Below are positions 1 to 64,000 of a stretch of 64,000 bases of DNA, piece after piece. Position 1 is the first letter of the stretch. The number at the start of each line of letters is the position of its first letter. A program made the translations under genes and the position numbers. A model generated the notes under the pieces. The model was not told the DNA's origin. It saw nothing but the letters and a program-made list of their open reading frames with translations, and did no database searches. The stretch is from NCBI RefSeq assembly GCF_000194155.1, contig NZ_GL877878.1:980974-1044973 (forward strand), given 5' to 3'. The stretch is from Saccharopolyspora spinosa NRRL 18395. GTDB lineage: Bacteria > Actinomycetota > Actinomycetes > Mycobacteriales > Pseudonocardiaceae.

Positions 1-217
1 CGGTGATCGTCAGATCGGGCCGCTCGCGATGGCAGCGCTCGGCGATGTCGCGGACCGCCTGCTTGGCGAACCCCTCCCGCGCCGGATCGTCGTTGACCAC
101 GACCAGGTGCACCGGAACGGCCAGCCGCGTCGCCTCGGCGGTGGCCCACCGCGCCGCCTGCGCTGACGATTCCGAACCGTCGACTCCCACCACGACCGAC
201 TGCTTCGTCCTGGCCAT
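1..217 (-). CDS. Universal stress protein (UspA family), partial
   Basis: The complement reads from an ATG at 217 as MARTKQSVVVGVDGSE and stays open to the window edge, so only about 72 N-terminal residues are present. The start VVVGVDGSESS is the first beta strand and Asp of the UspA fold, and VHLVVVNDDPAREGFAKQAV fits the second strand and following helix. UspA proteins bind ATP or act as small stress effectors in the cytoplasm; no specific role can be given. It is divergent from the threonine dehydratase gene. The C-terminal G-2x-G-9x-G(S/T) nucleotide loop lies outside the window, so ATP binding cannot be judged. Confidence 0.8.
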   Translation of the reverse strand, partial: MARTKQSVVVGVDGSESSAQAARWATAEATRLAVPVHLVVVNDDPAREGFAKQAVRDIAERCHRERPDLTIT

Positions 218-334
218 TTCCGACCGCCCCCTCAGCACCACCATGCGCATCCGCCAGCGTGCGGTAGTAGGGCCGATGGGCCCCGCGCCGACACACCCGA
301 ACGGAGGCTTGCCGACCAGCGCATTTAGTATCGG

Positions 335-1588
335 TTGGTGTCCGATGAGCTGACTCCCGCAGCGATCTTCCGCGCCGGTACCCGCCTGCGGCAGGTGGTT
401 CGGCGAACTCCGTTGGAAACGAGCAGCCGCCTGACCGGCGAACTTGGCATCCCGGTTCGGTTCAAGCGGGAGGATCTGCAGGTCTGCCGCTCCTACAAGG
501 TGCGCGGCGCGTACAACCTGATCTCCTCGCTCGACGCCGGCGAGCGCGAGCGCGGGGTGGTGTGCGCGAGCGCCGGCAACCACGCGCAAGGCGTGGCGTT
601 CGCCTGCCGCGAGCTGAAGATCAAGGGCCGGGTGCACCTGCCTGCGAACACGCCTCGGCAGAAGCGCCGGCGGATCGCCGAGATCGGCGGCGCATGGGTC
701 GAGCCGGTGATCACGGGCAGCTCCTTCGACGAGGCCAGCGCGGCGTCCAAAGCGGACAGCGAGCGCACCGGTGCGGTCTACGTGCACCCCTTCGACGATC
801 CGCGGACCATTGCCGGGCAGGGCACGGTCGGACTGGAGATCGCGGAGCAGCACGACGGCCCGATCGACACCGTGATCGTCCCGGTCGGCGGCGGTGGGCT
901 GCTGGCCGGCGTGGTGCTGTGGCTCAAGGAGCATTTCCCCGAGGTGCGGGTGATCGGCGCCGAGCCGGCCGGGGCGGCCAGCATGCGCGCCGCTCTGGAC
1001 CACGGCGGGCCGATCGCCCTGCCGTCGGTGGACACCTTCGTCGACGGCGCTGCGGTCGGGCGCGTCGGCGAAGCCGGCTTCCGCGTGGTGCGCGAACTGG
1101 TCGACGAACTGGTGGCGGTGCCCGAAGGCGCGGTGTGCACCGAGATGATCGAGCTGTACCAGACCGAGGGGATCATTGCCGAGCCCGCCGGGGCGCTGGC
1201 CAGCGCGGCGGCCCGGCTGCCGCTGGTGCGCCCGCCCCGGGGACCGGTGGTGTGCGTGGTTTCCGGCGGCAACAACGACCTCAGCCGCTACGGCGAGGTC
1301 GTCGAACGCTCGTTGGTGCACGAAGGACTCCGGCACTACTTCCTGGTCACGTTCCCGCAGGAGCCGGGAGCGCTGCGGCACTTCCTGGACGATGTGCTCG
1401 ACGACGGCCAGGACATCGTCGCGTTCGAGTACGTGAAGAAGAACAACAGGGAGACCGGCCCGGCGCTGGTCGGCATCGAGCTCGACCGCGCCGACGAACT
1501 GCACGGTCTGCTGACGCGGATGAAGGGCTCCCCGCTGCAGATCGAGCAGGTCTCCCCGGGCTCCCCGCTGTTCTCGTTCCTGGTCTGA
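335..1588 (+). CDS. ilvA: Threonine dehydratase (threonine ammonia-lyase), biosynthetic type
   Basis: Cytoplasmic PLP enzyme converting L-threonine to 2-oxobutanoate and ammonia, the first step towards isoleucine. The 417 residues match the shorter actinobacterial IlvA type. The PLP lysine sits in SYKVRGA (K55), a phosphate-binding glycine loop VGGGGLL lies near residue 187, and VSGGNNDLSRY closes the catalytic domain. A C-terminal ACT-like regulatory segment starts near residue 335 (HYFLVTFPQEPGALRHFL), so isoleucine feedback is likely from family knowledge. The open frame starts with TTG at 335; GTG at 338 is equally possible and neither has a clear ribosome site. It stands alone, divergent from the UspA gene. 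Confidence 0.92.
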   Translation: MVSDELTPAAIFRAGTRLRQVVRRTPLETSSRLTGELGIPVRFKREDLQVCRSYKVRGAYNLISSLDAGERERGVVCASAGNHAQGVAFACRELKIKGRVHLPANTPRQKRRRIAEIGGAWVEPVITGSSFDEASAASKADSERTGAVYVHPFDDPRTIAGQGTVGLEIAEQHDGPIDTVIVPVGGGGLLAGVVLWLKEHFPEVRVIGAEPAGAASMRAALDHGGPIALPSVDTFVDGAAVGRVGEAGFRVVRELVDELVAVPEGAVCTEMIELYQTEGIIAEPAGALASAAARLPLVRPPRGPVVCVVSGGNNDLSRYGEVVERSLVHEGLRHYFLVTFPQEPGALRHFLDDVLDDGQDIVAFEYVKKNNRETGPALVGIELDRADELHGLLTRMKGSPLQIEQVSPGSPLFSFLV

Positions 1589-1635
1589 TCTGGCTGTTGC
1601 CGCGTGCCGGGCGGTGCTGCGCCGTTAGGCGTTGT

Positions 1636-1707
1636 CGCCGGCAGGCTGATGGTGAAGGTCGCGCCCAGGCCCACCCGGGTTCCGGGTACACGCGGAGTTT
1701 CCGGCAT
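1636..1707 (-). pseudogene. Possible histidine-kinase C-terminal remnant
   Basis: On the complement the peptide GLGATFTISLPA resembles the last strand of a HATPase domain (usual form GxGTxFxxxLP). Nothing before or after it continues a kinase, so it would be a tiny relic. The rest of the 1589-1811 gap shows no gene I can support. A chance match is possible. Confidence 0.25.
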
Positions 1708-1811
1708 CGGCCTGGGCTAGGTCCTGCAGTCGTCGATCAGGTGCTGCAACAGCAGGTCGCGTTCGCCGTCCTCGCCGGAGGTGTCCACAAGGGATAGTTC
1801 ACTGTGTTTGA

Positions 1812-2615
1812 TCAGGTGGGTTGGGCTCCGGTGCTCAGGAGAATCGCGACGTCGAGCAGGGCGACGAGGACGACGGCGTGGAACGCGGTGCGGGAACCCG
1901 GGCGGCGGCCGAGCACGAGACCAGCACCGAGCACGGCCGCCGCCAGCGGCAGGATCACCCATGAAACGTCCACCAACGTCGCTGACGCGGCCAGGACCAG
2001 GCATGCGGCCACCGCGGTGCTCCGCGCCGCGCCCAAGCGGTGCGGCAGGCCGCGGACTCCGGTGGCCGCGTCATCACCGAGGTCCGGCAGCACATTCACG
2101 AAATGAGCGGCCGAACCCAGCAACGCCGCCGCGAGCACGAGCCAGACCGGCGGCGGCCGCCCGCCGCCGAACATCACGAACGCGGGCAGCAGCCCGAACG
2201 ACAGCGCGTACGGGAACACCGAAAAGGGACCGGATTTCAAACCGAGGTCGTAGGCCCACGCGGCCCCCAGCGCGATGAGGTGTGCGATCGTCGCGGCGGC
2301 GCCGAACGGCAGCGACAGCACCACGGCCGCCGGAGCCGAGACCAGCACGGCGACCAGCGCCGTCCGCCGGGAAATCGCGCCCGCCGCCACCGGCTTGCCC
2401 CGCCGCCCGACCCGGGCGTCCCGGTCGGCGTCCACCAGATCGTTGAGCCACCCGACGGACAACTGCCCGGCTAACACCGCCGCCGCCGTCAGGGCCAAGC
2501 CGCCCGCATCGCGCCCGACGGTCACCGCGAGCCCGGTGGTGATCGCCGTGACTGCCAGCGCCGGCACCGGGTGCGAGGCCCGGAACAGCGAGGACGCGGT
2601 TGCGAAATGCCGCAC
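1812..2615 (-). CDS. UbiA-family prenyltransferase
   Basis: An integral membrane protein of about 267 residues and 7-9 hydrophobic helices. The first Asp-rich motif is NDLVDADRDARVG and a second acidic stretch is LPDLGDDAATG, the two Mg-diphosphate binding sites of UbiA enzymes, which attach prenyl chains to aromatic or quinone-type acceptors. The start is taken as GTG at 2615 (MRHFATASSLFRASHPVPALA) because the upstream frame does not look like protein and overlaps the divergent methyltransferase promoter. Only 27 bases separate it from that divergent gene, so both probably share a control region. Next to a type III PKS it may prenylate the polyketide product; that link is inference. Confidence 0.8.
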   Translation of the reverse strand: MRHFATASSLFRASHPVPALAVTAITTGLAVTVGRDAGGLALTAAAVLAGQLSVGWLNDLVDADRDARVGRRGKPVAAGAISRRTALVAVLVSAPAAVVLSLPFGAAATIAHLIALGAAWAYDLGLKSGPFSVFPYALSFGLLPAFVMFGGGRPPPVWLVLAAALLGSAAHFVNVLPDLGDDAATGVRGLPHRLGAARSTAVAACLVLAASATLVDVSWVILPLAAAVLGAGLVLGRRPGSRTAFHAVVLVALLDVAILLSTGAQPT

Positions 2616-2642
2616 CCGGCCGAGTGTGCCAGCCTGGAGCGC

Positions 2643-3359
2643 ATGGCACGCTCCGGCCGGACCGTGCGGCGCAACGATCCTCTGCTGTACGAGGTCTTCG
2701 CCGACCAGTGGTGGCAGCCGCGTGGTGTCTTCGCGATGTTGCACTGGCTCGCCGCCGCTCGCGGCGCGCTCGTCCCCACCGCACCGCGCACCGGAGCGGT
2801 GCTGGTGGACCTCGGCTGCGGCGCGGGACTGCTGGCCCCGCACGTGGCGGGAAAGGGGTACTGGCACGTCGGTGTGGATCGGTCGCGGACCGCGTTGCGG
2901 CAGGCCGCCGAGCACGGGGTGCAGCCGGTCGCTGGGGATGTCCTCGCGGTTCCGCTGCCGGACGGGTGCGCGGATTGCGTGGTGGCAGGGGAGGTTCTGG
3001 AACACGTGGCCGATTTGCCCGCCGCGGTGGGGGAAGCCTGCCGGTTGCTGCGGCCCGGGGGCCTGCTGGTGCTCGACACGCTGGCGGCGACGGCCCTGTG
3101 CCGGGTGGTGGCGATCGGGATCGCCGAACGCGTGCCGCACGTGGCAGTGCGCGGAGTGCACGATCCGGCGCTGCTGGTCGACCGCGGCGAGCTGATCGCC
3201 GAAGCGGCCCGGCACGGCGTCGCGCTGACCCTGCGCGGGGTGCGTCCGTCGCTGGTGGACCTGCTGACCTGGGCCGCCGGCCGAGGGAGAGGCGTTCGGA
3301 TGGTCCCGTTCTCGTCGACAGCGGTGCTGTTCCAGGGCATCGGCCGAAAGAAGGGGTGA
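2643..3359 (+). CDS. Class I SAM-dependent methyltransferase
   Basis: A 238-residue Rossmann-fold methyltransferase. SAM motif I is VDLGCGAGLLAPHVAG, the acidic motif II is HVGVDRSR, and GEVLEHVADLP with LLRPGGLLVLDT are the post-I and motif III regions typical of UbiE/type 11 methyltransferases. The ATG at 2643 is preferred over an earlier in-frame start because GGAG lies five bases upstream. It is first in a tight forward run (six bases before the acyl-CoA dehydrogenase). By context it may methylate a phenolic or quinone-like polyketide, as methyltransferases beside type III PKSs often do; the substrate is not readable from sequence. Confidence 0.82.
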   Translation: MARSGRTVRRNDPLLYEVFADQWWQPRGVFAMLHWLAAARGALVPTAPRTGAVLVDLGCGAGLLAPHVAGKGYWHVGVDRSRTALRQAAEHGVQPVAGDVLAVPLPDGCADCVVAGEVLEHVADLPAAVGEACRLLRPGGLLVLDTLAATALCRVVAIGIAERVPHVAVRGVHDPALLVDRGELIAEAARHGVALTLRGVRPSLVDLLTWAAGRGRGVRMVPFSSTAVLFQGIGRKKG

Positions 3360-3365
3360 GAGCTG

Positions 3366-4565
3366 TTGTCGCTGTTCCCGGTCGTAGAACCGTTTTCACC
3401 GGCCGCCGCGCAGGAAGCGGCGCGGGACCTGGTTCCGCGCATCGCCGCGCGCGCACAGCACTACGACGCCTCCGGTGCCTTTCCCAGCGAGGACTTCGTC
3501 GATCTGCGTGCTCGCAGCCTGCTGGGGCTCATGGTTCCCGCGGAACTGGGCGGGTTCGGCGCATCGTTCGCCGATTACGCCGCGTTCGCGGCCGAACTGG
3601 CCGGTGGGGCCGGTTCGACAGCGCTGATCTTCAACATGCACGCTTCGGTCACCGGCGCGCTGGCGCACACGCCGGAAGAACTGCTGCGGGAACTCGGCGC
3701 GCCGGAAAGCTGCTTCGCCGCGCGGGATCGGCTGCTCGCTGCGGCGGCCGGCGGCGCGCTCTACGCGGTGGCTATGAGCGAACGGGGCACGGGTTCGAGG
3801 TTGTCGCGCACCGCCACCACCTTCCGCCGCTGCGACGGTGGATATCGGATCAGCGGCAGCAAGGCCTTCGTCTCCGGTGCCGGGCATGCCGACGCCTACC
3901 TGGTCACCGCCCGGGACGTAGACGCCGTCGAGCCGAAGGTGTCCTACTTCGTGGTCCCGACCGGCGACGGCATCCGGGTGGAACCGACCTGGGATTCGAT
4001 GGGCATGCGCGCCACGGGAAGCCACGACGTGCACTTCGAGGTGTCGGTCGGCGCGGATGCGCTGCTGGGCGGGATCGAGGGCATCACGCTGCTGGTGGCG
4101 CAGGTGATGCCGCAGTGGCTCGTCGCGTCGTATGCCGCTGTGTACGTAGGCGTGGCGCGGTCGGCGCTGCGCGTTGGCGGCATGCACCTGCACGAGCGCG
4201 GACTGCACACCTTGCCGACCGTGCGTTCCCGGATGGGGCGGGCGGATGCGGCGGTCGCCGCGGCCGACGCCGTGGTACGGGAGGCGGCTCGGCGAGTGTC
4301 GGAGCGGCCGGGGGAGCCGGAGACGAACCGCTGGGTGTGGCGGGCGAAGCTGGTCGCCGGTGACACCGCGGCATCGGTGGCTTCGTCGGTGCTGGAGGCC
4401 GCCGGGGCGTCGGCGACGCGGCGCGGGCATCCGCTGGAGCGGATCTACCGCGACGCGCGGTGCGGTGCGCTGCAACCGGCGACCTCCGACGTCTGCGCCG
4501 ACTGGCTCGGGGTGGCCGTGCTCGGCGGCGACCCCGACGACGAAAGCGAGTCGCCGCGTTGGTGA
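3366..4565 (+). CDS. Acyl-CoA dehydrogenase family protein in type III PKS locus
   Basis: A 399-residue flavoprotein with the three acyl-CoA dehydrogenase domains: helical N-terminus with PAELGGFGASFADY, middle domain with AVAMSERGTGSRLSR in place of the usual MTEPxxGSD, and C-terminal helical domain. The catalytic Glu position is not obvious, so it may be an oxidoreductase or monooxygenase-type member rather than a beta-oxidation enzyme. It starts with TTG at 3366, six bases after the methyltransferase stop, and its TGA overlaps the GTG of the polyketide synthase gene, which implies co-translation. It could desaturate or oxidise the polyketide or its starter acyl-CoA. Confidence 0.78.
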   Translation: MSLFPVVEPFSPAAAQEAARDLVPRIAARAQHYDASGAFPSEDFVDLRARSLLGLMVPAELGGFGASFADYAAFAAELAGGAGSTALIFNMHASVTGALAHTPEELLRELGAPESCFAARDRLLAAAAGGALYAVAMSERGTGSRLSRTATTFRRCDGGYRISGSKAFVSGAGHADAYLVTARDVDAVEPKVSYFVVPTGDGIRVEPTWDSMGMRATGSHDVHFEVSVGADALLGGIEGITLLVAQVMPQWLVASYAAVYVGVARSALRVGGMHLHERGLHTLPTVRSRMGRADAAVAAADAVVREAARRVSERPGEPETNRWVWRAKLVAGDTAASVASSVLEAAGASATRRGHPLERIYRDARCGALQPATSDVCADWLGVAVLGGDPDDESESPRW

Positions 4566-5602
4566 CGCCGTTGATCGCCGGCTTCGGCTCGGCGCTGCCG
4601 GACACCGCCGAGCAGCAGGTGCTGTGGGACGACTTCTTCCAGGAGCATTTCCGCGCCAGCCGCCTCGCCCGGCGGGTGTTCGCGGGCGCCGGGGTGCGGC
4701 GCCGGCACACGGTGGCCAACCCGAGCAAGGAGGACCTGTCCGGCTGGTCCACGGCGGCCCGGATGCGCCGCTTCAGCGAGGAAGCCCCGCATCTGGGACA
4801 CCGGGCGGTCGCCGCCGCGTTGGACGACGCCGGCATCGGCGCCGACGAGGTCGGCCTGCTCACCGTCGTCTCCTGCACCGGGTACGGCACGCCAGGGCTG
4901 GACATCAAGCTCGCCGCCTCGCTCGGGCTGCGCCCGGACCTGCGGCGGCTGTTCGTCGGCCACATGGGTTGCTACGCGGCCCTTCCGGCCCTCGGCGGCG
5001 TCGCGGACTTCGTCGCGGCGCACGGGCGAGCCGCGGTGCTGCTGTCCGTCGAGTTGACCTCATTGCACATCCAGCCGCCGACCGATGACCCGCAGCAGGT
5101 GGTCTCCCACGCGCTCTTCGGTGATGCGGCCGCGGCTGCGGTCCTGCAGCCACACTCGGCGGGGCTGGCGGTCGTCGACATCGCCGCCTTCACCGACGCC
5201 AGCGCGAGCGACCACATGACCTGGGACATCACCGACCTCGGCTTCCGGATGGGGCTTTCGCCGCAGGTGCCGGACGTGCTGGCCCGGCACCTCGGCGCGG
5301 TGCTCGACGACCTGCTGGACCGGAACGGCTTGCGGCGCAGCGACATCCGCGGCTGGGCGGTGCACCCGGGTGGCCCGCGCATCCTCGACACCGTCGAAGA
5401 CACCCTCGGCCTGCCGCCCTCGGCCCTTCAGCCGTCGCGCGATGTTCTCGCGGAGCGCGGCAACTGCTCCTCCGCGACGCTGCTGATGGTCCTCGAAGAG
5501 CTCCGGGCCGGCGGCGAACTCCGGCCCGGGAGCCACATCGCGGCCCTGGCGTTCGGCCCCGGACTGACGCTCTACGCCGCGCTGCTGGAAGTCATCATGT
5601 GA
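4562..5602 (+). CDS. Type III polyketide synthase (chalcone synthase-like)
   Basis: A 346-residue homodimer-type ketosynthase that extends a starter acyl-CoA with malonyl units and cyclises the chain. The complete catalytic triad is visible: Cys137 in VGHMGCYAALP, His268 in WAVHPGGPRI and Asn301 in ERGNCSSATL. GFGPGLT-like loop (FGPGLTLYAALL) closes the protein. The start is GTG at 4562, overlapping the preceding TGA in GTGA. Neighbours (UbiA, methyltransferase, acyl-CoA dehydrogenase, DUF2071) make a small secondary-metabolite locus, plausibly for an alkylresorcinol, pyrone or methylated quinone lipid. The exact product cannot be read from the sequence. Confidence 0.93.
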   Translation: MTPLIAGFGSALPDTAEQQVLWDDFFQEHFRASRLARRVFAGAGVRRRHTVANPSKEDLSGWSTAARMRRFSEEAPHLGHRAVAAALDDAGIGADEVGLLTVVSCTGYGTPGLDIKLAASLGLRPDLRRLFVGHMGCYAALPALGGVADFVAAHGRAAVLLSVELTSLHIQPPTDDPQQVVSHALFGDAAAAAVLQPHSAGLAVVDIAAFTDASASDHMTWDITDLGFRMGLSPQVPDVLARHLGAVLDDLLDRNGLRRSDIRGWAVHPGGPRILDTVEDTLGLPPSALQPSRDVLAERGNCSSATLLMVLEELRAGGELRPGSHIAALAFGPGLTLYAALLEVIM

Positions 5603-5605
5603 GTC

Positions 5606-6400
5606 ATGGGACTCGAACCGATCACGCTGGCCGCGCCCCACCAGGTGCGTTGGTCGTTCACCTGTCAGGTCTGGCGCGACGTCGTGTTCGTGCATTGGCC
5701 TTGCGCGGCACGGGAAATCGAGGCGGTGCTGCCGCCGCGTACCCGGCCGGACCTGTTCGACGGCACGGCGTGGGTCGGCGTGGTCGGGCTGGGGATGGTG
5801 GTCACCAGTCCGCTGCGGATGCGGTTCACCGAGGTCAACGTGCGGACCTTCGCCGTCGACGAGCACGGCCGCCGCGGATTGGTGTTCCTCTCCTTGGAGG
5901 CCTCGCATCCGGCATTCGTGCGTCTCGCCAGGGCGGTGGGGCGTCTTCCGTACCGGTCCGCGGCGGTCGAATGCTCGCTGACCGCAACCGAAACTGCCTA
6001 CCGCGTCGAGCGATCTGGCATTGGCCTGAGCATTCGCATCCAGCGCCGGGAGCGCGTCGTGCCGACCAGCGCGGACCGGTTTCTCACCGCGCGCTGGCGG
6101 ATGTTCTCGACGTGGCGCCGCTGGCCCGTCGAATTCCCGGTGGAGCACGAGCCCTGGGCGCTGGATTCCGCCGAACTGCTGGATTTCGACGACGCCGGGC
6201 TGCTGGGCGAGTTCGGCATTGCCCCGCCGAGCCGAGCCGTTGTCCGGTTCGCGTCCAGAGTGGACGCTCGATTCGGCTTGCCCGCTCCGGTGTCACGCCG
6301 CGGCGGGCCCGGCTCCGTGTGGGGCGCGGGCCCGCCGGTTTCGCGGAAACGCCGGTCGAACGGTCACTTGCCGCCAACGTCGAGGTCTACGCAGGCGTAG
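5606..6400 (+). CDS. DUF2071 (YqjF-like) family protein
   Basis: A 264-residue soluble protein starting at ATG 5606, three bases after the polyketide synthase stop, so it belongs to the same transcript. The segments VRWSFTCQVWRDVVFVHWP, GTAWVGVVGLGM and FTEVNVRTFA are characteristic of the DUF2071/COG3361 family, which is related in fold to acetoacetate decarboxylase. No enzymatic activity is established for most members; a decarboxylase-like or cyclase-like role on the polyketide is only a guess. The last 12 codons run over the 3' end of the convergent LPMO gene, and the terminal arginine-rich stretch looks like read-out beyond the original domain. Confidence 0.72.
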   Translation: MGLEPITLAAPHQVRWSFTCQVWRDVVFVHWPCAAREIEAVLPPRTRPDLFDGTAWVGVVGLGMVVTSPLRMRFTEVNVRTFAVDEHGRRGLVFLSLEASHPAFVRLARAVGRLPYRSAAVECSLTATETAYRVERSGIGLSIRIQRRERVVPTSADRFLTARWRMFSTWRRWPVEFPVEHEPWALDSAELLDFDDAGLLGEFGIAPPSRAVVRFASRVDARFGLPAPVSRRGGPGSVWGAGPPVSRKRRSNGHLPPTSRSTQA

Positions 6401-6885
6401 AAGGCGTTCGCGGTGTCGGCGACGTTCCAGACCGCCAGCACCTTCTGCTTGCCGCTGACGCCTCCGAGGTCGACGGTGTGCGACAGCTGCGACGGCGGTT
6501 GCTGGCCGCCCTGGTCGAACACGGCGACCCGGTTGCCGCCGATGAAGTACTCCCAGGTCGTCGTGCGGTGCGCGACGGTCAGCGCCCAGTTGAACGTCAC
6601 CGAGTTGCCGACCGGCGTCGCGGTCCAGCCCTTGCTGTCGTCGTCGAGCTCCGCGAATCCCTCGTTGCCGCCGCTGCAGCTGGTCAGGCCCTTCGGGCCC
6701 TCGACGCTCTGCGGCTCGTGCTTGATCGCGCCGCACGGAACGGTTCCGGCGGCGCACTGGGCCTGCCGGCTCGGCGGCGAGTCGATGTAGCCGTGCGCGC
6801 TGGCGCTGCCGGCCGGGATCGTGATCAGGAAGGGGGCGAGCGCCGCACCGACCACGGCGGCGGCGAGCTTCGGGTTCTTGTTCAT
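6364..6885 (-). CDS. Secreted lytic polysaccharide monooxygenase, AA10 (chitin-binding type)
   Basis: A copper enzyme that cleaves chitin or cellulose oxidatively outside the cell. The 173-residue precursor has a signal peptide (MNKNPK then a hydrophobic core) ending SASA before His31 of HGYIDSPPSR. That His becomes the N-terminal ligand of the histidine brace; His106 in LTVAHRTTT is the second and Phe162 in NAFYACVDL the axial residue. Four cysteines (44, 51, 70, 165) can form two disulfides. The mature protein is a single domain of about 143 residues with no extra binding module. AAGGAG stands six bases before the ATG. A DasR-type palindrome lies 138 bases upstream of the start. Confidence 0.9.
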   Translation of the reverse strand: MNKNPKLAAAVVGAALAPFLITIPAGSASAHGYIDSPPSRQAQCAAGTVPCGAIKHEPQSVEGPKGLTSCSGGNEGFAELDDDSKGWTATPVGNSVTFNWALTVAHRTTTWEYFIGGNRVAVFDQGGQQPPSQLSHTVDLGGVSGKQKVLAVWNVADTANAFYACVDLDVGGK

Positions 6886-7461
6886 CTCGGCTCCTTTGGC
6901 GAGACCGCCTCGTCAGGTCGGTGGTGCCTGACCGGCGGTTGCTGGGGTGGAACTTGGCCGAGGAGGGGAGAAGGAACATTCCGACGACCACCGGTCAGCC
7001 GGGCGGACCCCGCGCTCAGCCGTGGTCTGGACCATAGGTTTTGGTTCTTGTGGCGGGGAAGAATATTCGGCCGGTTCGGCGCCCCGTTCACGCCGTCCGG
7101 ATCGGCGGCTGGTCTGCGACGATGTGCCGGATGTCCGTTTCGGGCGCATTTTTCCCAAGCCGTTTGCCATTTTTCACCCGCCGTTCATGGAACCTTCAAG
7201 CTCCGGGCCAGATTTCGGTGCGCCAGTCCGCCTGGTGGGACGGCCGGTGCGGCGGTTGACACCGGTGGCAGCCCGCTCGACGATCGCCTGGTGATGACCG
7301 CGTTCACCCGGCGCCGGCACGTCGATCTGCGCCGCGTGGCCAGCCAGGCCTGTCGCCGGTGACTGGCGCGCGAACCAGCGCGTCGAACTATCAAGTCCTA
7401 AGAGGACATCCCAATTCCCGGTTTCTCGGGTTGCCGTCGGCGGTGACCCGGGTGGAGGTGC
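6886..7461. other. Divergent intergenic region between LPMO and LLM genes
   Basis: A 576-base region with no supportable gene. It must hold promoters for both flanking genes. Besides the dre-like palindrome at 7023-7034 it has an AT-rich palindrome GAATATTC at 7061-7068 and a T-rich patch near 7150-7175. Short open frames here have no recognisable protein signature. Confidence 0.6.
7023..7034. promoter_or_regulatory. DasR-responsive element (dre)-like palindrome
   Basis: The 12-mer TGGTCTGGACCA differs at one base from the core of the dre consensus known for the GlcNAc-responsive regulator DasR (core TGGTCTAGACCA). DasR represses chitinolytic genes in streptomycetes and relatives. The site lies 138 bases upstream of the LPMO start, a sensible operator position for a chitin-active enzyme, but also on the side of the divergent LLM gene. 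Confidence 0.6.
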
Positions 7462-8400
7462 GTGGACGTGCAGTTGGGCATCCTGAGTCTGGGTAGCACG
7501 CAGCCGGACCCGCTGACCGGCGAAACGCAGTCGACGACCCGGCATTTCGACGACGTCGTGCGGCTGGCCGAGTTCGCCGAGGCGCTGGGGCTGGACTACT
7601 TCGGCTTCGGCGAGCACCACGCGGGCCGCACGGTGGCGACGGCGCCACCGGTGGTGCTCGCGGCGATCGCGGCCCGGACCAGCCGCATCCGGCTGATCAC
7701 CGCGGTCACGCTGCTGAGCACGCTCGACCCGCTGCGGGTGGCCGAGGACTACGCCACGCTCGACCACCTGTCGCACGGCCGCCTCGAACTGATCGTGGGC
7801 AAGGGCAATTCCGCCGATCCCTACACCATGTTCGGCTACGACCGCGCGCACCAGTGGGACCTGCAGGCCGAGCACTACGAGCTGCTGCACCAGCTGTGGC
7901 GGGAGGAGGACGTCACGTTCACCGGGCGGTTCCGCGCCCCGCTGGACGGCGTCACCAGCCTGCCGCGACCGCTGCAGACCCCGCCGCCGGTCTGGCACGG
8001 GGTCGCCACCAGCCACGCCTCGCCGGACCTCGCGGCCAGGTACGGCGATCCGATCTTCGTGGCCAACGCGATCCAGCCGATGGAGAACTACGGAAAGCTC
8101 GTCGACCACTACCGAGAGCGCTGGGCAGCCTACGGCCACCACCCGGCGCGGGCCCGGGTGGGTTCCGGCGGGCTGCTGTTCGTGGGCAAGACCTCCCAGC
8201 AGGCGAGGGACGCGCTGCGCCCGTACTACGAGGCCCAGTGGACTGACCGCGACCCCACCCGCGACCACGGCGGCGTCGGCGACGAACCGGCGGGGCAGAC
8301 GCTGGAGACCAACATCGCCGCCGGCGGCCTGTTCGCTGGCAGCCCGGAGGAGATCGTGGACAAGGTCGGCACCTACCGGGAGCGCTTCGGGAGGCGGTAG
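7462..8400 (+). CDS. Luciferase-like (LLM class) FMN-dependent monooxygenase, C-terminally short
   Basis: A 312-residue TIM-barrel flavin monooxygenase. Family marks are GLDYFGFGEHHAG (FGEHH loop), RTSRIRLITAVTLLS and LDHLSHGRLELIVGKG. These enzymes use FMNH2 from a reductase partner to oxidise an unknown aldehyde, ketone or sulfur substrate. Relatives usually run 30-40 residues beyond the final AGSPEEIVDKV helix, but here the frame stops after RERFGRR, so the last helix of the barrel seems lost. GGAGG precedes two possible starts, GTG 7462 (three bases away) and GTG 7468 (nine bases, better spacing). It may form a pair with the MFS gene 56 bases downstream. Confidence 0.75.
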   Translation: MDVQLGILSLGSTQPDPLTGETQSTTRHFDDVVRLAEFAEALGLDYFGFGEHHAGRTVATAPPVVLAAIAARTSRIRLITAVTLLSTLDPLRVAEDYATLDHLSHGRLELIVGKGNSADPYTMFGYDRAHQWDLQAEHYELLHQLWREEDVTFTGRFRAPLDGVTSLPRPLQTPPPVWHGVATSHASPDLAARYGDPIFVANAIQPMENYGKLVDHYRERWAAYGHHPARARVGSGGLLFVGKTSQQARDALRPYYEAQWTDRDPTRDHGGVGDEPAGQTLETNIAAGGLFAGSPEEIVDKVGTYRERFGRR

Positions 8401-8456
8401 TTGATGATCCGGCATCGGACGGCCGATCCAGGAAGCCGTTCGGGGTCGGCAGATCG

Positions 8457-9581
8457 GTGAACGCTCGGGTCGCGCTTCACATCGGCGGACTGCTCGGGCC
8501 GTTCGGCGGCGGCGTGGTCTCGGCGATGCTGCCGGAGTTGAGCCGCAGTTTCGCCGTGTCGCAAGGCATCGCGGCGACATCGCTGACCGTCTACCTGCTG
8601 CCGTTCGCGATCGTCATGCTGGTGTCCGGCAGTCTCGGCGAGCGGTGGGGCATGAGCCGCAGCATCCGGATCGCCTACGCCGGATACGCCGTCGTGGCGT
8701 TGTTGGCCGCGTTCGCACCGTGGTTCTGGCTCTTCCAGACCAGTCGTGCGCTGCAGGGCATCGCGAACGCGTTCACTACGCCGCTGCTGCTGGCCAAGCT
8801 CGCCGCCGTCACGCCGAAGGAGCGCCTGGGGCGGGCCCTGGGCACCTACGGCGCGACGCAGGCGATCGGGCAGACGTCGGCACCGCTGGTCGGTGGGCTC
8901 GCGGCGGAAGGGTCCTGGCAGTGGGCCTTCGTCGGCCTCGCCGCGGTCGCCGCCGGGCTGGCGATCAGCCCGCTGCCGGCGGATTCTCGCGACGGTGCGG
9001 CGCAGCGCCCCGCCTCGCTGCTGGACGCCTGGCGGATTTCCGTGCTGCGGACTGGAGGCGTCGCCTTCGTCGCTTGGGCGTGCTTGGCGGGCCTGCCGTT
9101 CCTGGTCTCGTTCCGGCTGGACGACGCGTTCTCCCTGAGCCCCGGCGCGCGTGGGCTGGTGCTCACCGCCTACGGCGTGGCGGGGGCGATCGGGGCCAGG
9201 TTGACCGGCGGGGCAGTGGACCGGTACGGCCAGCGCGCTGTCGTGTGCGTCGGATTGCTGTTCGCAGCGCTGGCTGTCGCGTCGATCGGGCTGGTCGCGT
9301 GCCTGCCTGCGGTGGCGGTGGCCTGGGCGGTCGGCGGTGTCTGCGCGCAGCTGATCCTGGTCGGCATCCACGCCACGGTGCTCACCGGCGGGCCCAGCGG
9401 GCACGGCGGGACCATCTCGGTGGTGACCGCGTTGCGGTTCCTCGGGATGTCGGCCGCTCCGGCGGCGTTCACCGGCCTGTACCGGTACGACGCGGCGCTG
9501 GGTTTCGTGCTTCCGGCGGCATTGCTCGCACTGACAATTCCGGTTGTTGTCGTTTGCTGGCCGCAACAATCCTCCGGTTGA
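8457..9581 (+). CDS. MFS transporter (DHA1-like exporter)
   Basis: A 374-residue membrane protein with about 12 hydrophobic helices, starting at GTG 8457. The loop GSLGERWGMSRSIRIAY between helices 2 and 3 is the MFS A-motif, and FQTSRALQGIANAFTTPLLL matches the helix-4 motif B region of drug-resistance antiporters; GTYGATQAIGQTSAPLVGG resembles the antiporter motif C. It probably exports a small hydrophobic compound by proton antiport. At 374 residues it is slightly short but has a complete N-half and C-half. No dedicated regulator is adjacent; the LLM gene upstream may be co-transcribed. Confidence 0.8.
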   Translation: MNARVALHIGGLLGPFGGGVVSAMLPELSRSFAVSQGIAATSLTVYLLPFAIVMLVSGSLGERWGMSRSIRIAYAGYAVVALLAAFAPWFWLFQTSRALQGIANAFTTPLLLAKLAAVTPKERLGRALGTYGATQAIGQTSAPLVGGLAAEGSWQWAFVGLAAVAAGLAISPLPADSRDGAAQRPASLLDAWRISVLRTGGVAFVAWACLAGLPFLVSFRLDDAFSLSPGARGLVLTAYGVAGAIGARLTGGAVDRYGQRAVVCVGLLFAALAVASIGLVACLPAVAVAWAVGGVCAQLILVGIHATVLTGGPSGHGGTISVVTALRFLGMSAAPAAFTGLYRYDAALGFVLPAALLALTIPVVVVCWPQQSSG

Positions 9582-9603
9582 CGGGGCAGGAACGGCGGCA
9601 TTT

Positions 9604-9744
9604 TCCCAGCGTACCGACGTGCACCACCCGCAGGATCCGCCGGACGCCGCGGAGCAGCGCCGCAACCAGGTGATCTTCGACCAGTTCCAGCACAACCGGG
9701 ACCCGTTCATCGACCACCCGGAGTGGGTCGCCGAAACCTGTTGA
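9604..9744 (+). pseudogene. Endonuclease I family, C-terminal remnant
   Basis: The peptide segments DPPDAAEQRRNQVI and QHNRDPFIDHPEWV are the conserved C-terminal signature of secreted endonuclease I (PF04231). The upstream frame has no nuclease sequence and no signal peptide, so about 80 percent of the gene is missing. It is a relic beside other broken genes in this area. Confidence 0.7.
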
Positions 9745-9813
9745 CCGCCAGGACTTTTCGAGGCGGAGGACAACTTCGGACGACTCGCTTATCCCGAAGA
9801 TGCCCTTCACCGT

Positions 9814-10665
9814 TCAACGGCCGTCGAGGAAATCGACGAGGATTTCGTTCAGCCGAGCGGCGTTCCCGGCAGGTAGGGCATGGTGGCCGACGGCCGGAAG
9901 CAGCGCCGCCCGGACGTCGGAGACCAAGCGTTCGGCCTGTTCTATCAGGCGGTTGGCGTTGTGCGCCTTGCTGTTCTCCGCCGCCAGCACGAGCATCGGT
10001 ATGGTCAGCCGCGTCGGGTTGGGGTTGGGACGGGTGATCAGCCTGGCCGCTGGGAAGTCGGCGCCGCGTGCTTGCAGTTCAAGGCAATCCGGATCGATGC
10101 CGGTGCCGTCGGCCTCCCAGCGCAGGAAGTCCCGGGTCCGCCGTGGTGAGGGCCGCAGCAGCATCGGAAGGGCGCGCAGCAGGTAACGCGGGTTCCAGCG
10201 GGCGAAGCACGCGGTGGGGTCGAGCAGCGCGAGCCTGCGCACCCGGGGTGAATGGATGGCGTAGTGCAGCGCGATCCACGCACCGTAGGAATGCCCGCAC
10301 AGGTCGGTCTTCTCGACGCCGAGGTGGTCGAGCACTTCATCCAGCCAAGCAATCTGGTCGCCGACGCAGGTGACGGCCTCGCCGTCGGCGACGCTGCGTC
10401 CCGGGTCGCCGATGAGGTCGATGGCGTAGACCCGGTGCCGCTCGCCGAGTTGGCCGACGTTGGCGAACCAGGTGGTCGAGGTGGCTCCGCCGCCGTGCAG
10501 GAGAACCAACGGGTTGCCATCCCGTGCGCCGCAGGCGTGCACGCGAGTGCTGCCGAAAGCCGTCGGAACGTCGAGCCCGTCGACCGGGATCGGCCACTTC
10601 GCCAGCACCGCGTCGTAGGCGGCGAAGAAGTCCTCGGCGCTGCGGGAGGTCCGGAAGCCCATCAT
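9814..10665 (-). CDS. Alpha/beta hydrolase
   Basis: A 283-residue alpha/beta hydrolase. The oxyanion loop is LLHGGGATSTTW, the nucleophile elbow is GHSYGAW with its serine, an acidic candidate lies in LVLAAENS and the catalytic His in PAVGHHALPAG. The fold matches ester hydrolases of the MhpC/dehalogenase group; substrate unknown. It begins with two adjacent ATG codons (10665 and 10662) and is transcribed away from a MarR gene across a 49-base region holding a perfect inverted repeat, so it is probably controlled by that regulator. Confidence 0.82.
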   Translation of the reverse strand: MMGFRTSRSAEDFFAAYDAVLAKWPIPVDGLDVPTAFGSTRVHACGARDGNPLVLLHGGGATSTTWFANVGQLGERHRVYAIDLIGDPGRSVADGEAVTCVGDQIAWLDEVLDHLGVEKTDLCGHSYGAWIALHYAIHSPRVRRLALLDPTACFARWNPRYLLRALPMLLRPSPRRTRDFLRWEADGTGIDPDCLELQARGADFPAARLITRPNPNPTRLTIPMLVLAAENSKAHNANRLIEQAERLVSDVRAALLPAVGHHALPAGNAARLNEILVDFLDGR

Positions 10666-10684
10666 TTACCTCGCTCATCGAATA

Positions 10685-10699
10685 TCTCGACGATCGAGA
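10685..10699. promoter_or_regulatory. Inverted repeat, candidate MarR operator
   Basis: TCTCGA-CGA-TCGAGA is a perfect 6-bp inverted repeat with a 3-base centre, midway in the 49-base gap between the divergent hydrolase and MarR genes. Its place and size fit a MarR dimer site controlling both genes. Confidence 0.6.
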
Positions 10700-10714
10700 G
10701 ATTAGCATGGTGCG

Positions 10715-11170
10715 GTGGAAGATGAACTCGAATTGGTCCATCTGCTGCGGTCCGTTACCGTCGAACTCGACCTGCTGGCCGCCGAATTCGCCGGAACGCA
10801 CCGGCTGCACCCCACCGACCTGCGCGCCCTCATCGCGCTGCTGGACGCCGACCGGGCGGGCGAGACCGCGACGCCGGGCCGGCTGGGGGAGTGGCTCGGC
10901 CTGAACTCCGCATCGGTCACGGCGCTGATCGACCGGCTCGAACGTCTCGGCCACGTCCGGCGGGAACGCGACCCGGACGACCGGCGCAGGGTGAAGCTGG
11001 TCGTGGAAGAACGCGCCATCGTGCTTGGGTGGTCGTTCTTCGGACCGTTGATCGGAGAAGTGGTGGACAGGATGCGGTCCTACGACGATTCGGAGCGCCG
11101 GGCGATCCGGCGCTTCCTGCTCGACATGGACTCCCTGGTTTCCGGCCAGCGCCAAGCCCGGTCGGGATGA
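10715..11170 (+). CDS. MarR-family transcriptional regulator
   Basis: A 151-residue winged-helix regulator. The recognition region reads LGEWLGLNSASVTALIDRLERLGHVRRERDPDDRRRVKL, the MarR signature with the wing DPDDRR and the conserved Asp-Arg pair. MarR proteins bind short palindromes as dimers and release DNA on binding phenolic or other ligands. The start is GTG 10715. It is divergent from the alpha/beta hydrolase gene and most likely controls it and itself through the repeat at 10685-10699. Confidence 0.88.
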   Translation: MEDELELVHLLRSVTVELDLLAAEFAGTHRLHPTDLRALIALLDADRAGETATPGRLGEWLGLNSASVTALIDRLERLGHVRRERDPDDRRRVKLVVEERAIVLGWSFFGPLIGEVVDRMRSYDDSERRAIRRFLLDMDSLVSGQRQARSG

Positions 11171-11221
11171 CGCTGATCGGCCGGGGCCTTCCGTGGACGG
11201 GGTCGCTCCGGTCGCCGCTGC

Positions 11222-11764
11222 TCAGCCCAGGTCGGCGCGCAGGACGGTCAGCGCTTCGTCCAGCCAGGACACCATCGCTTCTTCGCTGAGGATTCCGCCG
11301 CGCAGCACCAGGTGTTGGTGCAACTGCTGTCCGGAAAGTCCTTCCGGCGCCGGGAAATCGCGTCGTTCGAGCGCGCGGAAGGCGGCTAGTCGCTGGCTGT
11401 GCAGTTGCCGGTGGCGGGCGACCTCCTCGACCACCCCGTCGACGTCGCCGACGCACGCGCCGCGGATCTTCACCGACAGTTCGTTGCGGATGGTCGGCGG
11501 GTCCACCGGCTTGGCGAGCCAGCGCGCCAGTTCTGCGGCGCCGGCTTCGCCGACCCGGTAGACCTTCTTGTCCGGTCGCTTGTCCTGCGCCACCTCGTCG
11601 CAGGACACCCAGTCCAGCTCGACCATCCGCTTCAGGCTCCGGTAGATCTGCTGGTGGCTGGCCGCCCAGAAGTACCCGATCGACTTGTCGAACCGGCGCG
11701 CCAGCTCGTACCCGGATCCCGCGCGCTCCTGCAGGGAAACCAGGATCGCGTACTCCAACGACAC
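11222..11764 (-). CDS. PadR-family transcriptional regulator
   Basis: A 180-residue regulator. The N-terminal PadR winged helix is clear: SLEYAILVSLQERAGSGYELARRF, then QIYRSLKRMVELDWVS and KVYRVGEAG. The C-terminal half (RGACVGDVDGVVEEVARHRQ onward) is the Vir/PadR dimerisation helices. PadR proteins repress detoxification or efflux genes and respond to small ligands. It is read towards the MarR gene and has no intact divergent partner: upstream lie remnants of a nitronate monooxygenase and an acyl-CoA dehydrogenase, so its target may be lost or elsewhere. Confidence 0.88.
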   Translation of the reverse strand: MSLEYAILVSLQERAGSGYELARRFDKSIGYFWAASHQQIYRSLKRMVELDWVSCDEVAQDKRPDKKVYRVGEAGAAELARWLAKPVDPPTIRNELSVKIRGACVGDVDGVVEEVARHRQLHSQRLAAFRALERRDFPAPEGLSGQQLHQHLVLRGGILSEEAMVSWLDEALTVLRADLG

Positions 11765-11858
11765 TGACCGCTCCTCAGCTCAGCCACCAACGCCAGCGCC
11801 GACGATAGTCGGCTCAGCTCGTCGCGCCGATCCCCCGCCCAGCCGTCCCCCGATCAGA

Positions 11859-11945
11859 TCAGCGGCCTCCCCGGATGATGCACTGCACCAGATCTTCGAC
11901 GGTCGGGATGTCGTTGATCAGCCCCTGGACCAGGCCAGCGCTGCT
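11859..11945 (-). pseudogene. Nitronate monooxygenase C-terminal remnant
   Basis: The complement ends in AGLVQGLINDIPTVEDLVQC followed by IIRGGR and a stop, closely matching the C-terminus of nitronate monooxygenase/2-nitropropane dioxygenase proteins (GLIxDIPTVxELVxRI). No FMN-barrel sequence precedes it. Only the tail survives. Confidence 0.6.
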
Positions 11946-11989
11946 GCTTGCGCTGGAGGACACCGAAGCGCAAGCGGAACTGCTGCCCC

Positions 11990-12291
11990 GTTGCGGACGC
12001 TGGACCCAACCCGGCGGATCACGCGGCTGGACTTCCCCGCAGTCCCAGCCGGCATGTTGTCCCCAAAGAATTCTGGTGCTGCGCTTGGGAAAGCCCGGGA
12101 CCTCGCGGTGGTCGCGTTCGCCGCCGAGCAGCTCGGCGGGATGGAACGCACGGGAGATGACCGTGGAGTACGCCAAGGTCCGGGTGCAGTTCGGCCGCGC
12201 CATCGGCTGGTACCAGCCGGTCAAGCACGGCTGCGCGGACATGTACAGCGTCTGGGAGCAGGCCCAGTCGGCCGTACGCTACGCCGCCTGA
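11990..12291 (+). pseudogene. Acyl-CoA dehydrogenase fragment, frameshifted
   Basis: One frame gives LRTLDPTRRITRLDFPAVPA and AVVAFAAEQLGGMER; the sequence then moves to the next frame at about 12146-12152 and continues EMTVEYAKVRVQFGRAIGWY and VKHGCADMY, the classical middle-to-C-terminal junction of acyl-CoA dehydrogenases. It stops after SAVRYAA, well before the end of the C-terminal domain, and has no N-terminal domain. It is therefore an internal relic with one indel. Confidence 0.7.
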
Positions 12292-12340
12292 GTGGCGGAC
12301 AACGCGTCCTCGCCATCTGATCGGCCACGTGGAGGACGCC

Positions 12341-12363
12341 TGCAGCCAAGTAAGTTGGCAGCA
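12341..12363. promoter_or_regulatory. Imperfect inverted repeat upstream of MFS gene
   Basis: TGCAGCCAA and TTGGCAGCA form a 9-bp inverted repeat with one mismatch and a 5-base centre, 30 bases before the MFS start. It could be an operator or a hairpin in the leader; no regulator can be assigned. Confidence 0.3.
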
Positions 12364-12392
12364 GGTGCCCTTCACTCGGAGATTGGTGGACG

Positions 12393-13590
12393 ATGGGTGA
12401 GCGCTCGTTCGAGCTGAGGAAAGTTGCGCTCGCGGCGTTCGGACCGACCCTGCTGTTCGCGACCGGCGAGGGTGCCATCATCCCGATGATCCCGCTCATC
12501 GCCGCGGAAAAGGGCGCTGGCCTGGGGACGATGGGCTTGATCGGCGCCATGATCATGGTAGGGGAGCTCGTCGGCGACGTGCCCAGCGGTGCGCTCGTGC
12601 ACCGCCTCGGCGAGCGGACGGCGATGATCGGCGCCGCGATCGTGTCGGTTCTCGGCCTGCTCGGCTGCTACTTCTCGACGAGCCCGTGGATGCTGGGCGC
12701 GAGCGTGTTCCTCGTCGGCCTGTCGACGGCGGTTTTCGCGCTCGCCAGGCACGCGTTCATCACCACGACGGTGCCGCTGCGCTACCGGGCCAGGGCGTTG
12801 AGCGTGCTCGGCGGGCTGTTCCGCGCGGGCTACTTCATCGGCCCGTTCCTGGCGGTGCTGGTGCTGGTGGCGACCCCCGACAAGCGGGCGGTCTTCCTGC
12901 TGCACGTCGCGTTCGCCCTGGCCGCAGTGATCCTGCTGCTGTGCACCGAAGACCTCGGCACCGCAGAGAACCCGGCCGTCATCCCCGAGCCCCAAGGACT
13001 GGTGGGAACGCTGGTGCACCACCGCGGCGTGCTGGTGCGGATGGGAACCTGCGCCGCGCTGATCGGCGGACTGCGGGCGTCCCCGGATGGTGGTGCTGCC
13101 GATGGTCGCGGTCGCCACCGGGCTGCCGCCCTCGACGACCGCGGTCGTCATCGGTATCGCTGGCGGGATCGACTTCGCGCTCTCCTACGCATCCGGCCAG
13201 ATCATGGACCGCTTCGGCCGGATCTGGGCGGCCGTGCCGGCCATGACCGGACTGGCGGTCGGGCACCTGGCGCTGTTCGCGGTGGTCGACGAGCCGACCT
13301 TCGCGATCGTCGCGGTGTTCCTGGCGCTGGCCAACGGCACCAGCAGCGGAATCCTGATGACCCTCGGCGCGGACCTGGCGCCGCAGCCCGGTCCGGCACC
13401 GTTCCTCGGCGCCTGGCGGTTCACCGCGGACTTCGGGCAAGCGGTCGGGCCGGTCACCGTGTCCGGGCTGACCGCGCTGGTCGGCGTCGGTTTCGCCGGA
13501 GCGGGCATGGGAGTGCTCGGCCTGCTGGGGGCGGGCCTGCTGGTGCGCTACATCCCCCGCTACATCCCGCGAACCGGGGCGAGCGGCTGA
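12393..13590 (+). pseudogene. MFS transporter interrupted by a one-base frameshift
   Basis: From ATG 12393 the N-half of an MFS protein reads well (GEGAIIPMIPLIAAEKGAGLG, A-motif-like VHRLGERTAMIG, helix-4/5 segments, GYFIGPFLAVL). At the run CCCC at 13081-13084 the frame is lost. The next frame continues at once with MVVLPMVAVATGLPPS, GQIMDRFGRIWA and the remaining helices to a stop at 13590. Removing one C restores a normal transporter of about 398 residues. It is either a true inactivating indel or an error in a C-run. The intact protein would be a small-molecule exporter of the DHA1 type. Confidence 0.75.
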
Positions 13591-13692
13591 ACGTCGGTGT
13601 GCCAGGACACATTACCCACCCGGCGGAGTGAACCGCGAGCGCGCTGGGTGATCGAATGGCGGGTGACACCGCCGCCCGAACAGGAGAGACGC

Positions 13693-14357
13693 ATGGCTGC
13701 CAAGAAGTCCGTCTGGGCGTCGGTCGTGGCGGCCGCGCTGCTGGGCCTGATGTGGGTGGTTTTCGAGTCCGGCTTCTTAGACCCGCAGGGCGGTGCCACC
13801 GGATCCGCCACCGGCCCCGCCGCCGAGCAGCTCGCCGAACTCCGCGTCGCCCCGGCGGGTTCGATGGACGGCTACTCGCGGGAGCGGTTCGGGAGCGGTT
13901 CAAGCACTGGATCACGAAACCGGAAGCCGGGAAGAACTGCAACACCCGCGAGGCGGTGCTGGCGCGGGACGGTCAGAACGTCCGCTCCAACAACGCTTGC
14001 GAGCCCACGTCGGGGACGTGGACCAGCGCCTACAACGGCCAGCAGCTGACCGACCCGTCGGCGATCGACATCGACCACATGGTGCCGCTGGCCAACGCCT
14101 GGCGCAGCGGCGCGAACAAATGGGACGACCAGCGCCGCGAGCAGTTCGCCAACGACATGCAGCTGCCCCAGCTGGTGGCCGTCGACGCGAGCTCCAACCG
14201 CAGCAAGGGCGACCAGGACCCGTCCCAGTGGAAGCCCGAGCGCGCCAACTGGTGCAGCTACGCGACGAGCTGGATCACGGTCAAGCACTCCTACGACCTG
14301 ACCATCACCGAGCCGGAGCAGAAGGCGCTGCAAGAAATGCTCGCGACCTGCGGCTGA
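13693..14357 (+). pseudogene. Secreted HNH (DUF1524-type) nuclease with an 11-bp duplication frameshift
   Basis: AGGAG precedes the ATG at 13693. The N-terminus MAAKKSVWASVVAAALL is a signal anchor, followed by SMDGYSRERF. After an exact 11-base tandem duplication (13880-13901) the rest is in another frame: NCNTREAVLARDG, DIDHMVPLANAWRSGANKW and QSKGD-like NRSKGDQDPSQWKPE, the core of GmrSD/DUF1524 extracellular nucleases in which DIDHxVPL holds the catalytic His. Deleting one copy gives a continuous 217-residue protein with RERFKHW across the junction. As it stands the product would be short and inactive. Confidence 0.82.
13880..13901 (+). repeat. 11-bp perfect tandem duplication inside the HNH nuclease gene
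   Basis: GGGAGCGGTTC occurs twice head-to-tail (13880-13890 and 13891-13901). Eleven is not a multiple of three, so the duplication alone explains the frameshift. Reading with one copy restores the conserved motif YSRERFKHW. Confidence 0.9.
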
Positions 14358-14714
14358 TCGCCGCCGTGGTGTCAGGCGCTGTCGCCCTTCGGTGGGATGA
14401 GCGTGCTGAGCTCGTGCACGCCTCCGGCTGCCCAACGCGCCGTGCGGGTTGTTCGAGACATTCCCCAACCCTGTACAACAGGCCGCAGCCGGGCAAGGCA
14501 GAGCAGCGACCGCTGTCGACGCCGGACGCGACGGTGTGCGACACCCAGTTGCACGACGACCCTGGGGAATCAAGATCCTCGGTCTCGACGCCCCCGGCAA
14601 CACGATGCCCATCGATACGTGCTGCGCCCGGAGACCTCCGCAGCCTGACGCACTACCCAGAAGGAGCCAGAGGACGCGCCCTCACCGTGGGGCCGCATCC
14701 TGCGGCTCATTTTC
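14358..14714. other. Intergenic region between convergent nuclease and SDR genes
   Basis: No open frame here resembles a known protein. A weak stem (GCCGCA-TCC-TGCGGC, 14692-14706) followed by TCATTTTCTC may end forward transcripts. The rest shows nothing I can support. Confidence 0.5.
14692..14706 (+). terminator. Weak hairpin with short U tract
   Basis: A 6-bp GC-rich stem, GCCGCA/TGCGGC, with a 3-base loop is followed by TCATTTTCTC. It lies just before the end of the convergent SDR gene and would stop forward transcription. The stem is short, so the call is tentative. Confidence 0.35.
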
Positions 14715-15482
14715 TCAGTGCCCGGACATGCCGCCGTCGACGGCGAGGGTGGTGCCGGTGATGTAGGACGAGGCGTCGCTGGCAAGAAATACGACAGCGG
14801 CATCGAGTTCGTGTTGCAGTCCGAGCCGGCCGAGCGGGCTGTGCGTGCGGATGAAGGGCAGGAGCGTGTCGTCGGGGATGGTTGCTGTCATCTCGCTGGC
14901 GAAATAGCCGGGTGCTATGGCGTTGACCCGGATGCCGCGTCGGCCGGACCATTGCTGCGCGAGGTCACGGGTGAGGCCGATGATGCCTGCTTTGCTGGCG
15001 GCGTAGGCCGCTTGGGGAGCGTAGGACTTGATCAGTGCCAGCACGCTGCTGATGTTGATGATGCTGGAGCCGGATTTCATGCGCCTTCCGCAGGCCTGCG
15101 CGGCCCAGTAGGCGCCGTTGAGGTTGACGTCGATGACCTGGCGAAATTGGTCCGGTGTCTCCCTCGTTGCGGGTACGGCGGTACCTATACCGGCGTTGTT
15201 GACCAGGATGTCCAAGCGCCCGAAGTGGGTCACCGCCTCATCGGCAAGGGCCTCGCACGCGTCAGGATCGGCGACGTCCACAGCCTTGATCAGCGTGCGT
15301 TTGCCTTGCTGTCGTATCTGCTGTGCTACTTGTTTCAGGCGGTCGGTGCGTCTGGCGGCAAGGACCACGTCGGCTCCGGCCTCGCCGAGTGCCAGGGCGA
15401 ACCCCGCGCCCAGCCCGGAGCTCGCCCCGGTGACGACGGCGACTTTGCCGTCCAGCCGGAACCGGTTGAGGACGTTGGTCAT
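14715..15482 (-). CDS. Short-chain dehydrogenase/reductase (SDR)
   Basis: A 255-residue classical SDR. The dinucleotide loop is VTGASSGLGAGFALALGEAG, followed by AARRTDRL (the two Arg suggest NADP), NNAGIGTAV, catalytic Ser in INISSVLAL and YAASKAG with the catalytic Tyr and Lys. It probably interconverts a hydroxyacyl and ketoacyl intermediate. It ends a reverse operon after the kinase-like gene (8 bases apart) and the acyl-CoA dehydrogenase gene. SDRs of this kind commonly accompany ACAD10/11-like kinase and dehydrogenase genes, so a beta-oxidation or hydroxy-acid role fits. Confidence 0.87.
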   Translation of the reverse strand: MTNVLNRFRLDGKVAVVTGASSGLGAGFALALGEAGADVVLAARRTDRLKQVAQQIRQQGKRTLIKAVDVADPDACEALADEAVTHFGRLDILVNNAGIGTAVPATRETPDQFRQVIDVNLNGAYWAAQACGRRMKSGSSIINISSVLALIKSYAPQAAYAASKAGIIGLTRDLAQQWSGRRGIRVNAIAPGYFASEMTATIPDDTLLPFIRTHSPLGRLGLQHELDAAVVFLASDASSYITGTTLAVDGGMSGH

Positions 15483-15490
15483 GTCTGTCC

Positions 15491-16513
15491 TTAGAGCGTT
15501 GCCGCCGCGCGTAGTCCTGCGGCGGCGAGAGGTGGAACAGCTTGGCCAACGGACTCGAACCCGGCACCTCGGGTGAGTCCCTGGCGGTATCGGGCGTGGA
15601 TTCCCTCGGCGATGACGGCGATCTTGAAGTACCCGAGGCTGACGTAGAAGTCGAGCTTGCTGAGGTCGCGGCGGCTGGTCGCCGCGTAGCGCTCCGCCAG
15701 GTCTTCGGCCGGTGGGAGGCGGGGGCTGGTCGATGCTGCTGATCCGGCAAGGACTGGAGCGAAGGCCGGATCCGAGTACACCAGGTGCAGTCCGAGGTCG
15801 GCCAGTGGATCGCCCAGTGTCGCCATTTCCCAGTCGACGATGGCCAGTGCCGTGCCCGGGTCATCGGGTGCGAGGATGACGTTGTCGATGCGGTAGTCCC
15901 CGTGCACGATCGATGTGTCGCCCTCGGGCGGGCATGTCGCGGCGAGTTTGGCGTGCAGGCTGTCGACGTCCGGCAACTGCCGGGTGCGTACCCGGAGCCA
16001 CTGGTCGTACCAGCGGTGGACCTGGCGTTGGAGATAACCGCTCGGGCGTCCGAAGTCGCTTAGCCCGACCTCTGCCGGGTCAACGGCGTGCAGGCGTGCC
16101 AGGACGTCGACGAGGGCGAGGGCGCAACGAGTGGTGTCTTGATTGGATAGTGTCCGGAGCTGGTCTTCTGTTCTGATGACCGTGCCCTCGACATATTCGA
16201 CCACGGAGAAGCGGACCCCGAGAACGTCTTCGCCGCCGAAGGCAACCGTGTTCGCGACCGGTACATCGCTGGCGGCCAGTGCTGCGACGACCCGGTATTC
16301 GCGAGCCATGTCGTGGGCAGACGGGGTGAGGCTACCCAAGGGCGGGCGGCGCAGCACCCAGCGATGGCGGCCGTCGTCGAGAAGGAAGGTCAGGTTGGAG
16401 CGTCCTCCTTGTAGGAGTGTGGCCGTCAGTGTCCCGCTGAAGTCGGGAATCTCCTTCGCGAAGAACTGCCGCAGCGCCGGGAGGTCAAGACCGTCGAGTG
16501 TGGAGTCTGTCAT
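15491..16513 (-). CDS. Phosphotransferase (APH-like kinase), ACAD10/11 kinase-domain type
   Basis: A 340-residue APH-fold kinase. The catalytic loop SIVHGDYRIDNVIL and the metal-binding AIVDWEMATLGDPLADLG are both intact. In eukaryotic ACAD10/ACAD11 a domain of this type is fused to an acyl-CoA dehydrogenase and phosphorylates 4-hydroxyacyl-CoA before elimination to the enoyl-CoA. Here it is a separate gene starting four bases after the acyl-CoA dehydrogenase stop, with GGTGAG before ATG 16513. I therefore infer a hydroxyacyl-CoA kinase rather than an antibiotic-resistance enzyme. The upstream in-frame extension overlaps the dehydrogenase gene and is not protein-like. Confidence 0.83.
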   Translation of the reverse strand: MTDSTLDGLDLPALRQFFAKEIPDFSGTLTATLLQGGRSNLTFLLDDGRHRWVLRRPPLGSLTPSAHDMAREYRVVAALAASDVPVANTVAFGGEDVLGVRFSVVEYVEGTVIRTEDQLRTLSNQDTTRCALALVDVLARLHAVDPAEVGLSDFGRPSGYLQRQVHRWYDQWLRVRTRQLPDVDSLHAKLAATCPPEGDTSIVHGDYRIDNVILAPDDPGTALAIVDWEMATLGDPLADLGLHLVYSDPAFAPVLAGSAASTSPRLPPAEDLAERYAATSRRDLSKLDFYVSLGYFKIAVIAEGIHARYRQGLTRGAGFESVGQAVPPLAAAGLRAAATL

Positions 16514-16517
16514 CGTC

Positions 16518-17705
16518 TCACCGTTGCTCGTGCTGGCGGAGCGCTCGTTTCGCGATCGACCAGCGATGGGTTTCGGAAGGGCCGTCGTAGATGCGGAAGG
16601 GCCTGACTTCACGCAGGAATCTGCCGAGCAGGATGTCGCCTGAGATGCCGAGTGAGCCGCAGACCTGAACCGCGCGGTCGACGCACCGCCAGATGGCCTC
16701 CGCGCAGAACGTCTTGGCGATCGACGTCGCTTGTGATGCGCGGTGACCCTGGTCGAGCTCCCAGCTCGCTCGGAGGATCAGACCGCGGGAAGCGGCGATG
16801 TCGATCTCGTTGTCGGCGATCATCTGCTGCACCATGCCGAGGTCGCCCAGACGTGACCCGAACAGGTGCCGTTCTGCTGCCCTGGCCGTGGCTAGATCTT
16901 GTGCCCGGCGGGCGATTCCGAGCCAGCGCATGCAGTGCGTCATTCGTGCGGGCCCCAGTCGCACCTGCGCGTAGCGGAAGCCTTCGTCGACCTGGCCCAG
17001 CACGGCGTCGTCCGGCACTACGCAGTTGTCGAAGACGAGCTCGATGTGCCCGCCGTAGAGGCTTTCGTCGAGGGTTTCGATGTGCCGGATCGTCTTCAGG
17101 CCCGGGTTGTCGTTGTCGACGAGGAACATGGTCGCACCACCAGAATCGCCCGGGGCGCCCGATGTTCTGGCCATGCAGATCGTGAACGCGGCCCCATCTG
17201 CTCCGGTGATGAACCACTTCCGGCCGTCGATGCGCCAACCTCCGTGCACTCGTTCGGCGCGGGTGGTCAGCGCACTGGGATCCGAGCCCGCCCCCGGCGC
17301 GGGCTCGGTCATCGCGAAGGCCGAGCGAACATCGCCCGCCGCCAGCGGCCGCAGATACTGCTGCTTCTGCTCGTCGGTGGCGATGGCCTCCAACATGTGC
17401 ATGTTGCCCTCATCGGGTGCCGCGATGTTGAGTGCGAGCGGGCCCAGCAGCGAGTAACCCGCTTGTTCGAACACCTGGGCTCGGCCGCACATGTCCAACC
17501 CGTGTCCTCCATATTCGGGCGACACATGTGGTGCGAAGACCCCCGCGCGCTTCGCGGCCTGCTGTAGCTGCGACCGCACATCGTCCGATGGCACGACGCC
17601 TCGGTATTGCTCCTCCACAGGGATCACGGATTCGCGAATGAACTCGGCCGTCCGTTGGGCCAGGTCGGTCACTGGGGGAGCGGGCGTGAGGTCAACCGTC
17701 ATCAT
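16518..17705 (-). CDS. Acyl-CoA dehydrogenase, ACAD10/11-like
   Basis: A 395-residue FAD enzyme. SPEYGGHGLDMCG is the N-terminal signature, AFAMTEPAPGAGSDPS the FAD-contact loop, WFITGADGA the middle-domain motif, and RIYDGPSETHRWSIAKRAL the C-terminal FAD-binding segment. The catalytic base is not at the usual short-chain position, as in the ACAD11 group. Together with the adjacent kinase gene it would convert a (phospho)hydroxyacyl-CoA to the enoyl-CoA. It starts at one of two ATG codons (17705/17702). The 151-base gap before it, after the broken ALDH gene, shows no operator repeat, so it may be transcribed from further upstream. Confidence 0.85.
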   Translation of the reverse strand: MMTVDLTPAPPVTDLAQRTAEFIRESVIPVEEQYRGVVPSDDVRSQLQQAAKRAGVFAPHVSPEYGGHGLDMCGRAQVFEQAGYSLLGPLALNIAAPDEGNMHMLEAIATDEQKQQYLRPLAAGDVRSAFAMTEPAPGAGSDPSALTTRAERVHGGWRIDGRKWFITGADGAAFTICMARTSGAPGDSGGATMFLVDNDNPGLKTIRHIETLDESLYGGHIELVFDNCVVPDDAVLGQVDEGFRYAQVRLGPARMTHCMRWLGIARRAQDLATARAAERHLFGSRLGDLGMVQQMIADNEIDIAASRGLILRASWELDQGHRASQATSIAKTFCAEAIWRCVDRAVQVCGSLGISGDILLGRFLREVRPFRIYDGPSETHRWSIAKRALRQHEQR

Positions 17706-17856
17706 GCCTCCGGTGGCTAATGCTAGGGGTTGCGACGGAACAGCTGCTCCGACTCAGTATGGCTCCGGTGGAGGTGGAGGAATGGCACGAGCGAATTGTG
17801 AGATCAAGGGTTTCCGCTCGCACGCGAGCGGAAACCGCTTCCGATGGGATCCAGCA

Positions 17857-19133
17857 TCAGAACCGGATTTGCACGTTCTTTGTACGGGTGTATTCGAGGA
17901 TCCCTGAAATCCCGCCGACGCGACCGAGGCCGCTCTGCTTGTACCCACCGAAAGGCGCGTTGGCTGCGGCGGGTGCCACTCCGCCATTCACCCAGATGTT
18001 GCCGGTTTCCATCGCGCTCGCCACACGGAACGCCCGATTGAGATCGTTGGTGTGGATGTAGCCGGCGAGGCCGTACCGGGAGCTGTTCGCCAGCGCGATG
18101 GCCTCGTCCTCGTGGTCGAACCGGAGCACCGATAGCACAGGGCCGAAGACTTCTTCCTGTCCGAGCTCACTGCTGTTGTCGACGTCGCCGAAGAGGGTCG
18201 GCGCGATCATGAATCCGGGCATCTCCAGGCGCACGCCGCCGGCCAGCAGCGTCGCTCCGTCTCCCTTGGCTCGATCCACCATTCCCATGATGCGATCCGC
18301 CGCAGCCTCCGTGATGACGGGGCCCATCCCCGTCGAGCGGTCCATTGCATCGCCGACCTTGAGGTCGTTCATCAGGCCGGCCAGCCGTTCGGTGTATTCG
18401 TCGTAGATGTCGCGGTGGACGATGAAACGCGACGCCAACGTGCATGCCTGCCCGTTCGTGACCAGCAGCCAACCAAGAGCACCAGTGTCGCTGGCACCCT
18501 GCACGACCGACACCACCCCGGGCGGGATACCCGCCTCCAGGGCCAGCCGGGCGAACAAGGTCGCACTGAACGGTGCGAGCTCCGAGGGTTTGATGATGAC
18601 GCAGCATCCCGCGGCCAGCGGCGGAGCTGCGCACATTCCCAGTGATCCAACTGGGCCGTTCCAGGGGATGATGACTCCGACGACACCCACGGGCTCGACG
18701 AGCGTGTAGTCGAACGCTGCGCCAGGCTCGGTGGGCACGACCTCGCCACTGAGCTTGTCGGCCGCGCTGGCGGCGTAGTCCTTCCAGTTGAGCGAGTTAT
18801 GCACGAGAACTCCGGCGTACGAAATCGGAATCCCGCTCTCCAACGCCGGCACCGCGTGCAAATCGTCAGAGCGCTCGGTGAGGAGATTCGCGAAGCGGGT
18901 GAGCACCCGCCGACGTTCAACCGGGTCCATGCACGCCATGCGTGGAAGGCCTTTCGTGCTGCGGCCACCGCTTCGTCGACATCCGAGTCGCCGGCCAGTG
19001 GGACGGGAGCCTGAGGCGCTCCGGTCGAGGGGTTCACGTGGTCGATCGAACTCCCGGCGCTCGCGGAACGGAGCTCGCCCCCGATCACCATGTCGGCCCG
19101 CAGCAACGCTGAGACGTCACCATTGATTGTCAT
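17857..19133 (-). pseudogene. Aldehyde dehydrogenase, frameshifted and internally deleted
   Basis: The gene begins at ATG 19133 (MTINGDVSALLRADMVIGGE) and reads to FHAWRA, where one base is missing at about 18930; the next frame resumes with MDPVERRRVLTRFANLL and runs to the proper C-terminus. A second lesion lies near 18474-18480: VVQGASDTGAL is joined directly to GWLLVTNGQACTLASR. About 70 residues are gone, including the NAD-loop motif FTGS(T)xxG and the ELGGKS segment with the catalytic Glu, although the nucleophile region GQAC remains. The protein cannot be an active dehydrogenase. Two tandem operator repeats stand upstream. Confidence 0.85.
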
Positions 19134-19231
19134 TGCCGTTACGACCTTTTCCGTCGGAGAGGGTTGCTCGGACCCGGCAGACCGCCGTCCCGCAGTCGGT
19201 GAGCCGACGCTATTTGCGCTACATCGCACCT

Positions 19232-19249
19232 GTCAACACCCTCGTTGAA
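19232..19249. promoter_or_regulatory. Cluster operator, copy 1 (GTCAAC-N6-GTTGAA)
   Basis: An 18-bp inverted repeat between the divergent ALDH and thioesterase/TetR genes; one arm base differs from the perfect form. Its start is 33 bp from copy 2, about three helical turns, which would let two dimers bind one DNA face. The same motif recurs at 28104, 31750 and 31773. Confidence 0.7.
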
Positions 19250-19264
19250 ACCGCCCGGAAAGTT

Positions 19265-19282
19265 GTCAACTATGACGTTGAC
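19265..19282. promoter_or_regulatory. Cluster operator, copy 2 (GTCAAC-N6-GTTGAC)
   Basis: A perfect GTCAAC-TATGAC-GTTGAC inverted repeat, 79 bases before the thioesterase start and beyond the ALDH start. It is the best-conserved copy near the TetR gene and the likely autoregulation site. Confidence 0.75.
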
Positions 19283-19360
19283 ACGCCCATCGAGCAGCAT
19301 TTATCCTGATCCACATCGGATGGAGAACGAGATGCGCGCAGCGCGACAGGAGTGGTGTGG

Positions 19361-19969
19361 GTGGTGAGCATCGACATCCCGCCGCACCCGTGGTGGAAAC
19401 CCGGGCTGGACCTGCACCGTGGTGGAGACAGCTACGCCCACTTGTTGTCCGCGACGAGAGGCCTCCTGGATGCCGTCGCCGGAGTGGACGCACCCGAGGC
19501 TGTTTTGGCGGAAGTCGCGGGCGAGGTATCCCGGATCGCCGGACGGCTCAACTCGTACACGACATCGGACGAAAGTCAGATCGCGGGTACGCGAATGGAT
19601 CTGCCGGGTCGGGGGCATCCACTCGTGGTGCCCTACAGGACGACGTCCTGGACCAGTGTTCGAATGACGGCGGAGGTCACTTTCACGCGCATCCACCTCG
19701 GAGATGGTGGAGCTGTGCACGGCGGAGTCACCGCTCTGCTTTTCGATGAGGTTCTCGGCCGGTTTGCCAACCACGGACGTCAGCCCGCGCGAACGGCTTT
19801 CCTGCACGTGAACTACCGCCGTCTTGTGCCGCTCGACGTGGACCTCGACATCCTGACCAAGGTAGATCGTGCTGAAGGACGCAAGCTGTACATAACCGCC
19901 GAGCTCTCCCACGACGGTACAGTCCTGGCGGATGCGGAAGGGCTGTTTGTTGCAGTAAGCGCCCAGTAG
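19361..19969 (+). CDS. Hotdog-fold acyl-CoA thioesterase (PaaI-like)
   Basis: A 202-residue hotdog protein. GGAVHGGVTALLFDEVLG holds the HGG motif of the PaaI/4HBT group in which the central Asp or Glu on the helix and the HGG amides activate water; FLHVNYRRLVPLDVDLDI is the conserved beta sheet. It would hydrolyse an acyl-CoA, perhaps to free CoA from dead-end products. The N-terminal 90 residues are longer than the minimal domain. AGGAG at 19348-19352 favours GTG 19361 as start. It precedes the TetR gene by 37 bases and is probably co-transcribed from a promoter under the two operator repeats. Confidence 0.78.
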   Translation: MVSIDIPPHPWWKPGLDLHRGGDSYAHLLSATRGLLDAVAGVDAPEAVLAEVAGEVSRIAGRLNSYTTSDESQIAGTRMDLPGRGHPLVVPYRTTSWTSVRMTAEVTFTRIHLGDGGAVHGGVTALLFDEVLGRFANHGRQPARTAFLHVNYRRLVPLDVDLDILTKVDRAEGRKLYITAELSHDGTVLADAEGLFVAVSAQ

Positions 19970-20006
19970 GCCACGACACATCGAGACGACCAGAGGAAGG
20001 CTGAGA

Positions 20007-20657
20007 ATGGCAGAGCGGCGGGCGAGCCGGATTGGGGCACGGCGCAGAAACGCGCGCAAGGCGCCGTCAGACGGCTACGACGAACGCCGAGCCCGCTTGA
20101 TCGAGGCTGCCGCCAAAGTCTTCCGGGACAAGGGTTTCCAGGGCGCTAGCATCAACGATGTCGCGACCGAGTTCGGCAGTGACCGTGCGACACTCTACTA
20201 CTACGTGAGCAACAAGCACGAGCTGTTCGAAATGGTCATCGCGGATGCCGTGCAGGCGAACGTCAAGATGGCCGAGGAGGTGCGCTCCAGCGAGGCTGAC
20301 GCGGCGACGAAGCTGCGCACGATATTGGTGGAGCTCATGCGTTCCTACGACGCGAACTATCCGCATCTGTTCGTCTATCTTCAAGAGGACATGTTGCGAC
20401 TGGCAGGCGCGGACGCTGAATGGGAAGCCCGCATGCTCGACTGGAGTCGCCGCTATTTCCAGGCTGTGCGGGACGTCATCCAGCAAGGCATCGATGAGAA
20501 GCTTTTTACCTCCTCCCTGCCCGTCACGATCACGGCCCAAGGCGTGGTCGGCATGATCAGCTGGTCGCACCACTGGTACAAGCCCAGCGGCTCGGTTTCC
20601 GCCGACCAGATCGGCGAGGGCTTCGCCGACATGGTCCTACGCGGACTGGTTCGGTGA
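20007..20657 (+). CDS. TetR-family transcriptional regulator, probable cluster repressor
   Basis: A 216-residue regulator. The TetR helix-turn-helix is RLIEAAAKVFRDKGFQGASINDVA then GSDRATLYYYVSNKHELFEMV, with an extra basic arm (ERRASRIGARRRNARK) in front. The C-terminal domain (ATKLRTILVELMRSYDANYPH onward) resembles the ligand domain of fatty-acid and sterol degradation regulators such as KstR2, which respond to acyl-CoA thioesters. It is the only TetR gene in the catabolic cluster and lies next to two of the five GTCAAC-N6-GTTGAC repeats, so I infer that it binds them and is released by a pathway acyl-CoA. Confidence 0.88.
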   Translation: MAERRASRIGARRRNARKAPSDGYDERRARLIEAAAKVFRDKGFQGASINDVATEFGSDRATLYYYVSNKHELFEMVIADAVQANVKMAEEVRSSEADAATKLRTILVELMRSYDANYPHLFVYLQEDMLRLAGADAEWEARMLDWSRRYFQAVRDVIQQGIDEKLFTSSLPVTITAQGVVGMISWSHHWYKPSGSVSADQIGEGFADMVLRGLVR

Positions 20658-21099
20658 GCCTTCTTCCTCGTTCTGTGGCGAGTTCGAGCGCGAGGAGGCG
20701 TGGGGAAGTGCGCAGCGCCCGCCGGCTCGGTTCCTGATCCGCACGCGGCTCTACGGCGTCGTGGACATAGCGACACACCGCGGGCCACGCTGATGGCGAA
20801 ACCGCTTGCCACCGGTCACCAGCCTCATCGGTGCGCAGATGTGCCAGTATCGGCAGCGCTTTCCGCGGGGCTGACAGTCGATGCAACGGAGCACGGATCC
20901 GACGCCAACGGAATGACTACCGCTGCTACGTCAGGTATCGCAGTGTCAAGGTGCACAACGCAGTCGTCGGTGGCGAAAGCACCGAAGCTCATCAGAGATC
21001 CGAGGTTGATCTGGGTGGACAACGAGCTTCGCCCTTTGCGGCAGATCGCGCCACCCAGACCAGCCTAGCTCAGGATGGAGAAAACGTCGGGAATCGAGA
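20658..21099. other. Intergenic region after the TetR gene
   Basis: These 442 bases contain only short open frames with no recognised motif on either strand. There is no copy of the cluster operator and no clear terminator. It may contain debris from the truncated SDR gene that follows. Confidence 0.45.
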
Positions 21100-21426
21100 T
21101 CAGCTAGCGCCGATCTTCTGCAGGAACCCGGCATCCACGGGCAGGGAGACACCGGTAACGTACCGTGATTCTTCCGAAGCCAGCCACAAGAGGGCATTGG
21201 ACACGTCCACCGGCTCGACCCACGGGACTGGCATCGTGTTGAGGGCGGTGAACGCCTGGGCGAACTGTTCCCGGGAGGGATTGGGTTCTCCGGGGAAGAA
21301 CAGCTTGTAGACGCCCTCGTGGTGGATCATGTTGGTGTTGACGGCGGTCGGCTGGAGATTGTTGACTCGGATGTTGTGCTGGCCCAGCTTGTTCGCCAGG
21401 CGGCACAGACCGACGACCCGTCCCAT
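21100..21426 (-). pseudogene. Mycofactocin-type SDR, C-terminal half only
   Basis: About 108 residues: VGLCRLANKLGQHNIRVN, TNMIHHEGVYKLFFPG, FTALNTMPVPWVEPVDVSNA and RYVTGVSLPVDAG. This is the C-terminal half of the mycofactocin-coupled SDR family, known for the PWVEPxDxSNA segment and for holding NAD tightly. The fragment begins just after the place of the YxxxK motif, so the Rossmann fold and catalytic residues are gone. The upstream DNA (21427-21537) shows no SDR sequence in any frame. Even if translated it could not be an active oxidoreductase. Confidence 0.75.
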
Positions 21427-21537
21427 CAGAATTCTCCTCTAATTTGCGGAAACTGTCCTGTCACGAGACATGTGTGTCGCCTTGTCAGCGAGTCGATTAA
21501 CTGTGTTGCCAAGGATGTCTTTCATACCGATCCGGAC

Positions 21538-23340
21538 TCAGGGCGCGGCGTCGAATGGCAAGCGGCTGGGCATGATTCCTTCGAGTTCAGCCTTGATCTG
21601 AAGCGCGAGGAATCGCGAGTGGAGGCGGCAGTCCATCAGGGCGCCGCCCATGAACCACAGACCCGGTTGCGCCGTGCGCTTCCACATGTTCCTCATCGTG
21701 TAGTCCTCATCGAATCCCCAGATCGGTCCGACGCGGTCGGCGATCTCGTCGCCCAGCAACCCCCGGACTCCTTCCTGGAGGTTGCGGTACCCGGTTGCCA
21801 TTACGGCGAGATCGGCATCGATTCGCTGATCGTCTGCCAGCACCAATCCCGTCTCGTCGAACGTGGCGATGTCACGCGCCTGGACGAGGTTGATCTTTCG
21901 GTCGGCGATAAGGTCAGAACACCCAACGTTGATGTAGTAACCGCCGCCTGTGCGCAGGTACTTCATGTGGAAGCCCGTGTTGTCCTCGCCGTAGTCGGTC
22001 TCGAACCCGACGGCGGCGAGTTTGTCGAGTAGCTCCTGGTCCAAGACCCGTGTCCGTTTGGTTAGCCACTGGTAGGTGTCTTTGAGCACCGGATACGGGA
22101 TGGCTGCTGTGATGAGGTCAATGTCCTCGGCAGATGGCCCCTCCGAGTACAGCGAGTAGACCAAGGTCCCGCTGGGCACGAGGCTGACCACGCAGGTGGA
22201 GCCGCGCTGGACGATCGACACCGACTCTGCGCCGTTGGAATAGAGGTCCTGCGCCACGTCGTGCCCGCTATTGCCAGTACCGAACACGATCGCTTTCCGC
22301 CCGGCGTAATCCGTTCCACTGCGGAAATCCGATGAGTGGATGATCTCGCCGCGAAACTTCTCCAGCCCTTTCATGGCAGGCATGTTCGGCACCCCGCTCA
22401 CGCCCCCGGTCGCAAGCACGAGATGGGGCACTGTGAGCTCTCGGGTGCTGCCGTCGGCTCGCCTTACCGCCACCGACCAGGTCCGTGCCCGCTCGTCGTA
22501 AGTGGCGTCATGCAATTCGGTGCCAGTCCAGACGTTGAGTTCCATAACGTCGGCATAGAACTCGAGCCAACCGGCTAGTTTGTCCTTCGGCACGAACGTC
22601 GGCCAGGTCGGTGGGAACGGTAGGTAGGGCAGGCTGTTCGCCCATATCTCGTTGTGCAAGGTCAGGGAGTGGTAACGCTGCCGCCAGTTGTCGCCGACTC
22701 TCTCATTGCGCTCGATCAGCAAGGCATCCACACCGATCGCCTTCAACCGTGCAGCCACACTGAGTCCGGCCTGCCCGGCACCGACGACCAACACCTCGGG
22801 GTCACGTTCGTCGAAACGTTGTTCCTTGATCCGTGCGTCAAGCCAGTTCTCGCTGGCAAAGCTATGTGAGAAGTCAACCCCACTCGGGCGCTGGTCACCG
22901 ATCCTCTCGTCGAACCCGTGGATTTGCTGCAGCGTGGTGAGCAGGATCCACGCAAGCGGGTTCCCCGGCGACGCAGGATCGTAGACCAGCCTGACGAACC
23001 CGGTTCCCGCCCCGATTTCGGTATCGAAGTCGAAGTAGGCCTCGATGACCGACCGGGCGGACCGGCGCACGAGGCGGGGCGCGGCGCGGTCAGTCGAGAG
23101 ACGCAGACTCCGTGGCTTCACGTCGTCCAGGGTGGCCTTCAAAGCCTTCTCGATTTCGTCCCGTCCCGTGAAGGTTTTGTAGGACCAGGTGAACGCCAGG
23201 ATGTCTTTCCAGTGACCGTCGGGCTCGATGAAGGCGGCGATGGCCGCTGGGTCACCGTCTTCGACGGATTCCCCGAACCGTTTGAGCCAGTGGGCGAACA
23301 CCTCTTCCACGTTGCTCGGGTCGACCTTCGGCTGCATCAC
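21538..23340 (-). CDS. Flavin-containing monooxygenase with N-terminal SnoaL/NTF2-like domain
   Basis: A 600-residue two-part protein. Residues 1-150 form an NTF2/SnoaL-like fold (EEVFAHWLKRFGESVEDGDP, HWKDILAFTWSYKTFTGRDEI). The rest is a class B flavin monooxygenase: FAD loop VVGAGQAGLSVAARLKAIG, NADPH loop IVFGTGNSGHDVA, and AVMATGYRNLQ near the C-terminus. Such enzymes oxygenate ketones to esters or lactones (Baeyer-Villiger) or oxidise heteroatoms, using NADPH and O2. In a CoA-degradation cluster a ring- or chain-opening oxygenation is plausible. It is 93 bases downstream of an acyl-CoA dehydrogenase gene in the same direction and probably ends that operon. Confidence 0.85.
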   Translation of the reverse strand: MMQPKVDPSNVEEVFAHWLKRFGESVEDGDPAAIAAFIEPDGHWKDILAFTWSYKTFTGRDEIEKALKATLDDVKPRSLRLSTDRAAPRLVRRSARSVIEAYFDFDTEIGAGTGFVRLVYDPASPGNPLAWILLTTLQQIHGFDERIGDQRPSGVDFSHSFASENWLDARIKEQRFDERDPEVLVVGAGQAGLSVAARLKAIGVDALLIERNERVGDNWRQRYHSLTLHNEIWANSLPYLPFPPTWPTFVPKDKLAGWLEFYADVMELNVWTGTELHDATYDERARTWSVAVRRADGSTRELTVPHLVLATGGVSGVPNMPAMKGLEKFRGEIIHSSDFRSGTDYAGRKAIVFGTGNSGHDVAQDLYSNGAESVSIVQRGSTCVVSLVPSGTLVYSLYSEGPSAEDIDLITAAIPYPVLKDTYQWLTKRTRVLDQELLDKLAAVGFETDYGEDNTGFHMKYLRTGGGYYINVGCSDLIADRKINLVQARDIATFDETGLVLADDQRIDADLAVMATGYRNLQEGVRGLLGDEIADRVGPIWGFDEDYTMRNMWKRTAQPGLWFMGGALMDCRLHSRFLALQIKAELEGIMPSRLPFDAAP

Positions 23341-23433
23341 GTTTTCCTTCCTTCACGGACGGTTCCGCGGATATTTCGGACAGAAATGAGCCGGCCTTGC
23401 CGACTCTTGGCGACCGAGCTCACTTCCGGCGGG

Positions 23434-24609
23434 TCAGTACGACCGCGGCAGGCCCAGTTCCTGCTCGGCCACGAAGTTGAGGATCATCTCCTCCGGAATG
23501 GGAGCGATCCGGGTCAAGCGCACTTCGCGAAAAAGACGCTCCACTGTGTACTCGCTGGCGTAGCCGTAGCCGCCATGTGTCTGAACTGCCCTGTCGGCGG
23601 CGAAAAAGCCAGCCCGGCCGGCGAGGAACTTGGCCGTGTTGGCCTGAAGCCCGCACGGTTGGCGGGTGTCGTATCGGCGGGCGGCGTCGAGCATGACGTG
23701 GTTCGCAGCCAGGAGCTGCATGTAGGCGTCGGCCAGCGGGTGCGCGATGCCCTGGCGTTGACCGATCGGCTGCCCGAAGGTCACGCGCTCGCCGGCATAG
23801 CGGCTGGCGCGCTCGACCGCGGCAATACCGATTCCGATCGCCTCGGCCGCGACGAGTACGCGTTCGGGGTTGAGACCGTCCAGCAGGGCGTGGAATCCAC
23901 GTCCTTCCTCGCCGACGAGGTTCTTCGAGGGAACGGGAAGCCCGTCGAAGGCCACCTCGTAGCTGGCGACCGCGTTTCGGCCCATCTTCTTGATGGGGGA
24001 GGCCTCGACGTACTCGCGGTCGAGGTCGACGACGAACAGCGACAGTCCGTCGATCGGTCGTTTCGTCTCCTCGGTAGGCCGGGTGCGAGCGAGCACCAGG
24101 GCGGCGTCGGAAAAGCCAGCCTTGGTCATCCACACCTTCCTGCCGGTGATGCGCCAGTCGTTGCCGTCGCGCACTGCACGGGTGGACACCTGTCCGGTGT
24201 CGATTCCCGCGTTCGGCTCGGTGACGCCGAATGCGATGTGGATTTCGCCCACCGCGACCTGGGGTAGGTAGCGCTGCTTCAGTTCCTCAGTTCCGTGCAT
24301 GACGAGAGGGTGGAACCCGAACATCGACAGATGTATCCCGGAGCAGCCGTTGAGACCGGCACCGCTGGCGGCGACGGTTTGGAGCGCGAGTGCGGCGTCT
24401 TCCAGACTACCGCCGCCCCCGCCATACTCCTCCGGAATCAGCATCCCGACGATGCCCATTCCGGCCATCGTCTTGAAGAACTCCTCGGGAAAGCAGTGCT
24501 CCTCCTCGTGCCTGCTCCAGTAGGCGTCGTCGAAGTGAGAGCAGGCATCCGCGACCGTGCGCAGGAACATCTTCTGGTCGTCGGTGAGTGAGTCGTTCCA
24601 GTGCTTCAT
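23434..24609 (-). CDS. Acyl-CoA dehydrogenase
   Basis: A 391-residue acyl-CoA dehydrogenase with the usual order of domains: IPEEYGGGGGSLEDAA, FGVTEPNAGIDTGQ (FAD/substrate loop), VWMTKAGFSDAALV, and C-terminal VQTHGGYGYASEYTVERLFREVRL with EMILNFVAEQELG. The NFVAEQELGLP ending is shared with FadE-type enzymes of short or branched substrates. It oxidises an acyl-CoA to the 2-enoyl-CoA with electrons passed to ETF. Its ATG overlaps the stop of the phosphate acyltransferase gene by four bases (ATGA), so it is translated with the reverse operon that starts near 31.7 kb. Confidence 0.88.
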   Translation of the reverse strand: MKHWNDSLTDDQKMFLRTVADACSHFDDAYWSRHEEEHCFPEEFFKTMAGMGIVGMLIPEEYGGGGGSLEDAALALQTVAASGAGLNGCSGIHLSMFGFHPLVMHGTEELKQRYLPQVAVGEIHIAFGVTEPNAGIDTGQVSTRAVRDGNDWRITGRKVWMTKAGFSDAALVLARTRPTEETKRPIDGLSLFVVDLDREYVEASPIKKMGRNAVASYEVAFDGLPVPSKNLVGEEGRGFHALLDGLNPERVLVAAEAIGIGIAAVERASRYAGERVTFGQPIGQRQGIAHPLADAYMQLLAANHVMLDAARRYDTRQPCGLQANTAKFLAGRAGFFAADRAVQTHGGYGYASEYTVERLFREVRLTRIAPIPEEMILNFVAEQELGLPRSY

Positions 24610-25547
24610 TCTCTGTCACATCCGTTCGGGCTGGTCGCGGCCGACCGTGTCAGGTGGCTGGCGAGGTAGAAGCTGTGGCGGCGGGTGGCGACCGTGTCGC
24701 CACGGCTGGGCAGCGCGACCGGCACGCCTGCACCGAGCACGACGCCCATAGCGGGGGCGTGATGGCCGACCAGCGCCTTCGCCAAGAGGTTGCCGGAATT
24801 GAGGTCAGGTGCCAGCAGGATGTCCGCCTGTCCCGCAACTTCGCCGGCGAGGTTCTTGTTCACCGCCGATTCCGGGAACAGCGCGGCGTCCAGCGGCATA
24901 GGGCCGTCGACATCGACCGCGCCGAGCTTCCCACGTTCGGCCATGAGACGTAGTTCCGCCGCATCGAGGGTTGCAGGGATGCGGGTACTCACCTTCTCGA
25001 TGGCGCTTAGGACGGCCAGTCGAGGTCGCGCGGACGACAGGACCGAGTACAACTGGAGGGCGTTCTCCACGATCGCTGCCTTCGTCGCGAGGTCTGGCTC
25101 GATGTTGACCCCCGCGTCGGTCAGGAGAACCGTCCGGCCACCAAACTGTTCCAGCTGCATGACGTATATGTGTGACGCGCACGCCGACCTTCCGGGCAGG
25201 CGTTGGCGAAGGAGGCCACCGAGCAGGTCCGCCGTGGGAATTGATCCTTTGACGACGAACTCCGCATCCCCCGTGCGGATCAGATCCACAGCGCGATCCA
25301 CCGCGGTGTCCGAATCTCCAGAGTCATGGATCCGGACAGCGGACACGTCGACTTCCGCCTCGGCTAGCAGGTTCTTGATACGGGCTCGGTCACCGGTGAG
25401 ATCTAGTACCGCACCTTCGGCCACGACCTGGGCGACTGCCGCAATGGCCTCCACCGAGTGCGGGGCTACGACAACGCACCGAGCCAAGGGGCGTGCGGTG
25501 AGCCCGGCGATGATCGATTCGAAGGGAGGCAACCCAGGCTCACTCAT
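24606..25547 (-). CDS. Phosphate acetyl/butyryltransferase family protein
   Basis: A 313-residue PTA/PTB-family enzyme (PF01515). AVLDLTGDRARIKNLLAEAE, EFVVKGSIPTADLLGGLLR, ILLAPDLNSGNLLAKAL and GVVLGAGVPVALPSRGDT are the phosphate-binding segments of phosphotransbutyrylase. It would transfer an acyl group between CoA and phosphate. No acyl kinase gene is adjacent, so it may instead serve to recycle CoA or phosphate inside this pathway. Both ends overlap neighbours by four bases (enoyl-CoA hydratase before, acyl-CoA dehydrogenase after), which shows tight co-translation. Confidence 0.85.
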   Translation of the reverse strand: MSEPGLPPFESIIAGLTARPLARCVVVAPHSVEAIAAVAQVVAEGAVLDLTGDRARIKNLLAEAEVDVSAVRIHDSGDSDTAVDRAVDLIRTGDAEFVVKGSIPTADLLGGLLRQRLPGRSACASHIYVMQLEQFGGRTVLLTDAGVNIEPDLATKAAIVENALQLYSVLSSARPRLAVLSAIEKVSTRIPATLDAAELRLMAERGKLGAVDVDGPMPLDAALFPESAVNKNLAGEVAGQADILLAPDLNSGNLLAKALVGHHAPAMGVVLGAGVPVALPSRGDTVATRRHSFYLASHLTRSAATSPNGCDRE

Positions 25548-26308
25548 CGCGTCCTCGCCACGAATTCCGACACGCCGTCGTGGAACGACGGCTGGGCGAA
25601 CACCAGCGCACGCATGACGCTTCCCATCAGCAGGCCCTCGTCATACGAGGAGGTCTGCGCACTGCGGACGGTGGCCTTGCCGAGGGTGAGAGCGTGGCGC
25701 GGGCGCGAACCCATCCTTTTGACGAACTCGGCCACCTCGTCCTCGAATTCATCGTCGACGAAGACTTCAGTGACCAGGCCGAGCCTTCTGGCCTCGGTCG
25801 CGTCGATCTGAGTCCCGGTGGCGGAGAGCGCGAGAGTGGCCCGCGCGCCGATGGCGCGCACGAGTGGTGGGACGATCACCATCGGAAACGCACCGATGTT
25901 GATCTCAGGGCAGCCGAATTTGGCGGAGTGGGGTGCCAGCACGAGATCGCAAGCGGCCGCCAGACCGCAGCCGCCCCCGAGCGCCTTCCCCTCCACTACG
26001 GCCAGCACGAGACCGGGCACGCTCTCCAGTACCTGGAACAGGACGCGGAAGGACTCGGTAGCCTCATATTCGGACATGGCGTCGGTAGTCAGACTCGCGT
26101 GGAACTGCGCCAGATCGCCACCGGCGCTGAAGAAGCCACCTTCCCCGCGCAATACCACCACCGATGCCGCATGCACCTCACTCGTGCGCAGTGCCGTGGT
26201 CAACGCGTCGATCATGGCGTCGCTCAACGGATTGCGTCGCGCGGAGTCCCGGAGCATCACGTTCGCAACGTTGCCTTCGACCGTGACATCGACAAGCCCG
26301 TCACTCAT
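25544..26308 (-). CDS. Enoyl-CoA hydratase/isomerase family protein
   Basis: A 254-residue crotonase. The oxyanion-hole segments are [11 protein letters not shown] and [19 protein letters not shown], and [13 protein letters not shown] is the usual third motif with one of the catalytic acidic positions (Glu in CPEINIG). It hydrates an enoyl-CoA or isomerises a double bond. The start overlaps the AtuA gene end by eight bases and its end overlaps the acyltransferase gene. In this operon it is the hydration step after one of the acyl-CoA dehydrogenases. Confidence 0.88.
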
Positions 26309-27677
26309 CGGAGGTCACCGCCTCGACGCGGACCAGATCGTCCATCAACTCGCGCGGCACAAGTGAGGTCCACTCGCGCAGCACCTGGCTGACAACCGAA
26401 CCTCCGCGCAGTCCGCCCACGAACGGGTAGGAGTTGATCGCCAGCGGAGGCAGCAGCTTGGCGAACGCCCGTGCTGGAGCCTCCGTCTCGGTGTGCACCG
26501 CGATCCGCAGGACGACCTCGTTGATATCGCGCGCGGCTGGGACGGCGGCGACGCCGCCCAGAAGCGAGTTGACGCCGATGTACTCCACGTGCAGGTCGGT
26601 GACCGGGATCTGCTCGATCTCCAGCTGCTTGCGGACGATGTCCGCCGCACGTGCTGCTTTCTCCAGAGCGTATGGGGCGGAGAAGGGCAACGAGATCGAC
26701 GCCACGTAACCATCCGGGATCCCGGCGATGAGCTTCAGCGTCTCCGGCGCCGGCGCACCCTTGACGCCGGTTACCTGGACACGATCTGGCCCGATATCGG
26801 TCAGCTCCACCGAGGAGAAATCCGCGGTGACGTCCGGGGTGAGGTAACGCGCTGGATCATGAATCTCGTAGTACAGCTGCTCTTTGAGAGTGTCACGGCT
26901 GATCCGGCCGCCGGTGCCCTCGGGTTTGGTGATCACGACGTCCCGGCCGGTCACTTCGGCCACCGGGTAACCGATGTCCTCCAACCGCTCGACGTTCCAC
27001 CAGTCACCGCTGAAGTTTCCACCTGCGCCCTGGCCGCAGCATTCGAGCAGGTGCCCCACGAGGATCCCCCGGGCGACGTCGTCGCAGACCGCCGGGTTCA
27101 CGTCTCCGGTGTGGATGAGCGGAGCGAGAAACAGGGCCGTGTCGGTGACCCGACCGGTCACCACGGCATCCGGGTTCTCGGCCAGAGCCTGGAGCAGCGG
27201 GTCGGCGCCAAGGTAGACGTTGGCGAACAGGGGCTTCGTAGGCATGTCGGCGAATGCGTGACCGGTGTCCAGGTCACGCAGATCGACCCCGTCGGCGTGC
27301 CAATCGCCGAGGCGCTCCAGAACGTCGTCGCCGCTGACCGCCATCACCTTCGCGCCGGTGTGGCCACGCTTCGCGCATTCCCGGGCCACCGCCCGCGCGG
27401 CTGCCAGTGGGTTGAGGCCACCACCATTTGACAGCAAGGCCGCACCTCGGTCGGCGGCCAAGGGATGCAGGTCGGCGAACATGGCCGGCAGGTCCTTGGC
27501 GTAGCCAAGTTCCGGGTTCTTGGCACGGTCCTTCGCAAGGATGGCCAGTGTCAGCTCCGCAAGTGCGTCGAAGGCCATGTAGTCGACCTCTGTGGTTTCC
27601 AGCGCACGCCGGGCGGGGCGGGCGCTGTCGCCGTAGAACGCCTGGCCCGCGGCAAGGACGGTCGTACGCGTCGTCAT
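26301..27677 (-). CDS. AtuA-family protein (DUF1446)
   Basis: A 458-residue member of the acyclic terpene utilisation AtuA/DUF1446 family (PF07287). [60 protein letters not shown] and [23 protein letters not shown] are the conserved glycine-rich blocks. AtuA is needed for citronellol/geranyl-CoA degradation in Pseudomonas but its reaction is not firmly known; it may be a hydratase or work with its small partner. The next gene encodes the C-terminal-like partner and overlaps by four bases, so this is the split form of the protein. Its presence suggests a branched or terpenoid-like acyl-CoA. Confidence 0.85.
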
Positions 27678-28093
27678 CGGCGTGTCTCCTTCGGTCCGTA
27701 GTAAGTCGGCGAGGTCCGTGCGAGATCGTCTGGTACGCCGGTGATCGGCATGAGCAGGAGGGCCGCGGCCATCGACTTGCCGAGGTTGTCGCCCCGCAGG
27801 CTGCGTGAACCACCACCGCCGAGAGCCTCGTGGAGAACGAACTTCACCCCCCAGACATTGGGGAGCAGGTAGCGGTCCACCTTGCCTGACGCCAGTGGGG
27901 CCATGTGAGCGGCGACTCGCTCGACCGTGAGCCTGGGTTCCACGACGGCGTACAGCTCGGCCGTTGGAAGAAAGACCGTGATGTCGCAGACATCGTTCTT
28001 GTCGCCCGAGCGTGCCTGCGCCAGCCGGTGCAGGGGAATTCCGGAGTCAACGCCTGTGTTGAAAGCTGCCATGTCTGGAACTGTACGAAGCAT
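27674..28093 (-). CDS. AtuA C-terminal-domain-like small protein
   Basis: About 139 residues if ATG 28093 is used, 132 from ATG 28072; the codon at 28123 is TTG and lies across an operator repeat, so it is unlikely. [20 protein letters not shown] is the conserved ARSGDKG-like signature of the domain that is fused to AtuA in many proteins. [18 protein letters not shown] and [16 protein letters not shown] are the other conserved blocks. The stop overlaps the AtuA start by four bases, so the pair likely assembles. Function follows AtuA. An operator copy just upstream suggests an internal promoter here. Confidence 0.75.
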
Positions 28094-28103
28094 CAGGTCA
28101 ACC

Positions 28104-28121
28104 GTCAACGGGTGTGTTGAC
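28104..28121. promoter_or_regulatory. Cluster operator, copy 3 (GTCAAC-N6-GTTGAC)
   Basis: A perfect GTCAAC-GGGTGT-GTTGAC inverted repeat covering the last codons of the DUF35 gene and ending 11 bases before the likely start of the AtuA-partner gene. It implies a second regulated promoter inside the long reverse operon. Another GTCAAC half-site lies just beside it (28097-28102). Confidence 0.7.
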
Positions 28122-28488
28122 AAAAGGTGATTGTTCGTCCGGCAGCGGTATCGGTCACCTCGAACGCCACTTCTTCACCTATAGCCGGAATCCGGGCACA
28201 TTCTGCGGCGAGCATCGGAATCCGTGCGTCCGGCGCTCCCATCGGAGTGATCAGCGCCGCCACATACGGCGTCCGGAGGCCCTCGACGGTGTCGACGGCC
28301 TGGACCACCTCGGTCCAGGTATGGACGTGTCCCACATTTCCGACCTCCAGCCAGATCACGTCTGACCCCCCGCACCGGCGGCACACCGGCCGCGGGTACC
28401 AATTCCATGTGGCGCAACGTGTGCAGCGAGGTAACCGGACGACACCGTCGTGCAGACCTTCGACCCATTCGCGCAACGCATCGCTCAT
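28105..28488 (-). CDS. Zn-ribbon OB-fold protein (DUF35, ChsH2-like)
   Basis: A 127-residue protein. The rubredoxin-like zinc ribbon is CTRCATWNWYPRPVCRRCGG (CxxC...CxxC), followed by an OB fold (GHVHTWTEVVQAVD, YVAALITPMG, EVAFEVTDT). DUF35 proteins pair with thiolase-like partners; in steroid side-chain degradation the DUF35 domain of ChsH2 holds the aldolase Ltp2. Here the thiolase-like gene ends four bases inside this one, so the two are co-translated and very likely form a complex. The OB fold would help bind the CoA substrate. Confidence 0.87.
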   Translation of the reverse strand: MSDALREWVEGLHDGVVRLPRCTRCATWNWYPRPVCRRCGGSDVIWLEVGNVGHVHTWTEVVQAVDTVEGLRTPYVAALITPMGAPDARIPMLAAECARIPAIGEEVAFEVTDTAAGRTITFCQHTR

Positions 28489-29669
28489 TCCCGGTTCTCC
28501 TGTCGTTCGAGGACGAGCGAGGTGTACTGACGCCCCGGGCCAGCGCCGACGAAAGCCAGTGCCGCGTCGCTCACCTGCCGCTGCCCAGCCTCATGGCGGA
28601 TCTGCTCCACCGCCTCGACCAGGTGATTGGCTCCGAGGAGGTAACCGTGAGCGAGCAGGCCTCCGTGGGTGTTCACCGGATGTCGCCCGCCTACCTCCAA
28701 CGCCCTGTCCGCGACATGACCGAGCGCTTGCCCCGGTTGGCAGAACCCAGCGCTTTCCAGCTGAAGCACCGTCGCAGGGGTGAAGCAGTCGTATAACTCG
28801 ACCACGTCGATATCTTGTGGTTTTAGACCGGCTTTGGTGAACGTACGGTCGCTCGCATCCCGGGCAGCAGCCAGTTCGGGCAGCCCGCTTTGGCTGTAGA
28901 ACGAGGCATCGTCGTACTCGTCCTGAGCCCACGCCCAGGCGCGCACTGCGGCGAGACCACCGCGGGCGGAGACCGCCGCCGCGTTGGATACGACGACCGC
29001 GGCCGCGCCGTCGCTGAGCAGGCAGCAATCGGCGCGCCGCAACGGCGTCGCGATCCAGGGGCTCCCGTCGTAGTCCGCTCTAGTCAGCGGCTTGGTCTGC
29101 TGGGCCGTTGGATGGAGCCGACCGTTGGCGCGAGCGGCCATCGCGACGGCGGAGAGAAGGTCAGTGACCTCGTCGTCTCGCAGGCCGTAGGTGTAGGCAT
29201 ACCGGCGGATCGCGGTCGCGAAGTACAGCGGGGGACCGGCGAACCCGGCAGGCCGCTCGATCGCCGACTTCGCGTCCATCGCCGCGTGGTAGTCGTTTGC
29301 ACCCGATCGCCGGCTACCCCAGTCGACCCCGAAGAAGGACACCACGTGATCGGCAACCCCGGCCTCCACCACGGCCGCAGCCACCCCGACGGCTTGCAGG
29401 ATGCCCGCGCCGGTCGGGCTCGAGGTAGCGGTCATCGCGAGTCCGCTCATCCCGGTGGCGGCGGCCACGTCGGCCACTTTCGCCATGCCAGGCGTGATCG
29501 ACGCTTCGGTGACCACTCCGCCCACCCGCGCCGCATCGATGTCTGCGTCCCGCAGCGCAGCGCAGACCGCCTCGGCGATCATGTCGAGCGCGGTGCGGCC
29601 GGACTGCCGGAGGGGCGCTACCGACCCGATTCCCGAGATGACGGCTGTGCGTGACCTCGCGCCGCTCAC
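28485..29669 (-). CDS. Thiolase-like lipid-transfer protein, probable Ltp2-type acyl-CoA aldolase
   Basis: A 394-residue thiolase fold starting at GTG 29669 (GTGA overlap with the cyclase stop). The nucleophilic Cys region of true thiolases is replaced by TATSSPTGAGILQ, with no Cys, so Claisen cleavage is unlikely. VVELYDCFTPATVLQLE carries the Tyr of the Ltp2 active site (YDxFT), and NTHGGLLAHGYLLGANH is the GGxxxxGHPxGA-like segment with the His. Ltp2 with a DUF35 partner cleaves a beta-hydroxyacyl-CoA by retro-aldol reaction, and a DUF35 gene follows at once. I infer a retro-aldolase of this cluster. Confidence 0.83.
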   Translation of the reverse strand: MSGARSRTAVISGIGSVAPLRQSGRTALDMIAEAVCAALRDADIDAARVGGVVTEASITPGMAKVADVAAATGMSGLAMTATSSPTGAGILQAVGVAAAVVEAGVADHVVSFFGVDWGSRRSGANDYHAAMDAKSAIERPAGFAGPPLYFATAIRRYAYTYGLRDDEVTDLLSAVAMAARANGRLHPTAQQTKPLTRADYDGSPWIATPLRRADCCLLSDGAAAVVVSNAAAVSARGGLAAVRAWAWAQDEYDDASFYSQSGLPELAAARDASDRTFTKAGLKPQDIDVVELYDCFTPATVLQLESAGFCQPGQALGHVADRALEVGGRHPVNTHGGLLAHGYLLGANHLVEAVEQIRHEAGQRQVSDAALAFVGAGPGRQYTSLVLERQENRE

Positions 29670-30517
29670 AGCACGGCCACCGGTGCCACTGGGCTGCCCA
29701 CGCCACCAACGATCGGCAGTGGTGACACGACTAGAAGGAACTCGTGCCGCCCCGATTCGGCGAGTTTCTCCAAATCGAGCAACTCCATGAAATGCACTCC
29801 TCGATCGCGCATCAACGCGATATGCAGGGGAACTTGAACCTCGTCGACTCCGGACGGAAATGGCTCCACCGCAATGTTGTCCGCGCCGACTAGGCTCACG
29901 CCCTGTTCGTCGAGCCATTCGGCGCATTCGGCACCGAGGCCGGGCCACGTGTCGGTGCTGGCGTGGCCCTCGCGCCAGCGGCGCAACCAGCCGGAACGGA
30001 TCAGCAACGCGTCGCCGGAACGCAGTGTGATCCCAACCGAGTTGAGCGCCACGGTCAGCTCGTCGATTCCGAAGACATCGCTGCCGGAGTTCGCGAAATC
30101 GAGGAAGACCCCACGCGTGACAATCGGGCCGGTCTTCTCGATGCCGCACCTACGGGCGCCGCGGCTGGTCACCTCGTTCGCAGAGAAGCCGTTCCACATC
30201 AGACCGTCCTGCCACACGTGCGACAGCGCGTCGAGATGCGTCGTGCCGTGGCAGGCCACAAACAGGTAATCGTCGCTGAAGCCGAAACCGCCCGTCTCGG
30301 CCTTCCCCGCAGCGTAATCTCCCCCGTCGCGAACCATCATGTGCAAGGGTGGCGTGCGCATGCCTGCAAATGGAACGGACTTCTCCGAGATCGGAATCGC
30401 CAGCGTTAGGGCGTTACCGTCTCGGACCGTCGCCACACCCCGCAACGTCGCCTCAGCGTCGATGCGGTTGAGTGCTCCCCGTTCGTCTTCCTGGCCCCAT
30501 GTTCCCCAGGAATTCAT
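29666..30517 (-). CDS. Cyclase-family metal-dependent hydrolase
   Basis: A 283-residue member of the cyclase/kynurenine formamidase-like family (PF04199). The metal-binding motif is ACHGTTHLDALSHVW (HxxxHxDxxxH) and DALLIRSGWLRRW with GADNIAVEP complete the fold. Family members hydrolyse amides, lactones or enol esters in the cytoplasm. Next to a possible Baeyer-Villiger enzyme it could open a lactone; that is inference. Its stop overlaps the start of the thiolase-like gene and it begins 24 bases after the CoA-transferase gene. Confidence 0.82.
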   Translation of the reverse strand: MNSWGTWGQEDERGALNRIDAEATLRGVATVRDGNALTLAIPISEKSVPFAGMRTPPLHMMVRDGGDYAAGKAETGGFGFSDDYLFVACHGTTHLDALSHVWQDGLMWNGFSANEVTSRGARRCGIEKTGPIVTRGVFLDFANSGSDVFGIDELTVALNSVGITLRSGDALLIRSGWLRRWREGHASTDTWPGLGAECAEWLDEQGVSLVGADNIAVEPFPSGVDEVQVPLHIALMRDRGVHFMELLDLEKLAESGRHEFLLVVSPLPIVGGVGSPVAPVAVL

Positions 30518-30541
30518 GACAGTTTTCTCCGATCTGTTGAC

Positions 30542-31681
30542 TCAGAAGATCTCGCGCAGCGGGCGTTCCCAGCCGGCGCTATTGCCTTCACGACGGACCA
30601 CGCCACGCTCGGTGACCACCGCAGTCACGAACCGGCCGGGAACCGAGACAGCCTCCACCGTCGCGCGCAAGGTCAAAGCGCCATCGCGATCCCTGGACGG
30701 AAGAGCCACGACACATTGGCCACAGCGACTTAGCGCTGCGCCCCGGGCGAGATCTGGAGCTCCGCCCAAACCGGAGACCAGCCTTGCGCCGGCCGTCTCG
30801 GAGTTAACGTTGCCCTCGGTGTCTACGTTCAGGGCACCCAGCACGGTGAACAGCCGGTCGTGCCGGCCCAGCCAAGCCGGATCATGGATCACAGTGGACG
30901 GAGAGAGCCGCACCCGTGGGTGTGTGGCGGCCCAGGCGACAAGGTCGCTGTCGCCCACCACTGACATGGCCTGGATCAAGGCATCGGGCAGGAGTGCACC
31001 GGCCGCATCGAGCCGCCTGGCCGCGTCGGTGAGCGCGCCCGTGACCAGAGTCAAGTCGTCTCTCTCCGCAAGGATCTCCGCCAATGCCTCGGCGACCCTG
31101 CCGACGCCAAGCGCCAGGTGCGCGCGGTCCGGTAGCAGTCCAGCGACATAGCCGGCTATCGCCGCGCTCACCGGATCGGGTTGGCCTGATAGTGCGGCGA
31201 ACGACGTGGCGGGTCCCGGCTGGACGCGGACGATGTCGTCGGTGCGCTCCGTCCAGGCACTGCCGGCCACAACTGGCGCGGTGGGGTGCTCTTCGATCAC
31301 CACTCGGCGCGCCCGGTTCACAGCCAGCTGCAAGTAGCCGTCGATCGCCACGAGATGACGTCGCCCGGCCTCGTCCTGCGCTCCGGTCGCGACCACCACG
31401 CCGTCCAGGTCGAGTCCACCGTCGAGCAGCAGACCGCAGATTTCGCGGTATGACAGACGCTCGTACGCCACCTCGCCCACAGCCCGCAGCCCCCGGCCAG
31501 GCACGAAGGAGGCGAACGACACGTGTGGAGATTCCACGACGGACCGAGGCAGAGGGGTGCGCCGCACACCCAAAAGCAGCCGCACCGGATCATCCGCGGT
31601 CGGCGGCCACCGGTGTAGGTAGCGCTCGATTCCAGCGGTCGGCTCCACTGCGCCCTCGGCGCACAGCACGACGCGTGTCAT
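30542..31681 (-). CDS. Acetyl-CoA hydrolase/CoA-transferase family protein
   Basis: A 379-residue CoA-transferase of the 4-hydroxybutyrate CoA-transferase type. AHLALGVGRVAEALAEILAE, ALNVDTEGNVNSETAGARL and GLGGAPDLARGAAL are the conserved CoA-binding and glutamate-loop segments. It would move CoA from acetyl-CoA or succinyl-CoA to a free acid of the pathway. ATG 31681 (MTRVVLCAEGAVEP) is preferred to an earlier frame start at 31726 because a purine-rich GGGGTAG precedes it. It heads the long reverse operon; two operator repeats lie 69-109 bases upstream. Confidence 0.8.
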   Translation of the reverse strand: MTRVVLCAEGAVEPTAGIERYLHRWPPTADDPVRLLLGVRRTPLPRSVVESPHVSFASFVPGRGLRAVGEVAYERLSYREICGLLLDGGLDLDGVVVATGAQDEAGRRHLVAIDGYLQLAVNRARRVVIEEHPTAPVVAGSAWTERTDDIVRVQPGPATSFAALSGQPDPVSAAIAGYVAGLLPDRAHLALGVGRVAEALAEILAERDDLTLVTGALTDAARRLDAAGALLPDALIQAMSVVGDSDLVAWAATHPRVRLSPSTVIHDPAWLGRHDRLFTVLGALNVDTEGNVNSETAGARLVSGLGGAPDLARGAALSRCGQCVVALPSRDRDGALTLRATVEAVSVPGRFVTAVVTERGVVRREGNSAGWERPLREIF

Positions 31682-31749
31682 GACTGCTACCCCGTTCCGA
31701 CGAGGGACGTTCTTGTCGAAGCCCAAGGTAGAGCGGCTAACAAACCGCC

Positions 31750-31767
31750 GTCAACAGGTGTGTTGAA
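31750..31767. promoter_or_regulatory. Cluster operator, copy 4 (GTCAAC-N6-GTTGAA)
   Basis: GTCAAC-AGGTGT-GTTGAA, one arm base off the perfect repeat, in the gap between the divergent CoA-transferase and PaaK-like genes. Its start is 23 bp from copy 5, about two helical turns. The AGGTGT centre resembles the GGGTGT of copy 3. Confidence 0.7.
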
Positions 31768-31772
31768 GAGTT

Positions 31773-31790
31773 TTCAACAAGAGTGTTGAC
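31773..31790. promoter_or_regulatory. Cluster operator, copy 5 (TTCAAC-N6-GTTGAC)
   Basis: TTCAAC-AAGAGT-GTTGAC, one arm base off the perfect repeat. With copy 4 it forms a double operator that can control both the reverse operon and the forward ligase-transporter run. Confidence 0.7.
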
Positions 31791-31885
31791 TGTCGTTTTG
31801 TGAGGTGCCTAACATGCACGCGACGGTTCACATCGCAACGGGGCGGCCGTGTCCACGGCGCCACCAGCCAGGAGGTTTCGCGGAT

Positions 31886-33085
31886 ATGGCTCACTCGAAT
31901 GAGGACACCATGTGCAGGGCCGTGGAGATGGCGCGGCTCGCCCTCACCACATCCGCATACGCCTCGGAGTGGCACCGTTCCGCGGCAGAGGTGACGGCAC
32001 AGACCTGGGAAACGATCCCGTTCCTGGACAAGGAGCGCCTGATCGCCTCGGTCACCGATGAGGATCCCTTCGGTGGTCGCCTTTCGGTCTCTTGCTCGGA
32101 GCTGGCGTGGATCTTCGCGGCCCCCGGCCCGGTCTACATGCCCTACACGGCCGGAGACATGGACCGAGTCGCAGCCGCATACGGCGCGGCACTCGGTTCA
32201 TGCGGCCTGGGAGACGAGGACATCGTCGACCAGACGCTGCTCTACAACTGGGTGATCGCAGCCAGCATGGTCGACCGTGGCCTGCGCTCGCTGGGCTGTG
32301 CCGTGGTTCCCGGCGGCCCAGGAGGTACCGAACAGCACGCCGACCACATCCGCCGCTCTGGAATCACGGGGATCGTGGCTATGCCCTCGTTTCTCGAGCA
32401 CCTGCTGGAAGTCCTGGGCGACCGGCCGCATCGGCTGAGGAAAGCGGTCATCATGGGCGAGCTACGGGACGCCGACGCTAAGACCCGAATCGAGGAGCGT
32501 TACGGCGTGTGGGCGCGCGAGTTCTACGGAGTCGGCGATGTCGGTGCCGTGGCCTACGAATGTGCACTGGGCCAGGGCATGCACCTGCGTCGAGATCTGC
32601 TGATTGAGTTCGTCGACCCAGCCACCGGAGGCATCAAGGAGCCGGCAAAGGGCGACCCGGCGGAGATCGTGGTCACCGATTTCGCTCGTAGGGCGATGCC
32701 GATCATCCGGCTGCGAAGCGGCGACCTGATCGATGAGCTGATCACGGACCCGTGCGCCTGCGGCAATCCGGCTCCCCGCATCCCGCGGATCATCGGACGT
32801 GCCAACGACATCACGAAGGTACGTGGCATGTTCATTATCCCGCAGCTTGTCACACGGACGCTGGGCCAGTTCGGTATCGAAGACGAACACTGCATCGTCA
32901 TCGACCGCACCGAAGGACGCGACCTCATCGAGGTCCTCATCGTGGGGGCTCATCGCGGCAACGTCCCGGTGGTCGCCGCTGCGGTGTCCGACGCCCTGCG
33001 GATCCGCTGCGACGTCCGCTTCGTCGACTCACTGCCATCCGGTTCCGGGCTTCTTCGCGACCGCAGAGCCTTCCAAAACCAATGA
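31886..33085 (+). CDS. PaaK-like adenylate-forming protein with degenerate P-loop
   Basis: A 399-residue relative of phenylacetate-CoA ligase. AREFYGVGDVGAVAYECALGQGM is the A5-type motif, DPCACGNPAPRIPRIIGRAND the cysteine-containing motif and hinge, and KVRGMFIIPQLVTRTL the start of the C-terminal domain. The glycine-rich ATP loop (SSGTTGxP) is replaced by AAPGPVYMPYTAGD, so normal adenylation may be impaired. AGGAGG lies ten bases before ATG 31886, which decides the start against the earlier in-frame ATG at 31805. It is first in the forward run and lies downstream of the double operator. Confidence 0.75.
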   Translation: MAHSNEDTMCRAVEMARLALTTSAYASEWHRSAAEVTAQTWETIPFLDKERLIASVTDEDPFGGRLSVSCSELAWIFAAPGPVYMPYTAGDMDRVAAAYGAALGSCGLGDEDIVDQTLLYNWVIAASMVDRGLRSLGCAVVPGGPGGTEQHADHIRRSGITGIVAMPSFLEHLLEVLGDRPHRLRKAVIMGELRDADAKTRIEERYGVWAREFYGVGDVGAVAYECALGQGMHLRRDLLIEFVDPATGGIKEPAKGDPAEIVVTDFARRAMPIIRLRSGDLIDELITDPCACGNPAPRIPRIIGRANDITKVRGMFIIPQLVTRTLGQFGIEDEHCIVIDRTEGRDLIEVLIVGAHRGNVPVVAAAVSDALRIRCDVRFVDSLPSGSGLLRDRRAFQNQ

Positions 33086-33122
33086 TTCCAGTGTCCACAT
33101 CAGACGAAAGGGCAGCTCAATC

Positions 33123-35006
33123 ATGACTGTGCCGAGCGAGTCGGCGACGCCGACGCTCCTGGCCCCGTTCGCTCATCCCGGCGACGATGCGAACGTGCAG
33201 ACGGTGCCGCAGTTTGTGCGCCGGAACGCGCAACGGTGGCCGGAGCGCACAGCATTCCGGACCCGAACAGCAACCGAATGGGCAACGCTGAGCTGGTCGC
33301 AAGTCGATGAGATGATGACAGAACTCGCGGCAGGGTTGCTCGACCTCGGATTCGGCGACGCACGATGCGCCTACGTCCTTGGCAGCAATGAGCCCGAGTT
33401 CTTCGTCTCCGAATACGCGGTGCAAGCCATTGGCGCGACCTCATTTCCACTGTTCGAGCAGATGACGGTCGAGGAAATGCGCAACACGCTGGATGAGTAC
33501 CAAGCGCCGGTCGCCTTCGCGGGCTCAGCCGATCTAACCCGGCGGCTGCTCCAGGTCGCCGACGAGATCGGCTTGCGCACCGTCGTGCAATGGTGCTCCG
33601 ATCCCGTCCCGGACGATCGAGTCGTGACGTTCGCCGAGCTGCGCCAACGGGGACGTGCATACCGCTCGCGGTCGGACCGGGAAGTCAAAGACCGGATCGA
33701 CCGCTGTACCCTGGACGATATCGCTTGCATCATTCTGACATCGGGAACGACCGGCAAATCCAAGGGCGTGCTCGGGTCGTACCGCTACGTGCTCGACATC
33801 GCCTACCGGTACAAAACCCTCTACCAGGCTGATCCTTTCGATAGCTACCTGAGTTATCTGCCGGCCGCGTTCTCGGTCGAGCAGTACTGCGGAATGGCCC
33901 TTGCCGCAGCGTTGCCGCTTAACGTCGCCTGCGCCGAGTCCCCCGCCACAGCCGAACGCGACTTCGTTTCCGCGGAAGCGCGGTTCCGATTCCTCGGGCC
34001 GCGACAGTGGGAGGAGATCCGGGCCCGAGTGCCGGCGGAGCTCCTTGAGAATTCGGTCCGTTTGCGCGAGCAAGCCGTTGAAGTGCGCGAAGAGCTGGGA
34101 CTGGGCAACGTTAAGGCTGGCATCAGTGCCGGCGGCTCGCTCAGCCCCGAGGTTTTCGAGTTCTTCAGCGACATCGGACTAAACATTCGCAGCGTCTACG
34201 GCTTCGCTGAAGTCGGCATCGTGACCGGTACCCGGGACGGCGATGGCTTCGACAACGTCGGACATCCACTCCCTTCGCCCTATGGCAATGAACCCATCGC
34301 CCTGCGGGTGGGGCCACTCGACGAGGTCGAAATCTCTGGTGGTGTAACGTGTTCCGGATACTGGGACGATCTTCATTCCCTTTCCCTAACCGCGGATGGC
34401 TGGATCCGCAGCGGTGACGCAGGCGAGTGGGACGGGCAGGTCCTGCGCATCTACGACCGGGTTGACAACATCAAGCGGTTGCCCGATGGCACCCGCTTCG
34501 CTCCACAACCCATCGAGATCAACGCCCTGCGCAGCCCTTACATCAGCAACATCGTACTGATCGGCGGACATGGCAACGATCCGCGCATCGGTGCGCTGGT
34601 CCAGCTGAACGCGTCGGCGGTGGCCTCCCACCTTGATCCCGACCATGCCGTTTCAGCCGACCACGCCGTGCTGGCCAAGGAATCGGCTGTCATTCGGCTC
34701 CTTACTGACGAGCTGCATCGGCTCGCGGATCACGAGACGGAGACCCAGAACATCGCCCTGCTGGCCTTGATGCCGAAGGAATTGTCCTCTGAGGACGGGG
34801 AGCTGACGCGCAGCATGAAACTGCGCCGCGCAGAGGTTCTGCGACGCTATGCGCAGCTAATCGATACGATGTACAACTCGCCCGACGACCTCGTTTCGTT
34901 CGACCTTGATGCGGGTGGCGGCGAACGAGGGGTCCGCCAGAGCTACGAAACGCGCATCGCCAGGATTCCAGAGACAAGTAAACCGGATTCTATTTCTACC
35001 TGTTAG
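33123..35006 (+). CDS. Long-chain-type acyl-CoA synthetase (AMP-binding)
   Basis: A 627-residue ANL-superfamily ligase. ILTSGTTGKSKGVLGSYRYVL is the intact P-loop, VYGFAEVGIVTG the A5 motif, DGWIRSGDAGEWDGQVLRIYDR the A7/A8 hinge with its Asp. The size and insert resemble FadD15-type long-chain synthetases. It would activate the imported acid to its CoA ester with ATP. The upstream open frame is much longer, but ATG 33123 follows AAAGGGCAG and directly starts MTVPSESATPTL, 37 bases after the PaaK-like gene. The final 35 residues are low in structure. It precedes the importer gene by 232 bases. Confidence 0.87.
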   Translation: MTVPSESATPTLLAPFAHPGDDANVQTVPQFVRRNAQRWPERTAFRTRTATEWATLSWSQVDEMMTELAAGLLDLGFGDARCAYVLGSNEPEFFVSEYAVQAIGATSFPLFEQMTVEEMRNTLDEYQAPVAFAGSADLTRRLLQVADEIGLRTVVQWCSDPVPDDRVVTFAELRQRGRAYRSRSDREVKDRIDRCTLDDIACIILTSGTTGKSKGVLGSYRYVLDIAYRYKTLYQADPFDSYLSYLPAAFSVEQYCGMALAAALPLNVACAESPATAERDFVSAEARFRFLGPRQWEEIRARVPAELLENSVRLREQAVEVREELGLGNVKAGISAGGSLSPEVFEFFSDIGLNIRSVYGFAEVGIVTGTRDGDGFDNVGHPLPSPYGNEPIALRVGPLDEVEISGGVTCSGYWDDLHSLSLTADGWIRSGDAGEWDGQVLRIYDRVDNIKRLPDGTRFAPQPIEINALRSPYISNIVLIGGHGNDPRIGALVQLNASAVASHLDPDHAVSADHAVLAKESAVIRLLTDELHRLADHETETQNIALLALMPKELSSEDGELTRSMKLRRAEVLRRYAQLIDTMYNSPDDLVSFDLDAGGGERGVRQSYETRIARIPETSKPDSISTC

Positions 35007-35238
35007 GGCGAGAAGCTGGCCCCCGATTCCACGCTCGGTCGCCTTTTGTCGTTCTCTTACCGGCATAGCGGCGAGTCTTGTTTCGCCGCAGGAATAACTT
35101 GCCGACAGGATCTCCGCTCGCAGCGCAGTGGCCGATTCTCGATGAATAGGTCAAGTAGTTTCTTCGCAACGCACCGTATCCGTTCGGAAACATCGGTCGG
35201 CCGATGGTTTCGAGTGCCACCAATGCCCCGGAGAGGTC

Positions 35239-36573
35239 ATGAATACAACCCCGAATCTCGATAGTTCCCCTCATTCCCAAGTCGACAGCGACACCGGAAG
35301 CGGCAGCTCGCTGCGACAGGTCGTGGGGTCGGCGACAGCTGGCACCTTCGTGGAGTACTACGATTTCGCGATCTACGGGGCTATGGCCCCGATCATCGCC
35401 AAGACATTTTTCCCCAATGTCGCCCCGGCCATCGCCTTGCTGAGCACCTTTGCGGTGTTCGCACTCGCCTTCGTCGCGCGACCGCTCGGAGGGCTCGTCT
35501 GGGGGCCAGTCGGCGACCGTATCGGACGAAGGCGCACACTTTCCTTAATCATTGTTACCATTTCGGTTGCAACGGTGCTCATTGGGCTGACACCCGACTA
35601 CCGCACGATCGGTATCGCGGCACCGATCCTGCTCGTGGTGCTTCGACTCGCGCAGGGGCTGTCCGCGGGCGGCGAGATCGCTGGAGCAGCGATCTTCATC
35701 GCCGAACACGCTCCCAACAAGCGCCGTGGATTCCTCGTTAGCTGGCTGCAGGTCGCCACGACCGGCGCCCTCCTGTCAGGCGTCTTCGTTTCCGCGGCTG
35801 TGTCCAGCCTGCTGTCCGAGCAAGAGATGAATTCGTGGGGATGGCGGATTCCGTTCCTGCTCGCCGGGCCCATCGGCGTTGTAGGCCTGTACATCAGGTT
35901 GAAGGTGGACGAGACGCCGAGCTTCGAGGAGGTCAAACGAAAGGGGAGAGAAGCTCGCAACCCGTTGGTCACCGCCATGCGCGGTGCCGGCAACCTCAAG
36001 GAGATGGGTTTCGCAGCTGCTTACTACATGCCGGTCCTTGTCAGCTTCTATTTGCTGCTGACGTTCATGCCGACCTACCTTAAAAGCGAGATGAAGTTCG
36101 ACACTGCGACCTCTCTATCCATTATCGCGGTTGCCGGAGTCATCCAGCTGATCAGTGTTCCGATCTTCGGGAAGCTTTCCGACCTGATCGGACGGCGGAT
36201 GCTGCTCCGCTTCACCACAGGCGCGTTCATCCTGCTGACTTACCCGGCGTTCGTCCTTCTCAACAGCGGCGAGCTGGCATTGGCGATCGGCGGCCTGACC
36301 TTGCTCGCCATCCCCACGGCCGCAGCGCAAGCGAACAACCTCACGCCTGCCCTCGAGCGATTCCACACCAACGTCCGGTTCACCGCGTCGGCGGCCACGT
36401 TAGGTCTCCTCGCCGCGCTGTTCGGTGGTACCGCGCCCTACGTCTCCACCTACCTGACCACAGCGACCGGAAGTCCTCTAGCGCCCGGGTTCTACCTGAT
36501 GATCACGATCCTTCCCTCCTTGATCGCTTCCTTCTACGTGTCCGAGACCGCCAAGAAGCCGCTGCTCGATTAG
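35239..36573 (+). CDS. MHS-family metabolite:proton symporter (MFS)
   Basis: A 444-residue importer with 12 hydrophobic helices. GTFVEYYDFAIYGAMAPII is typical of the metabolite:H+ symporter group (ShiA, KgtP, ProP). GDRIGRRRTLSLI is the MFS A-motif and RLAQGLSAGGEIAGAAIFIAEHA the helix-4/5 signature. Such proteins import carboxylates, shikimate or osmolytes. It stands after the acyl-CoA synthetase gene, so it likely imports the acid that the cluster degrades. A strong bidirectional hairpin follows 50 bases after the stop. Upstream 35007-35238 has no operator copy and no other gene. Confidence 0.88.
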   Translation: MNTTPNLDSSPHSQVDSDTGSGSSLRQVVGSATAGTFVEYYDFAIYGAMAPIIAKTFFPNVAPAIALLSTFAVFALAFVARPLGGLVWGPVGDRIGRRRTLSLIIVTISVATVLIGLTPDYRTIGIAAPILLVVLRLAQGLSAGGEIAGAAIFIAEHAPNKRRGFLVSWLQVATTGALLSGVFVSAAVSSLLSEQEMNSWGWRIPFLLAGPIGVVGLYIRLKVDETPSFEEVKRKGREARNPLVTAMRGAGNLKEMGFAAAYYMPVLVSFYLLLTFMPTYLKSEMKFDTATSLSIIAVAGVIQLISVPIFGKLSDLIGRRMLLRFTTGAFILLTYPAFVLLNSGELALAIGGLTLLAIPTAAAQANNLTPALERFHTNVRFTASAATLGLLAALFGGTAPYVSTYLTTATGSPLAPGFYLMITILPSLIASFYVSETAKKPLLD

Positions 36574-36622
36574 TGCTTGTTGGCCGCGCACCGCTTGAAA
36601 CCCGTGGCCTCGATCGAGCTAT

Positions 36623-36659
36623 GACCAGTGGGTTCACTAGATCGGTGAACCCACTGGTC
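36623..36659. terminator. Bidirectional hairpin terminator, 15-bp perfect stem
   Basis: GACCAGTGGGTTCAC and GTGAACCCACTGGTC pair perfectly around a 7-base loop (TAGATCG). It lies between the convergent importer and acyl-CoA dehydrogenase genes. No long U tract follows on either side, as is common in high-GC actinobacteria. Confidence 0.75.
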
Positions 36660-36763
36660 GCGCTTCTGCCGGGGGTGCGGTGGCATCCGAAGTGATTCGT
36701 GGTCAATAGGCGCGTTCGTGCGGCAGGCGGTGCGGTTCCCGGAAATCGGTCCACAGTGGATTT

Positions 36764-38683
36764 TCAAATGCGCGGCACGGTCCGGCGGACGTTATCGTGC
36801 TGTGACGGTCCCGGTGTTGATTCCGCGATCCACGGGCCGTCCGAAGAGGCGTCCAGGATGCCCTCCTCCAGCCACGAGTAGCGGCCGTCCAGCACCTTCC
36901 GCGCGAGGCCCCGGTCGGCGGCGTCGGTGTTGTGCCAGAGCTGCCGGAACAGCGTCTCGACGCGGCGGCGAGCCTGGCGGCAGAACGCGTCGGCCAGCTC
37001 CACCGCCGACGGGTCCTGGCCTGCCGAGCGGGCATGGACGCAGCTGGCGCTCATCGCGTAGAGCTCCGCGCCGATGTCGACGATGCGGCCGAGGAACAGC
37101 TGCCGGTGCTCCAGCTTGCCCTGCCAGCGCGACATCCCGTAGAAGGTCTGGCGCGCGATCCGCCGGCTGGCCCGCTCCACGAACCGCAGGTGCTCGGCCA
37201 GCGGCCCGTATTCGCCAAAACCGCCCGGCAGCTGCCCCTTGCCAGCCACCAGCGTCGGCAGCCAACGAGCGTAGAAGCCACCGGCGCGGGCGGCCGCGCG
37301 CGCCTTGCGGGAGAGGTCTGCCTTCGGGTCGATGATGTCGCCCGCCACCGACAGGTGGGCGTCGACCGCTTCGCGGGCGATCAGCAGCTTCATGATCTCG
37401 CTGGAGCCCTCGAAGATCCGGTTGATCCGCAGGTCGCGCAGGAGCTGCTCGGCGGGCACCCCGCGCTCGCCCCGCGCGGCCAGCGAGTCGGCCGTCTCGT
37501 AGCCGCGCCCGCCGCGGATCTGCACCAGTTCGTCGACGACCAGCCAGGACATTTCCGAGGCGTAGAGCTTGGCCAGGGCCGCTTCGATGCGGATATCGTG
37601 CCGGTCGGCGTCGGCCAGCCGGCCGGAGAGTTCGAGCACGGCCTCCAGGGCGAAAGCCGTGGCTGCGATGAAGGAGACCTTGTCGGAGATCGCTTCGTGC
37701 TCGCCGATCGGCCTACCCCACTGGACCCGCTGCGCCGACCACTCGCGGGCGATCAGCAGGCACCACTTCGCGGCGGCGGCGCACATCGCGGGCAGCGACA
37801 GGCGCCCGGTGTTCAGCGTGGTCAGCGCGATCTTCAGGCCATCGCCCTCGCGGCCGATCCGGTTCTCCGCGGGTACCACGACGTCGTGGAGCCGGGTCAC
37901 GCCGTTCTCGATGCCGCGCAGCCCGAGGAACGAATTGCGGTTCTCCACGGTGATGCCGTCGGCGTCGCCTTCGACGACGAATGCCGTCACGCCCCCGCGA
38001 TGCCCCTCAGAGCGCGGCACCCGCGCCATCACCACCAGCAGGTCGGCGAGCACGCCGTTGGTCGTCCAGAGCTTGACCCCGTTGAGCGTGTAGCTCCGGC
38101 CGTCCGCGCTGGGCACCGCGCTGGTGGCCAGTCGCGCCGGATCGCTGCCCACGTCGGGCTCGGTGAGCAGGAACGCGGTGATCTCGCGGACGCAGCGCGG
38201 CAGGAACTGCCGCTTCTGCTCGGCGGTGCCGAACATCTTCACCGGCTGCGGCACGCCGATGGACTGGTGCGCGGACAGCAGCGCGCCGATCGACGGGTTG
38301 GCCGTGGCGACGAGCATTAGCGCCCGGTGGTAGTAGACCGCCGGCAGTCCCAGGCCCCCGTACTCCGCGGGAATCTTGATGCCGAAGGCGCCGATGTCCT
38401 TCAGGCCGTTGATGACCTCGTCTGGGATCCGGGCGTCCCGTTCGATCTGGCGTCCGTCGACCTCCGCCTCGCAGAACTCCCGCAACCGTTCGAGGAACGC
38501 CGCACCCTCGGGTGAGCTCTGGCCCTCGGGCATCGGGTCGATCAGGTCGAGCCGCAGCCTGCCGAGGAACAGCTCCTTGCCGAAGCTTGGCCGGTCCCAG
38601 CGGGATTCGCGGGCCTCCTCGGCCACTTGCCGGGCCTGCGCGGCGTCGACCCGAACCTCGCGACTTCTGTCCACTGTGGTCAT
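36764..38683 (-). CDS. Acyl-CoA dehydrogenase, large VLCAD/ACAD9-like form
   Basis: A 639-residue acyl-CoA dehydrogenase with an extra C-terminal domain. IPAEYGGLGLPAVYYHRALM, AFLLTEPDVGSDPARLAT, LWTTNGVLADLLVV and INRIFEGSSEIMKLLIAREA are the standard blocks. The C-terminal 200 residues (FYARWLPTLVAG onward) correspond to the extension of very-long-chain and ACAD9 enzymes. It probably starts beta-oxidation of long acyl-CoAs. ATG 38683 (MTTVDRSREVR) follows a G-rich tract; the frame could begin at TTG 38695. It is alone, convergent to the importer gene. Confidence 0.87.
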   Translation of the reverse strand: MTTVDRSREVRVDAAQARQVAEEARESRWDRPSFGKELFLGRLRLDLIDPMPEGQSSPEGAAFLERLREFCEAEVDGRQIERDARIPDEVINGLKDIGAFGIKIPAEYGGLGLPAVYYHRALMLVATANPSIGALLSAHQSIGVPQPVKMFGTAEQKRQFLPRCVREITAFLLTEPDVGSDPARLATSAVPSADGRSYTLNGVKLWTTNGVLADLLVVMARVPRSEGHRGGVTAFVVEGDADGITVENRNSFLGLRGIENGVTRLHDVVVPAENRIGREGDGLKIALTTLNTGRLSLPAMCAAAAKWCLLIAREWSAQRVQWGRPIGEHEAISDKVSFIAATAFALEAVLELSGRLADADRHDIRIEAALAKLYASEMSWLVVDELVQIRGGRGYETADSLAARGERGVPAEQLLRDLRINRIFEGSSEIMKLLIAREAVDAHLSVAGDIIDPKADLSRKARAAARAGGFYARWLPTLVAGKGQLPGGFGEYGPLAEHLRFVERASRRIARQTFYGMSRWQGKLEHRQLFLGRIVDIGAELYAMSASCVHARSAGQDPSAVELADAFCRQARRRVETLFRQLWHNTDAADRGLARKVLDGRYSWLEEGILDASSDGPWIAESTPGPSQHDNVRRTVPRI

Positions 38684-38857
38684 CGATGCCCCCAACGGTT
38701 CGAGTCTTGGTGATGTCGGTCACATAACGATACTACTGATCGGTAACCGGCAACACTCGACGGCTGGGTGGCTGCCCCGCGCGTCAGCCGATCGGGCGGC
38801 GCGCAGCGCCGCTGGCATCGGCGACGCCCTGCGCGGAACCGTTAGCCGACCTCGGAC

Positions 38858-39150
38858 GGCGGCATCTTCAAGCCGCTTGGTGATCTCCGGCGGCGTGCCG
38901 TCGGGCGCGATGAGGCCGTACGTCGAGGCGCTCAGCGTCAGCCCCGCGAAGCCGAGTTCGGTGAACGTCGGTGTGTCCGGCAGGTACGGCTGGCGCTGAG
39001 GCGCTGCGCGGAACCCACGGTGAGCGCCCGGAATTCGCCGGAGCGAATCCGCGACATCACCACGTCGCCGGAGGATCCGAAGAAAGCGCCGGAGTCGGCA
39101 CCGGGCAGGGTCACGACGGCCTCGGCATCGCCGTTGAAGCGCGGGCATCC
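38858..39150 (-). pseudogene. TctC-type (tripartite tricarboxylate) solute receptor, C-terminal relic
   Basis: One frame gives GADSGAFFGSSGDVVMSRI and GEFRALTVGSAQR. Near 39000 it shifts to another frame with PYLPDTPTFTELGFAG and TYGLIAPDGTPPEITKRLEDA, the typical end of TctC/Bug periplasmic receptors (PDTPTFxELG, APxGTPxxI). The N-terminal half, signal peptide and last helix are absent and no TctA or TctB gene is nearby. It is a dead fragment. Confidence 0.75.
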
Positions 39151-39324
39151 CGGCGAAGGCGCACGCACGAGTTCCGCTTACCCAGCCCGGATCCTGGCGA
39201 ACTCGCCGCGAGCCTCTCTAGCCGGCCGTGGGCCGGCGAACCGCGTCGACGTCGTATTCCCGCTGGTCAATCGACTCCGCCATGCCGGTGGTCCCCGACT
39301 TGCGGGTGATCCTAAGCTCGGTGC

Positions 39325-39945
39325 ATGGCGAAGTACTTCGACGTGCATCCGGAGAACCCGCAGCGGCGCGCGATCAACCAGGTGGTGGACATCGTCCGCG
39401 ACAACGGGCTCATCGCGTACCCGACGGACTCGTGCTTCGCGCTCGGTGCCCAGCTGGGCAACAAGGACGGCATAGAACGGATCCGGTCCATCCGGCACCT
39501 CGACGACCGCCACCACTTCACCCTGGTGTGCCAGAACTTCGCGCAGCTGGGGCAGTTCGTGATCATCAACAACGCGGTGTTCCGAGCGATCAAGGCGTCG
39601 ACACCGGGCAGCTACACGTTCATCCTGCCCGCCACCAAAGAAGTGCCACGCAGGTTGATGCACCCGAAGAAGAAGACCGTGGGCGTGCGCATCCCGGACC
39701 ACGTCGTCGTGCAGGCGCTGCTGGCCGAGCTCGGCGAGCCGATGCTGTCCAGCACGCTATTGCTGCCCGGCGAGGAGGAGCCGATGACCCAGGGCTGGCA
39801 GATCAAGGACGAGCTCGACCACGTCCTGGACGCCGTGATCGACTCCGGCGAATGCGGCACCGAGCCCACCACCGTCATCGACTTCTCCGGCCTCGAGCCG
39901 GAGATCATCCGCCGCGGCGCGGGTGACACCTCTCGCTTCGAGTAA
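39325..39945 (+). CDS. YciO/Sua5/YrdC-family L-threonylcarbamoyladenylate synthase-like protein
   Basis: A 206-residue YrdC-fold protein of the YciO group. INQVVDIVRDNGLIAYPTDSCFALG is the N-terminal nucleotide-binding region, IERIRSIRHLDDRHHFTLVC the KxR-like basic motif, and PGSYTFILPATKEVPR with VGVRIPDHVVVQALL the rest of the fold. YrdC/Sua5 make threonylcarbamoyl-AMP for tRNA t6A; YciO proteins have weak activity of this sort and an unsettled role. Start ATG 39325, no strong ribosome site. A clear hairpin terminator follows 22 bases after the stop. Confidence 0.85.
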   Translation: MAKYFDVHPENPQRRAINQVVDIVRDNGLIAYPTDSCFALGAQLGNKDGIERIRSIRHLDDRHHFTLVCQNFAQLGQFVIINNAVFRAIKASTPGSYTFILPATKEVPRRLMHPKKKTVGVRIPDHVVVQALLAELGEPMLSSTLLLPGEEEPMTQGWQIKDELDHVLDAVIDSGECGTEPTTVIDFSGLEPEIIRRGAGDTSRFE

Positions 39946-39966
39946 CGCCCCGAACACCGCGAGTAC

Positions 39967-39994
39967 ACGGCTCCCGCCATCTGGCGGGAGCCGT
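39967..39994 (+). terminator. Rho-independent-type terminator after the YciO gene
   Basis: ACGGCTCCCGCC-ATCT-GGCGGGAGCCGT is a perfect 12-bp stem with a 4-base loop followed by TTCTC. It ends transcription of the YciO-like gene. Confidence 0.85.
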
Positions 39995-40058
39995 TTCTCA
40001 TTGCTCTGACCAGTGGATTAGTTCGCATCCGACGTTGGCGACGTTCACATCGTGGAAC

Positions 40059-40085
40059 GTATACATAAACCTTTGACGTGTACAC
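40059..40085. promoter_or_regulatory. Paired palindromes, candidate GntR operator
   Basis: GTATAC (40059-40064) and GTGTACAC (40078-40085) have centres 20 bp apart, two helical turns, 50 bases before the first gene of a GntR-containing operon. GTGTACAC fits the GTnTAnAC type of site known for some GntR regulators. The region is locally AT-rich and may hold the promoter. Confidence 0.4.
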
Positions 40086-40134
40086 ATTCGCGATCGAGGA
40101 TTGCAGCGACGAACCCGGAGCGGAGGACGGACCG

Positions 40135-40755
40135 ATGGGCGAGCAGGAGACACCGGCGATCCCGCCGCGACTTGACCACGTGGTGATCGCGACCCCGACG
40201 CTGGACGAGACGGTCGCCGACTTCGCCGCCCGCACCGGCGTGCGGCCCGCCCCGGGCGGCGCGCACCCCGACCGCGGCACCCGCAACTACCTGGTCAGCC
40301 TCGGAGCCGACAGCTACCTGGAGATCATCGGCCCGGACCCGGACCGCACGGTCGGCGACGACGCCCTCACCTTCGGCCTGGCGGCCCTGCGCGAACCCCG
40401 CGTCGCGGCCTGGGCCGTGCACCCCGCCGACATATACGCCGCCGCGGCGCACATCGGCCCCGTCGGCCCCGGGCAACGCCGCACGACCTCGGGCGAGCTG
40501 CTCGAATGGCGCCTCACCGAGCCGAACGGGCTGCCGGACGGCGTCGTCCCCTTCCTCATCGACTGGGGCACCACGACCTCGCCAGCCGTCGGCCTGCCGG
40601 CGGTGGAGCTGGTGTCGTTCACCGGCAGCTACCCGGACCCCGGTGCGGTGCGCCCGGTGTTGCGGGCGATCGGGACCTCGCTGCGGCTGGACACCGGTCC
40701 CGCCGGGCTCGCCCTCACCGTCTCCGGCGAGCACGGGCTCGTCGAATTCCGCTGA
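40135..40755 (+). CDS. Glyoxalase-like (VOC) domain protein
   Basis: A 206-residue protein of the glyoxalase-like PF13468 group. LDHVVIATPTLDETVADFAARTG is the first beta-alpha unit with the metal-type His, TRNYLVSLGADSYLEIIGPDP gives the second strand with the Glu ligand, and ELVSFTGSYPDPGAVRPVLRAIG starts the second half. Most relatives are uncharacterised; a dioxygenase, isomerase or epimerase role is possible. GGAGG nine bases before ATG 40135 decides the start over an upstream GTG at 40078. It is the first gene of the forward run to 47872. Confidence 0.75.
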   Translation: MGEQETPAIPPRLDHVVIATPTLDETVADFAARTGVRPAPGGAHPDRGTRNYLVSLGADSYLEIIGPDPDRTVGDDALTFGLAALREPRVAAWAVHPADIYAAAAHIGPVGPGQRRTTSGELLEWRLTEPNGLPDGVVPFLIDWGTTTSPAVGLPAVELVSFTGSYPDPGAVRPVLRAIGTSLRLDTGPAGLALTVSGEHGLVEFR

Positions 40756-40795
40756 ACAGCCATGAAAACCGAACACGGACGGGGAAGCACCACCG

Positions 40796-41824
40796 ATGAC
40801 CGACACGATGCGCGCACTGGTCCTGGAAGGCCACGGCGACCTCGACCGGCTCCGCCTGCGCGACGACTACCCGAAGCCCACCGCCACCCCCGGCCACGTC
40901 GTGATCAAGGTGCGGGCGACGTCGTTCAACTACCACGACATCTTCACCACCCGCGGCATGCCGGGCATCAAGATCCCGTTCCCGGTGGTAATCGGCCTGG
41001 ACCTGGCGGGTGACGTCGTCGAACTGGGCGAGGGCGTGACCGGCTGGTCGTTCGGGGACCGCGTGCTGGTGCACCCGATCCACCCGGAGCGGGGCCTGAT
41101 GGGCGAGACGCTCGACGGCGGCCTCGCGCAGTACGCGCTGGTGTCGGCCGAGCAGCTGATCCCGCTGCCGAAGGAGGTCGAGTACGCCCAGGCTGCGGCG
41201 CTGCCGGTGGCCTACGGCACCGCGCACCGGATGATCGTCACGAAGGAGACCGTCAAGGCCGGTGACAAGGTGCTGATCCTCGGCGCCTCCGGCGGCGTCG
41301 GCACCGCCTCGGTGATCCTCTGCAAGAAGCTCGGCGCGCATGTGATCGCCGCCGTCGGCGACGACGACAAGGGCGAGAAACTCAAGGCGATCGGCGCGGA
41401 CGAGGTAGTCAACTACAAGACCGAGAACTTCCTTGACTACGTCAAGAAGCACCACGGCAAGCCGCAGCGCCACAGCTACGACACCGGCGTCGACGTGGTG
41501 ATCAACTACACCGGCGGGGACACCTGGGCGCCGACGCTGCGCTGCGTGAAGCTCGGCGGCAAGATCCTGGTCTGCGGCGCGACGGCGGGCTACGACCCGA
41601 CCGAGGACCTGCGCTACATCTGGAGCTTCGAGATCCAGGTGATCGGCTCCAACGGCTTCACCGGCGACGACTTCCGCGCGCTGCTGGCCGGCGTCGCGGT
41701 CGGCGACTACGAGCCGCTGATCGACCAGGTGCTGCCGCTGTCGCGGGCCCGCGAGGGCCTGGCCCGGCTGGAGGACCGCAAGTTCATCGGCAAGATCGTC
41801 GTCGACCCGTGGGGCGACGAGTGA
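40796..41824 (+). CDS. Zinc-binding-type alcohol dehydrogenase/quinone oxidoreductase (MDR)
   Basis: A 342-residue medium-chain dehydrogenase/reductase. The N-terminal GroES-like domain has VVIKVRATSFNYHDIFTTRG and GLDLAGDVVELGEGV; the nucleotide domain has VLILGASGGVGTASVILCKKLGA. The Cys and His pattern of catalytic zinc is absent, so it is closer to NADPH quinone or enoyl reductases. It would reduce an enone or enoyl intermediate. Its TGA overlaps the ATG of the thioesterase gene by one base. Confidence 0.83.
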   Translation: MTDTMRALVLEGHGDLDRLRLRDDYPKPTATPGHVVIKVRATSFNYHDIFTTRGMPGIKIPFPVVIGLDLAGDVVELGEGVTGWSFGDRVLVHPIHPERGLMGETLDGGLAQYALVSAEQLIPLPKEVEYAQAAALPVAYGTAHRMIVTKETVKAGDKVLILGASGGVGTASVILCKKLGAHVIAAVGDDDKGEKLKAIGADEVVNYKTENFLDYVKKHHGKPQRHSYDTGVDVVINYTGGDTWAPTLRCVKLGGKILVCGATAGYDPTEDLRYIWSFEIQVIGSNGFTGDDFRALLAGVAVGDYEPLIDQVLPLSRAREGLARLEDRKFIGKIVVDPWGDE

Positions 41825-42237
41825 TGGCCGGGCTGACCGCTTCCGACGTCGAAGAACTGCTGCGGGCCGCCCCCTACCACCGGTGGCTGGACCTGCGGGT
41901 CGTCGAGCTGACCAAGGACCGCATCGAGCTGACCGCGAGCTGGCGCGAGGAGTGGATCGGCAACCCCGAAAGTCGCGCCACGCACGGCGGAATCCTGGCA
42001 TCGCTGCTGGATCTCGCCGCCGACTGGGCGCTGACCGGCACCACCGGCCGCGGAGTGCCCACAGTGGACCTGACCGTCAACTACCTGCGCGCGGCGCTGC
42101 CCGGCGACCTGCGGGTGATCGGCCGGCTGATCCGGCCCGGCCGGCAGGTTTCGGTGGCCGAGGCCGAGGTGCTCGACCAGGACGGCAAGACCGTCGCCAT
42201 CGGCAGGGGCACGTTCCTGTCCGCCGTGGCGCAGTGA
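41824..42237 (+). CDS. PaaI-family hotdog thioesterase
   Basis: A 137-residue single hotdog domain. ESRATHGGILASLLDLAADWAL is the HGG active-site motif with the helical Asp, and GVPTVDLTVNYLRAALPGDLRV the conserved sheet. It hydrolyses aromatic or short acyl-CoA esters, often as a rescue enzyme in phenylacetate-like pathways. It starts at ATG 41824 on the stop codon of the oxidoreductase gene (TGATG), ten bases before the acyl-CoA ligase gene. Confidence 0.85.
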   Translation: MAGLTASDVEELLRAAPYHRWLDLRVVELTKDRIELTASWREEWIGNPESRATHGGILASLLDLAADWALTGTTGRGVPTVDLTVNYLRAALPGDLRVIGRLIRPGRQVSVAEAEVLDQDGKTVAIGRGTFLSAVAQ

Positions 42238-42247
42238 GGACAGGAAC

Positions 42248-43759
42248 ATGAGCAACTCCGAACACCGCAACCAGGGCGACGTCGTCACCGGCGACCGCCC
42301 GGACTCGCTGGCCATCATCGCGGTGACCGACAGCGGTGCCCACCAGGTGACCTACCGCGAGTTCGACGCAGCCGTCGACGCGGTCGCCGCCTGGACGTCG
42401 GGGCAGGACCTGAGCCGGGGCGACGCGGTGGGCATCGTCGGCGAGAACACCCCGGAGTGGCTGGTGGCGTTCTACGCGCTGCAACGCGCCGGGCTGGTGC
42501 CGGTTCCAATCAGCTACAAACTGCCCCGGGACGGTGTGGCGTACGTGCTGGAGAACGCCGGTGCGCAGGCCGTTTTCGCGGACGCGCGCGGCGGCGAACT
42601 CGTCGCGGGCACCGGTGTCGAGGTGTGGGACCTCGACGGCCTGATCGAGCGGACGCCCCGCATCGACGGGAAGTTCGCCTCGGTCGTGCCCGATCCCGGA
42701 GACCCGGCGATGATCCTCTACACGTCCGGGTCCACCGGTCGCCCGAAGGGCGTCGTGCTCTCCCAGCGCAGCCACCTGTGGGTGCTGGGCCTGCGGGCGA
42801 GCACCCCCGGTCCCACCGATGCCCGCTACCTGGTGGCCGCGCCGCTGTACCACATGAATGCCCTGGCCAACTGCCAGCAGGCGTTCGGCGTCGGCGCGAC
42901 CGTGGTGCTGCTGCCCAAGTTCTCCGCGCGGCAGTTCCTCCAGGCGGTGGGGGAGCACCGGGTGACCCGGGTGACCGGCGTGCCGCCGATGTTCGCGCTG
43001 CTGCTCCGCGAGGACGACCTCGTGGCCACTGTGGACACCAGCAGCGTCATCGACGTGTTCATGGGATCCGCGCCCGCCTCGCAGGCGCTTTTCCACGACG
43101 TGCGAGCCCTGTTCCCGCGTGCGGAGCTGCACTTCGGCTACGGGACGACGGAATCCGGCCCTGTTGCGTTCACCGACCACCCGGACGGCCTGCCCACCCC
43201 GGACGGCTCGGTCGGCGTGGCCGATCCCAACGTCGAGCTGCGGCTGGTGGATTCGACCGGCACGGCCGTCGCTGGCGAGGGCGTGCTGGAGATCCGCTGC
43301 CCGGCGCTGATGACCGGCTACCACCGGCGGCCCGACCTGGCCAGCCCGGTGACCGCGGACGGCTTCTACCATACGAAGGACGTCTTCCGCATCGACGGCA
43401 ACGGGTTCTACTTCTTCACCGGCCGCGAGGACGACATGTTCACCAGCGGCGGCGAGAACGTCTACCCGGCGGCGGTGGAGGAGATCCTCGAATCGCACGC
43501 CGCCGTCCGCCAAGCCGCGGTGATCGGGGTGCCGGACGAGATCAAGGGCCGCAAACCCGTCGCGTTCGTCAGCCTCCGCCCAGCGGCCCAGGCCAGCCCC
43601 GACGAACTGCGCAAACACGTGCTGGAAAACGCCGAACCGTACGCGCACCCGCGCCAGGTCTGGATCGTCGACGAGCTCCCGCTGTCGTCGACCAACAAGA
43701 TCGACCGCAACGCGCTGACCAGTCGCGCGGCCGAACTGCTCGGGGAAGGGGCGACATGA
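42248..43759 (+). CDS. Acyl-CoA ligase (AMP-binding, class I)
   Basis: A 503-residue ANL-superfamily ligase. MILYTSGSTGRPKGVVLSQRS is the P-loop, LHFGYGTTESGPV the A5 motif, YHTKDVFRIDGNGFYFFTGR the A7/A8 region, and LSSTNKIDRNAL the C-terminal catalytic lysine motif (usually PRTxxGKIxR). It activates a carboxylic acid to its CoA ester. Size and motifs fit medium-chain or aromatic acid ligases; the substrate is presumably what the downstream ABC system imports. AGGACAGGAAC precedes the ATG. Its stop overlaps the GntR start by four bases. Confidence 0.87.
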   Translation: MSNSEHRNQGDVVTGDRPDSLAIIAVTDSGAHQVTYREFDAAVDAVAAWTSGQDLSRGDAVGIVGENTPEWLVAFYALQRAGLVPVPISYKLPRDGVAYVLENAGAQAVFADARGGELVAGTGVEVWDLDGLIERTPRIDGKFASVVPDPGDPAMILYTSGSTGRPKGVVLSQRSHLWVLGLRASTPGPTDARYLVAAPLYHMNALANCQQAFGVGATVVLLPKFSARQFLQAVGEHRVTRVTGVPPMFALLLREDDLVATVDTSSVIDVFMGSAPASQALFHDVRALFPRAELHFGYGTTESGPVAFTDHPDGLPTPDGSVGVADPNVELRLVDSTGTAVAGEGVLEIRCPALMTGYHRRPDLASPVTADGFYHTKDVFRIDGNGFYFFTGREDDMFTSGGENVYPAAVEEILESHAAVRQAAVIGVPDEIKGRKPVAFVSLRPAAQASPDELRKHVLENAEPYAHPRQVWIVDELPLSSTNKIDRNALTSRAAELLGEGAT

Positions 43760-44475
43760 GCACCGCTGACGCTGCCGCCGAACAGTACGCCAACCTCCGC
43801 AGGCTGATCCTGGAGCAGCAGCTCAAACCGGGCACGCTGCTGCTGGAAACCGCGCTGGCGGCCCGCTTCGGCGTGTCCCGCACACCGGTCCGGGAGGCGC
43901 TGGCGCGGCTGGCGCAGGAAGGCCTGATCACCAAGCAGAAGCGCGGCTACGTCGTGGACGAGCTTAGCCCGGAGGAGATCATCGAGGTCTTCGACGTCCG
44001 GATCCTGCTCGAGTGCACCGCCGTGGAGAAGGCAGCCACCGACTGCGACGACTTCCGGCTGGCCCACCTCGAGCAGCTCACCGAGCAGCTCGACGAGCTG
44101 ATTGCGACGCTGAGCACCGCGATCGACAACGGCGACACCGACAAGCAGACCGCCATCGGCGACGAGATCCTCGCCGCGAACGTGCGCTGGCACGAGGCGC
44201 TGCGCGCCGGCAGCCGCAACCGGACGCTGATCCGGATGATCAACCAGCTGATGGACGTGCAGAAGATCTACAACCCGCTGATGAAGGTGCACGACTTGGC
44301 GGAGATCTCGAAAGGCCAGCAGCAGCACCACGAACTGGTAGCCGCGCTGCGCGACCGCGACCCGGCCCGGGCACGCGAGATCATGGCCGACCACCTCACC
44401 AGGGTGCGGCAGATCCGGGTGGCCGAGTTCGCCCGCAGCCTGCACGCGACCGAACGGCGCGGGGGATCGTCATGA
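43756..44475 (+). CDS. GntR-family (FCD subfamily) transcriptional regulator
   Basis: A 239-residue regulator. The winged helix is LRRLILEQQLKPGTLLLETALAARF then GVSRTPVREALARLAQEGLI, the GntR signature; the C-terminal FCD domain has VFDVRILLECTAVEKAA and metal-type residues NVRWHEAL and QQHHELVAALRDRD. FCD regulators sense carboxylates or acyl-CoA. Being inside the operon with ATGA overlaps on both sides, it probably controls the operon itself, perhaps through the palindromes at 40059-40085. Confidence 0.9.
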   Translation: MSTADAAAEQYANLRRLILEQQLKPGTLLLETALAARFGVSRTPVREALARLAQEGLITKQKRGYVVDELSPEEIIEVFDVRILLECTAVEKAATDCDDFRLAHLEQLTEQLDELIATLSTAIDNGDTDKQTAIGDEILAANVRWHEALRAGSRNRTLIRMINQLMDVQKIYNPLMKVHDLAEISKGQQQHHELVAALRDRDPARAREIMADHLTRVRQIRVAEFARSLHATERRGGSS

Positions 44476-45293
44476 CCGCCGTGCACGCCGCCCGAACCGC
44501 CCGGCCGGGCTGGCAGCTGGCCGCGGGCACCGTCGTGATCCTGCTGGTGCTGGAGGAGGTCCTCACACGCACCGGGGTGCTCCCGGCGGACTACTTCCCG
44601 CCGGTCAGCCAGATCGGGGCGGCGCTGCTGCCGGAGCTGGCCGGGGCGCAGCTGTGGACCCAAGTGGGCCAGACGCTGCAGGGCTGGTTCGTGGCGCTGC
44701 TGCTGGCGACCGCGCTCGCCGTGCCGCTCGGGTTGCTGCTGGGCACGGTGTGGTGGGTGCGCGGGCTGACCCGACCGATCGTGGAGTTCCTCCGCCCCGT
44801 CCCGTCGGTGGCGCTGATCCCGCTGGTGGTGCTCGCGCTGGGCACGGGCAAGCAGAGCGAGCTGTTCCTGGCGACCTTCGCCGCGTTCTGGCAGCTGCTG
44901 GTCGCCACCACGGCGGGCGCGGGAGCGGTTGACCGGGTCACCGCGGAAACCGCCCGCTGCTACGGGCTGACCAGAGTGCAAACGCTGCGCTGGGTGGCGC
45001 TGCCCTCGGCGCTGCCGTACCTGATGACCGGCATCCGGGTCGCCTCGGCGACCTCGCTGATCCTGGTCGTCACGACGGAGATCCTCATCGGCGTCCCGGG
45101 CCTGGGCGCGCAGATCAGCCTCACCCGGGCCGGCGGCTCGCCCGACCTGATGTACGCCTACATCATCGTCACCGGGCTGCTCGGCTGGCTGATCAACATC
45201 GGGCTGACCGCGGGGGAGCGGCGGCTGCTGCACTGGGACGCGGCGAACCGGGACGATGCGAACCGGGATGCGGCGAATCGGGGCTCGCGATGA
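44472..45293 (+). CDS. ABC transporter permease (SsuC/NitT-TauT type)
   Basis: A 273-residue inner-membrane permease with six hydrophobic segments. EFLRPVPSVALIPLVVLALG is the SsuC-like motif, and ETARCYGLTRVQTLRWVALPSALPYLMTGIRVA the EAA loop that contacts the ATPase. It is part of a nitrate/taurine/aliphatic sulfonate-type importer. The start ATG overlaps the GntR stop (ATGA). The tail carries a small repeat, DAANRDDANRDAANR, encoded by three near-identical units; such charged repeats are unusual in this family and may be slippage products. Confidence 0.87.
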   Translation: MTAVHAARTARPGWQLAAGTVVILLVLEEVLTRTGVLPADYFPPVSQIGAALLPELAGAQLWTQVGQTLQGWFVALLLATALAVPLGLLLGTVWWVRGLTRPIVEFLRPVPSVALIPLVVLALGTGKQSELFLATFAAFWQLLVATTAGAGAVDRVTAETARCYGLTRVQTLRWVALPSALPYLMTGIRVASATSLILVVTTEILIGVPGLGAQISLTRAGGSPDLMYAYIIVTGLLGWLINIGLTAGERRLLHWDAANRDDANRDAANRGSR

Positions 45294-46057
45294 ACCGACG
45301 AACCCTGTCCGCATTGCTCGGCGTGGTCGGTGCCGTCGCCACCGTGGCGATCTGGTGGCTGGCAACCGAGAACTCCACCAGCGTCTACTTCCCGCCGCTG
45401 AGCCGGATCCTCGAAACCGCCTGGGAACACTGGCTGTCCGCCGAAGGACGGGCCGACATCGCCGCCAGCATCGGCAACCTGCTCAGCGGGCTCGCGATCG
45501 GCGTCGTGCTGGGCATCGTGGTCGGCGTGGCGCTCGGCCAGGTCCCGCTGCTGCACCGGGCGCTGTCGCCGAGCATCGAGTTCGTCCGCGCCATCCCGGC
45601 CACCGCGCTGCTGCCGTTCGCGATGATGCTGTTCGGGCTGGGCACCGAGATGAAGGTGTTCCTGATCGCGCTGGGCTGCGTGTGGCCGGTGCTGCTCAAC
45701 GCGCTGGACGGCACGCGTTCGCTGGAGCCCACGCTGCGCGACACCGCCAGCGTCTACGGCATCACCGGCGTGCGCAGGCAGCTGAACATCGTGCTGCCCT
45801 CGGCCGCCCCGCGCATCGCCAGCGGCATCCGGGTCGCCATCCCGCTGAGCCTGATCCTGACGGTCACCAGCGAGATGGTCGGCAGCCACCAGGGCATCGG
45901 GTTCGTCATCGTCGACGCGCAGAACACCTTCCGGATCACCGACATGTGGTCCGGGGTGCTGCTGCTCGGGGTGCTCGGCTTCGCCCTGACCTGGCTGTTC
46001 GGTCTGGCCGAGAAACTGCTCCTGCCCTGGGAGAAACGCGCGGAGCGGGCGCTATGA
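45290..46057 (+). CDS. ABC transporter permease (second subunit, SsuC type)
   Basis: A 255-residue permease homologous to the previous one. EFVRAIPATALLPFAMMLFGLG and DTASVYGITGVRRQLNIVLPSAAPRIASGIRVA are the conserved segments, and six hydrophobic helices are visible. Two different permeases suggest a heterodimeric channel, less usual than the SsuC homodimer. It overlaps the preceding gene by four bases and is 34 bases from the ATPase gene. Confidence 0.87.
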   Translation: MNRRTLSALLGVVGAVATVAIWWLATENSTSVYFPPLSRILETAWEHWLSAEGRADIAASIGNLLSGLAIGVVLGIVVGVALGQVPLLHRALSPSIEFVRAIPATALLPFAMMLFGLGTEMKVFLIALGCVWPVLLNALDGTRSLEPTLRDTASVYGITGVRRQLNIVLPSAAPRIASGIRVAIPLSLILTVTSEMVGSHQGIGFVIVDAQNTFRITDMWSGVLLLGVLGFALTWLFGLAEKLLLPWEKRAERAL

Positions 46058-46091
46058 GCAACGCTGCACTTCGGACACCGGTGAGGACGAC

Positions 46092-46880
46092 ATGCTCGAA
46101 GTAACCAACATTGCCAAGGAATTCCCCACCCGCACCGGAACCGCGCGGGTCGTCGACGACGTCAGCTTCACCGTCGGCGAGCGGGAGTTCTTCACCATCG
46201 TCGGCCCATCCGGCGCGGGCAAGACGACCGTGCTGCGCTGCCTCACCGGGCTGGCCAAGCCCACCGAAGGCAGCGTGCGCTTCAACGGCAAGGAGGTCAC
46301 CGGTCCGCCACCGGAGTTCGCGGTGGTGTTCCAGGACTACGCGCGCTCGCTGATGGCGTGGTTCACGGTGCGGCGCAACGTCGAACTGCCGCTGCGCAAC
46401 CTCGGGCTGTCCGCCGCCGAACGGCGCCAGCGCGTCGACACCGCGCTGGCGCAGGTCGGCCTCGCCGAGGCGGGGTCGAAGTACCCGTGGCAGCTCTCCG
46501 GGGGCATGCAGCAGCGGGTGGCGATCGCCCGCGCGATCGCCTACCGGCCGCAGGTGCTGATCATGGACGAGCCGTTCGCCTCGGTCGACGCGCAGACTCG
46601 CGCCGACCTCGAAGACCTGCTGCTGCGGGTGCGCGACGAAACCGACCTGGCGCTGGTGTTCGTCACCCACGACGTGGACGAGGCGGTCTACCTCAGCGAC
46701 CGGGTGGCGATCTTGAGCCGTTCCCCCAGCCGCATCGACGAGATCGTGCCGATCGACCTGCCCGCCGAACGGGACCAGATCGGCACCAAGGAGCTACCGG
46801 AGTTCGCCCGCCTGCGGGCGCACGTGTTCAGCCGGATCAGGGTGATGGTCAACAGCACCGAGCCCGCGTCCGCGCACTAG
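46092..46880 (+). CDS. ABC transporter ATP-binding protein (SsuB/TauB type)
   Basis: A 262-residue ABC ATPase. Walker A GPSGAGKTTVLRC, Q-loop VFQDYARSLMAW, signature LSGGMQQRVAIARAI, Walker B VLIMDEPFASVD and H-loop VFVTHDVDEAV are all intact. It powers the two-permease importer encoded just upstream. GGTGAGG stands a few bases before ATG 46092. The substrate class follows the NMT1-like receptor gene that comes next. Confidence 0.92.
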   Translation: MLEVTNIAKEFPTRTGTARVVDDVSFTVGEREFFTIVGPSGAGKTTVLRCLTGLAKPTEGSVRFNGKEVTGPPPEFAVVFQDYARSLMAWFTVRRNVELPLRNLGLSAAERRQRVDTALAQVGLAEAGSKYPWQLSGGMQQRVAIARAIAYRPQVLIMDEPFASVDAQTRADLEDLLLRVRDETDLALVFVTHDVDEAVYLSDRVAILSRSPSRIDEIVPIDLPAERDQIGTKELPEFARLRAHVFSRIRVMVNSTEPASAH

Positions 46881-46894
46881 GTTGGAGAGGAAAC

Positions 46895-47872
46895 ATGCGG
46901 GGAATTCCAAGGATCTTGGCGGCGCTGGTCGCGTTGTTCGCGGTGACTGCGCTGGCCGCTTGCGGCGGGCCGGAACTCACCAAGTCCGCCGACGGCCGCA
47001 CCGCGCTGCGCGTCGGCATCATCCCGACGATCGACGCCGCACCGCTGTACCTGGGCGTGAGCGAAGGCATCTTCGCCAAGCACGGGCTCGACGTGTCGGT
47101 GCACGTCGCCGACAGCGGTGCCGCGCTGATCCCGGCGGCGATCAAGCAGGAGAACCAGATCGGCTACGCCAACGTGATCAGCGACTTCCAGGCCGCCGAG
47201 CAGGGGCTGGACATCAAGCTGATCCACAACTGCTGCGGCACCGGCTCGGACCCGGCCAAGGACGTCTCGCGGGTGCTGGTCAAGCCGGACGGCCCGATCC
47301 GCTCGGTCGACGACCTGGCCCACGCCAACCTCGCGGTCAACTCGCTGCACAACATCGGCGAGGTGAGCATCAAAATGGCGCTGGAGAAGCGCGGCGTGGA
47401 CGTCTCCGGCATCCGGTTCACCCCGATGCCGTACTCGGACATGAACGACGCGCTCAAGCGCGGTGACGTGGACGCCATCTGGCAGGTCGAGCCGAACGTG
47501 CAGGCCGCCCTCGCCGCCGGGTTCACCCCGCTGATCTCCAACTTCGTCGAGGCCCGCCCCGAGGCGACGCTGGGCTACTACCTCACCAGCGGCGCGTTCG
47601 CGAAGCAGAACCCGGAGGTCGTCAAGGCATTCTCGGACGCCCTGGACGAGGCGAACCGGTTCGCCACCGAGCACCCCGACAAGGCGCGCGAAGCGGTCGT
47701 GACGAACCTGAAGTTCAACCCGGAGATCGTGTCGACCGCGAACCTGCCGACCTACCCGCAGGGCCTCGACCGCGCCAGCGCCCAAGAGTACGCGACCTAC
47801 GCGGTCAGGTTCGGAGCCGTCGAGAAGGCCCCGAACCTGGACGAGCTCTTCTGGTCCGGGCCCGGCAACTGA
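46895..47872 (+). CDS. ABC transporter substrate-binding lipoprotein (NMT1/SsuA-like)
   Basis: A 325-residue lipoprotein. The signal peptide ends in the lipobox LAACGG (Cys about 24). VGIIPTIDAAPLYLGVSEGIFAKHGLDV is the NMT1/SsuA start and ALKRGDVDAIWQVEPNVQAAL the ligand-loop region. This receptor family delivers sulfonates, nitrate, thiamine precursors, aromatic acids or phthalate. Here the operon contains a CoA ligase and thioesterase, so an organic acid is a better guess than sulfonate. GGAGAGG lies before ATG 46895. It is the last gene; a hairpin follows. Confidence 0.88.
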   Translation: MRGIPRILAALVALFAVTALAACGGPELTKSADGRTALRVGIIPTIDAAPLYLGVSEGIFAKHGLDVSVHVADSGAALIPAAIKQENQIGYANVISDFQAAEQGLDIKLIHNCCGTGSDPAKDVSRVLVKPDGPIRSVDDLAHANLAVNSLHNIGEVSIKMALEKRGVDVSGIRFTPMPYSDMNDALKRGDVDAIWQVEPNVQAALAAGFTPLISNFVEARPEATLGYYLTSGAFAKQNPEVVKAFSDALDEANRFATEHPDKAREAVVTNLKFNPEIVSTANLPTYPQGLDRASAQEYATYAVRFGAVEKAPNLDELFWSGPGN

Positions 47873-47890
47873 CCGCCGGATTCACCAGTT

Positions 47891-47933
47891 CAAGGGCACC
47901 TTCGAGCGATAGATTCGCCCGGCGGTGCCCTTG
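47891..47933 (+). terminator. Inverted repeat after the ABC operon
   Basis: CAAGGGCACC and GGTGCCCTTG pair perfectly over 10 bp around a 23-base loop and are followed by CTCTTTC. It lies 18 bases after the receptor gene stop and likely ends the operon transcript. Confidence 0.55.
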
Positions 47934-48235
47934 CTCTTTCTCCTGAGCCCATCGCGAAACGTCGGAACCGGCGAGTGGTCCCGGCGGCCGTTGGCGAAGT
48001 TCGCTCGATCGTGCGACACACAGGGCAAACCAACACGACATGATCGCTGCCGAGCGTGTAGTGTCTACGACGGTCGTATTTTTCTGGGGTCGTGTTCGCG
48101 CGCACTCGCAGGATGGTGATGCGAGCGTGCTGCTATCTGGTTGTAGCTGGAGAAGTCGCCGTTCGAGATCCGCGACCCAGGCGGTCACGCAGTGTGAGTG
48201 CCTGTAGTAGTACCGGCTCCCAGAAGGAGAGAGAC
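47934..48235. other. Leader and promoter region of the cold-shock gene
   Basis: No gene is supported here. The stretch from about 48100 to 48235 probably contains the promoter and a long 5' untranslated region, as is usual for cold-shock genes, but no cold-box motif could be confirmed by eye. Complement frames here show no known domain. Confidence 0.45.
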
Positions 48236-48439
48236 ATGGCACAGGGAACCGTGAAGTGGTTCAACTCGGAAAAGGGCTTCGGCTTCATCGCGCCTGACGA
48301 CGGTGGCGCGGACGTCTTCGTCCACTACTCGGCGATCGACGCTCGCGGTTTCCGCAGCCTCGACGAGGACCAGAAGGTCACCTACGAGGTCACCCAGGGC
48401 CCGAAGGGCCCGCAGGCCAGCGACGTCCGAATCGTCTGA
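48236..48439 (+). CDS. Cold-shock protein (CspA family)
   Basis: A 67-residue single-stranded nucleic-acid-binding protein. [20 protein letters not shown] contains RNP-1 (KGFGFI) and DVFVHYSAI contains RNP-2, and [20 protein letters not shown] closes the barrel. Full length for the family. It binds mRNA to melt structure, at low temperature or in growth. AAGGAGA lies a few bases before ATG 48236. A strong terminator follows. It is monocistronic. Confidence 0.96.
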
Positions 48440-48489
48440 GTTTCGGGTTGTCCGGCCGGTACCGGGATCCCGGGCCGGCCCCTAAGCTC

Positions 48490-48527
48490 GCGAAGGCCCC
48501 GCACCCCACCAGGTGCGGGGCCTTCGC
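48490..48527 (+). terminator. Strong hairpin terminator after the cold-shock gene
   Basis: GCGAAGGCCCCGCACC and GGTGCGGGGCCTTCGC form a perfect 16-bp stem around a 6-base loop. No U tract follows, but stem strength makes termination likely in both directions. Confidence 0.85.
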
Positions 48528-48533
48528 CCGTGT

Positions 48534-48665
48534 TCAGGCGTGTCGGCGGCGAAGCAGGCCGACCAGTGAGGCGGCGAGCAGCGCGACCGCGATCATCGAC
48601 GAGTTCAGCGGTTGCAGGATCGTGCCGAGGGCGATCGGGGTGATGAACTTGCCCGGTAACTCCGG
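48534..48665 (-). pseudogene. DHA2-type MFS transporter relic (N-terminus fused to C-terminal end)
   Basis: The complement reads LPGKFITPIALGTILQPLNS then SMIAVALLAASLVGLLRRRHA and a stop. The first part is the start of helix 1 in DHA2 multidrug exporters (LGTxLxPLNSSMIAVAL); the end looks like the last helix and tail. About 400 residues between them are missing. No start codon with a ribosome site precedes it. Confidence 0.6.
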
Positions 48666-48769
48666 CTTGAGGTCCGTCGATCGCAACAGATCTTCAGCGC
48701 TGCTGTCTTTTTTAGAGGGGATTCGTGCGTCGTTCGAGGCATCGGTCCGATCCCGCGTAGAAGCCGGTG

Positions 48770-48971
48770 TCAGGAGTCGGCGAGCCGGTCCAGCAGCCTG
48801 GCCGCGAGCGCCAGCAGCTCCCGTTCGACGTCGGTCAGCCCGGTCATCGCCTATGTCAACCACGCCTCGCGCTTGCCCCGGTCCTGCAGAGCCCTGCGGC
48901 GGCCCGCCTCCGTGATCCGGATGATGGCGGTCCGGCGGTCGGCCGGGTCGAGGTCGCGCTCGGCCAGCAGA
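48770..48971 (-). pseudogene. MarR-family regulator relic with in-frame stop
   Basis: The complement reads LAERDLDPADRRTAIIRITEAG and RRRALQDRGKREAWLT, then a TAG at 48851-48853, then AMTGLTDVERELLALAARLL. This is the wing and C-terminal helices of a MarR regulator; the N-terminal half is missing. It lies beside the DHA2 relic, so the two were once a regulator-efflux pair. Confidence 0.72.
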
Positions 48972-49035
48972 GCTGTATTTATCGGAGGTGTCTTTCCGCC
49001 ACGTGGGGAACTCGAGCCCCGGGGTGACGATCAGA

Positions 49036-49585
49036 TCAGCTGCGGTGCAACCGGGCGGTGACGTGCGGGGTCATGGGCAGGCCGACCATTGCGCGGCTCT
49101 CGGCGTAGTGGAGGGTGCCGTCGTCGTCGAGCGCGTAGCTGCGCGCCGCGGCCTCGACGTCCTTCGCGGTTGCGGCGCGGACCACGGTGTCGGTTGACAG
49201 GTCCCAGCGCTGCGGGTACGCCGCGCCGTAGAACAGCTCCAGGATTCCGGTGCAGTGGCTGATCAGCAGTTCCAGGCGTCCGTCGGGCTGCGGACGCCAC
49301 CAGCCGGTTTCCCACGCCGCCGGGCGAAGGACGTCGCCCTCGGCGTCGAGCAGCCAGGCCCGCGCCTCGTGGCGCAGGAACGGCCGCCCGTCGTGGGAGA
49401 TCGCGACCTGCTGCCCGAACCGGTACGGACCCTCGATGCTCGGGTAGTCGACCTCGCCGCCCCCGCGCCACACGCCGACCAACGCCCGCAGCGGGGCACA
49501 AGCGTCGTTGTAGCGGCGGCCCGTAGCACAGGTCAGTGGTCTCGGCCGGAATGGGAAGCTGAGCGCGCTCACTGGAAGAACCCAT
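49036..49585 (-). pseudogene. Nitrobindin-like (FABP/DUF1794) heme protein, probable N-terminal frameshift
   Basis: GVWRGGGEVDYPSIEGPYRFG is the nitrobindin motif GxWxGxGxxxYP, and ESRAMVGLPMTPHVTARLH holds the C-terminal His region that binds heme. Such proteins isomerise peroxynitrite or bind NO. The natural N-terminus seems to be MGSSSERAQLPIPAETTDL from ATG 49585, but that frame is lost near 49508-49512; removing one base joins it as CYGPPLNDACAPLRAL. If the GTG at 49572 is used instead, a complete 178-residue protein with an odd arginine- and proline-rich start would result, so the gene may still work. Confidence 0.65.
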
Positions 49586-49761
49586 GCGGGCAGGGTAGAG
49601 GTTCCGTTGCGGATTCCTCCGCGCTCGGATCGATCTCCTCGTCGGGCAAGCGGTCAGGGACATCGCTGCCCCGAATCGGAGCCGCGTTGCAGCCTGGCGT
49701 GGAGGCCGTCCAGGTTGCGCGCCAGGGCGTGTTCGAAAACGCCGTCGATGTCTTCGAACGA

Positions 49762-49769
49762 ACTGACGT
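49762..49769. repeat. Target site duplication, left copy (ACTGACGT)
   Basis: ACTGACGT directly precedes the left end of the insertion sequence and is repeated exactly at 51147-51154 beyond the right end. Eight bases is the usual duplication size for ISL3 elements. Confidence 0.85.
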
Positions 49770-49777
49770 CCCTCTCC

Positions 49778-50989
49778 TCACCTTTCTGTGGGTAGTGTGA
49801 TGGTGATTCCGCTGAGGCAGAGGTAGATCATTGTGGACAGTGATTCGGGGCTATGTCCGTAGCCGCGGCGCTGGATGACGCGGATTTTGCTGTTGATGCC
49901 TTCCAGCAAGGAGTTCGAGAGACCGAGTTCGATGGCGGCGATGATGGCGTCGAAGTGGTTTCGGATGCGCTGGACCAGGTTTCGCATGGAAGGGATGCGG
50001 CTGCGGAGCGCTCGAGTACACCAGGATTTCAGGTAGGTGCGGGCCTCGTCGGGGTCGATGACGCGGTAGACGTCGCGGAATTCTTCTTTGAGTTCCCAGG
50101 CACGCCAGAGCCGGTAGCGTGTCCGGCGTAGCTGGTTGATGATGTCGCGTTGTTTGTCGGTGAGGTTCTCCGCACCTTTACGCAGGGCGGCGCGGGTGGA
50201 TCGCCATTGGGCGCTGGGGATGAGTGCTTCAGCCGCCTGCGCGGTACGGGCACGGTCAACGGCCTCGTTGACCCATTTGATGACATGGAAAGGATCCATG
50301 CAGATCTCTGCTTGCGGGGCCCGGCCCTCGGCGACCGGCCGGTAGATGCCGCTACCGTCCATGGTGATGGCCTCCACCTGCTCGCTGCGTTCGTCGCCGA
50401 GGGTGTCGAAGAATTTCTCGAAGGCTTCCTTATCCCGTCCTTCTTGGACCCAGATGACCTTCCGGGTGTCGTGGTCAGCGACGACGGTCAGATACTTGTG
50501 GCCGCGCTTGTAGGAGATCTCGTCCACACCGATGCGGTAGACATCCTCCAACCGCGCGTCATCGACATGCTCGACCACAACCCGGCCGACGATGCGATCG
50601 ACAGCTTCCCAGGAACACCGCATCAGCCGGGACACGCTGGTCTTGTCCATACGCTGGGCCGGCCAGGCGATCACATCCTCAAAATCACGGGAGTGCCGGG
50701 CACCGGGCCTGGCCCACGGGAGTTCCTCGGTACGCACCCGCCCGCAGCCCCGGCAGTCGATGCGGTGGATATCGGCTTCCAGCCATACCTGGCAGGCACC
50801 GAAGTCCAGATGCCGCCACCGGCGGCGGGAGGTGTCGTAGCGGCCGCGCTGCTTACGGCCGCACGGGCAGACCAGCAGCCGACGGCGCCGCCGCAGCCCC
50901 AGCACGACTCCCTGATCTGTGAACGACACCGACTCCACAGACGCCCCTGGCAAGGCCAGAACCCGGTTGAATACAGTAGTAACGCGCAC
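49778..50989 (-). CDS. ISL3-family transposase
   Basis: A 403-residue transposase. The N-terminal zinc finger is LLVCPCGRKQRGRYDTS with HRIDCRGCGRVRTEELPW; the DDE core has GVDEISYKRGHKYLTVVADHD (first Asp), AITMDGSGIYRP (second) and GLSNSLLEGINSKIRVIQRRGYG (Glu). It cuts and pastes its own element. The start is GTG 50989, lying inside one arm of a 12-bp inverted repeat that may regulate it. It is full length and apparently active. Confidence 0.93.
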   Translation of the reverse strand: MRVTTVFNRVLALPGASVESVSFTDQGVVLGLRRRRRLLVCPCGRKQRGRYDTSRRRWRHLDFGACQVWLEADIHRIDCRGCGRVRTEELPWARPGARHSRDFEDVIAWPAQRMDKTSVSRLMRCSWEAVDRIVGRVVVEHVDDARLEDVYRIGVDEISYKRGHKYLTVVADHDTRKVIWVQEGRDKEAFEKFFDTLGDERSEQVEAITMDGSGIYRPVAEGRAPQAEICMDPFHVIKWVNEAVDRARTAQAAEALIPSAQWRSTRAALRKGAENLTDKQRDIINQLRRTRYRLWRAWELKEEFRDVYRVIDPDEARTYLKSWCTRALRSRIPSMRNLVQRIRNHFDAIIAAIELGLSNSLLEGINSKIRVIQRRGYGHSPESLSTMIYLCLSGITITLPTER

Positions 50990-51048
50990 GTGAGCCCTTC
51001 GGGTACGGATGGTATAGGCAACCTCCGAACCTAGCCGCTCACGTGCGC
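50984..51048. repeat. 12-bp inverted repeat around the transposase promoter
   Basis: GCGCACGTGAGC (50984-50995) and GCTCACGTGCGC (51037-51048) are exact complements 41 bases apart. The left arm covers the transposase start codon. It could be an operator pair or form an RNA hairpin that hides the start codon when the element is read from outside promoters. Confidence 0.7.
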
Positions 51049-51121
51049 CCTAATTCCCGCAGGTCGCACCCGCACATTCCGTTACCAAGCAATGATAATC
51101 CGTCTGCTCCTCGCCGACTTA

Positions 51122-51154
51122 CACCCACGGAAAGCCGAGGAGAGGGACTGACGT
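51122..51154. repeat. Right terminal inverted repeat and target duplication of the ISL3 element
   Basis: Right inverted repeat 51122-51146 ends GAGGAGAGGG; ACTGACGT at 51147-51154 is the second copy of the target duplication. Confidence 0.85.
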
Positions 51155-51271
51155 TCGGCCCCGGCCTGCGGGCTGGTTGACCCGGTCGGCTGACGGCGCG
51201 GCGCTCACCGCTCGTCCGGGAAACGCAACTGGCCCGGGCTTTTGGGACCGGGAACGGTTCGTCGTCCGGGG

Positions 51272-52441
51272 TCAGTCGAACGGGGTGCCGACGTAGTTCT
51301 CGGCGAGCAGCGTGCGCCCGGCGCGGGAGCGGGTGACCGTGTCGAGCTCCGCGATCTGCCGGTTCAGGTCGAAGCCGCTGGCCTCCGGCATGCGGTGCAG
51401 CATCGACGTCATCCACCACGAGAAGTGCTGCGCCCGCCAGACCCGGGGTAGTGCGGTGTCGGTGTAGGCGTCGAGCGCGGTGCGGACGCCAGCGGCGAAG
51501 AAGCGGGTCATGGCGCGGGAGAGCACGTGCACGTCGGCGATGGCCAGGTTCATTCCCTTCGCACCGGTAGGCGGCACGGTGTGCGCGGCGTCGCCGGCCA
51601 GGAACAGGCGACCGTGCTGCATCGGCTCGCAGACGAAGCTGCGGAACGGCAGCACCGACTTGGAGAAAATCGGGCCCTCCTTGATCTCCGCGCCGTCGAC
51701 CCGGGTGCGCAGCTCCTGCCAGATCCGGTCGTCGGACCAGTCGTGGACGTTGTCGTTCGGCTCGACCTGCAGGTAGTGCCGCTGCACGGTCGCGGATCGG
51801 GTGCTGATCAGCGCGAAGCCGTTGCGGTGGTGCGCGTAGATCAGTTCGTCGGAGGACCGCGGCGCCTCGGCGAGGATGCCGAACCAGGCGAACGGGTACT
51901 GGCGGAAGTGGTCCTGCCGGGGTTCGGGGGACGGGATGAGGTAGCGGGTCATGGTCCGCGAACCGTCGCAACCGGCGACCAGCCCGCAGGTCAGCTCCTG
52001 CTCGACGCCGTCCTGGGTGAAGCCGATAGTGGGCGCGTCGCCGGTGATGCCCTTCACCTGCACGCCGGAGACGCCGAAGCGGATGTCGCCGCCGTCGGCG
52101 AGCCGCTTGGCGATCAGGTCCTTGAGGACCTCGTGCTGCGGGTAGATAGTGACACCGCGGCCGCCGGTGAGGTCGGTGAAGTCGATGCGGTGGCCACGGC
52201 CGCAGAAGCGCAGCTCGATGCCTTCGTGCACCATGCCCAGCTGCCGGACGCGGTCGCCGACGCCGGTCTCGGTCATCAGGTCCACCGAGCTCTGCTCCAG
52301 CACGCCCGCGCGGATGGTGCCCTCGATCTCCTCGCGGCTGCGGGTGTCGATGACGACGGAGTCGACGCCGTGCTGGTGCAGCAGGTGCGAGAGCATCAGC
52401 CCCGCGGGTCCCGCCCCGACGATCCCGACCTGGATCTGCAT
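51272..52441 (-). CDS. pobA: 4-hydroxybenzoate 3-monooxygenase
   Basis: A 389-residue class A flavoprotein hydroxylase that converts 4-hydroxybenzoate to protocatechuate with NAD(P)H and O2. VGIVGAGPAGLMLSHLLHQHG is the FAD dinucleotide loop, CGLVAGCDGSRTMTR the DG motif, and LFLAGDAAHTVPPTGAKGMNLAI the second FAD motif with GDAAH. DSVVIDTRSREEIEGTIRAGVLEQ is typical of PobA. ATG 52441 (MQIQVGIVG) has AGGAAAC upstream. The neighbouring LacI relic and intergenic region give no pcaGH genes, so downstream steps are encoded elsewhere. Confidence 0.93.
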   Translation of the reverse strand: MQIQVGIVGAGPAGLMLSHLLHQHGVDSVVIDTRSREEIEGTIRAGVLEQSSVDLMTETGVGDRVRQLGMVHEGIELRFCGRGHRIDFTDLTGGRGVTIYPQHEVLKDLIAKRLADGGDIRFGVSGVQVKGITGDAPTIGFTQDGVEQELTCGLVAGCDGSRTMTRYLIPSPEPRQDHFRQYPFAWFGILAEAPRSSDELIYAHHRNGFALISTRSATVQRHYLQVEPNDNVHDWSDDRIWQELRTRVDGAEIKEGPIFSKSVLPFRSFVCEPMQHGRLFLAGDAAHTVPPTGAKGMNLAIADVHVLSRAMTRFFAAGVRTALDAYTDTALPRVWRAQHFSWWMTSMLHRMPEASGFDLNRQIAELDTVTRSRAGRTLLAENYVGTPFD

Positions 52442-52590
52442 TAGCCGTTTCCTTTCTCCACGCCCCTGCCGAAGGCGGTGCACCCAGATGTGACCGCCGC
52501 CGCAGGTCGAACCCAACCATCGATTGGAAAGCCGTGGAGAAGGAACGCCCCTTTCCGTTCACCGGAAACCCCGTCGCTGAACAGGGTGTT

Positions 52591-52690
52591 TCAGCGCGTA
52601 GCGGCAGGACCGGTCGAACCGCGCACGACGAGCTGGGTGGGCAGCCGATGCTTGCGCGGCAGGTGCCGTTCGCCTACCGGAAGACCAGGG
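52591..52690 (-). pseudogene. LacI-family regulator C-terminal relic
   Basis: The complement reads LPVGERHLPRKHRLPTQLVV then RGSTGPAATR and a stop, which matches the C-terminal end of LacI/PurR regulators (LPTxLVVRxST). No DNA-binding or ligand domain precedes it. The surrounding 52442-52726 otherwise shows no gene. Confidence 0.55.
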
Positions 52691-52726
52691 CGCGCAAATG
52701 CTTGCCAACACCCTTGCCGAAACGGA

Positions 52727-53005
52727 TCAGCCGGGTTCACCGCGGCTCTTGCGGTGGGCGACCCAGCCGAAGTCGACGAGGGCGGTCACGGCCAGCACGA
52801 TCAGCGCCCAGCCCAGCCAGGCCAGTTCCGGCACGAACAGGAACACCAGCACGGCCGCACCAGTGCAGAACACCACGCCGAATCCGGCCAGCCAGAGCCG
52901 CAGGGTCAGGGCGCTGCGCGCGTAGGGCGCTCCGGCGAAGCCAGCCATCGGGTCGTGGTAGCCGGGCAGCCCTCGCTCGTAGTCCTCGCGCTTGCGCTTC
53001 GGCAC
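52727..53005 (-). CDS. Small two-helix membrane protein, unknown function
   Basis: A 92-residue protein with a basic, soluble N-terminus (MPKRKREDYERG) and two hydrophobic helices (LTLRLWLAGFGVVFCTGAAV and LAWLGWALIVLAVTALVDFG), ending in a charged tail HRKSRGEPG. I do not recognise a family with a known role; similar small proteins occur in actinobacteria. It lies between a LacI relic and a flavoprotein relic on the opposite strand. Confidence 0.65.
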   Translation of the reverse strand: MPKRKREDYERGLPGYHDPMAGFAGAPYARSALTLRLWLAGFGVVFCTGAAVLVFLFVPELAWLGWALIVLAVTALVDFGWVAHRKSRGEPG

Positions 53006-53009
53006 GCCT

Positions 53010-53392
53010 CCCGGCTACCCGCTTCCCCGGCGACCCGAACCGCTACCCGGTTCGCGACGACGTGGTCGAGTACCTGCGCGCCCGCTCCTCGGTCTTCGAG
53101 ATCCGCACCGGACAGCAGGTGGTCGTGGTGGGCGCGGGCAATTTGGTGGTGCAGATCGCTGTGGAGCTTGCCGCACGCGCGCGTCAGCCTGGCCACCCGA
53201 AAGCCGGTGCGGTACGCCACGAACGAGCCGGTGCCCGGTGACTCCCGGTTCTGGTCGGTGCTGGCGACGTTCGGACGGATCCCGCTGGGCCCGCGGTTCC
53301 GGCCCGGCAGCATCCCGGTGCTCGACAACGGCGGCCACCGCGCGGCAATCGAAAGCGTCGCCCGGAAGCTGTCGCGGGCTCAGGACGCGTAG
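53010..53392 (+). pseudogene. Flavoprotein monooxygenase (CzcO-like) relic
   Basis: One frame gives FPGDPNRYPVRDDVVEYLRA then SSVFEIRTGQQVVVVGAGNLVVQIAVELA, the class B monooxygenase region running into its NADPH loop; the protein between these two is shorter than normal, so DNA is missing. Near 53165 the frame shifts and continues ARVSLATRKPVRYATNEPVP, RFWSVLATFGRIPLGPRF and SIPVLDNGGHRAAIESVARK to a stop inside the convergent regulator gene. It lacks the FAD loop and C-terminus. Confidence 0.72.
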
Positions 53393-53943
53393 GGGTCGGG
53401 CTCGATGTGGACGTCCGTGGTGCGATCCATCCGGTAGCCGACCCCGCGAACCGTGGTGATCAGGTCCAGGTCCGGCCCGAGTTTGCTGCGGATTCGCCGG
53501 ACGTGCACGTCCACCGTGCGGGTGCTCGGCGTGCTGTTCAGGTGCCAGACGGCGTTGAGCAGCGAGCCCCGCCGGTGCACCCGCCCCGGGTTCTCGCACA
53601 AGAACAGCAGCAGGTCGAACTCCAGCCGCGTGAAGTCGATGTTCGTCCCGTCGGCCCGCACCACCCGGCGCGGGGCGACCAGGATGCGCAGGGCGGCCTC
53701 CGTCGGAGCGGGCAGCGACCGCAACCGCGGCGCCTCCGGCCTGGCCTGGATCTCCACAGTGGACTGGTCGGGGACGTCCGCCAAGGAGCGCAGTTTCCGG
53801 GCGAAATCGCGTTCCAGCGTGGCGAGATCTCGTTGCGGGACGACGAACCGGGCGGTCACCTCGATCACCGCACCGTCCTCCAGCGGACGCGCCTCCGGGG
53901 ACTCCGGACCCACCGGCTCCCGGAAAGCAGCTTCCAGCGTCAT
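53380..53943 (-). CDS. OmpR/PhoB-type winged-helix DNA-binding protein without receiver domain
   Basis: A 187-residue protein. The C-terminal 95 residues are a Trans_reg_C winged helix: IDFTRLEFDLLLFLCENPGRV, LLNAVWHLN, TRTVDVHVRRIRSKLG and ITTVRGVGYRM. The N-terminal 85 residues (IEVTARFVVPQRDLATLERD) are not a phosphoreceiver and lack its Asp; they form an unknown domain. It may bind DNA without a kinase. ATG 53943 follows GGAGAG. No sensor kinase gene is adjacent; the 53944-54241 region upstream has no recognisable gene. Confidence 0.82.
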   Translation of the reverse strand: MTLEAAFREPVGPESPEARPLEDGAVIEVTARFVVPQRDLATLERDFARKLRSLADVPDQSTVEIQARPEAPRLRSLPAPTEAALRILVAPRRVVRADGTNIDFTRLEFDLLLFLCENPGRVHRRGSLLNAVWHLNSTPSTRTVDVHVRRIRSKLGPDLDLITTVRGVGYRMDRTTDVHIEPDPYAS

Positions 53944-54241
53944 GGCACAGCTCTCCGTCTCATCGCGATGCCGGGGTCCACCGGCACCGATGCGAACAAC
54001 AGCACCTCGGCGGCAGGTCACCGGCGAGGCGAGGGCAACCCGGCGGCATGCGGCTCGGACGAGCAGCGGGGCAACGCCGGGGCAGGGGAGATCAAGTGCG
54101 CGGACAAGCCGCGGAAGCGACCCACAACAGGTCGATGTGCGCGCGCTGCACGAGCAGCGGTCCAGGCGTCATGACATTGATCAAAGCACCGGCGACAACT
54201 TCCGTCAAAGCCGTTCAAAAGGTGGGAAACGGCTGGCCGGA

Positions 54242-54724
54242 TCAGCGGCGGAAGCGTTGCCACCAAGGGGTTTTCCGCGGTGCGGGCTCGTTCGGTGCGG
54301 ATGCTGGGCTCCGCTGCGGCTCGGGCCGGTCGGCGCGCCACCGGGCCACCACGTCGTCGACGTGCACCGGTCCGACGGCCACCTGCGGTCCGGTCGGTGC
54401 GCGGAGGTATTCGACGATGCGGCGGTTCAGGTCCGCTGCCACGTCGCGGACGGCCCGCTCGGTGGTCAGGTCGCGAACGGTTTCGGGCAGCCGCTCGACC
54501 TCCTTGCGTAGCTGCAGTGGAGTGGGCAGCAGGGCATCGCCGGACACCCCCTCACGGCGGATGTGCTCCTTGACCCACCACTGGTCGTCGAGCGGTGCGC
54601 CCGCACCGGGCAGCGGCTTGCCCGCGCCGGGCAGGTCGTCGAAGTCACCGCGATCCTGGGCGGTGCGGATCTGCTTCTCGATCCATGATTCGAACGTGAC
54701 ACCGGGTGGCTTGCGCTCGGTCAT
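54242..54724 (-). CDS. DUF1992 (DnaJ-homologue-like) protein
   Basis: A 160-residue protein with the DUF1992 signature FESWIEKQIRTAQDRGDFDDLPGAGKPLPG, followed by WWVKEHIRREGVSGDALLP and a helical region. Function of the family is unknown; one eukaryotic relative is called DnaJ homologue subfamily C member 28. The end is proline- and arginine-rich. ATG 54724 is chosen because MTERKPP is the usual beginning; GTG 54742 would add six residues. It is 40 bases downstream of the DinB-like gene and may share its transcript. Confidence 0.8.
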   Translation of the reverse strand: MTERKPPGVTFESWIEKQIRTAQDRGDFDDLPGAGKPLPGAGAPLDDQWWVKEHIRREGVSGDALLPTPLQLRKEVERLPETVRDLTTERAVRDVAADLNRRIVEYLRAPTGPQVAVGPVHVDDVVARWRADRPEPQRSPASAPNEPAPRKTPWWQRFRR

Positions 54725-54764
54725 GACGCGATTGTCCGCCACCGCGCTGCCCCGGTGCCACCCG

Positions 54765-55277
54765 CTATCCGGTGCGTTCGACGATGCCGCGGATGAAGGC
54801 GGCCTGGCCGGCGTGCTGGAGGCCGTCGGCGATCACGCTGACCAGCCGCACACCGAGGGTGACCGGGGGAGTCCACCCGGCGTCCACGACCTCGGCCAGG
54901 CCGTCGTCGGTCAGCTCCGAGACGAAGGCGACCGTCTGCGCGTGGACGGCGTCGTGGTAGCCGGTCAGCAGCTCACCGGAGTCGACGCGCACCTCGCCGA
55001 CCTCGTCGGGGTCGTGGCCGTAACCGATGTCCTCATGCGTGAACGGCAACCCGAAGCGCCCCAGCCAGTCCTGCGCGGTCCAGGCCTGCTCCGCCTCGGC
55101 GACGTCCGAGACGTGGTCGTCCTGCACCCGGGTGAGGTGCCACACCAGCCAGGCGATGGAGTTGGCCTCCGGATCGACCCGGTACGTCAGCTGGTCGGGA
55201 GCCAGGCCCGAGACGGTCTCGTGCACCACTTCGCGGATTCGGCTGAACGCATCGACGAGCACCTCGGCGCTGGACAT
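54765..55277 (-). CDS. DinB/DUF664-family protein
   Basis: A 170-residue four-helix-bundle protein. Metal-type histidines occur in SIAWLVWHLTRVQDDH and DGLQHAGQAAFIRGI, the H..H..H triad of the DinB/DUF664 group, which includes bacillithiol- and mycothiol-dependent transferases. It may move a thiol cofactor onto an electrophile; the exact reaction is unknown. AGGAG nine bases upstream supports ATG 55277 rather than the longer open frame. Confidence 0.82.
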   Translation of the reverse strand: MSSAEVLVDAFSRIREVVHETVSGLAPDQLTYRVDPEANSIAWLVWHLTRVQDDHVSDVAEAEQAWTAQDWLGRFGLPFTHEDIGYGHDPDEVGEVRVDSGELLTGYHDAVHAQTVAFVSELTDDGLAEVVDAGWTPPVTLGVRLVSVIADGLQHAGQAAFIRGIVERTG

Positions 55278-55363
55278 TCGGCACGCTCCTGTCGGCGAGT
55301 CGGAACCGGTCTGCGCCACGGTACGACCGCCGCCGGGATCCGGCAGCAGATCCACAGTGGACG

Positions 55364-56206
55364 CTACCCGGGCAGCACGCCCACCCCGGCCACCGCGCGG
55401 CTCTCCCGCGCCTGCTTGTCGGTGACCGGCCGGTCGGGCCGCCAGGCCGAGGTGAACACCAGGCCCGGCTCGACCATCTCGTAGCCGTCGAACAGGGCCG
55501 CGACCTGCTCCGGGTTGCGCAGGTGCAACGGGTGGGTGCTGGACTGGTATAGCTCGATGGCCTCCACGACCTCGCCCGGCCAGTACTCCGGCGTCAGGCT
55601 GTGCGACAGCGCCAGGTAGCTGCCGGGTGCGCACGCCCGCCGGTAACTGGCGATGATCCCGGTCGGGTCATCGGCATCCGGGATGAACGGGAACACGGAG
55701 ATCATCAGCACCGCCACCGGCCGGGAGAGATCAAGCAACCGCCGGGCGTCGGGGTGGCCCAGCACGAGGTCCGGGTGCCGCAGGTCCGCGCGGATGATGG
55801 TGGCCAGGTCGTTGCCCGCGAGCATCCGCTGCGACTGAGCGACCGCCACCGGCTCGTGGTCGACGTAGACGACCCGCGCCGCGGGGTCCAGGCCCTGGGC
55901 GATCTCGTGCACGTTGCCGACGGTCGGGATGCCGGAACCGAGGTCGAGGAACTGGCTGACGCCCGCCTCTTCGACCAGGTTCCGCACCGCGCGCTGCAGG
56001 AACGCCCGGTTCTCCTGCGCGAACGTGCGGGTCTCGGGCAGCACCGCCAGCACCCGGTCGGCGGCCTCGCGGTCCGCGGCGAAATTGTGCGCCCCGCCCA
56101 GGTAGTAGTCGTACATGCGGGCCGGATTGGCGCGGCTGCGGTTTACCCCGGCCAGGCTCGCGAACAGCTCGGCCTGGGCGGGATCCTGCCCCGGATAGCC
56201 CTGCAT
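55364..56206 (-). CDS. SAM-dependent methyltransferase-like protein (DUF574)
   Basis: A 280-residue DUF574 protein (PF04672), a family expanded in actinobacteria. PARMYDYYLGGAHNFAADREAA is its hallmark, QFLDLGSGIPTVGNVHEIAQ the SAM motif I, and VVYVDHEPVAVAQSQRML motif II. Substrates are unknown; many lie near regulatory or secondary-metabolite genes. It starts at ATG 56206, 67 bases after the CobW-like gene on the same strand. Confidence 0.88.
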   Translation of the reverse strand: MQGYPGQDPAQAELFASLAGVNRSRANPARMYDYYLGGAHNFAADREAADRVLAVLPETRTFAQENRAFLQRAVRNLVEEAGVSQFLDLGSGIPTVGNVHEIAQGLDPAARVVYVDHEPVAVAQSQRMLAGNDLATIIRADLRHPDLVLGHPDARRLLDLSRPVAVLMISVFPFIPDADDPTGIIASYRRACAPGSYLALSHSLTPEYWPGEVVEAIELYQSSTHPLHLRNPEQVAALFDGYEMVEPGLVFTSAWRPDRPVTDKQARESRAVAGVGVLPG

Positions 56207-56273
56207 GGCCGCCCCTCCCAGTGTCGCGTCTTGATCGTCTGTAGGCTGCCCGCGCGAGTCCGCTTCCGCAAGG

Positions 56274-57302
56274 TCAGGAGCGCGTGTACTTCAGCACGTC
56301 CAGCATGCTGTGCTCGTCGGACCGGTCCGGTTCGCCCAGGCAAGCGGTCAGGCCGCTGCGGACCCGGTCCTGGTCGAGGCCAGAGCCGATCACCACGAGC
56401 TGGGTCCGCCGCGGCTCGTCCCGGCGCCAGCGCGTGCGGTGGAAACGCAGGAAGTCGCCGACGGTGTGCAGGGTGAACTTCTGCCCGTGGCCCGGCGCGC
56501 CGAAGTGGACCTGGCCCTTCATCCGGTAGATCCCGGCCGGGCGGTCGTCCAGGAACCGCATCAGCGCCCGCGGATCCACCGGGCTGTCGGCCGTGAACTC
56601 CACGCTCTCGTACGCGGCGTGCAGATGCTCGTGGCAGTCGTCGACCGGGTCGGCCAGCAGTTCGTCGAAGGACAGCTGGCGCGCGGTGTCCCGCCGTTCC
56701 CGGACCGCTTCGCGGTCGAACAGCAACGTCGGGTCGACGCGGCCGTGGTCGGTCGGCAGGACCGGCTTCCCGTCGGCGAGCCCGCGCACCAGTTCCGCCA
56801 GCCGCCGCTGGTCGGACTCGTCGACGCGATCGATCTTGTTCAGCAACACCAGATCGGCGAAGCGCAGGTGCTGGTCGATCTCGGGGTGCCGCCGCCGGGT
56901 GGTGTCGAACTCCGCGGCGTCGACCACCTCGACCAGCCCGCCGTAGCCGAGGCGGGGGTTCGCGCTGTTCAGCAGCAGCCGGACCATGCCGCGCGGGTCG
57001 GCCAGCCCGCTGGACTCGATCACGATCACGTCGATGTCGCTGCCGGGCCGCGCGAGCTTGGCCAGCAGATCGTCGAGCCCGCGGGCGTCGACGGCGCAGC
57101 ACAGGCAGCCGTTGCCCAGCGAGACGGTGGAGTCGACCTGGCCCGCGACGCTCAGCGCATCTATGTTGATCTTCCCGAAGTCGTTGACCACGACGCCGAT
57201 CCGGGCACCCTGCGGGTTGCGCAGCAGGTGGTTCAGGAGACTGGTCTTCCCGGCTCCGAGGAACCCCGCGACGATGACCACCGGGATCGGTTGCCGAACC
57301 AA
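56274..57302 (-). CDS. CobW-family G3E GTPase (metallochaperone)
   Basis: A 342-residue GTPase. Walker A is VAGFLGAGKTSLLNHLL, the metal motif GNGCLCCAVDARG (CxCC), the switch EsSGLADPRG, and the G4-type LLNKIDRVD. The C-terminal CobW_C domain contains GQKFTLHTVGDFLRFHRTRW. These proteins deliver Zn, Co or other metals to target enzymes. TTG 57302 after AAGGCAGG is the best start, just before the conserved beta strand; no ATG fits. No Zur-like box was seen. It follows the RNase Z gene by 52 bases. Confidence 0.85.
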   Translation of the reverse strand: MVRQPIPVVIVAGFLGAGKTSLLNHLLRNPQGARIGVVVNDFGKINIDALSVAGQVDSTVSLGNGCLCCAVDARGLDDLLAKLARPGSDIDVIVIESSGLADPRGMVRLLLNSANPRLGYGGLVEVVDAAEFDTTRRRHPEIDQHLRFADLVLLNKIDRVDESDQRRLAELVRGLADGKPVLPTDHGRVDPTLLFDREAVRERRDTARQLSFDELLADPVDDCHEHLHAAYESVEFTADSPVDPRALMRFLDDRPAGIYRMKGQVHFGAPGHGQKFTLHTVGDFLRFHRTRWRRDEPRRTQLVVIGSGLDQDRVRSGLTACLGEPDRSDEHSMLDVLKYTRS

Positions 57303-57354
57303 GGAACCTGCCTTCCGCGCGATGACTGCCCGCCCGGCAGCATATCGGCACGCC

Positions 57355-58272
57355 TCAACGGCGCCGCGGCACCGGGACCCGCTGCAGATCTTCGGCCACG
57401 ACCACCGTGCCGTCGAAGACCGCCGCGGCCTCGTCATGGAAGCGCTGCGGGTCCGAGTAGCGCTGCGAGAAGTGCGTCAGCACCAGGCAGCGCACACCGC
57501 ACTCGGCGGCGACCCGGGCCGCCTGGGCGGCGGTGAGGTGGCGGTACTCGTCGGCCAGCCGCGCGTCCTCGTCCAGGAACGTGGATTCGATCACCAGCAG
57601 ATCGGCGCCGTCGGCGACGGTGAACACGCCATCGCACAGCCGGGTGTCCATCACGAACCCGAACCGCTGACCGGGGCGCGGCTCGCTGACCTCCTCCAGC
57701 GCGACCAGGCGGCCGCTGTCCAAGCGGAGCGTGCGCTCCCGCTGGAGCTTCCCGATGGCGGCCCCGCGCACTCCCAACTCGGCCAACCGCTCGGGCGCCA
57801 TGCGCCGGCTGTCCGGCTCCACCAGCCGGTAACCGAACGTCTCGATGCGGTGGTCCAGCCGCACCGCCTCCAGCCTGCCGAACGGGCCGGTGGCGATCGT
57901 GCCCTCCTGCTCGATCGGCCGCTCCTGCAGGTCAACGACCTCGTCGAACGCTGAGGCGTAGCGAAGGTTGCGGAAGAAACCGGCGCCGCCGGCCGGGAAG
58001 TGCGCGTGCACCGGCCGCCGCAACCGGTCCAGCGAGAGCCGCTGGACCACTCCCGGCACCCCCAGACAGTGGTCGCCGTGGAAGTGGCTGATGCAGATCC
58101 GGTCGATGTCGTGCGCGCTGACCCCAGCGTGGATCATCTGGCGCTGAGCGCCTTCGCCGGGATCGAAGAGGAAGCCGGTGCCGTCCCAGCGCAGCAGGTA
58201 GCCGTTGTGGTTGCGAGACCGCGTAGGCGCTTGGCTCGCCGTGCCGAGCACCACCAGTTCCCGATTGGACAC
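57355..58272 (-). CDS. rnz: Ribonuclease Z
   Basis: A 305-residue metallo-beta-lactamase-fold endonuclease that trims the 3' end of tRNA precursors. [20 protein letters not shown] is the HxHxDH motif, [23 protein letters not shown] the N-terminal fold, [17 protein letters not shown] and [11 protein letters not shown] the later metal ligands. The exosite arm region is short, as in bacterial enzymes. Start ATG 58272, 36 bases after the cytochrome b gene on the same strand. Confidence 0.92.
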
Positions 58273-58308
58273 GCGCGCACCCTACGGCAACGGCCGGGAC
58301 AACGCCGA

Positions 58309-59973
58309 TCACCGTTCGGGCGCCTGCGGGCGGCCCGAACGGAGTTCGACCTCGGCCTCCCTGGCGGCGCGCTCCTCCTCGGCCTCCCCGCGGCGGGCGG
58401 AGTCGAGCGCCTCGGTCTCCTCGCGCGGATCCGGTATCAGCAGGCTGCCGGGCACCGACCGGCCGGCGGCACCGAGCTGGTTCATCTTCTTCGGCACCGG
58501 GGTGGCCTGGTAAGGCAGCGGCTCGGGGTGGCCGTGTTCGTCGACGGGGCCGAGCGGCTGGTGGACCTCGATGAACTCGCCGTGCGGTAGGCGCTTGATG
58601 ATGCCGGTCTCCACGCCGTGCTCGAGGACCTCGCGGTCGGTGCGTTGCAGGCCCAGGCAGATCCGGTAGGTCACGTAGTAGGCGATCGGCGGCGCGAGCA
58701 GCACGCCGATCCGGCCCGCCCAGGTGGTCATGTTCAACGACAACCCGAACTGGAAGGCGATGACGTCGTTCACCCCGGACAGCAGCACCACCAGGAAGAA
58801 CGTGATTGCCATCATGCCCAGCGCGGTCCGCACCGGCGCGTCGCGCGGTCGCTGCAGCAGGTTGTGGTGCCCGGTGTCGCCGCTGAGCTTGCGCTCCAGG
58901 AACGGGTAGATGATCGCCACGGTGAACACCAGGCCCAGCCCGACGACGAGCGGGAAGAACACCGCCGGAATCATGTACGGGCCCAGGTAGACCTCCCACG
59001 GCGGCCACAACCGCCCCATGCCGTCGGTCCAGATCATGTACCAGTCGGGCTGGGAGGCCGCCGAGATCATCGATGCCACGTAAGGGCCGAAGTTCCAGAT
59101 CGCGTTGATCTGGAAGATGCCGCTCATGATCGCCAGCACGCCGGTGATGATCAGGAACAGCCCGGTGCTCTTGACCGCGAACACCGGCATGATCCGCACG
59201 CCCTCCACATTGGACTCAGTGCGCTTCGGGCCGGGGTACTGGGTGTGCTTCTGGTACCAGACGATCGCCAGGTGCGCCGCCACCAGGCCGAGGATGAGGC
59301 CGGGCAGCAGGAACACGTGGAACAGGTAGAACCGCGGGATGATCTCGGTTCCGGGGAATTCCCCGCCGAAGAGCATCCACTGCAGCCAGGTGCCGATGAC
59401 CGGGACGGAGAGCACGATGCCGGAGGCGATCCGCAGCCCGGTGCCGGACAGCAGGTCATCGGGCAGCGAGTAGCCGATGAAGCCCTCGAACATGCCCAGG
59501 AAGAACAGCAGGATGCCGATGGTCCAGTTCACCTCGCGTGGGCGGCGGAACGCGCCGGTGAAGAAGATCCGGAACATGTGCGCCACGATCGCGGCCATGA
59601 AGATCAGCGCGGCCCAGTGGTGCAGCTGGCGCGCGAACAGCCCGCCGCGGACTTCGAAGGAGATGTCGAGCGTGCTCTCGAACGCCCGCGACATCGTCAC
59701 GCCGCGCAGGTTGTTGAACACGCCGTTGTAGGTCACCTCGGTCATCGACGGGTCGAAGAACCAGGCGAGGTAGGTGCCGGTGAGCACCAGGATGACGAAG
59801 CTGTAGAGCGCGAGCTCGCCGAGCAGGAACGACCAGTTCGACGGGAAGACCTTGCTGATCTGTCGCCGCAACCCGGGAGCCAGGCGGAATCGCTGGTCCG
59901 CCTCGTCCGCCTGGTCGCGGATCCTCCGGAACAGTTTGCTCTCGGGCTTGGTCGGTTGCGTCAACCTGCTCAT
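58309..59973 (-). CDS. qcrB: Cytochrome bc1 complex cytochrome b subunit, solitary copy
   Basis: A 554-residue membrane protein with about eight helices. Heme b ligands lie in [24 protein letters not shown] and in [20 protein letters not shown]; the Qo-site motif is [20 protein letters not shown] (actinobacterial PDWY). It oxidises menaquinol in the actinobacterial bcc-aa3 supercomplex. Usually qcrB follows ctaE, qcrC and qcrA; here none of them is near, so this is probably a second copy or a displaced gene. The C-terminal hydrophilic tail is rich in Glu and Arg. ATG 59973 is chosen over a start at 59988. Confidence 0.9.
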
Positions 59974-60173
59974 GTCGGCTCCCGGCACCGCGTCCCGAGC
60001 CGCCGATGGGGATCCTGTGCTGCCGGTTCCGCGAACTCCCGCCGAACGGCTGGGCGAAACGACATTGCGCGGCTACGAGCGTACTGCGTCCGTGGGCCCC
60101 CGGCAGCCGAATGGGCGTCCGATTGCTTCGCCCGGGGCACTTGTCAGCTCCGGCCGGACCCGATAGCGGTCTG

Positions 60174-60219
60174 GACATCCGACATCCGACATACATCCGA
60201 CATCTGACGTCTGACTCGC
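60174..60219. repeat. Degenerate 7-bp tandem repeat (GACATCC-type)
   Basis: GACATCC occurs twice, then GACATAC, ATCC, GACATCT, GACGTCT and GACTCGC in direct succession, about six imperfect units. It lies between the divergent qcrB promoter region and the group II intron relic. Confidence 0.6.
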
Positions 60220-60261
60220 CGAAACGCATCCGCTACCTGCTCGACCAGGACGGCGCCTACC

Positions 60262-60585
60262 GGGGTCACGCACCAGAGCGCGGACAGCCTGTTCCGCCAA
60301 CTCGGCTCCATCACCCGAGGCTGGTGCCAATACTTCCGGCACGGCTCATCCAGCACCGCCTACAACCACCTGCAGAACTACATGTGGTGGCGGGTCTGGC
60401 GCTGGTTCGGGAAGAAACATCCGAAAACCAGCAAACGCCGTATCATCCGCCGTTACTACAACGGATGGAAACCGGAATTCAACGGGGTCAGGCTCTACGA
60501 ACCCACCAGGATGACGATCAAACGATACCGTTATCGCGGTATCCGTATCCCAACCCCGTGGACCACACCGGAACTCGCCCACTGA
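60262..60585 (+). pseudogene. Group II intron reverse transcriptase/maturase, C-terminal relic
   Basis: The frame reads SADSLFRQLGSITRGWCQYF, STAYNHLQNYMWWRVWRWF and HPKTSKRRIIRRYYNGWKPE, then RYRYRGIRIPTPW and a stop. This is the maturase (X) domain of bacterial group II intron proteins. The reverse transcriptase domain with YADD and the start are missing. Domain V of the intron RNA follows ten bases after the stop, so the 3' part of one intron is kept. Confidence 0.82.
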
Positions 60586-60595
60586 GGACTTGTGG

Positions 60596-60632
60596 AGAGC
60601 CCGGTGCGGGGAAACTCGCACGCCGGGTTCGG
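60596..60632 (+). ncRNA. Group II intron domain V
   Basis: AGCCCGGTGCG, a GGAAAC loop, CGCACGCCGGGTTC: this pairs into the 34-nt domain V hairpin with the catalytic AGC triad, a GNRA-type loop and the two-base bulge in the 3' strand. Its position right after the maturase stop is standard. The following 40 bases should hold domain VI, but the branch adenosine is not certain. Confidence 0.75.
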
Positions 60633-60679
60633 GAGGGCGACCCCCGGGAAACAGACCCGGAGCAATCCGGACACTGCGC

Positions 60680-60867
60680 CCGGGGGTCGATCCCCACCGG
60701 GTGGATGGTGGGGCGACCGAGCTGGGCAACATGGTGATGCTCTGCAGTCACCATCACCGGACCCTGCACACCCAGCGATGGGAAATCGAAATAAGAGACC
60801 GGCGACCGGTGTTCATCCCACCGCCCACAGTGGACCCCAGGCGAATACCGCGACCAGGCGGTAGAGC
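60680..60867 (+). pseudogene. HNH endonuclease (13E12/DUF222-type) C-terminal relic
   Basis: HRVDGGATELGNMVMLCSHH then HRTLHTQRWEIEIRDRRPVFI is the HNH end of DUF222/13E12 repeat proteins (HxxxGGxTxLxNxxxLCxxHHxxxH). The first part of the HNH and the DUF222 domain are absent; the group II intron 3' end directly precedes it, so the intron may have entered this gene. The open frame continues to 61012 without further similarity. 60868-61086 has nothing recognisable. Confidence 0.7.
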
Positions 60868-61086
60868 CCTACCCACCCAACACCGCGAACACCTCCGGGA
60901 CCTCATCCCCGCACAGCGGCGCCCGGCGGGCGAACCACGACGCCCTTCAGTGTTCTCGGTCGGTACCTGTGGGGTCGGTGTTGTTGTGCGGCGGCTGCCT
61001 TCAGTGCGGTGAGATAGTGGACCACGGCTGGTCGGGTCTCGGTGCCTCGCGGTCTGGACTGAGGCGACTGGCTAGTGGAGCGGCGC

Positions 61087-61458
61087 TCAGGCTGTGTGCG
61101 CTTCCGACACCACCAGCGGGGTTCCCTGCATGCAGGTCGTGACCATGCCCGGCTCGATCCTGCCGCGGACCACTGCCGTCACACCAGGACGCAGCTCGGG
61201 CGGCGGGTGCACCAGCAGGTACTCCCGGTCGTCGGCGCTCAGGACCAGGCAGCTGTGTTCGACTCCGTTCCGCACTTCGCCGCGCACCGTCACCTCCGTT
61301 CCCGCCACCTGAGCGACGGGCGGCGACGCGGCGGGCGCGCTGTTCGGGGGATTCGCGGGCGGCTCGCCGCAGCCTGCAACCGCGATGAGCGTGGCGAGTA
61401 ACGCCGGGTAGCACCAGGCGGTCCGCGAAGCTGGTGGCCCCAGAAGCACAGTGCGCAC
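61087..61458 (-). CDS. Small putative lipoprotein, unknown function
   Basis: About 123 residues from GTG 61458. A basic and hydrophobic signal ([20 protein letters not shown]) ends in the lipobox VAGC. The rest ([38 protein letters not shown]) looks like a small beta-barrel, perhaps OB-like, with a linker rich in Pro and Ala. I recognise no named family. It is divergent from the SDR gene. The start is uncertain, with no clear ribosome site. Confidence 0.6.
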
Positions 61459-61608
61459 GTTATGGGTGTGCCCGGGTGCGGCCCGCGCCAACCGTCCGAA
61501 CTCCGTCGAAGGTCCACTGGGGATGGTCGGGTCACCGATCGTTGCTTCCGGGCGCGGTCGCTGCGTGAGGTATCAATGAGCCCGTTGGCAATCGCGACGG
61601 GAGGGCTG

Positions 61609-62352
61609 ATGAACGACATGCGAGTCGCAGTGGTGACCGGGGCCGGATCCGGTGTGGGGCGGGAGATCGCGCAGGCGCTGCTCGGCGCGGGCTACCGGGT
61701 GGCGCTGGCGGGCCGACGGCCGGAGCCGTTGCAGGAGACCGCGCAGGGCTCCGCCGCCGCCCGAGTGGTACCGACCGACGTCAGCGACCCGGAGTCGGTC
61801 GCCGCGCTGTTCGAGGGCGTGCGCGACGCGTGGAGCCGGGTCGACCTGCTGGTCAACAACGCGGGCACCTTCGGCACCGCCGGTTCGGTCGGCGAACTGT
61901 CCTATCCGGACTGGCAGGACGTCGTGCAGGCCAACCTGACCGGCTCGTTCCTGTGCGCGCACCAGGCCTTCCGGATCATGCGGGACCAGGATCCGCAGGG
62001 CGGCCGGATCATCAACAACGGTTCCATCTCCGCGCACAGCCCGCGGCCGCGCAGTGTCGCCTACACCGCGACCAAGCACGCCATCACGGGCCTGACCAAG
62101 TCGATCTCGCTGGACGGTCGGCCCTACGGCATCGCCTGCGGGCAGATCGACATCGGCAACGCGGCCACCGAGATGACCTCGGGCATCGCCACCGGCGCGG
62201 TGCAGGCGGACGGCTCGGTGCGCCCCGAACCGACCTTCGACGCCCGGCACGTCGCCGACGCCGTGCTCTACATGGCGGGTCTGCCGCTGAACACGAACGT
62301 GCAGTTCCTGACCATCACCGCCACCGCGATGCCCTTCATCGGACGCGGTTAG
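61609..62352 (+). CDS. Short-chain dehydrogenase/reductase
   Basis: A 247-residue [24 protein letters not shown] is the cofactor loop, AGRRPEPL follows strand 2 (Arg pair, NADP likely), [11 protein letters not shown], Ser in [13 protein letters not shown] and [11 protein letters not shown] with catalytic Tyr and Lys. Substrate unknown. GGAGGG just upstream supports ATG 61609; ATG 61576 would add eleven residues. Its stop overlaps the end of the convergent flavin oxidoreductase gene by four bases. Confidence 0.87.
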
Positions 62353-63491
62353 GACTCCAGCCAGGCCTTGGCGAGCAGTTCGTAGGAGCGGACCCGGTCG
62401 GCGTGGTCGTGGGTGGTCGTGGTTATCACGAGCTCGTCGGCGGCGGTGGCGTCGCGCAACGTCGCAAGCTTGCGCACCACCGTCTCCGGCGAGCCCACGA
62501 CCTGCGTGTCCAGCCGGTCGGCGACGATTTCCCGCGCCTGGACTGTCCACGGGAACTCGGCTGCTTCGGCCGGGCTGGGGTACGGGATCACGCCCTCTCC
62601 GGCGCGGATGCTGTGCACCCACGGCCCGTAGGGGATGGCGAGCTCCCGGGCCTGCTCGTCGGTGTCGGCCACCACCACGTCCGCCGACACCACGACGTGC
62701 GGGCGGGCCAGCTTCGCGGATGCGGTGAAGTCGTCCCGGTAGGCGGCGACCGCCTCCAACACCGTTGATGGGCTGACGTGGTAGTTCGCCGCGAACGGCA
62801 GGCCCAGCGAACCCGCCGCGGCCGAGCTCTGCCCGGCGCTGGACCCGAGGACCCAGACGTCGAGATCGGCACCTTCGACCGGCAGCGCGTGCAGCGGTTC
62901 GCCGCTTGCGGACCGGAATCCGCCCTCGACGAACTGGAGGATCTGCTCGACCTGGGCTCGGTAGTCCAGTGGTGATTCCGCGGGCTCGCCGGTACTGAGC
63001 AGCCGTTGCTGCTCCTCGATGCGCGCCACGAACCGCTCCGATCTGGCCAGCGCGCGCGGCTTGGGCGGGATCAGCAGCCCGTCCACCACCTTGGCCTCGG
63101 GCGCCGGCCCGTCGGCGGGACCGGCGAACCGGCGCACCAGCTCCCGGCTGCGCAGCAGGCCGGAGCGCCCCAGCCCTAGGTCGACGCGGCCCGGGTGCAG
63201 CTGGGCGATCGTGCCGAACTGCTCGGCGACCACCAGCGGGGGGTGGTGCCCCAGCAGAACCGCCGCCGAACCCACCCGGATCCGCCTGGTCGCGCCCGCG
63301 ATCAGCGCGATCAGCACCGCCGGCGCCGAGGAGGCGACGCCGCGCACGAGGTGGTGTTCGGCCACCCAGTAGCGGCGGTAGCCGAGGTGTTCGGTGCGCT
63401 GCGCGAGGTCGATGGTGTTGCGCAAGGCGTCGGCCGAGGTCTGCCCGGACGGGACGGGCGACAGGTCGAGGACGGACAGCGGGGTGGGCAT
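62349..63491 (-). CDS. LLM class flavin-dependent oxidoreductase (bacterial luciferase-like)
   Basis: A 380-residue flavin enzyme. [22 protein letters not shown] is the EHH motif, [23 protein letters not shown] and [14 protein letters not shown] the barrel strands, and [25 protein letters not shown] the phosphate site. It resembles the MsnO8/alkanal monooxygenase-like group, oxidising an unknown small molecule with FMNH2. GGAGG about nine bases upstream supports ATG 63491. It follows another flavin monooxygenase gene by 25 bases and likely shares its operon. Confidence 0.87.
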
Positions 63492-63516
63492 CAGTGCGAC
63501 CTCCAAGCCGACCCGG

Positions 63517-64000
63517 TCATGAGGCGGTCTTCGTGCTGCGGTGGGGGTCTGCCCCTGGCGGCAGCCCGAGGTTCTCGCGCAGCGTCGTGCCCGGGTACTC
63601 GGTGCGGTACACGCCCCGTTCCTGCAGCAGCGGGACCACGGCGTCGACGAACTCGTCGAGGCCACCGGGGGTGAGGTGCGGGACGAGGATGAAGCCGTCT
63701 GAGGCGTCTTCCTGCACGAACCGGTTCATCGTCTCGGCCACGGTCTCCGGCGTGCCGATGAACGACTGCCGGGCGGTGACCTCGATGATCAGCTCCCGGA
63801 TGGACAGCTGCTTGGCCTCGGCGACTTCGCGCCACCGCCGGGCGATGGCGATCGGGTCGCGGTGTCGCCGGGAGCTGGCCCGCCCCTTGGTGATCGCATC
63901 GGCGCCGACCACCGGATCGAACTCGGGCAGCGGTCCGTCGGGGTCGAAGCCGCCGAGGTCGGTGTTCCAGAGCTGTTCCAGGAATCGGATGGCGGTCTGG
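63517..64000 (-). CDS. Nitrilotriacetate monooxygenase-type (NtaA/SnaA/DszA) flavin oxidoreductase, partial
   Basis: The C-terminal 160 residues of an NtaA/SnaA/DszA-family flavin monooxygenase; the N-terminus lies beyond the window. RFLEQLWNTDLGGFDPDGPL, then SFIGTPETVAETMNRFVQE and DGFILVPHLTPGGLDEFVD followed by VPLLQERGVYRTEYPGTTLR are the family's classical C-terminal blocks. Members oxidise chelators, sulfones or other sulfur and nitrogen compounds with FMNH2 from a partner reductase. The pair with the downstream luciferase-like gene suggests a sulfur- or nitrogen-compound scavenging operon. Confidence 0.88.
   Translation of the reverse strand, partial: QTAIRFLEQLWNTDLGGFDPDGPLPEFDPVVGADAITKGRASSRRHRDPIAIARRWREVAEAKQLSIRELIIEVTARQSFIGTPETVAETMNRFVQEDASDGFILVPHLTPGGLDEFVDAVVPLLQERGVYRTEYPGTTLRENLGLPPGADPHRSTKTAS

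Follow-up and report, generated by a model that had tools for sequence, protein, structure and literature searches.

A GTCAAC-N6-GTTGAC palindrome as putative operator of a TetR-type regulator in a catabolic gene cluster of Saccharopolyspora spinosa

Known TetR operators and the palindromes of the cluster

In mycobacteria and rhodococci, KstR2 and KstR are TetR-type repressors that control catabolic gene sets through palindromic promoter operators, including their own (PMC3068626, PMC1995591). A similar arrangement is proposed for a catabolic cluster within the 64,000-nucleotide stretch of Saccharopolyspora spinosa NRRL 18395 analyzed here (the window). However, the KstR2 motif AnCAAGnnCTTGnT (PMC3068626) and the KstR motif TnnAACnnGTTnnA (PMC1995591) are both 14 bp long with a 2-base centre, whereas the palindrome of this cluster, GTCAAC-N6-GTTGAC, spans 18 bp. 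This comparison agrees with the earlier note on this DNA, which had set the motif apart from KstR2-type sites. Two other candidates were set aside: the rubber regulator LcpR, because the LcpRB operator of S. coelicolor given in PMC8235351 differs, and PheR of Sphingobium, which is of the IclR type (PMC13273656) and hence irrelevant. No recognizable paper describing the motif as a TetR operator was present among the full-text matches listed, which mostly do not extend to the subscription literature.

The regulator of the cluster (20007-20657) matched the TetR_N helix-turn-helix family PF00440 (1.3e-10, 41.3 bits vs a cut-off of 24) and, in its C-terminal part, TetR_C_24 (PF17932, 4.1e-21). A single-sequence structure model was all helical and of poor quality (mean pLDDT 48.4, pTM 0.36). 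Among solved structures, KstR2 (4w97, E 1.7e-15) was one of the nearest, and the top sequence match was 3vpr (E 3.8e-23), which we take to be PfmR of Thermus. The PfmR operator probably differs from GTCAAC-N6-GTTGAC. The Rhodococcus ruber YC-YT1 plasmid NZ_CP023712.1 shares with the cluster a TetR regulator (64.8% identity), five operators that deviate from the palindrome at no more than one base, and homologues of AtuA, AtuA-ferredoxin, ECH, phosphate acyltransferase, thiolase, OB protein, cyclase, CoA-transferase, thioesterase, and MFS, whereas the gene order is rearranged. No study on the regulation of this plasmid cluster was found among the matches listed.

The cluster carries six GTCAAC-N6-GTTGAC sites at its three control regions (Table 1). 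The sites at 19265 and 28104 are perfect, and those at 19232, 31750, 31773, and 28046 have one mismatch each; the spacings of the site pairs are 23, 33, and 58. In the window, 12 matches with at most two mismatches were found, compared with a mean of 2.30 in 100 shuffles (maximum 5). The five sites of the earlier note, two perfect and three with one mismatch, were all found as given, but its statement that none occurs elsewhere did not hold, since the one-mismatch site at 28046 is a sixth and a perfect copy at 50255 is a seventh. The latter lies within a 403-aa ORF (49778-50989, minus strand) that looks by eye like a transposase, and it is probably a chance occurrence. The distance from O4 to the start codon is 32 bp, equal to that on the R. 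ruber plasmid. If the AtuA-ferredoxin-like gene starts with ATG 28072, O3 (28046) probably falls within the beginning of its coding sequence and not upstream of it.

Table 1 Coordinates of the putative operators, predicted −10 boxes, and genes of the cluster
Feature	Position	Strand	Basis or remark
Aldehyde dehydrogenase (ALDH) gene	17857..19133	-	Pfam and comparison with R. ruber ALDH
Predicted -10 TAGCGT, ALDH-side promoter	19207..19212	-	sequence inference
Putative operator O1 GTCAACACCCTCGTTGAA	19232..19249	-	intact arm towards ALDH side, predicted -35 box; TTGACA-18-TAGCGT
Putative operator O2 GTCAACTATGACGTTGAC, perfect	19265..19282	+	predicted -35 of thioesterase-TetR promoter; TTGACA-18-TATCCT
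Predicted -10 TATCCT, thioesterase-TetR promoter	19302..19307	+	sequence inference
4HBT-superfamily thioesterase	19352..19969	+	Pfam 3.7e-8; first gene of presumed TetR operon
TetR-family regulator, 216 aa, proposed repressor	20007..20657	+	TetR_N and TetR_C_24
AtuA-ferredoxin-like and AtuA genes behind O3/O4	26301..28072	-	Pfam; start codon from comparison with L028
Putative operator O3 GTCAACGCCTGTGTTGAA	28046..28063	.	about 10 bases into probable AtuA-ferredoxin-like coding sequence
Predicted -10 TACAGT, internal AtuA promoter	28080..28085	-	sequence inference
Putative operator O4 GTCAACGGGTGTGTTGAC, perfect	28104..28121	-	predicted -35 of internal AtuA promoter; overlaps 3' end of OB/zinc-ribbon gene
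Acetyl-CoA hydrolase/transferase-like gene behind O5	30542..31681	-	start inferred, ATG 31681
Predicted -10 TACCTT, CoA-transferase-side promoter	31725..31730	-	sequence inference
Putative operator O5 GTCAACAGGTGTGTTGAA	31750..31767	-	predicted -35 of CoA-transferase-side promoter; TTGACG-18-TACCTT
Putative operator O6 TTCAACAAGAGTGTTGAC	31773..31790	+	predicted -35 of PaaK-like-side promoter; TTGACT-18-TAACAT
Predicted -10 TAACAT, PaaK-like-side promoter	31810..31815	+	sequence inference
PaaK-like acyl-CoA ligase behind O6	31814..33085	+	uncertain start; NCBIfam matches under cut-offs

Distribution of the palindrome in the genome and beside related TetR genes

The genome (8.58 Mb, 22 contigs) was scanned with the pattern allowing at most one mismatch, and the reversed pattern was used as a control. 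The scan returned 29 matches, compared with 16 for the control. The earlier note had regarded many unrelated genomic matches as evidence against a regulon: the perfect sites gave no such picture, as the only three in the genome all fall within the window, whereas the one-mismatch sites partly did, as 22 of the 29 matches lie outside it. A matrix built from 83 unique sites of relatives, with the window excluded, ranked the six cluster sites 1-6 among the 29 near-matches and thus set them apart from these 22 places.

The same palindrome was found beside related TetR genes in Rhodococcus, in two sphingomonads, and in further relatives. The operator was present in 23 of 29 wide loci (13-20 kb) of TetR homologues; with a spacer of 6, these loci held 35 perfect sites and 73 with at most one mismatch, compared with no perfect site and at most six one-mismatch sites for each of the other spacers from 0 to 12. 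In the window cluster together with segments L028-L031, spacer 6 gave 10 perfect sites and 19 with at most one mismatch, the other spacers from 0 to 12 gave at most 1, and GTCAAC ranked first (10) among all palindromic 6-mer arms, followed by a runner-up with 2. In L028-L031, 12 of 13 sites were intergenic, although intergenic DNA makes up just 4-27% of the sequence. Across 44 TetR loci, the real arm occurred in 16, compared with a mean of 0.225 and a maximum of 3 for 40 permuted arms; in such counts, related genomes are not independent samples. Four plasmids that carry the nearest TetR relatives, two of them from sphingomonads, bear the operator, and it was present in all four plasmid records that matched either sphingomonad TetR (E<=1e-20).

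No site was found in six of the 29 wide loci (L091, L096, L104 from the class search, L116, L118, and L119), and the sole sites in L094, L097, L110, and L111 carry a mismatch. Sites with at most one mismatch were absent from the loci of seven plasmid TetRs (<=34% identity) and from the AtuA-bearing R. gordoniae segment. Elsewhere in the genome, the regulator matched at E<=1e-40 in one place only, a 37% paralog on contig 5 (L119) with no operator within the surrounding 19.9 kb. A scan of genome contigs with the TetR protein gave a single 26% match, which was discarded as irrelevant. Operator presence was scattered on the TetR tree, with 11 changes (58 of 500 shuffles were as low, not significant), and this test scored L030 as present despite its sites at 6-10 kb. 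Among family-level TetR relatives, a site was found upstream or nearby at one of 15 loci in a first count and at two of 15 in a second, but with wider flanks it was found in 12 of 15, and these relatives were therefore dropped as counter-evidence. By eye, several of the family-level TetR genes follow a ligase-like gene within one operon.

The recurrence of the spacer-6 palindrome around TetR relatives makes a putative operator of the local TetR protein the best reading, as the earlier note had suggested, and the palindrome most likely serves as the binding site for a little-known family of TetR-type repressors. Alternatively, the repeats might be palindromes that arose by chance around normal -35 boxes (TTGAC), given that half of the motif is the -35 consensus, that the perfect copy at 50255 lies within coding sequence, and that one-mismatch places occur elsewhere in the genome. 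However, every perfect copy at the TetR loci has a spacer of exactly 6, and neither shuffles nor permuted arms reproduced the pattern, which leaves chance with a negligible probability.

Overlap of the half-sites with predicted -35 boxes and the proposed mechanism

A new feature of the TetR-linked sites is that the outward GTTGAC half-site is predicted to serve as the promoter -35 box (TTGACN) as well. A TANNNT -10 box lies 17-18 bp beyond the outward arm at five of the six cluster sites, and at O3 no -10 box was found at promoter spacing. In the one-mismatch sites at promoters, the outward arm is intact. Among 168 arms from relatives, TANNNT occurred 25 times at spacing 17, 12 times at 18, three times at 16, and at most three times at every other offset, giving a sharp peak at 17-18; this loose pattern was present for 35 of 84 relatives' sites. 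The predicted -10 box TACAGT is followed after 7 bases by ATG 28072, suggesting that the AtuA-ferredoxin transcript is probably leaderless.

The sequence itself shows where the sites lie and that they are conserved, as well as their spacer specificity, the spacing of the -10 boxes, and the linkage to the TetR group. From sequence, it is very likely that the six sites are operators of TetR 20007-20657, that occlusion of the -35 boxes represses the cluster, and that an intermediate releases the regulator; what we infer is that TetR binds this DNA, that it represses instead of activating, and what its ligand is. A TetR dimer would bind each 18-bp palindrome, and at five of the six sites the gene-facing half-site would be the -35 box of that gene, where the bound repressor would directly block RNA polymerase. 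In the first divergent region, O1 would control ALDH and O2 the thioesterase-TetR genes; in the second, O5 would control the CoA-transferase and O6 the PaaK-like ligase. At the internal AtuA promoter, one operator would coincide with the -35 box and another would lie shortly past the start. O2 sits at the presumed promoter of the TetR operon, and TetR would regulate the operon that encodes it. It would be released by an intermediate of the pathway, probably a CoA ester to judge from the enzymes of the cluster and perhaps an acyl-CoA. TetR could also bind these sites as an activator or dual regulator, since the operators lie at promoters and some TetR-family proteins activate. This is very unlikely, because the half-site coincides with the -35 box at spacing 17-18, the position expected for occlusion, whereas an activator more often binds upstream of the -35 box.

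The ClpC2 look-alike and the ALDH gene

Nearly the same palindrome, CGTCAAC-n5-GTTGACG, is the ClpC2 operator (PMC10030653). The operator of this autorepressor resembles the cluster sites in its near-identical half-sites, repeated copies, and -35/-10 overlap, but ClpC2 is not a TetR protein, it represses its own gene, and the spacer is 5 (PMC10030653). The spacer is also 5 at a ClpC2-like gene that this genome carries (C1:2715048). Of 17 other family genomes that contain tandem n6 pairs, 16 encode in the same 3-kb locus a small HTH protein, defined by similarity to one of three query proteins; in Pfam, one query has Clp_N and two match nothing. The ClpC2-like gene of the present genome has a similar HTH segment (43% over 58 aa). 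These observations would favor a ClpC2-type protein, or a small HTH regulator related to it, over TetR as the binder of the cluster sites. However, the genome has exactly two perfect spacer-5 palindromes, both at the ClpC2-like gene, whose 3-kb locus holds no spacer-6 site, whereas the cluster sites have spacer 6 throughout. The pairs in the 16 HTH-linked genomes are spaced 27-29, compared with 23, 33, and 58 here. In addition, the three queries had no match at E<=1e-4 in L001-L056 or in the window, where they revealed no adjacent clpC2-like gene. Taken together, such a binder is highly improbable, and the local TetR protein is preferred.

We lean towards a broader reading, in which a distinct TetR subfamily of Rhodococcus and sphingomonad plasmids and of genomes related to this one would use one conserved operator, with a half-site as -35 box, to control CoA-ester catabolic clusters of different kinds. 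The unrelated ClpC2-type repressors would have arrived at nearly the same palindrome by convergence, since reading TTGAC in both arms would automatically block a promoter. In this compact promoter design, operator and -35 box coincide, and two unrelated repressor families appear to have converged on almost one palindrome. With the palindrome as an operator to search for, the regulons of these catabolic repressors, a group apparently not described before, could be found and delimited, including those of pathways of unknown substrate.

Beyond site 28046, the predicted -35 boxes within the operators, and the ClpC2 look-alike, the earlier note had also not seen an apparently broken ALDH gene. The match of this gene to the R. 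ruber ALDH, which is annotated as one 523-aa gene, changes frame near 18,915-18,930, and an internal stretch is seemingly absent by eye, suggesting that ALDH 17857-19133 is probably a pseudogene or a sequence error.

Operator copies in the catabolic cluster

In a pattern scan of the window, all five copies of the 18-bp palindrome GTCAAC-N6-GTTGAC described in the earlier note (O1, O2, and O4–O6) were found at the positions it gives. However, its statement that none was seen elsewhere was contradicted by a one-mismatch copy grouped with these five (O3) and by another perfect copy in the window. With O3, operators are paired in all three control regions, with start-to-start distances of 33, 58, and 23 bp. 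The other perfect copy lies within a 403-aa ORF that appeared transposase-like by eye and is probably a chance occurrence; it could be bound by the repressor.

Positions of the operators and associated features
Feature	Position	Description
O1	19232	One mismatch; leftward: SDR, phosphotransferase-like protein, acyl-CoA dehydrogenase, ALDH
O2	19265	Perfect; rightward: thioesterase, TetR
O3	28046	One mismatch; within the leftward O5 gene run, ahead of the AtuA pair
O4	28104	Perfect; location as O3
O5	31750	One mismatch; leftward: CoA-transferase, cyclase-family, thiolase (C-terminal domain), zinc-ribbon/OB protein, AtuA-ferredoxin-like, AtuA, enoyl-CoA hydratase, phosphate acyltransferase, acyl-CoA dehydrogenase, flavin monooxygenase
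O6	31773	One mismatch; rightward: PaaK-like ligase
Local TetR	20007–20657 (+)	Proposed repressor
ALDH gene	17857–19133 (−)	Probable pseudogene or sequence error
Other perfect copy	50255–50272	Within transposase-like ORF
TetR paralog	contig 5, 119498–120151	37% identical to the local TetR
ClpC2-like HTH gene	contig 1, 2715048–2715343	Two perfect GTCAAC-N5-GTTGAC sites, 28 bp apart

The genes were assigned at family level with Pfam and NCBIfam, the NCBIfam scores being mostly below the curated cut-offs, and together they read as a CoA-ester degradation cluster. The ALDH gene matched its Rhodococcus ruber counterpart in two frames that meet near 18,915–18,930, and by eye a stretch ahead of the GQ-C motif is apparently absent.

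Twelve window matches with at most two mismatches were found versus a shuffle mean of 2.30. The whole genome (8,581,920 bases, 22 contigs), the best matches of which are actinobacterial, had 29 copies differing at no more than one position versus 16 for a reversed control pattern, and its three perfect copies are all inside the window. These 29 candidates were scored with a matrix of 83 unique sites (86 in total) from plasmid segments (L028–L031) and TetR-homologue loci (L091–L118), with the window left out. The six cluster sites took ranks 1–6 and the transposase-ORF site rank 7; random ranking would give ranks 1–6 once in 475,020, a figure to be read with the consensus being common to matrix and candidates. 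The outermost arm base, which is G in 84% and T in 9% of the relatives' sites, is the differing base in all four one-mismatch cluster sites.

Linkage of the operator to TetR relatives

The local TetR matched 318 plasmid records at E ≤ 1e-5, and 11 of the best 20 were examined (H1–H6 as a complete series, H8, H10, H12, H14, and H17). The best plasmid TetR among the matches listed was on R. ruber YC-YT1 plasmid NZ_CP023712.1 (64.8% identity), the segment of which matched 15 of 20 window proteins at E ≤ 1e-8 (AtuA 67%, CoA-transferase 53%, MFS 63%). At this threshold, no match was found there for the SDR, phosphotransferase, flavin monooxygenase, PaaK-like, or (a wrongly framed query) AMP-binding proteins. 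Five copies of the operator with no more than one mismatch lie in the segment, each between genes. The operator was also found on Rhodococcus sp. 008 pR8L1, Sphingopyxis sp. FD7 pSFD01, and Sphingobium xenophagum pSH1, with TetRs of 36–40% identity, and a perfect copy lies between divergent genes in a second Sphingopyxis segment (7234 of L124). A plasmid search with the two sphingomonad TetRs (E ≤ 1e-20) returned just these four Rhodococcus and sphingomonad plasmids, all with the operator. In L028–L031, intergenic sequence makes up only 4–27%, yet it contains 12 of the 13 sites with one mismatch or none; the remaining site overlaps the 3′ end of a TetR gene. The segments of the seven examined plasmid TetRs with at most 34% identity had no such site.

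When the window cluster was tested together with the four plasmid segments, spacer 6 gave 10 perfect sites and 19 with at most one mismatch, versus at most 1 for each other spacer from 0 to 12, and GTCAAC was the commonest palindromic arm (10; runner-up 2). The analysis was widened to 29 further TetR-homologue loci (13–20 kb each) from the source genome, its family, and its class, several being from the same or related genomes. Spacer 6 gave 35 perfect sites and 73 with at most one mismatch, and the 12 other spacers gave no perfect sites and at most 6 with one mismatch or fewer each. The operator was present in 23 of these loci and absent from L091, L096, L104, L116, L118, and L119; if sites were as frequent as in the rest of the source genome beyond the cluster (23 per 8.58 Mb), about 1.5 would be expected in the 557 kb of the 29 loci. 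A site lay no more than 1.5 kb from the TetR gene in 16 of 44 loci (the window is itself one of the loci; L046 overlaps L056), whereas 40 permuted arms averaged 0.225 loci, with 3 as the highest value. On a tree of 43 TetRs, with L030 scored as present, the operator did not form one clade (11 changes, a number matched or undercut in 58 of 500 shuffles), and we therefore claim linkage to the TetR group rather than a single origin.

These results indicate that GTCAAC-N6-GTTGAC is almost certainly a genuine conserved operator as a sequence feature, and the linkage suggests that the local TetR, the binder proposed earlier, very probably binds it. Its ligand could be guessed at from the cluster gene content. 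In full-text searches of one literature library, no description of this palindrome as a TetR operator was recognised among the matches listed.

The TetR paralog has no operator in the surrounding 19.9 kb (its locus is L119); it and its relative in another genome (L118) have an inverted repeat, CACACA-N7/8-TGTGTG, upstream.

A probable −35 box within the half-site

The −35 consensus TTGAC is contained in the half-site GTTGAC. TANNNT follows the half-site of O1, O2, O4, O5, and O6 by 18, 18, 17, 18, and 18 bp, each towards the adjacent gene, and O3 has none at promoter spacing. The 84 sites of relatives have 168 arms: TANNNT follows at spacing 17 in 25 of these, at 18 in 12, and at 16 in 3, no other offset has more than 3, and 35 of the sites have it so placed on one side or both. 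Of 42 one-mismatch relatives' sites, 12 have the −10 after the intact arm and 1 after the mismatched one. This accounts for the perfect outward arms of O1, O5, and O6, and the geometry points to repression by −35 occlusion. The AtuA-ferredoxin-like gene has its start codon 32 bp from the operator in this cluster (28104 to ATG 28072) and likewise in R. ruber (12028 to 11996), and in both the predicted −10 ends 7 bases ahead of the ATG, which suggests leaderless transcripts.

A ClpC2-type look-alike

A tandem-copy search of 386 family genomes matched 18, 17 of them other genomes, versus 9 for the reversed control pattern. Sixteen of the 17 have a small HTH protein, not related to TetR, at the locus, and the sites of their GTCAAC-N6-GTTGAC pairs (L057–L068, L070–L072, and L074) are 27–29 bp apart. 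Of three such proteins scanned, one had a Clp_N domain and two had no Pfam match. PMC10030653 gives the ClpC2 operator as CGTCAAC-n5-GTTGACG. The perfect spacer-5 palindrome occurs exactly twice in the source genome, both at its ClpC2-like gene (L087, L089, and L090), the sites of which share spacer 5 with the published operator and differ from the cluster operators. The HTH-type spacer-6 arms are also followed by TANNNT, at spacing 17 in 7 of 64 and at 18 in 11 of 64, so that two unrelated repressor families appear to have arrived by convergence at a palindrome formed from the −35 box.
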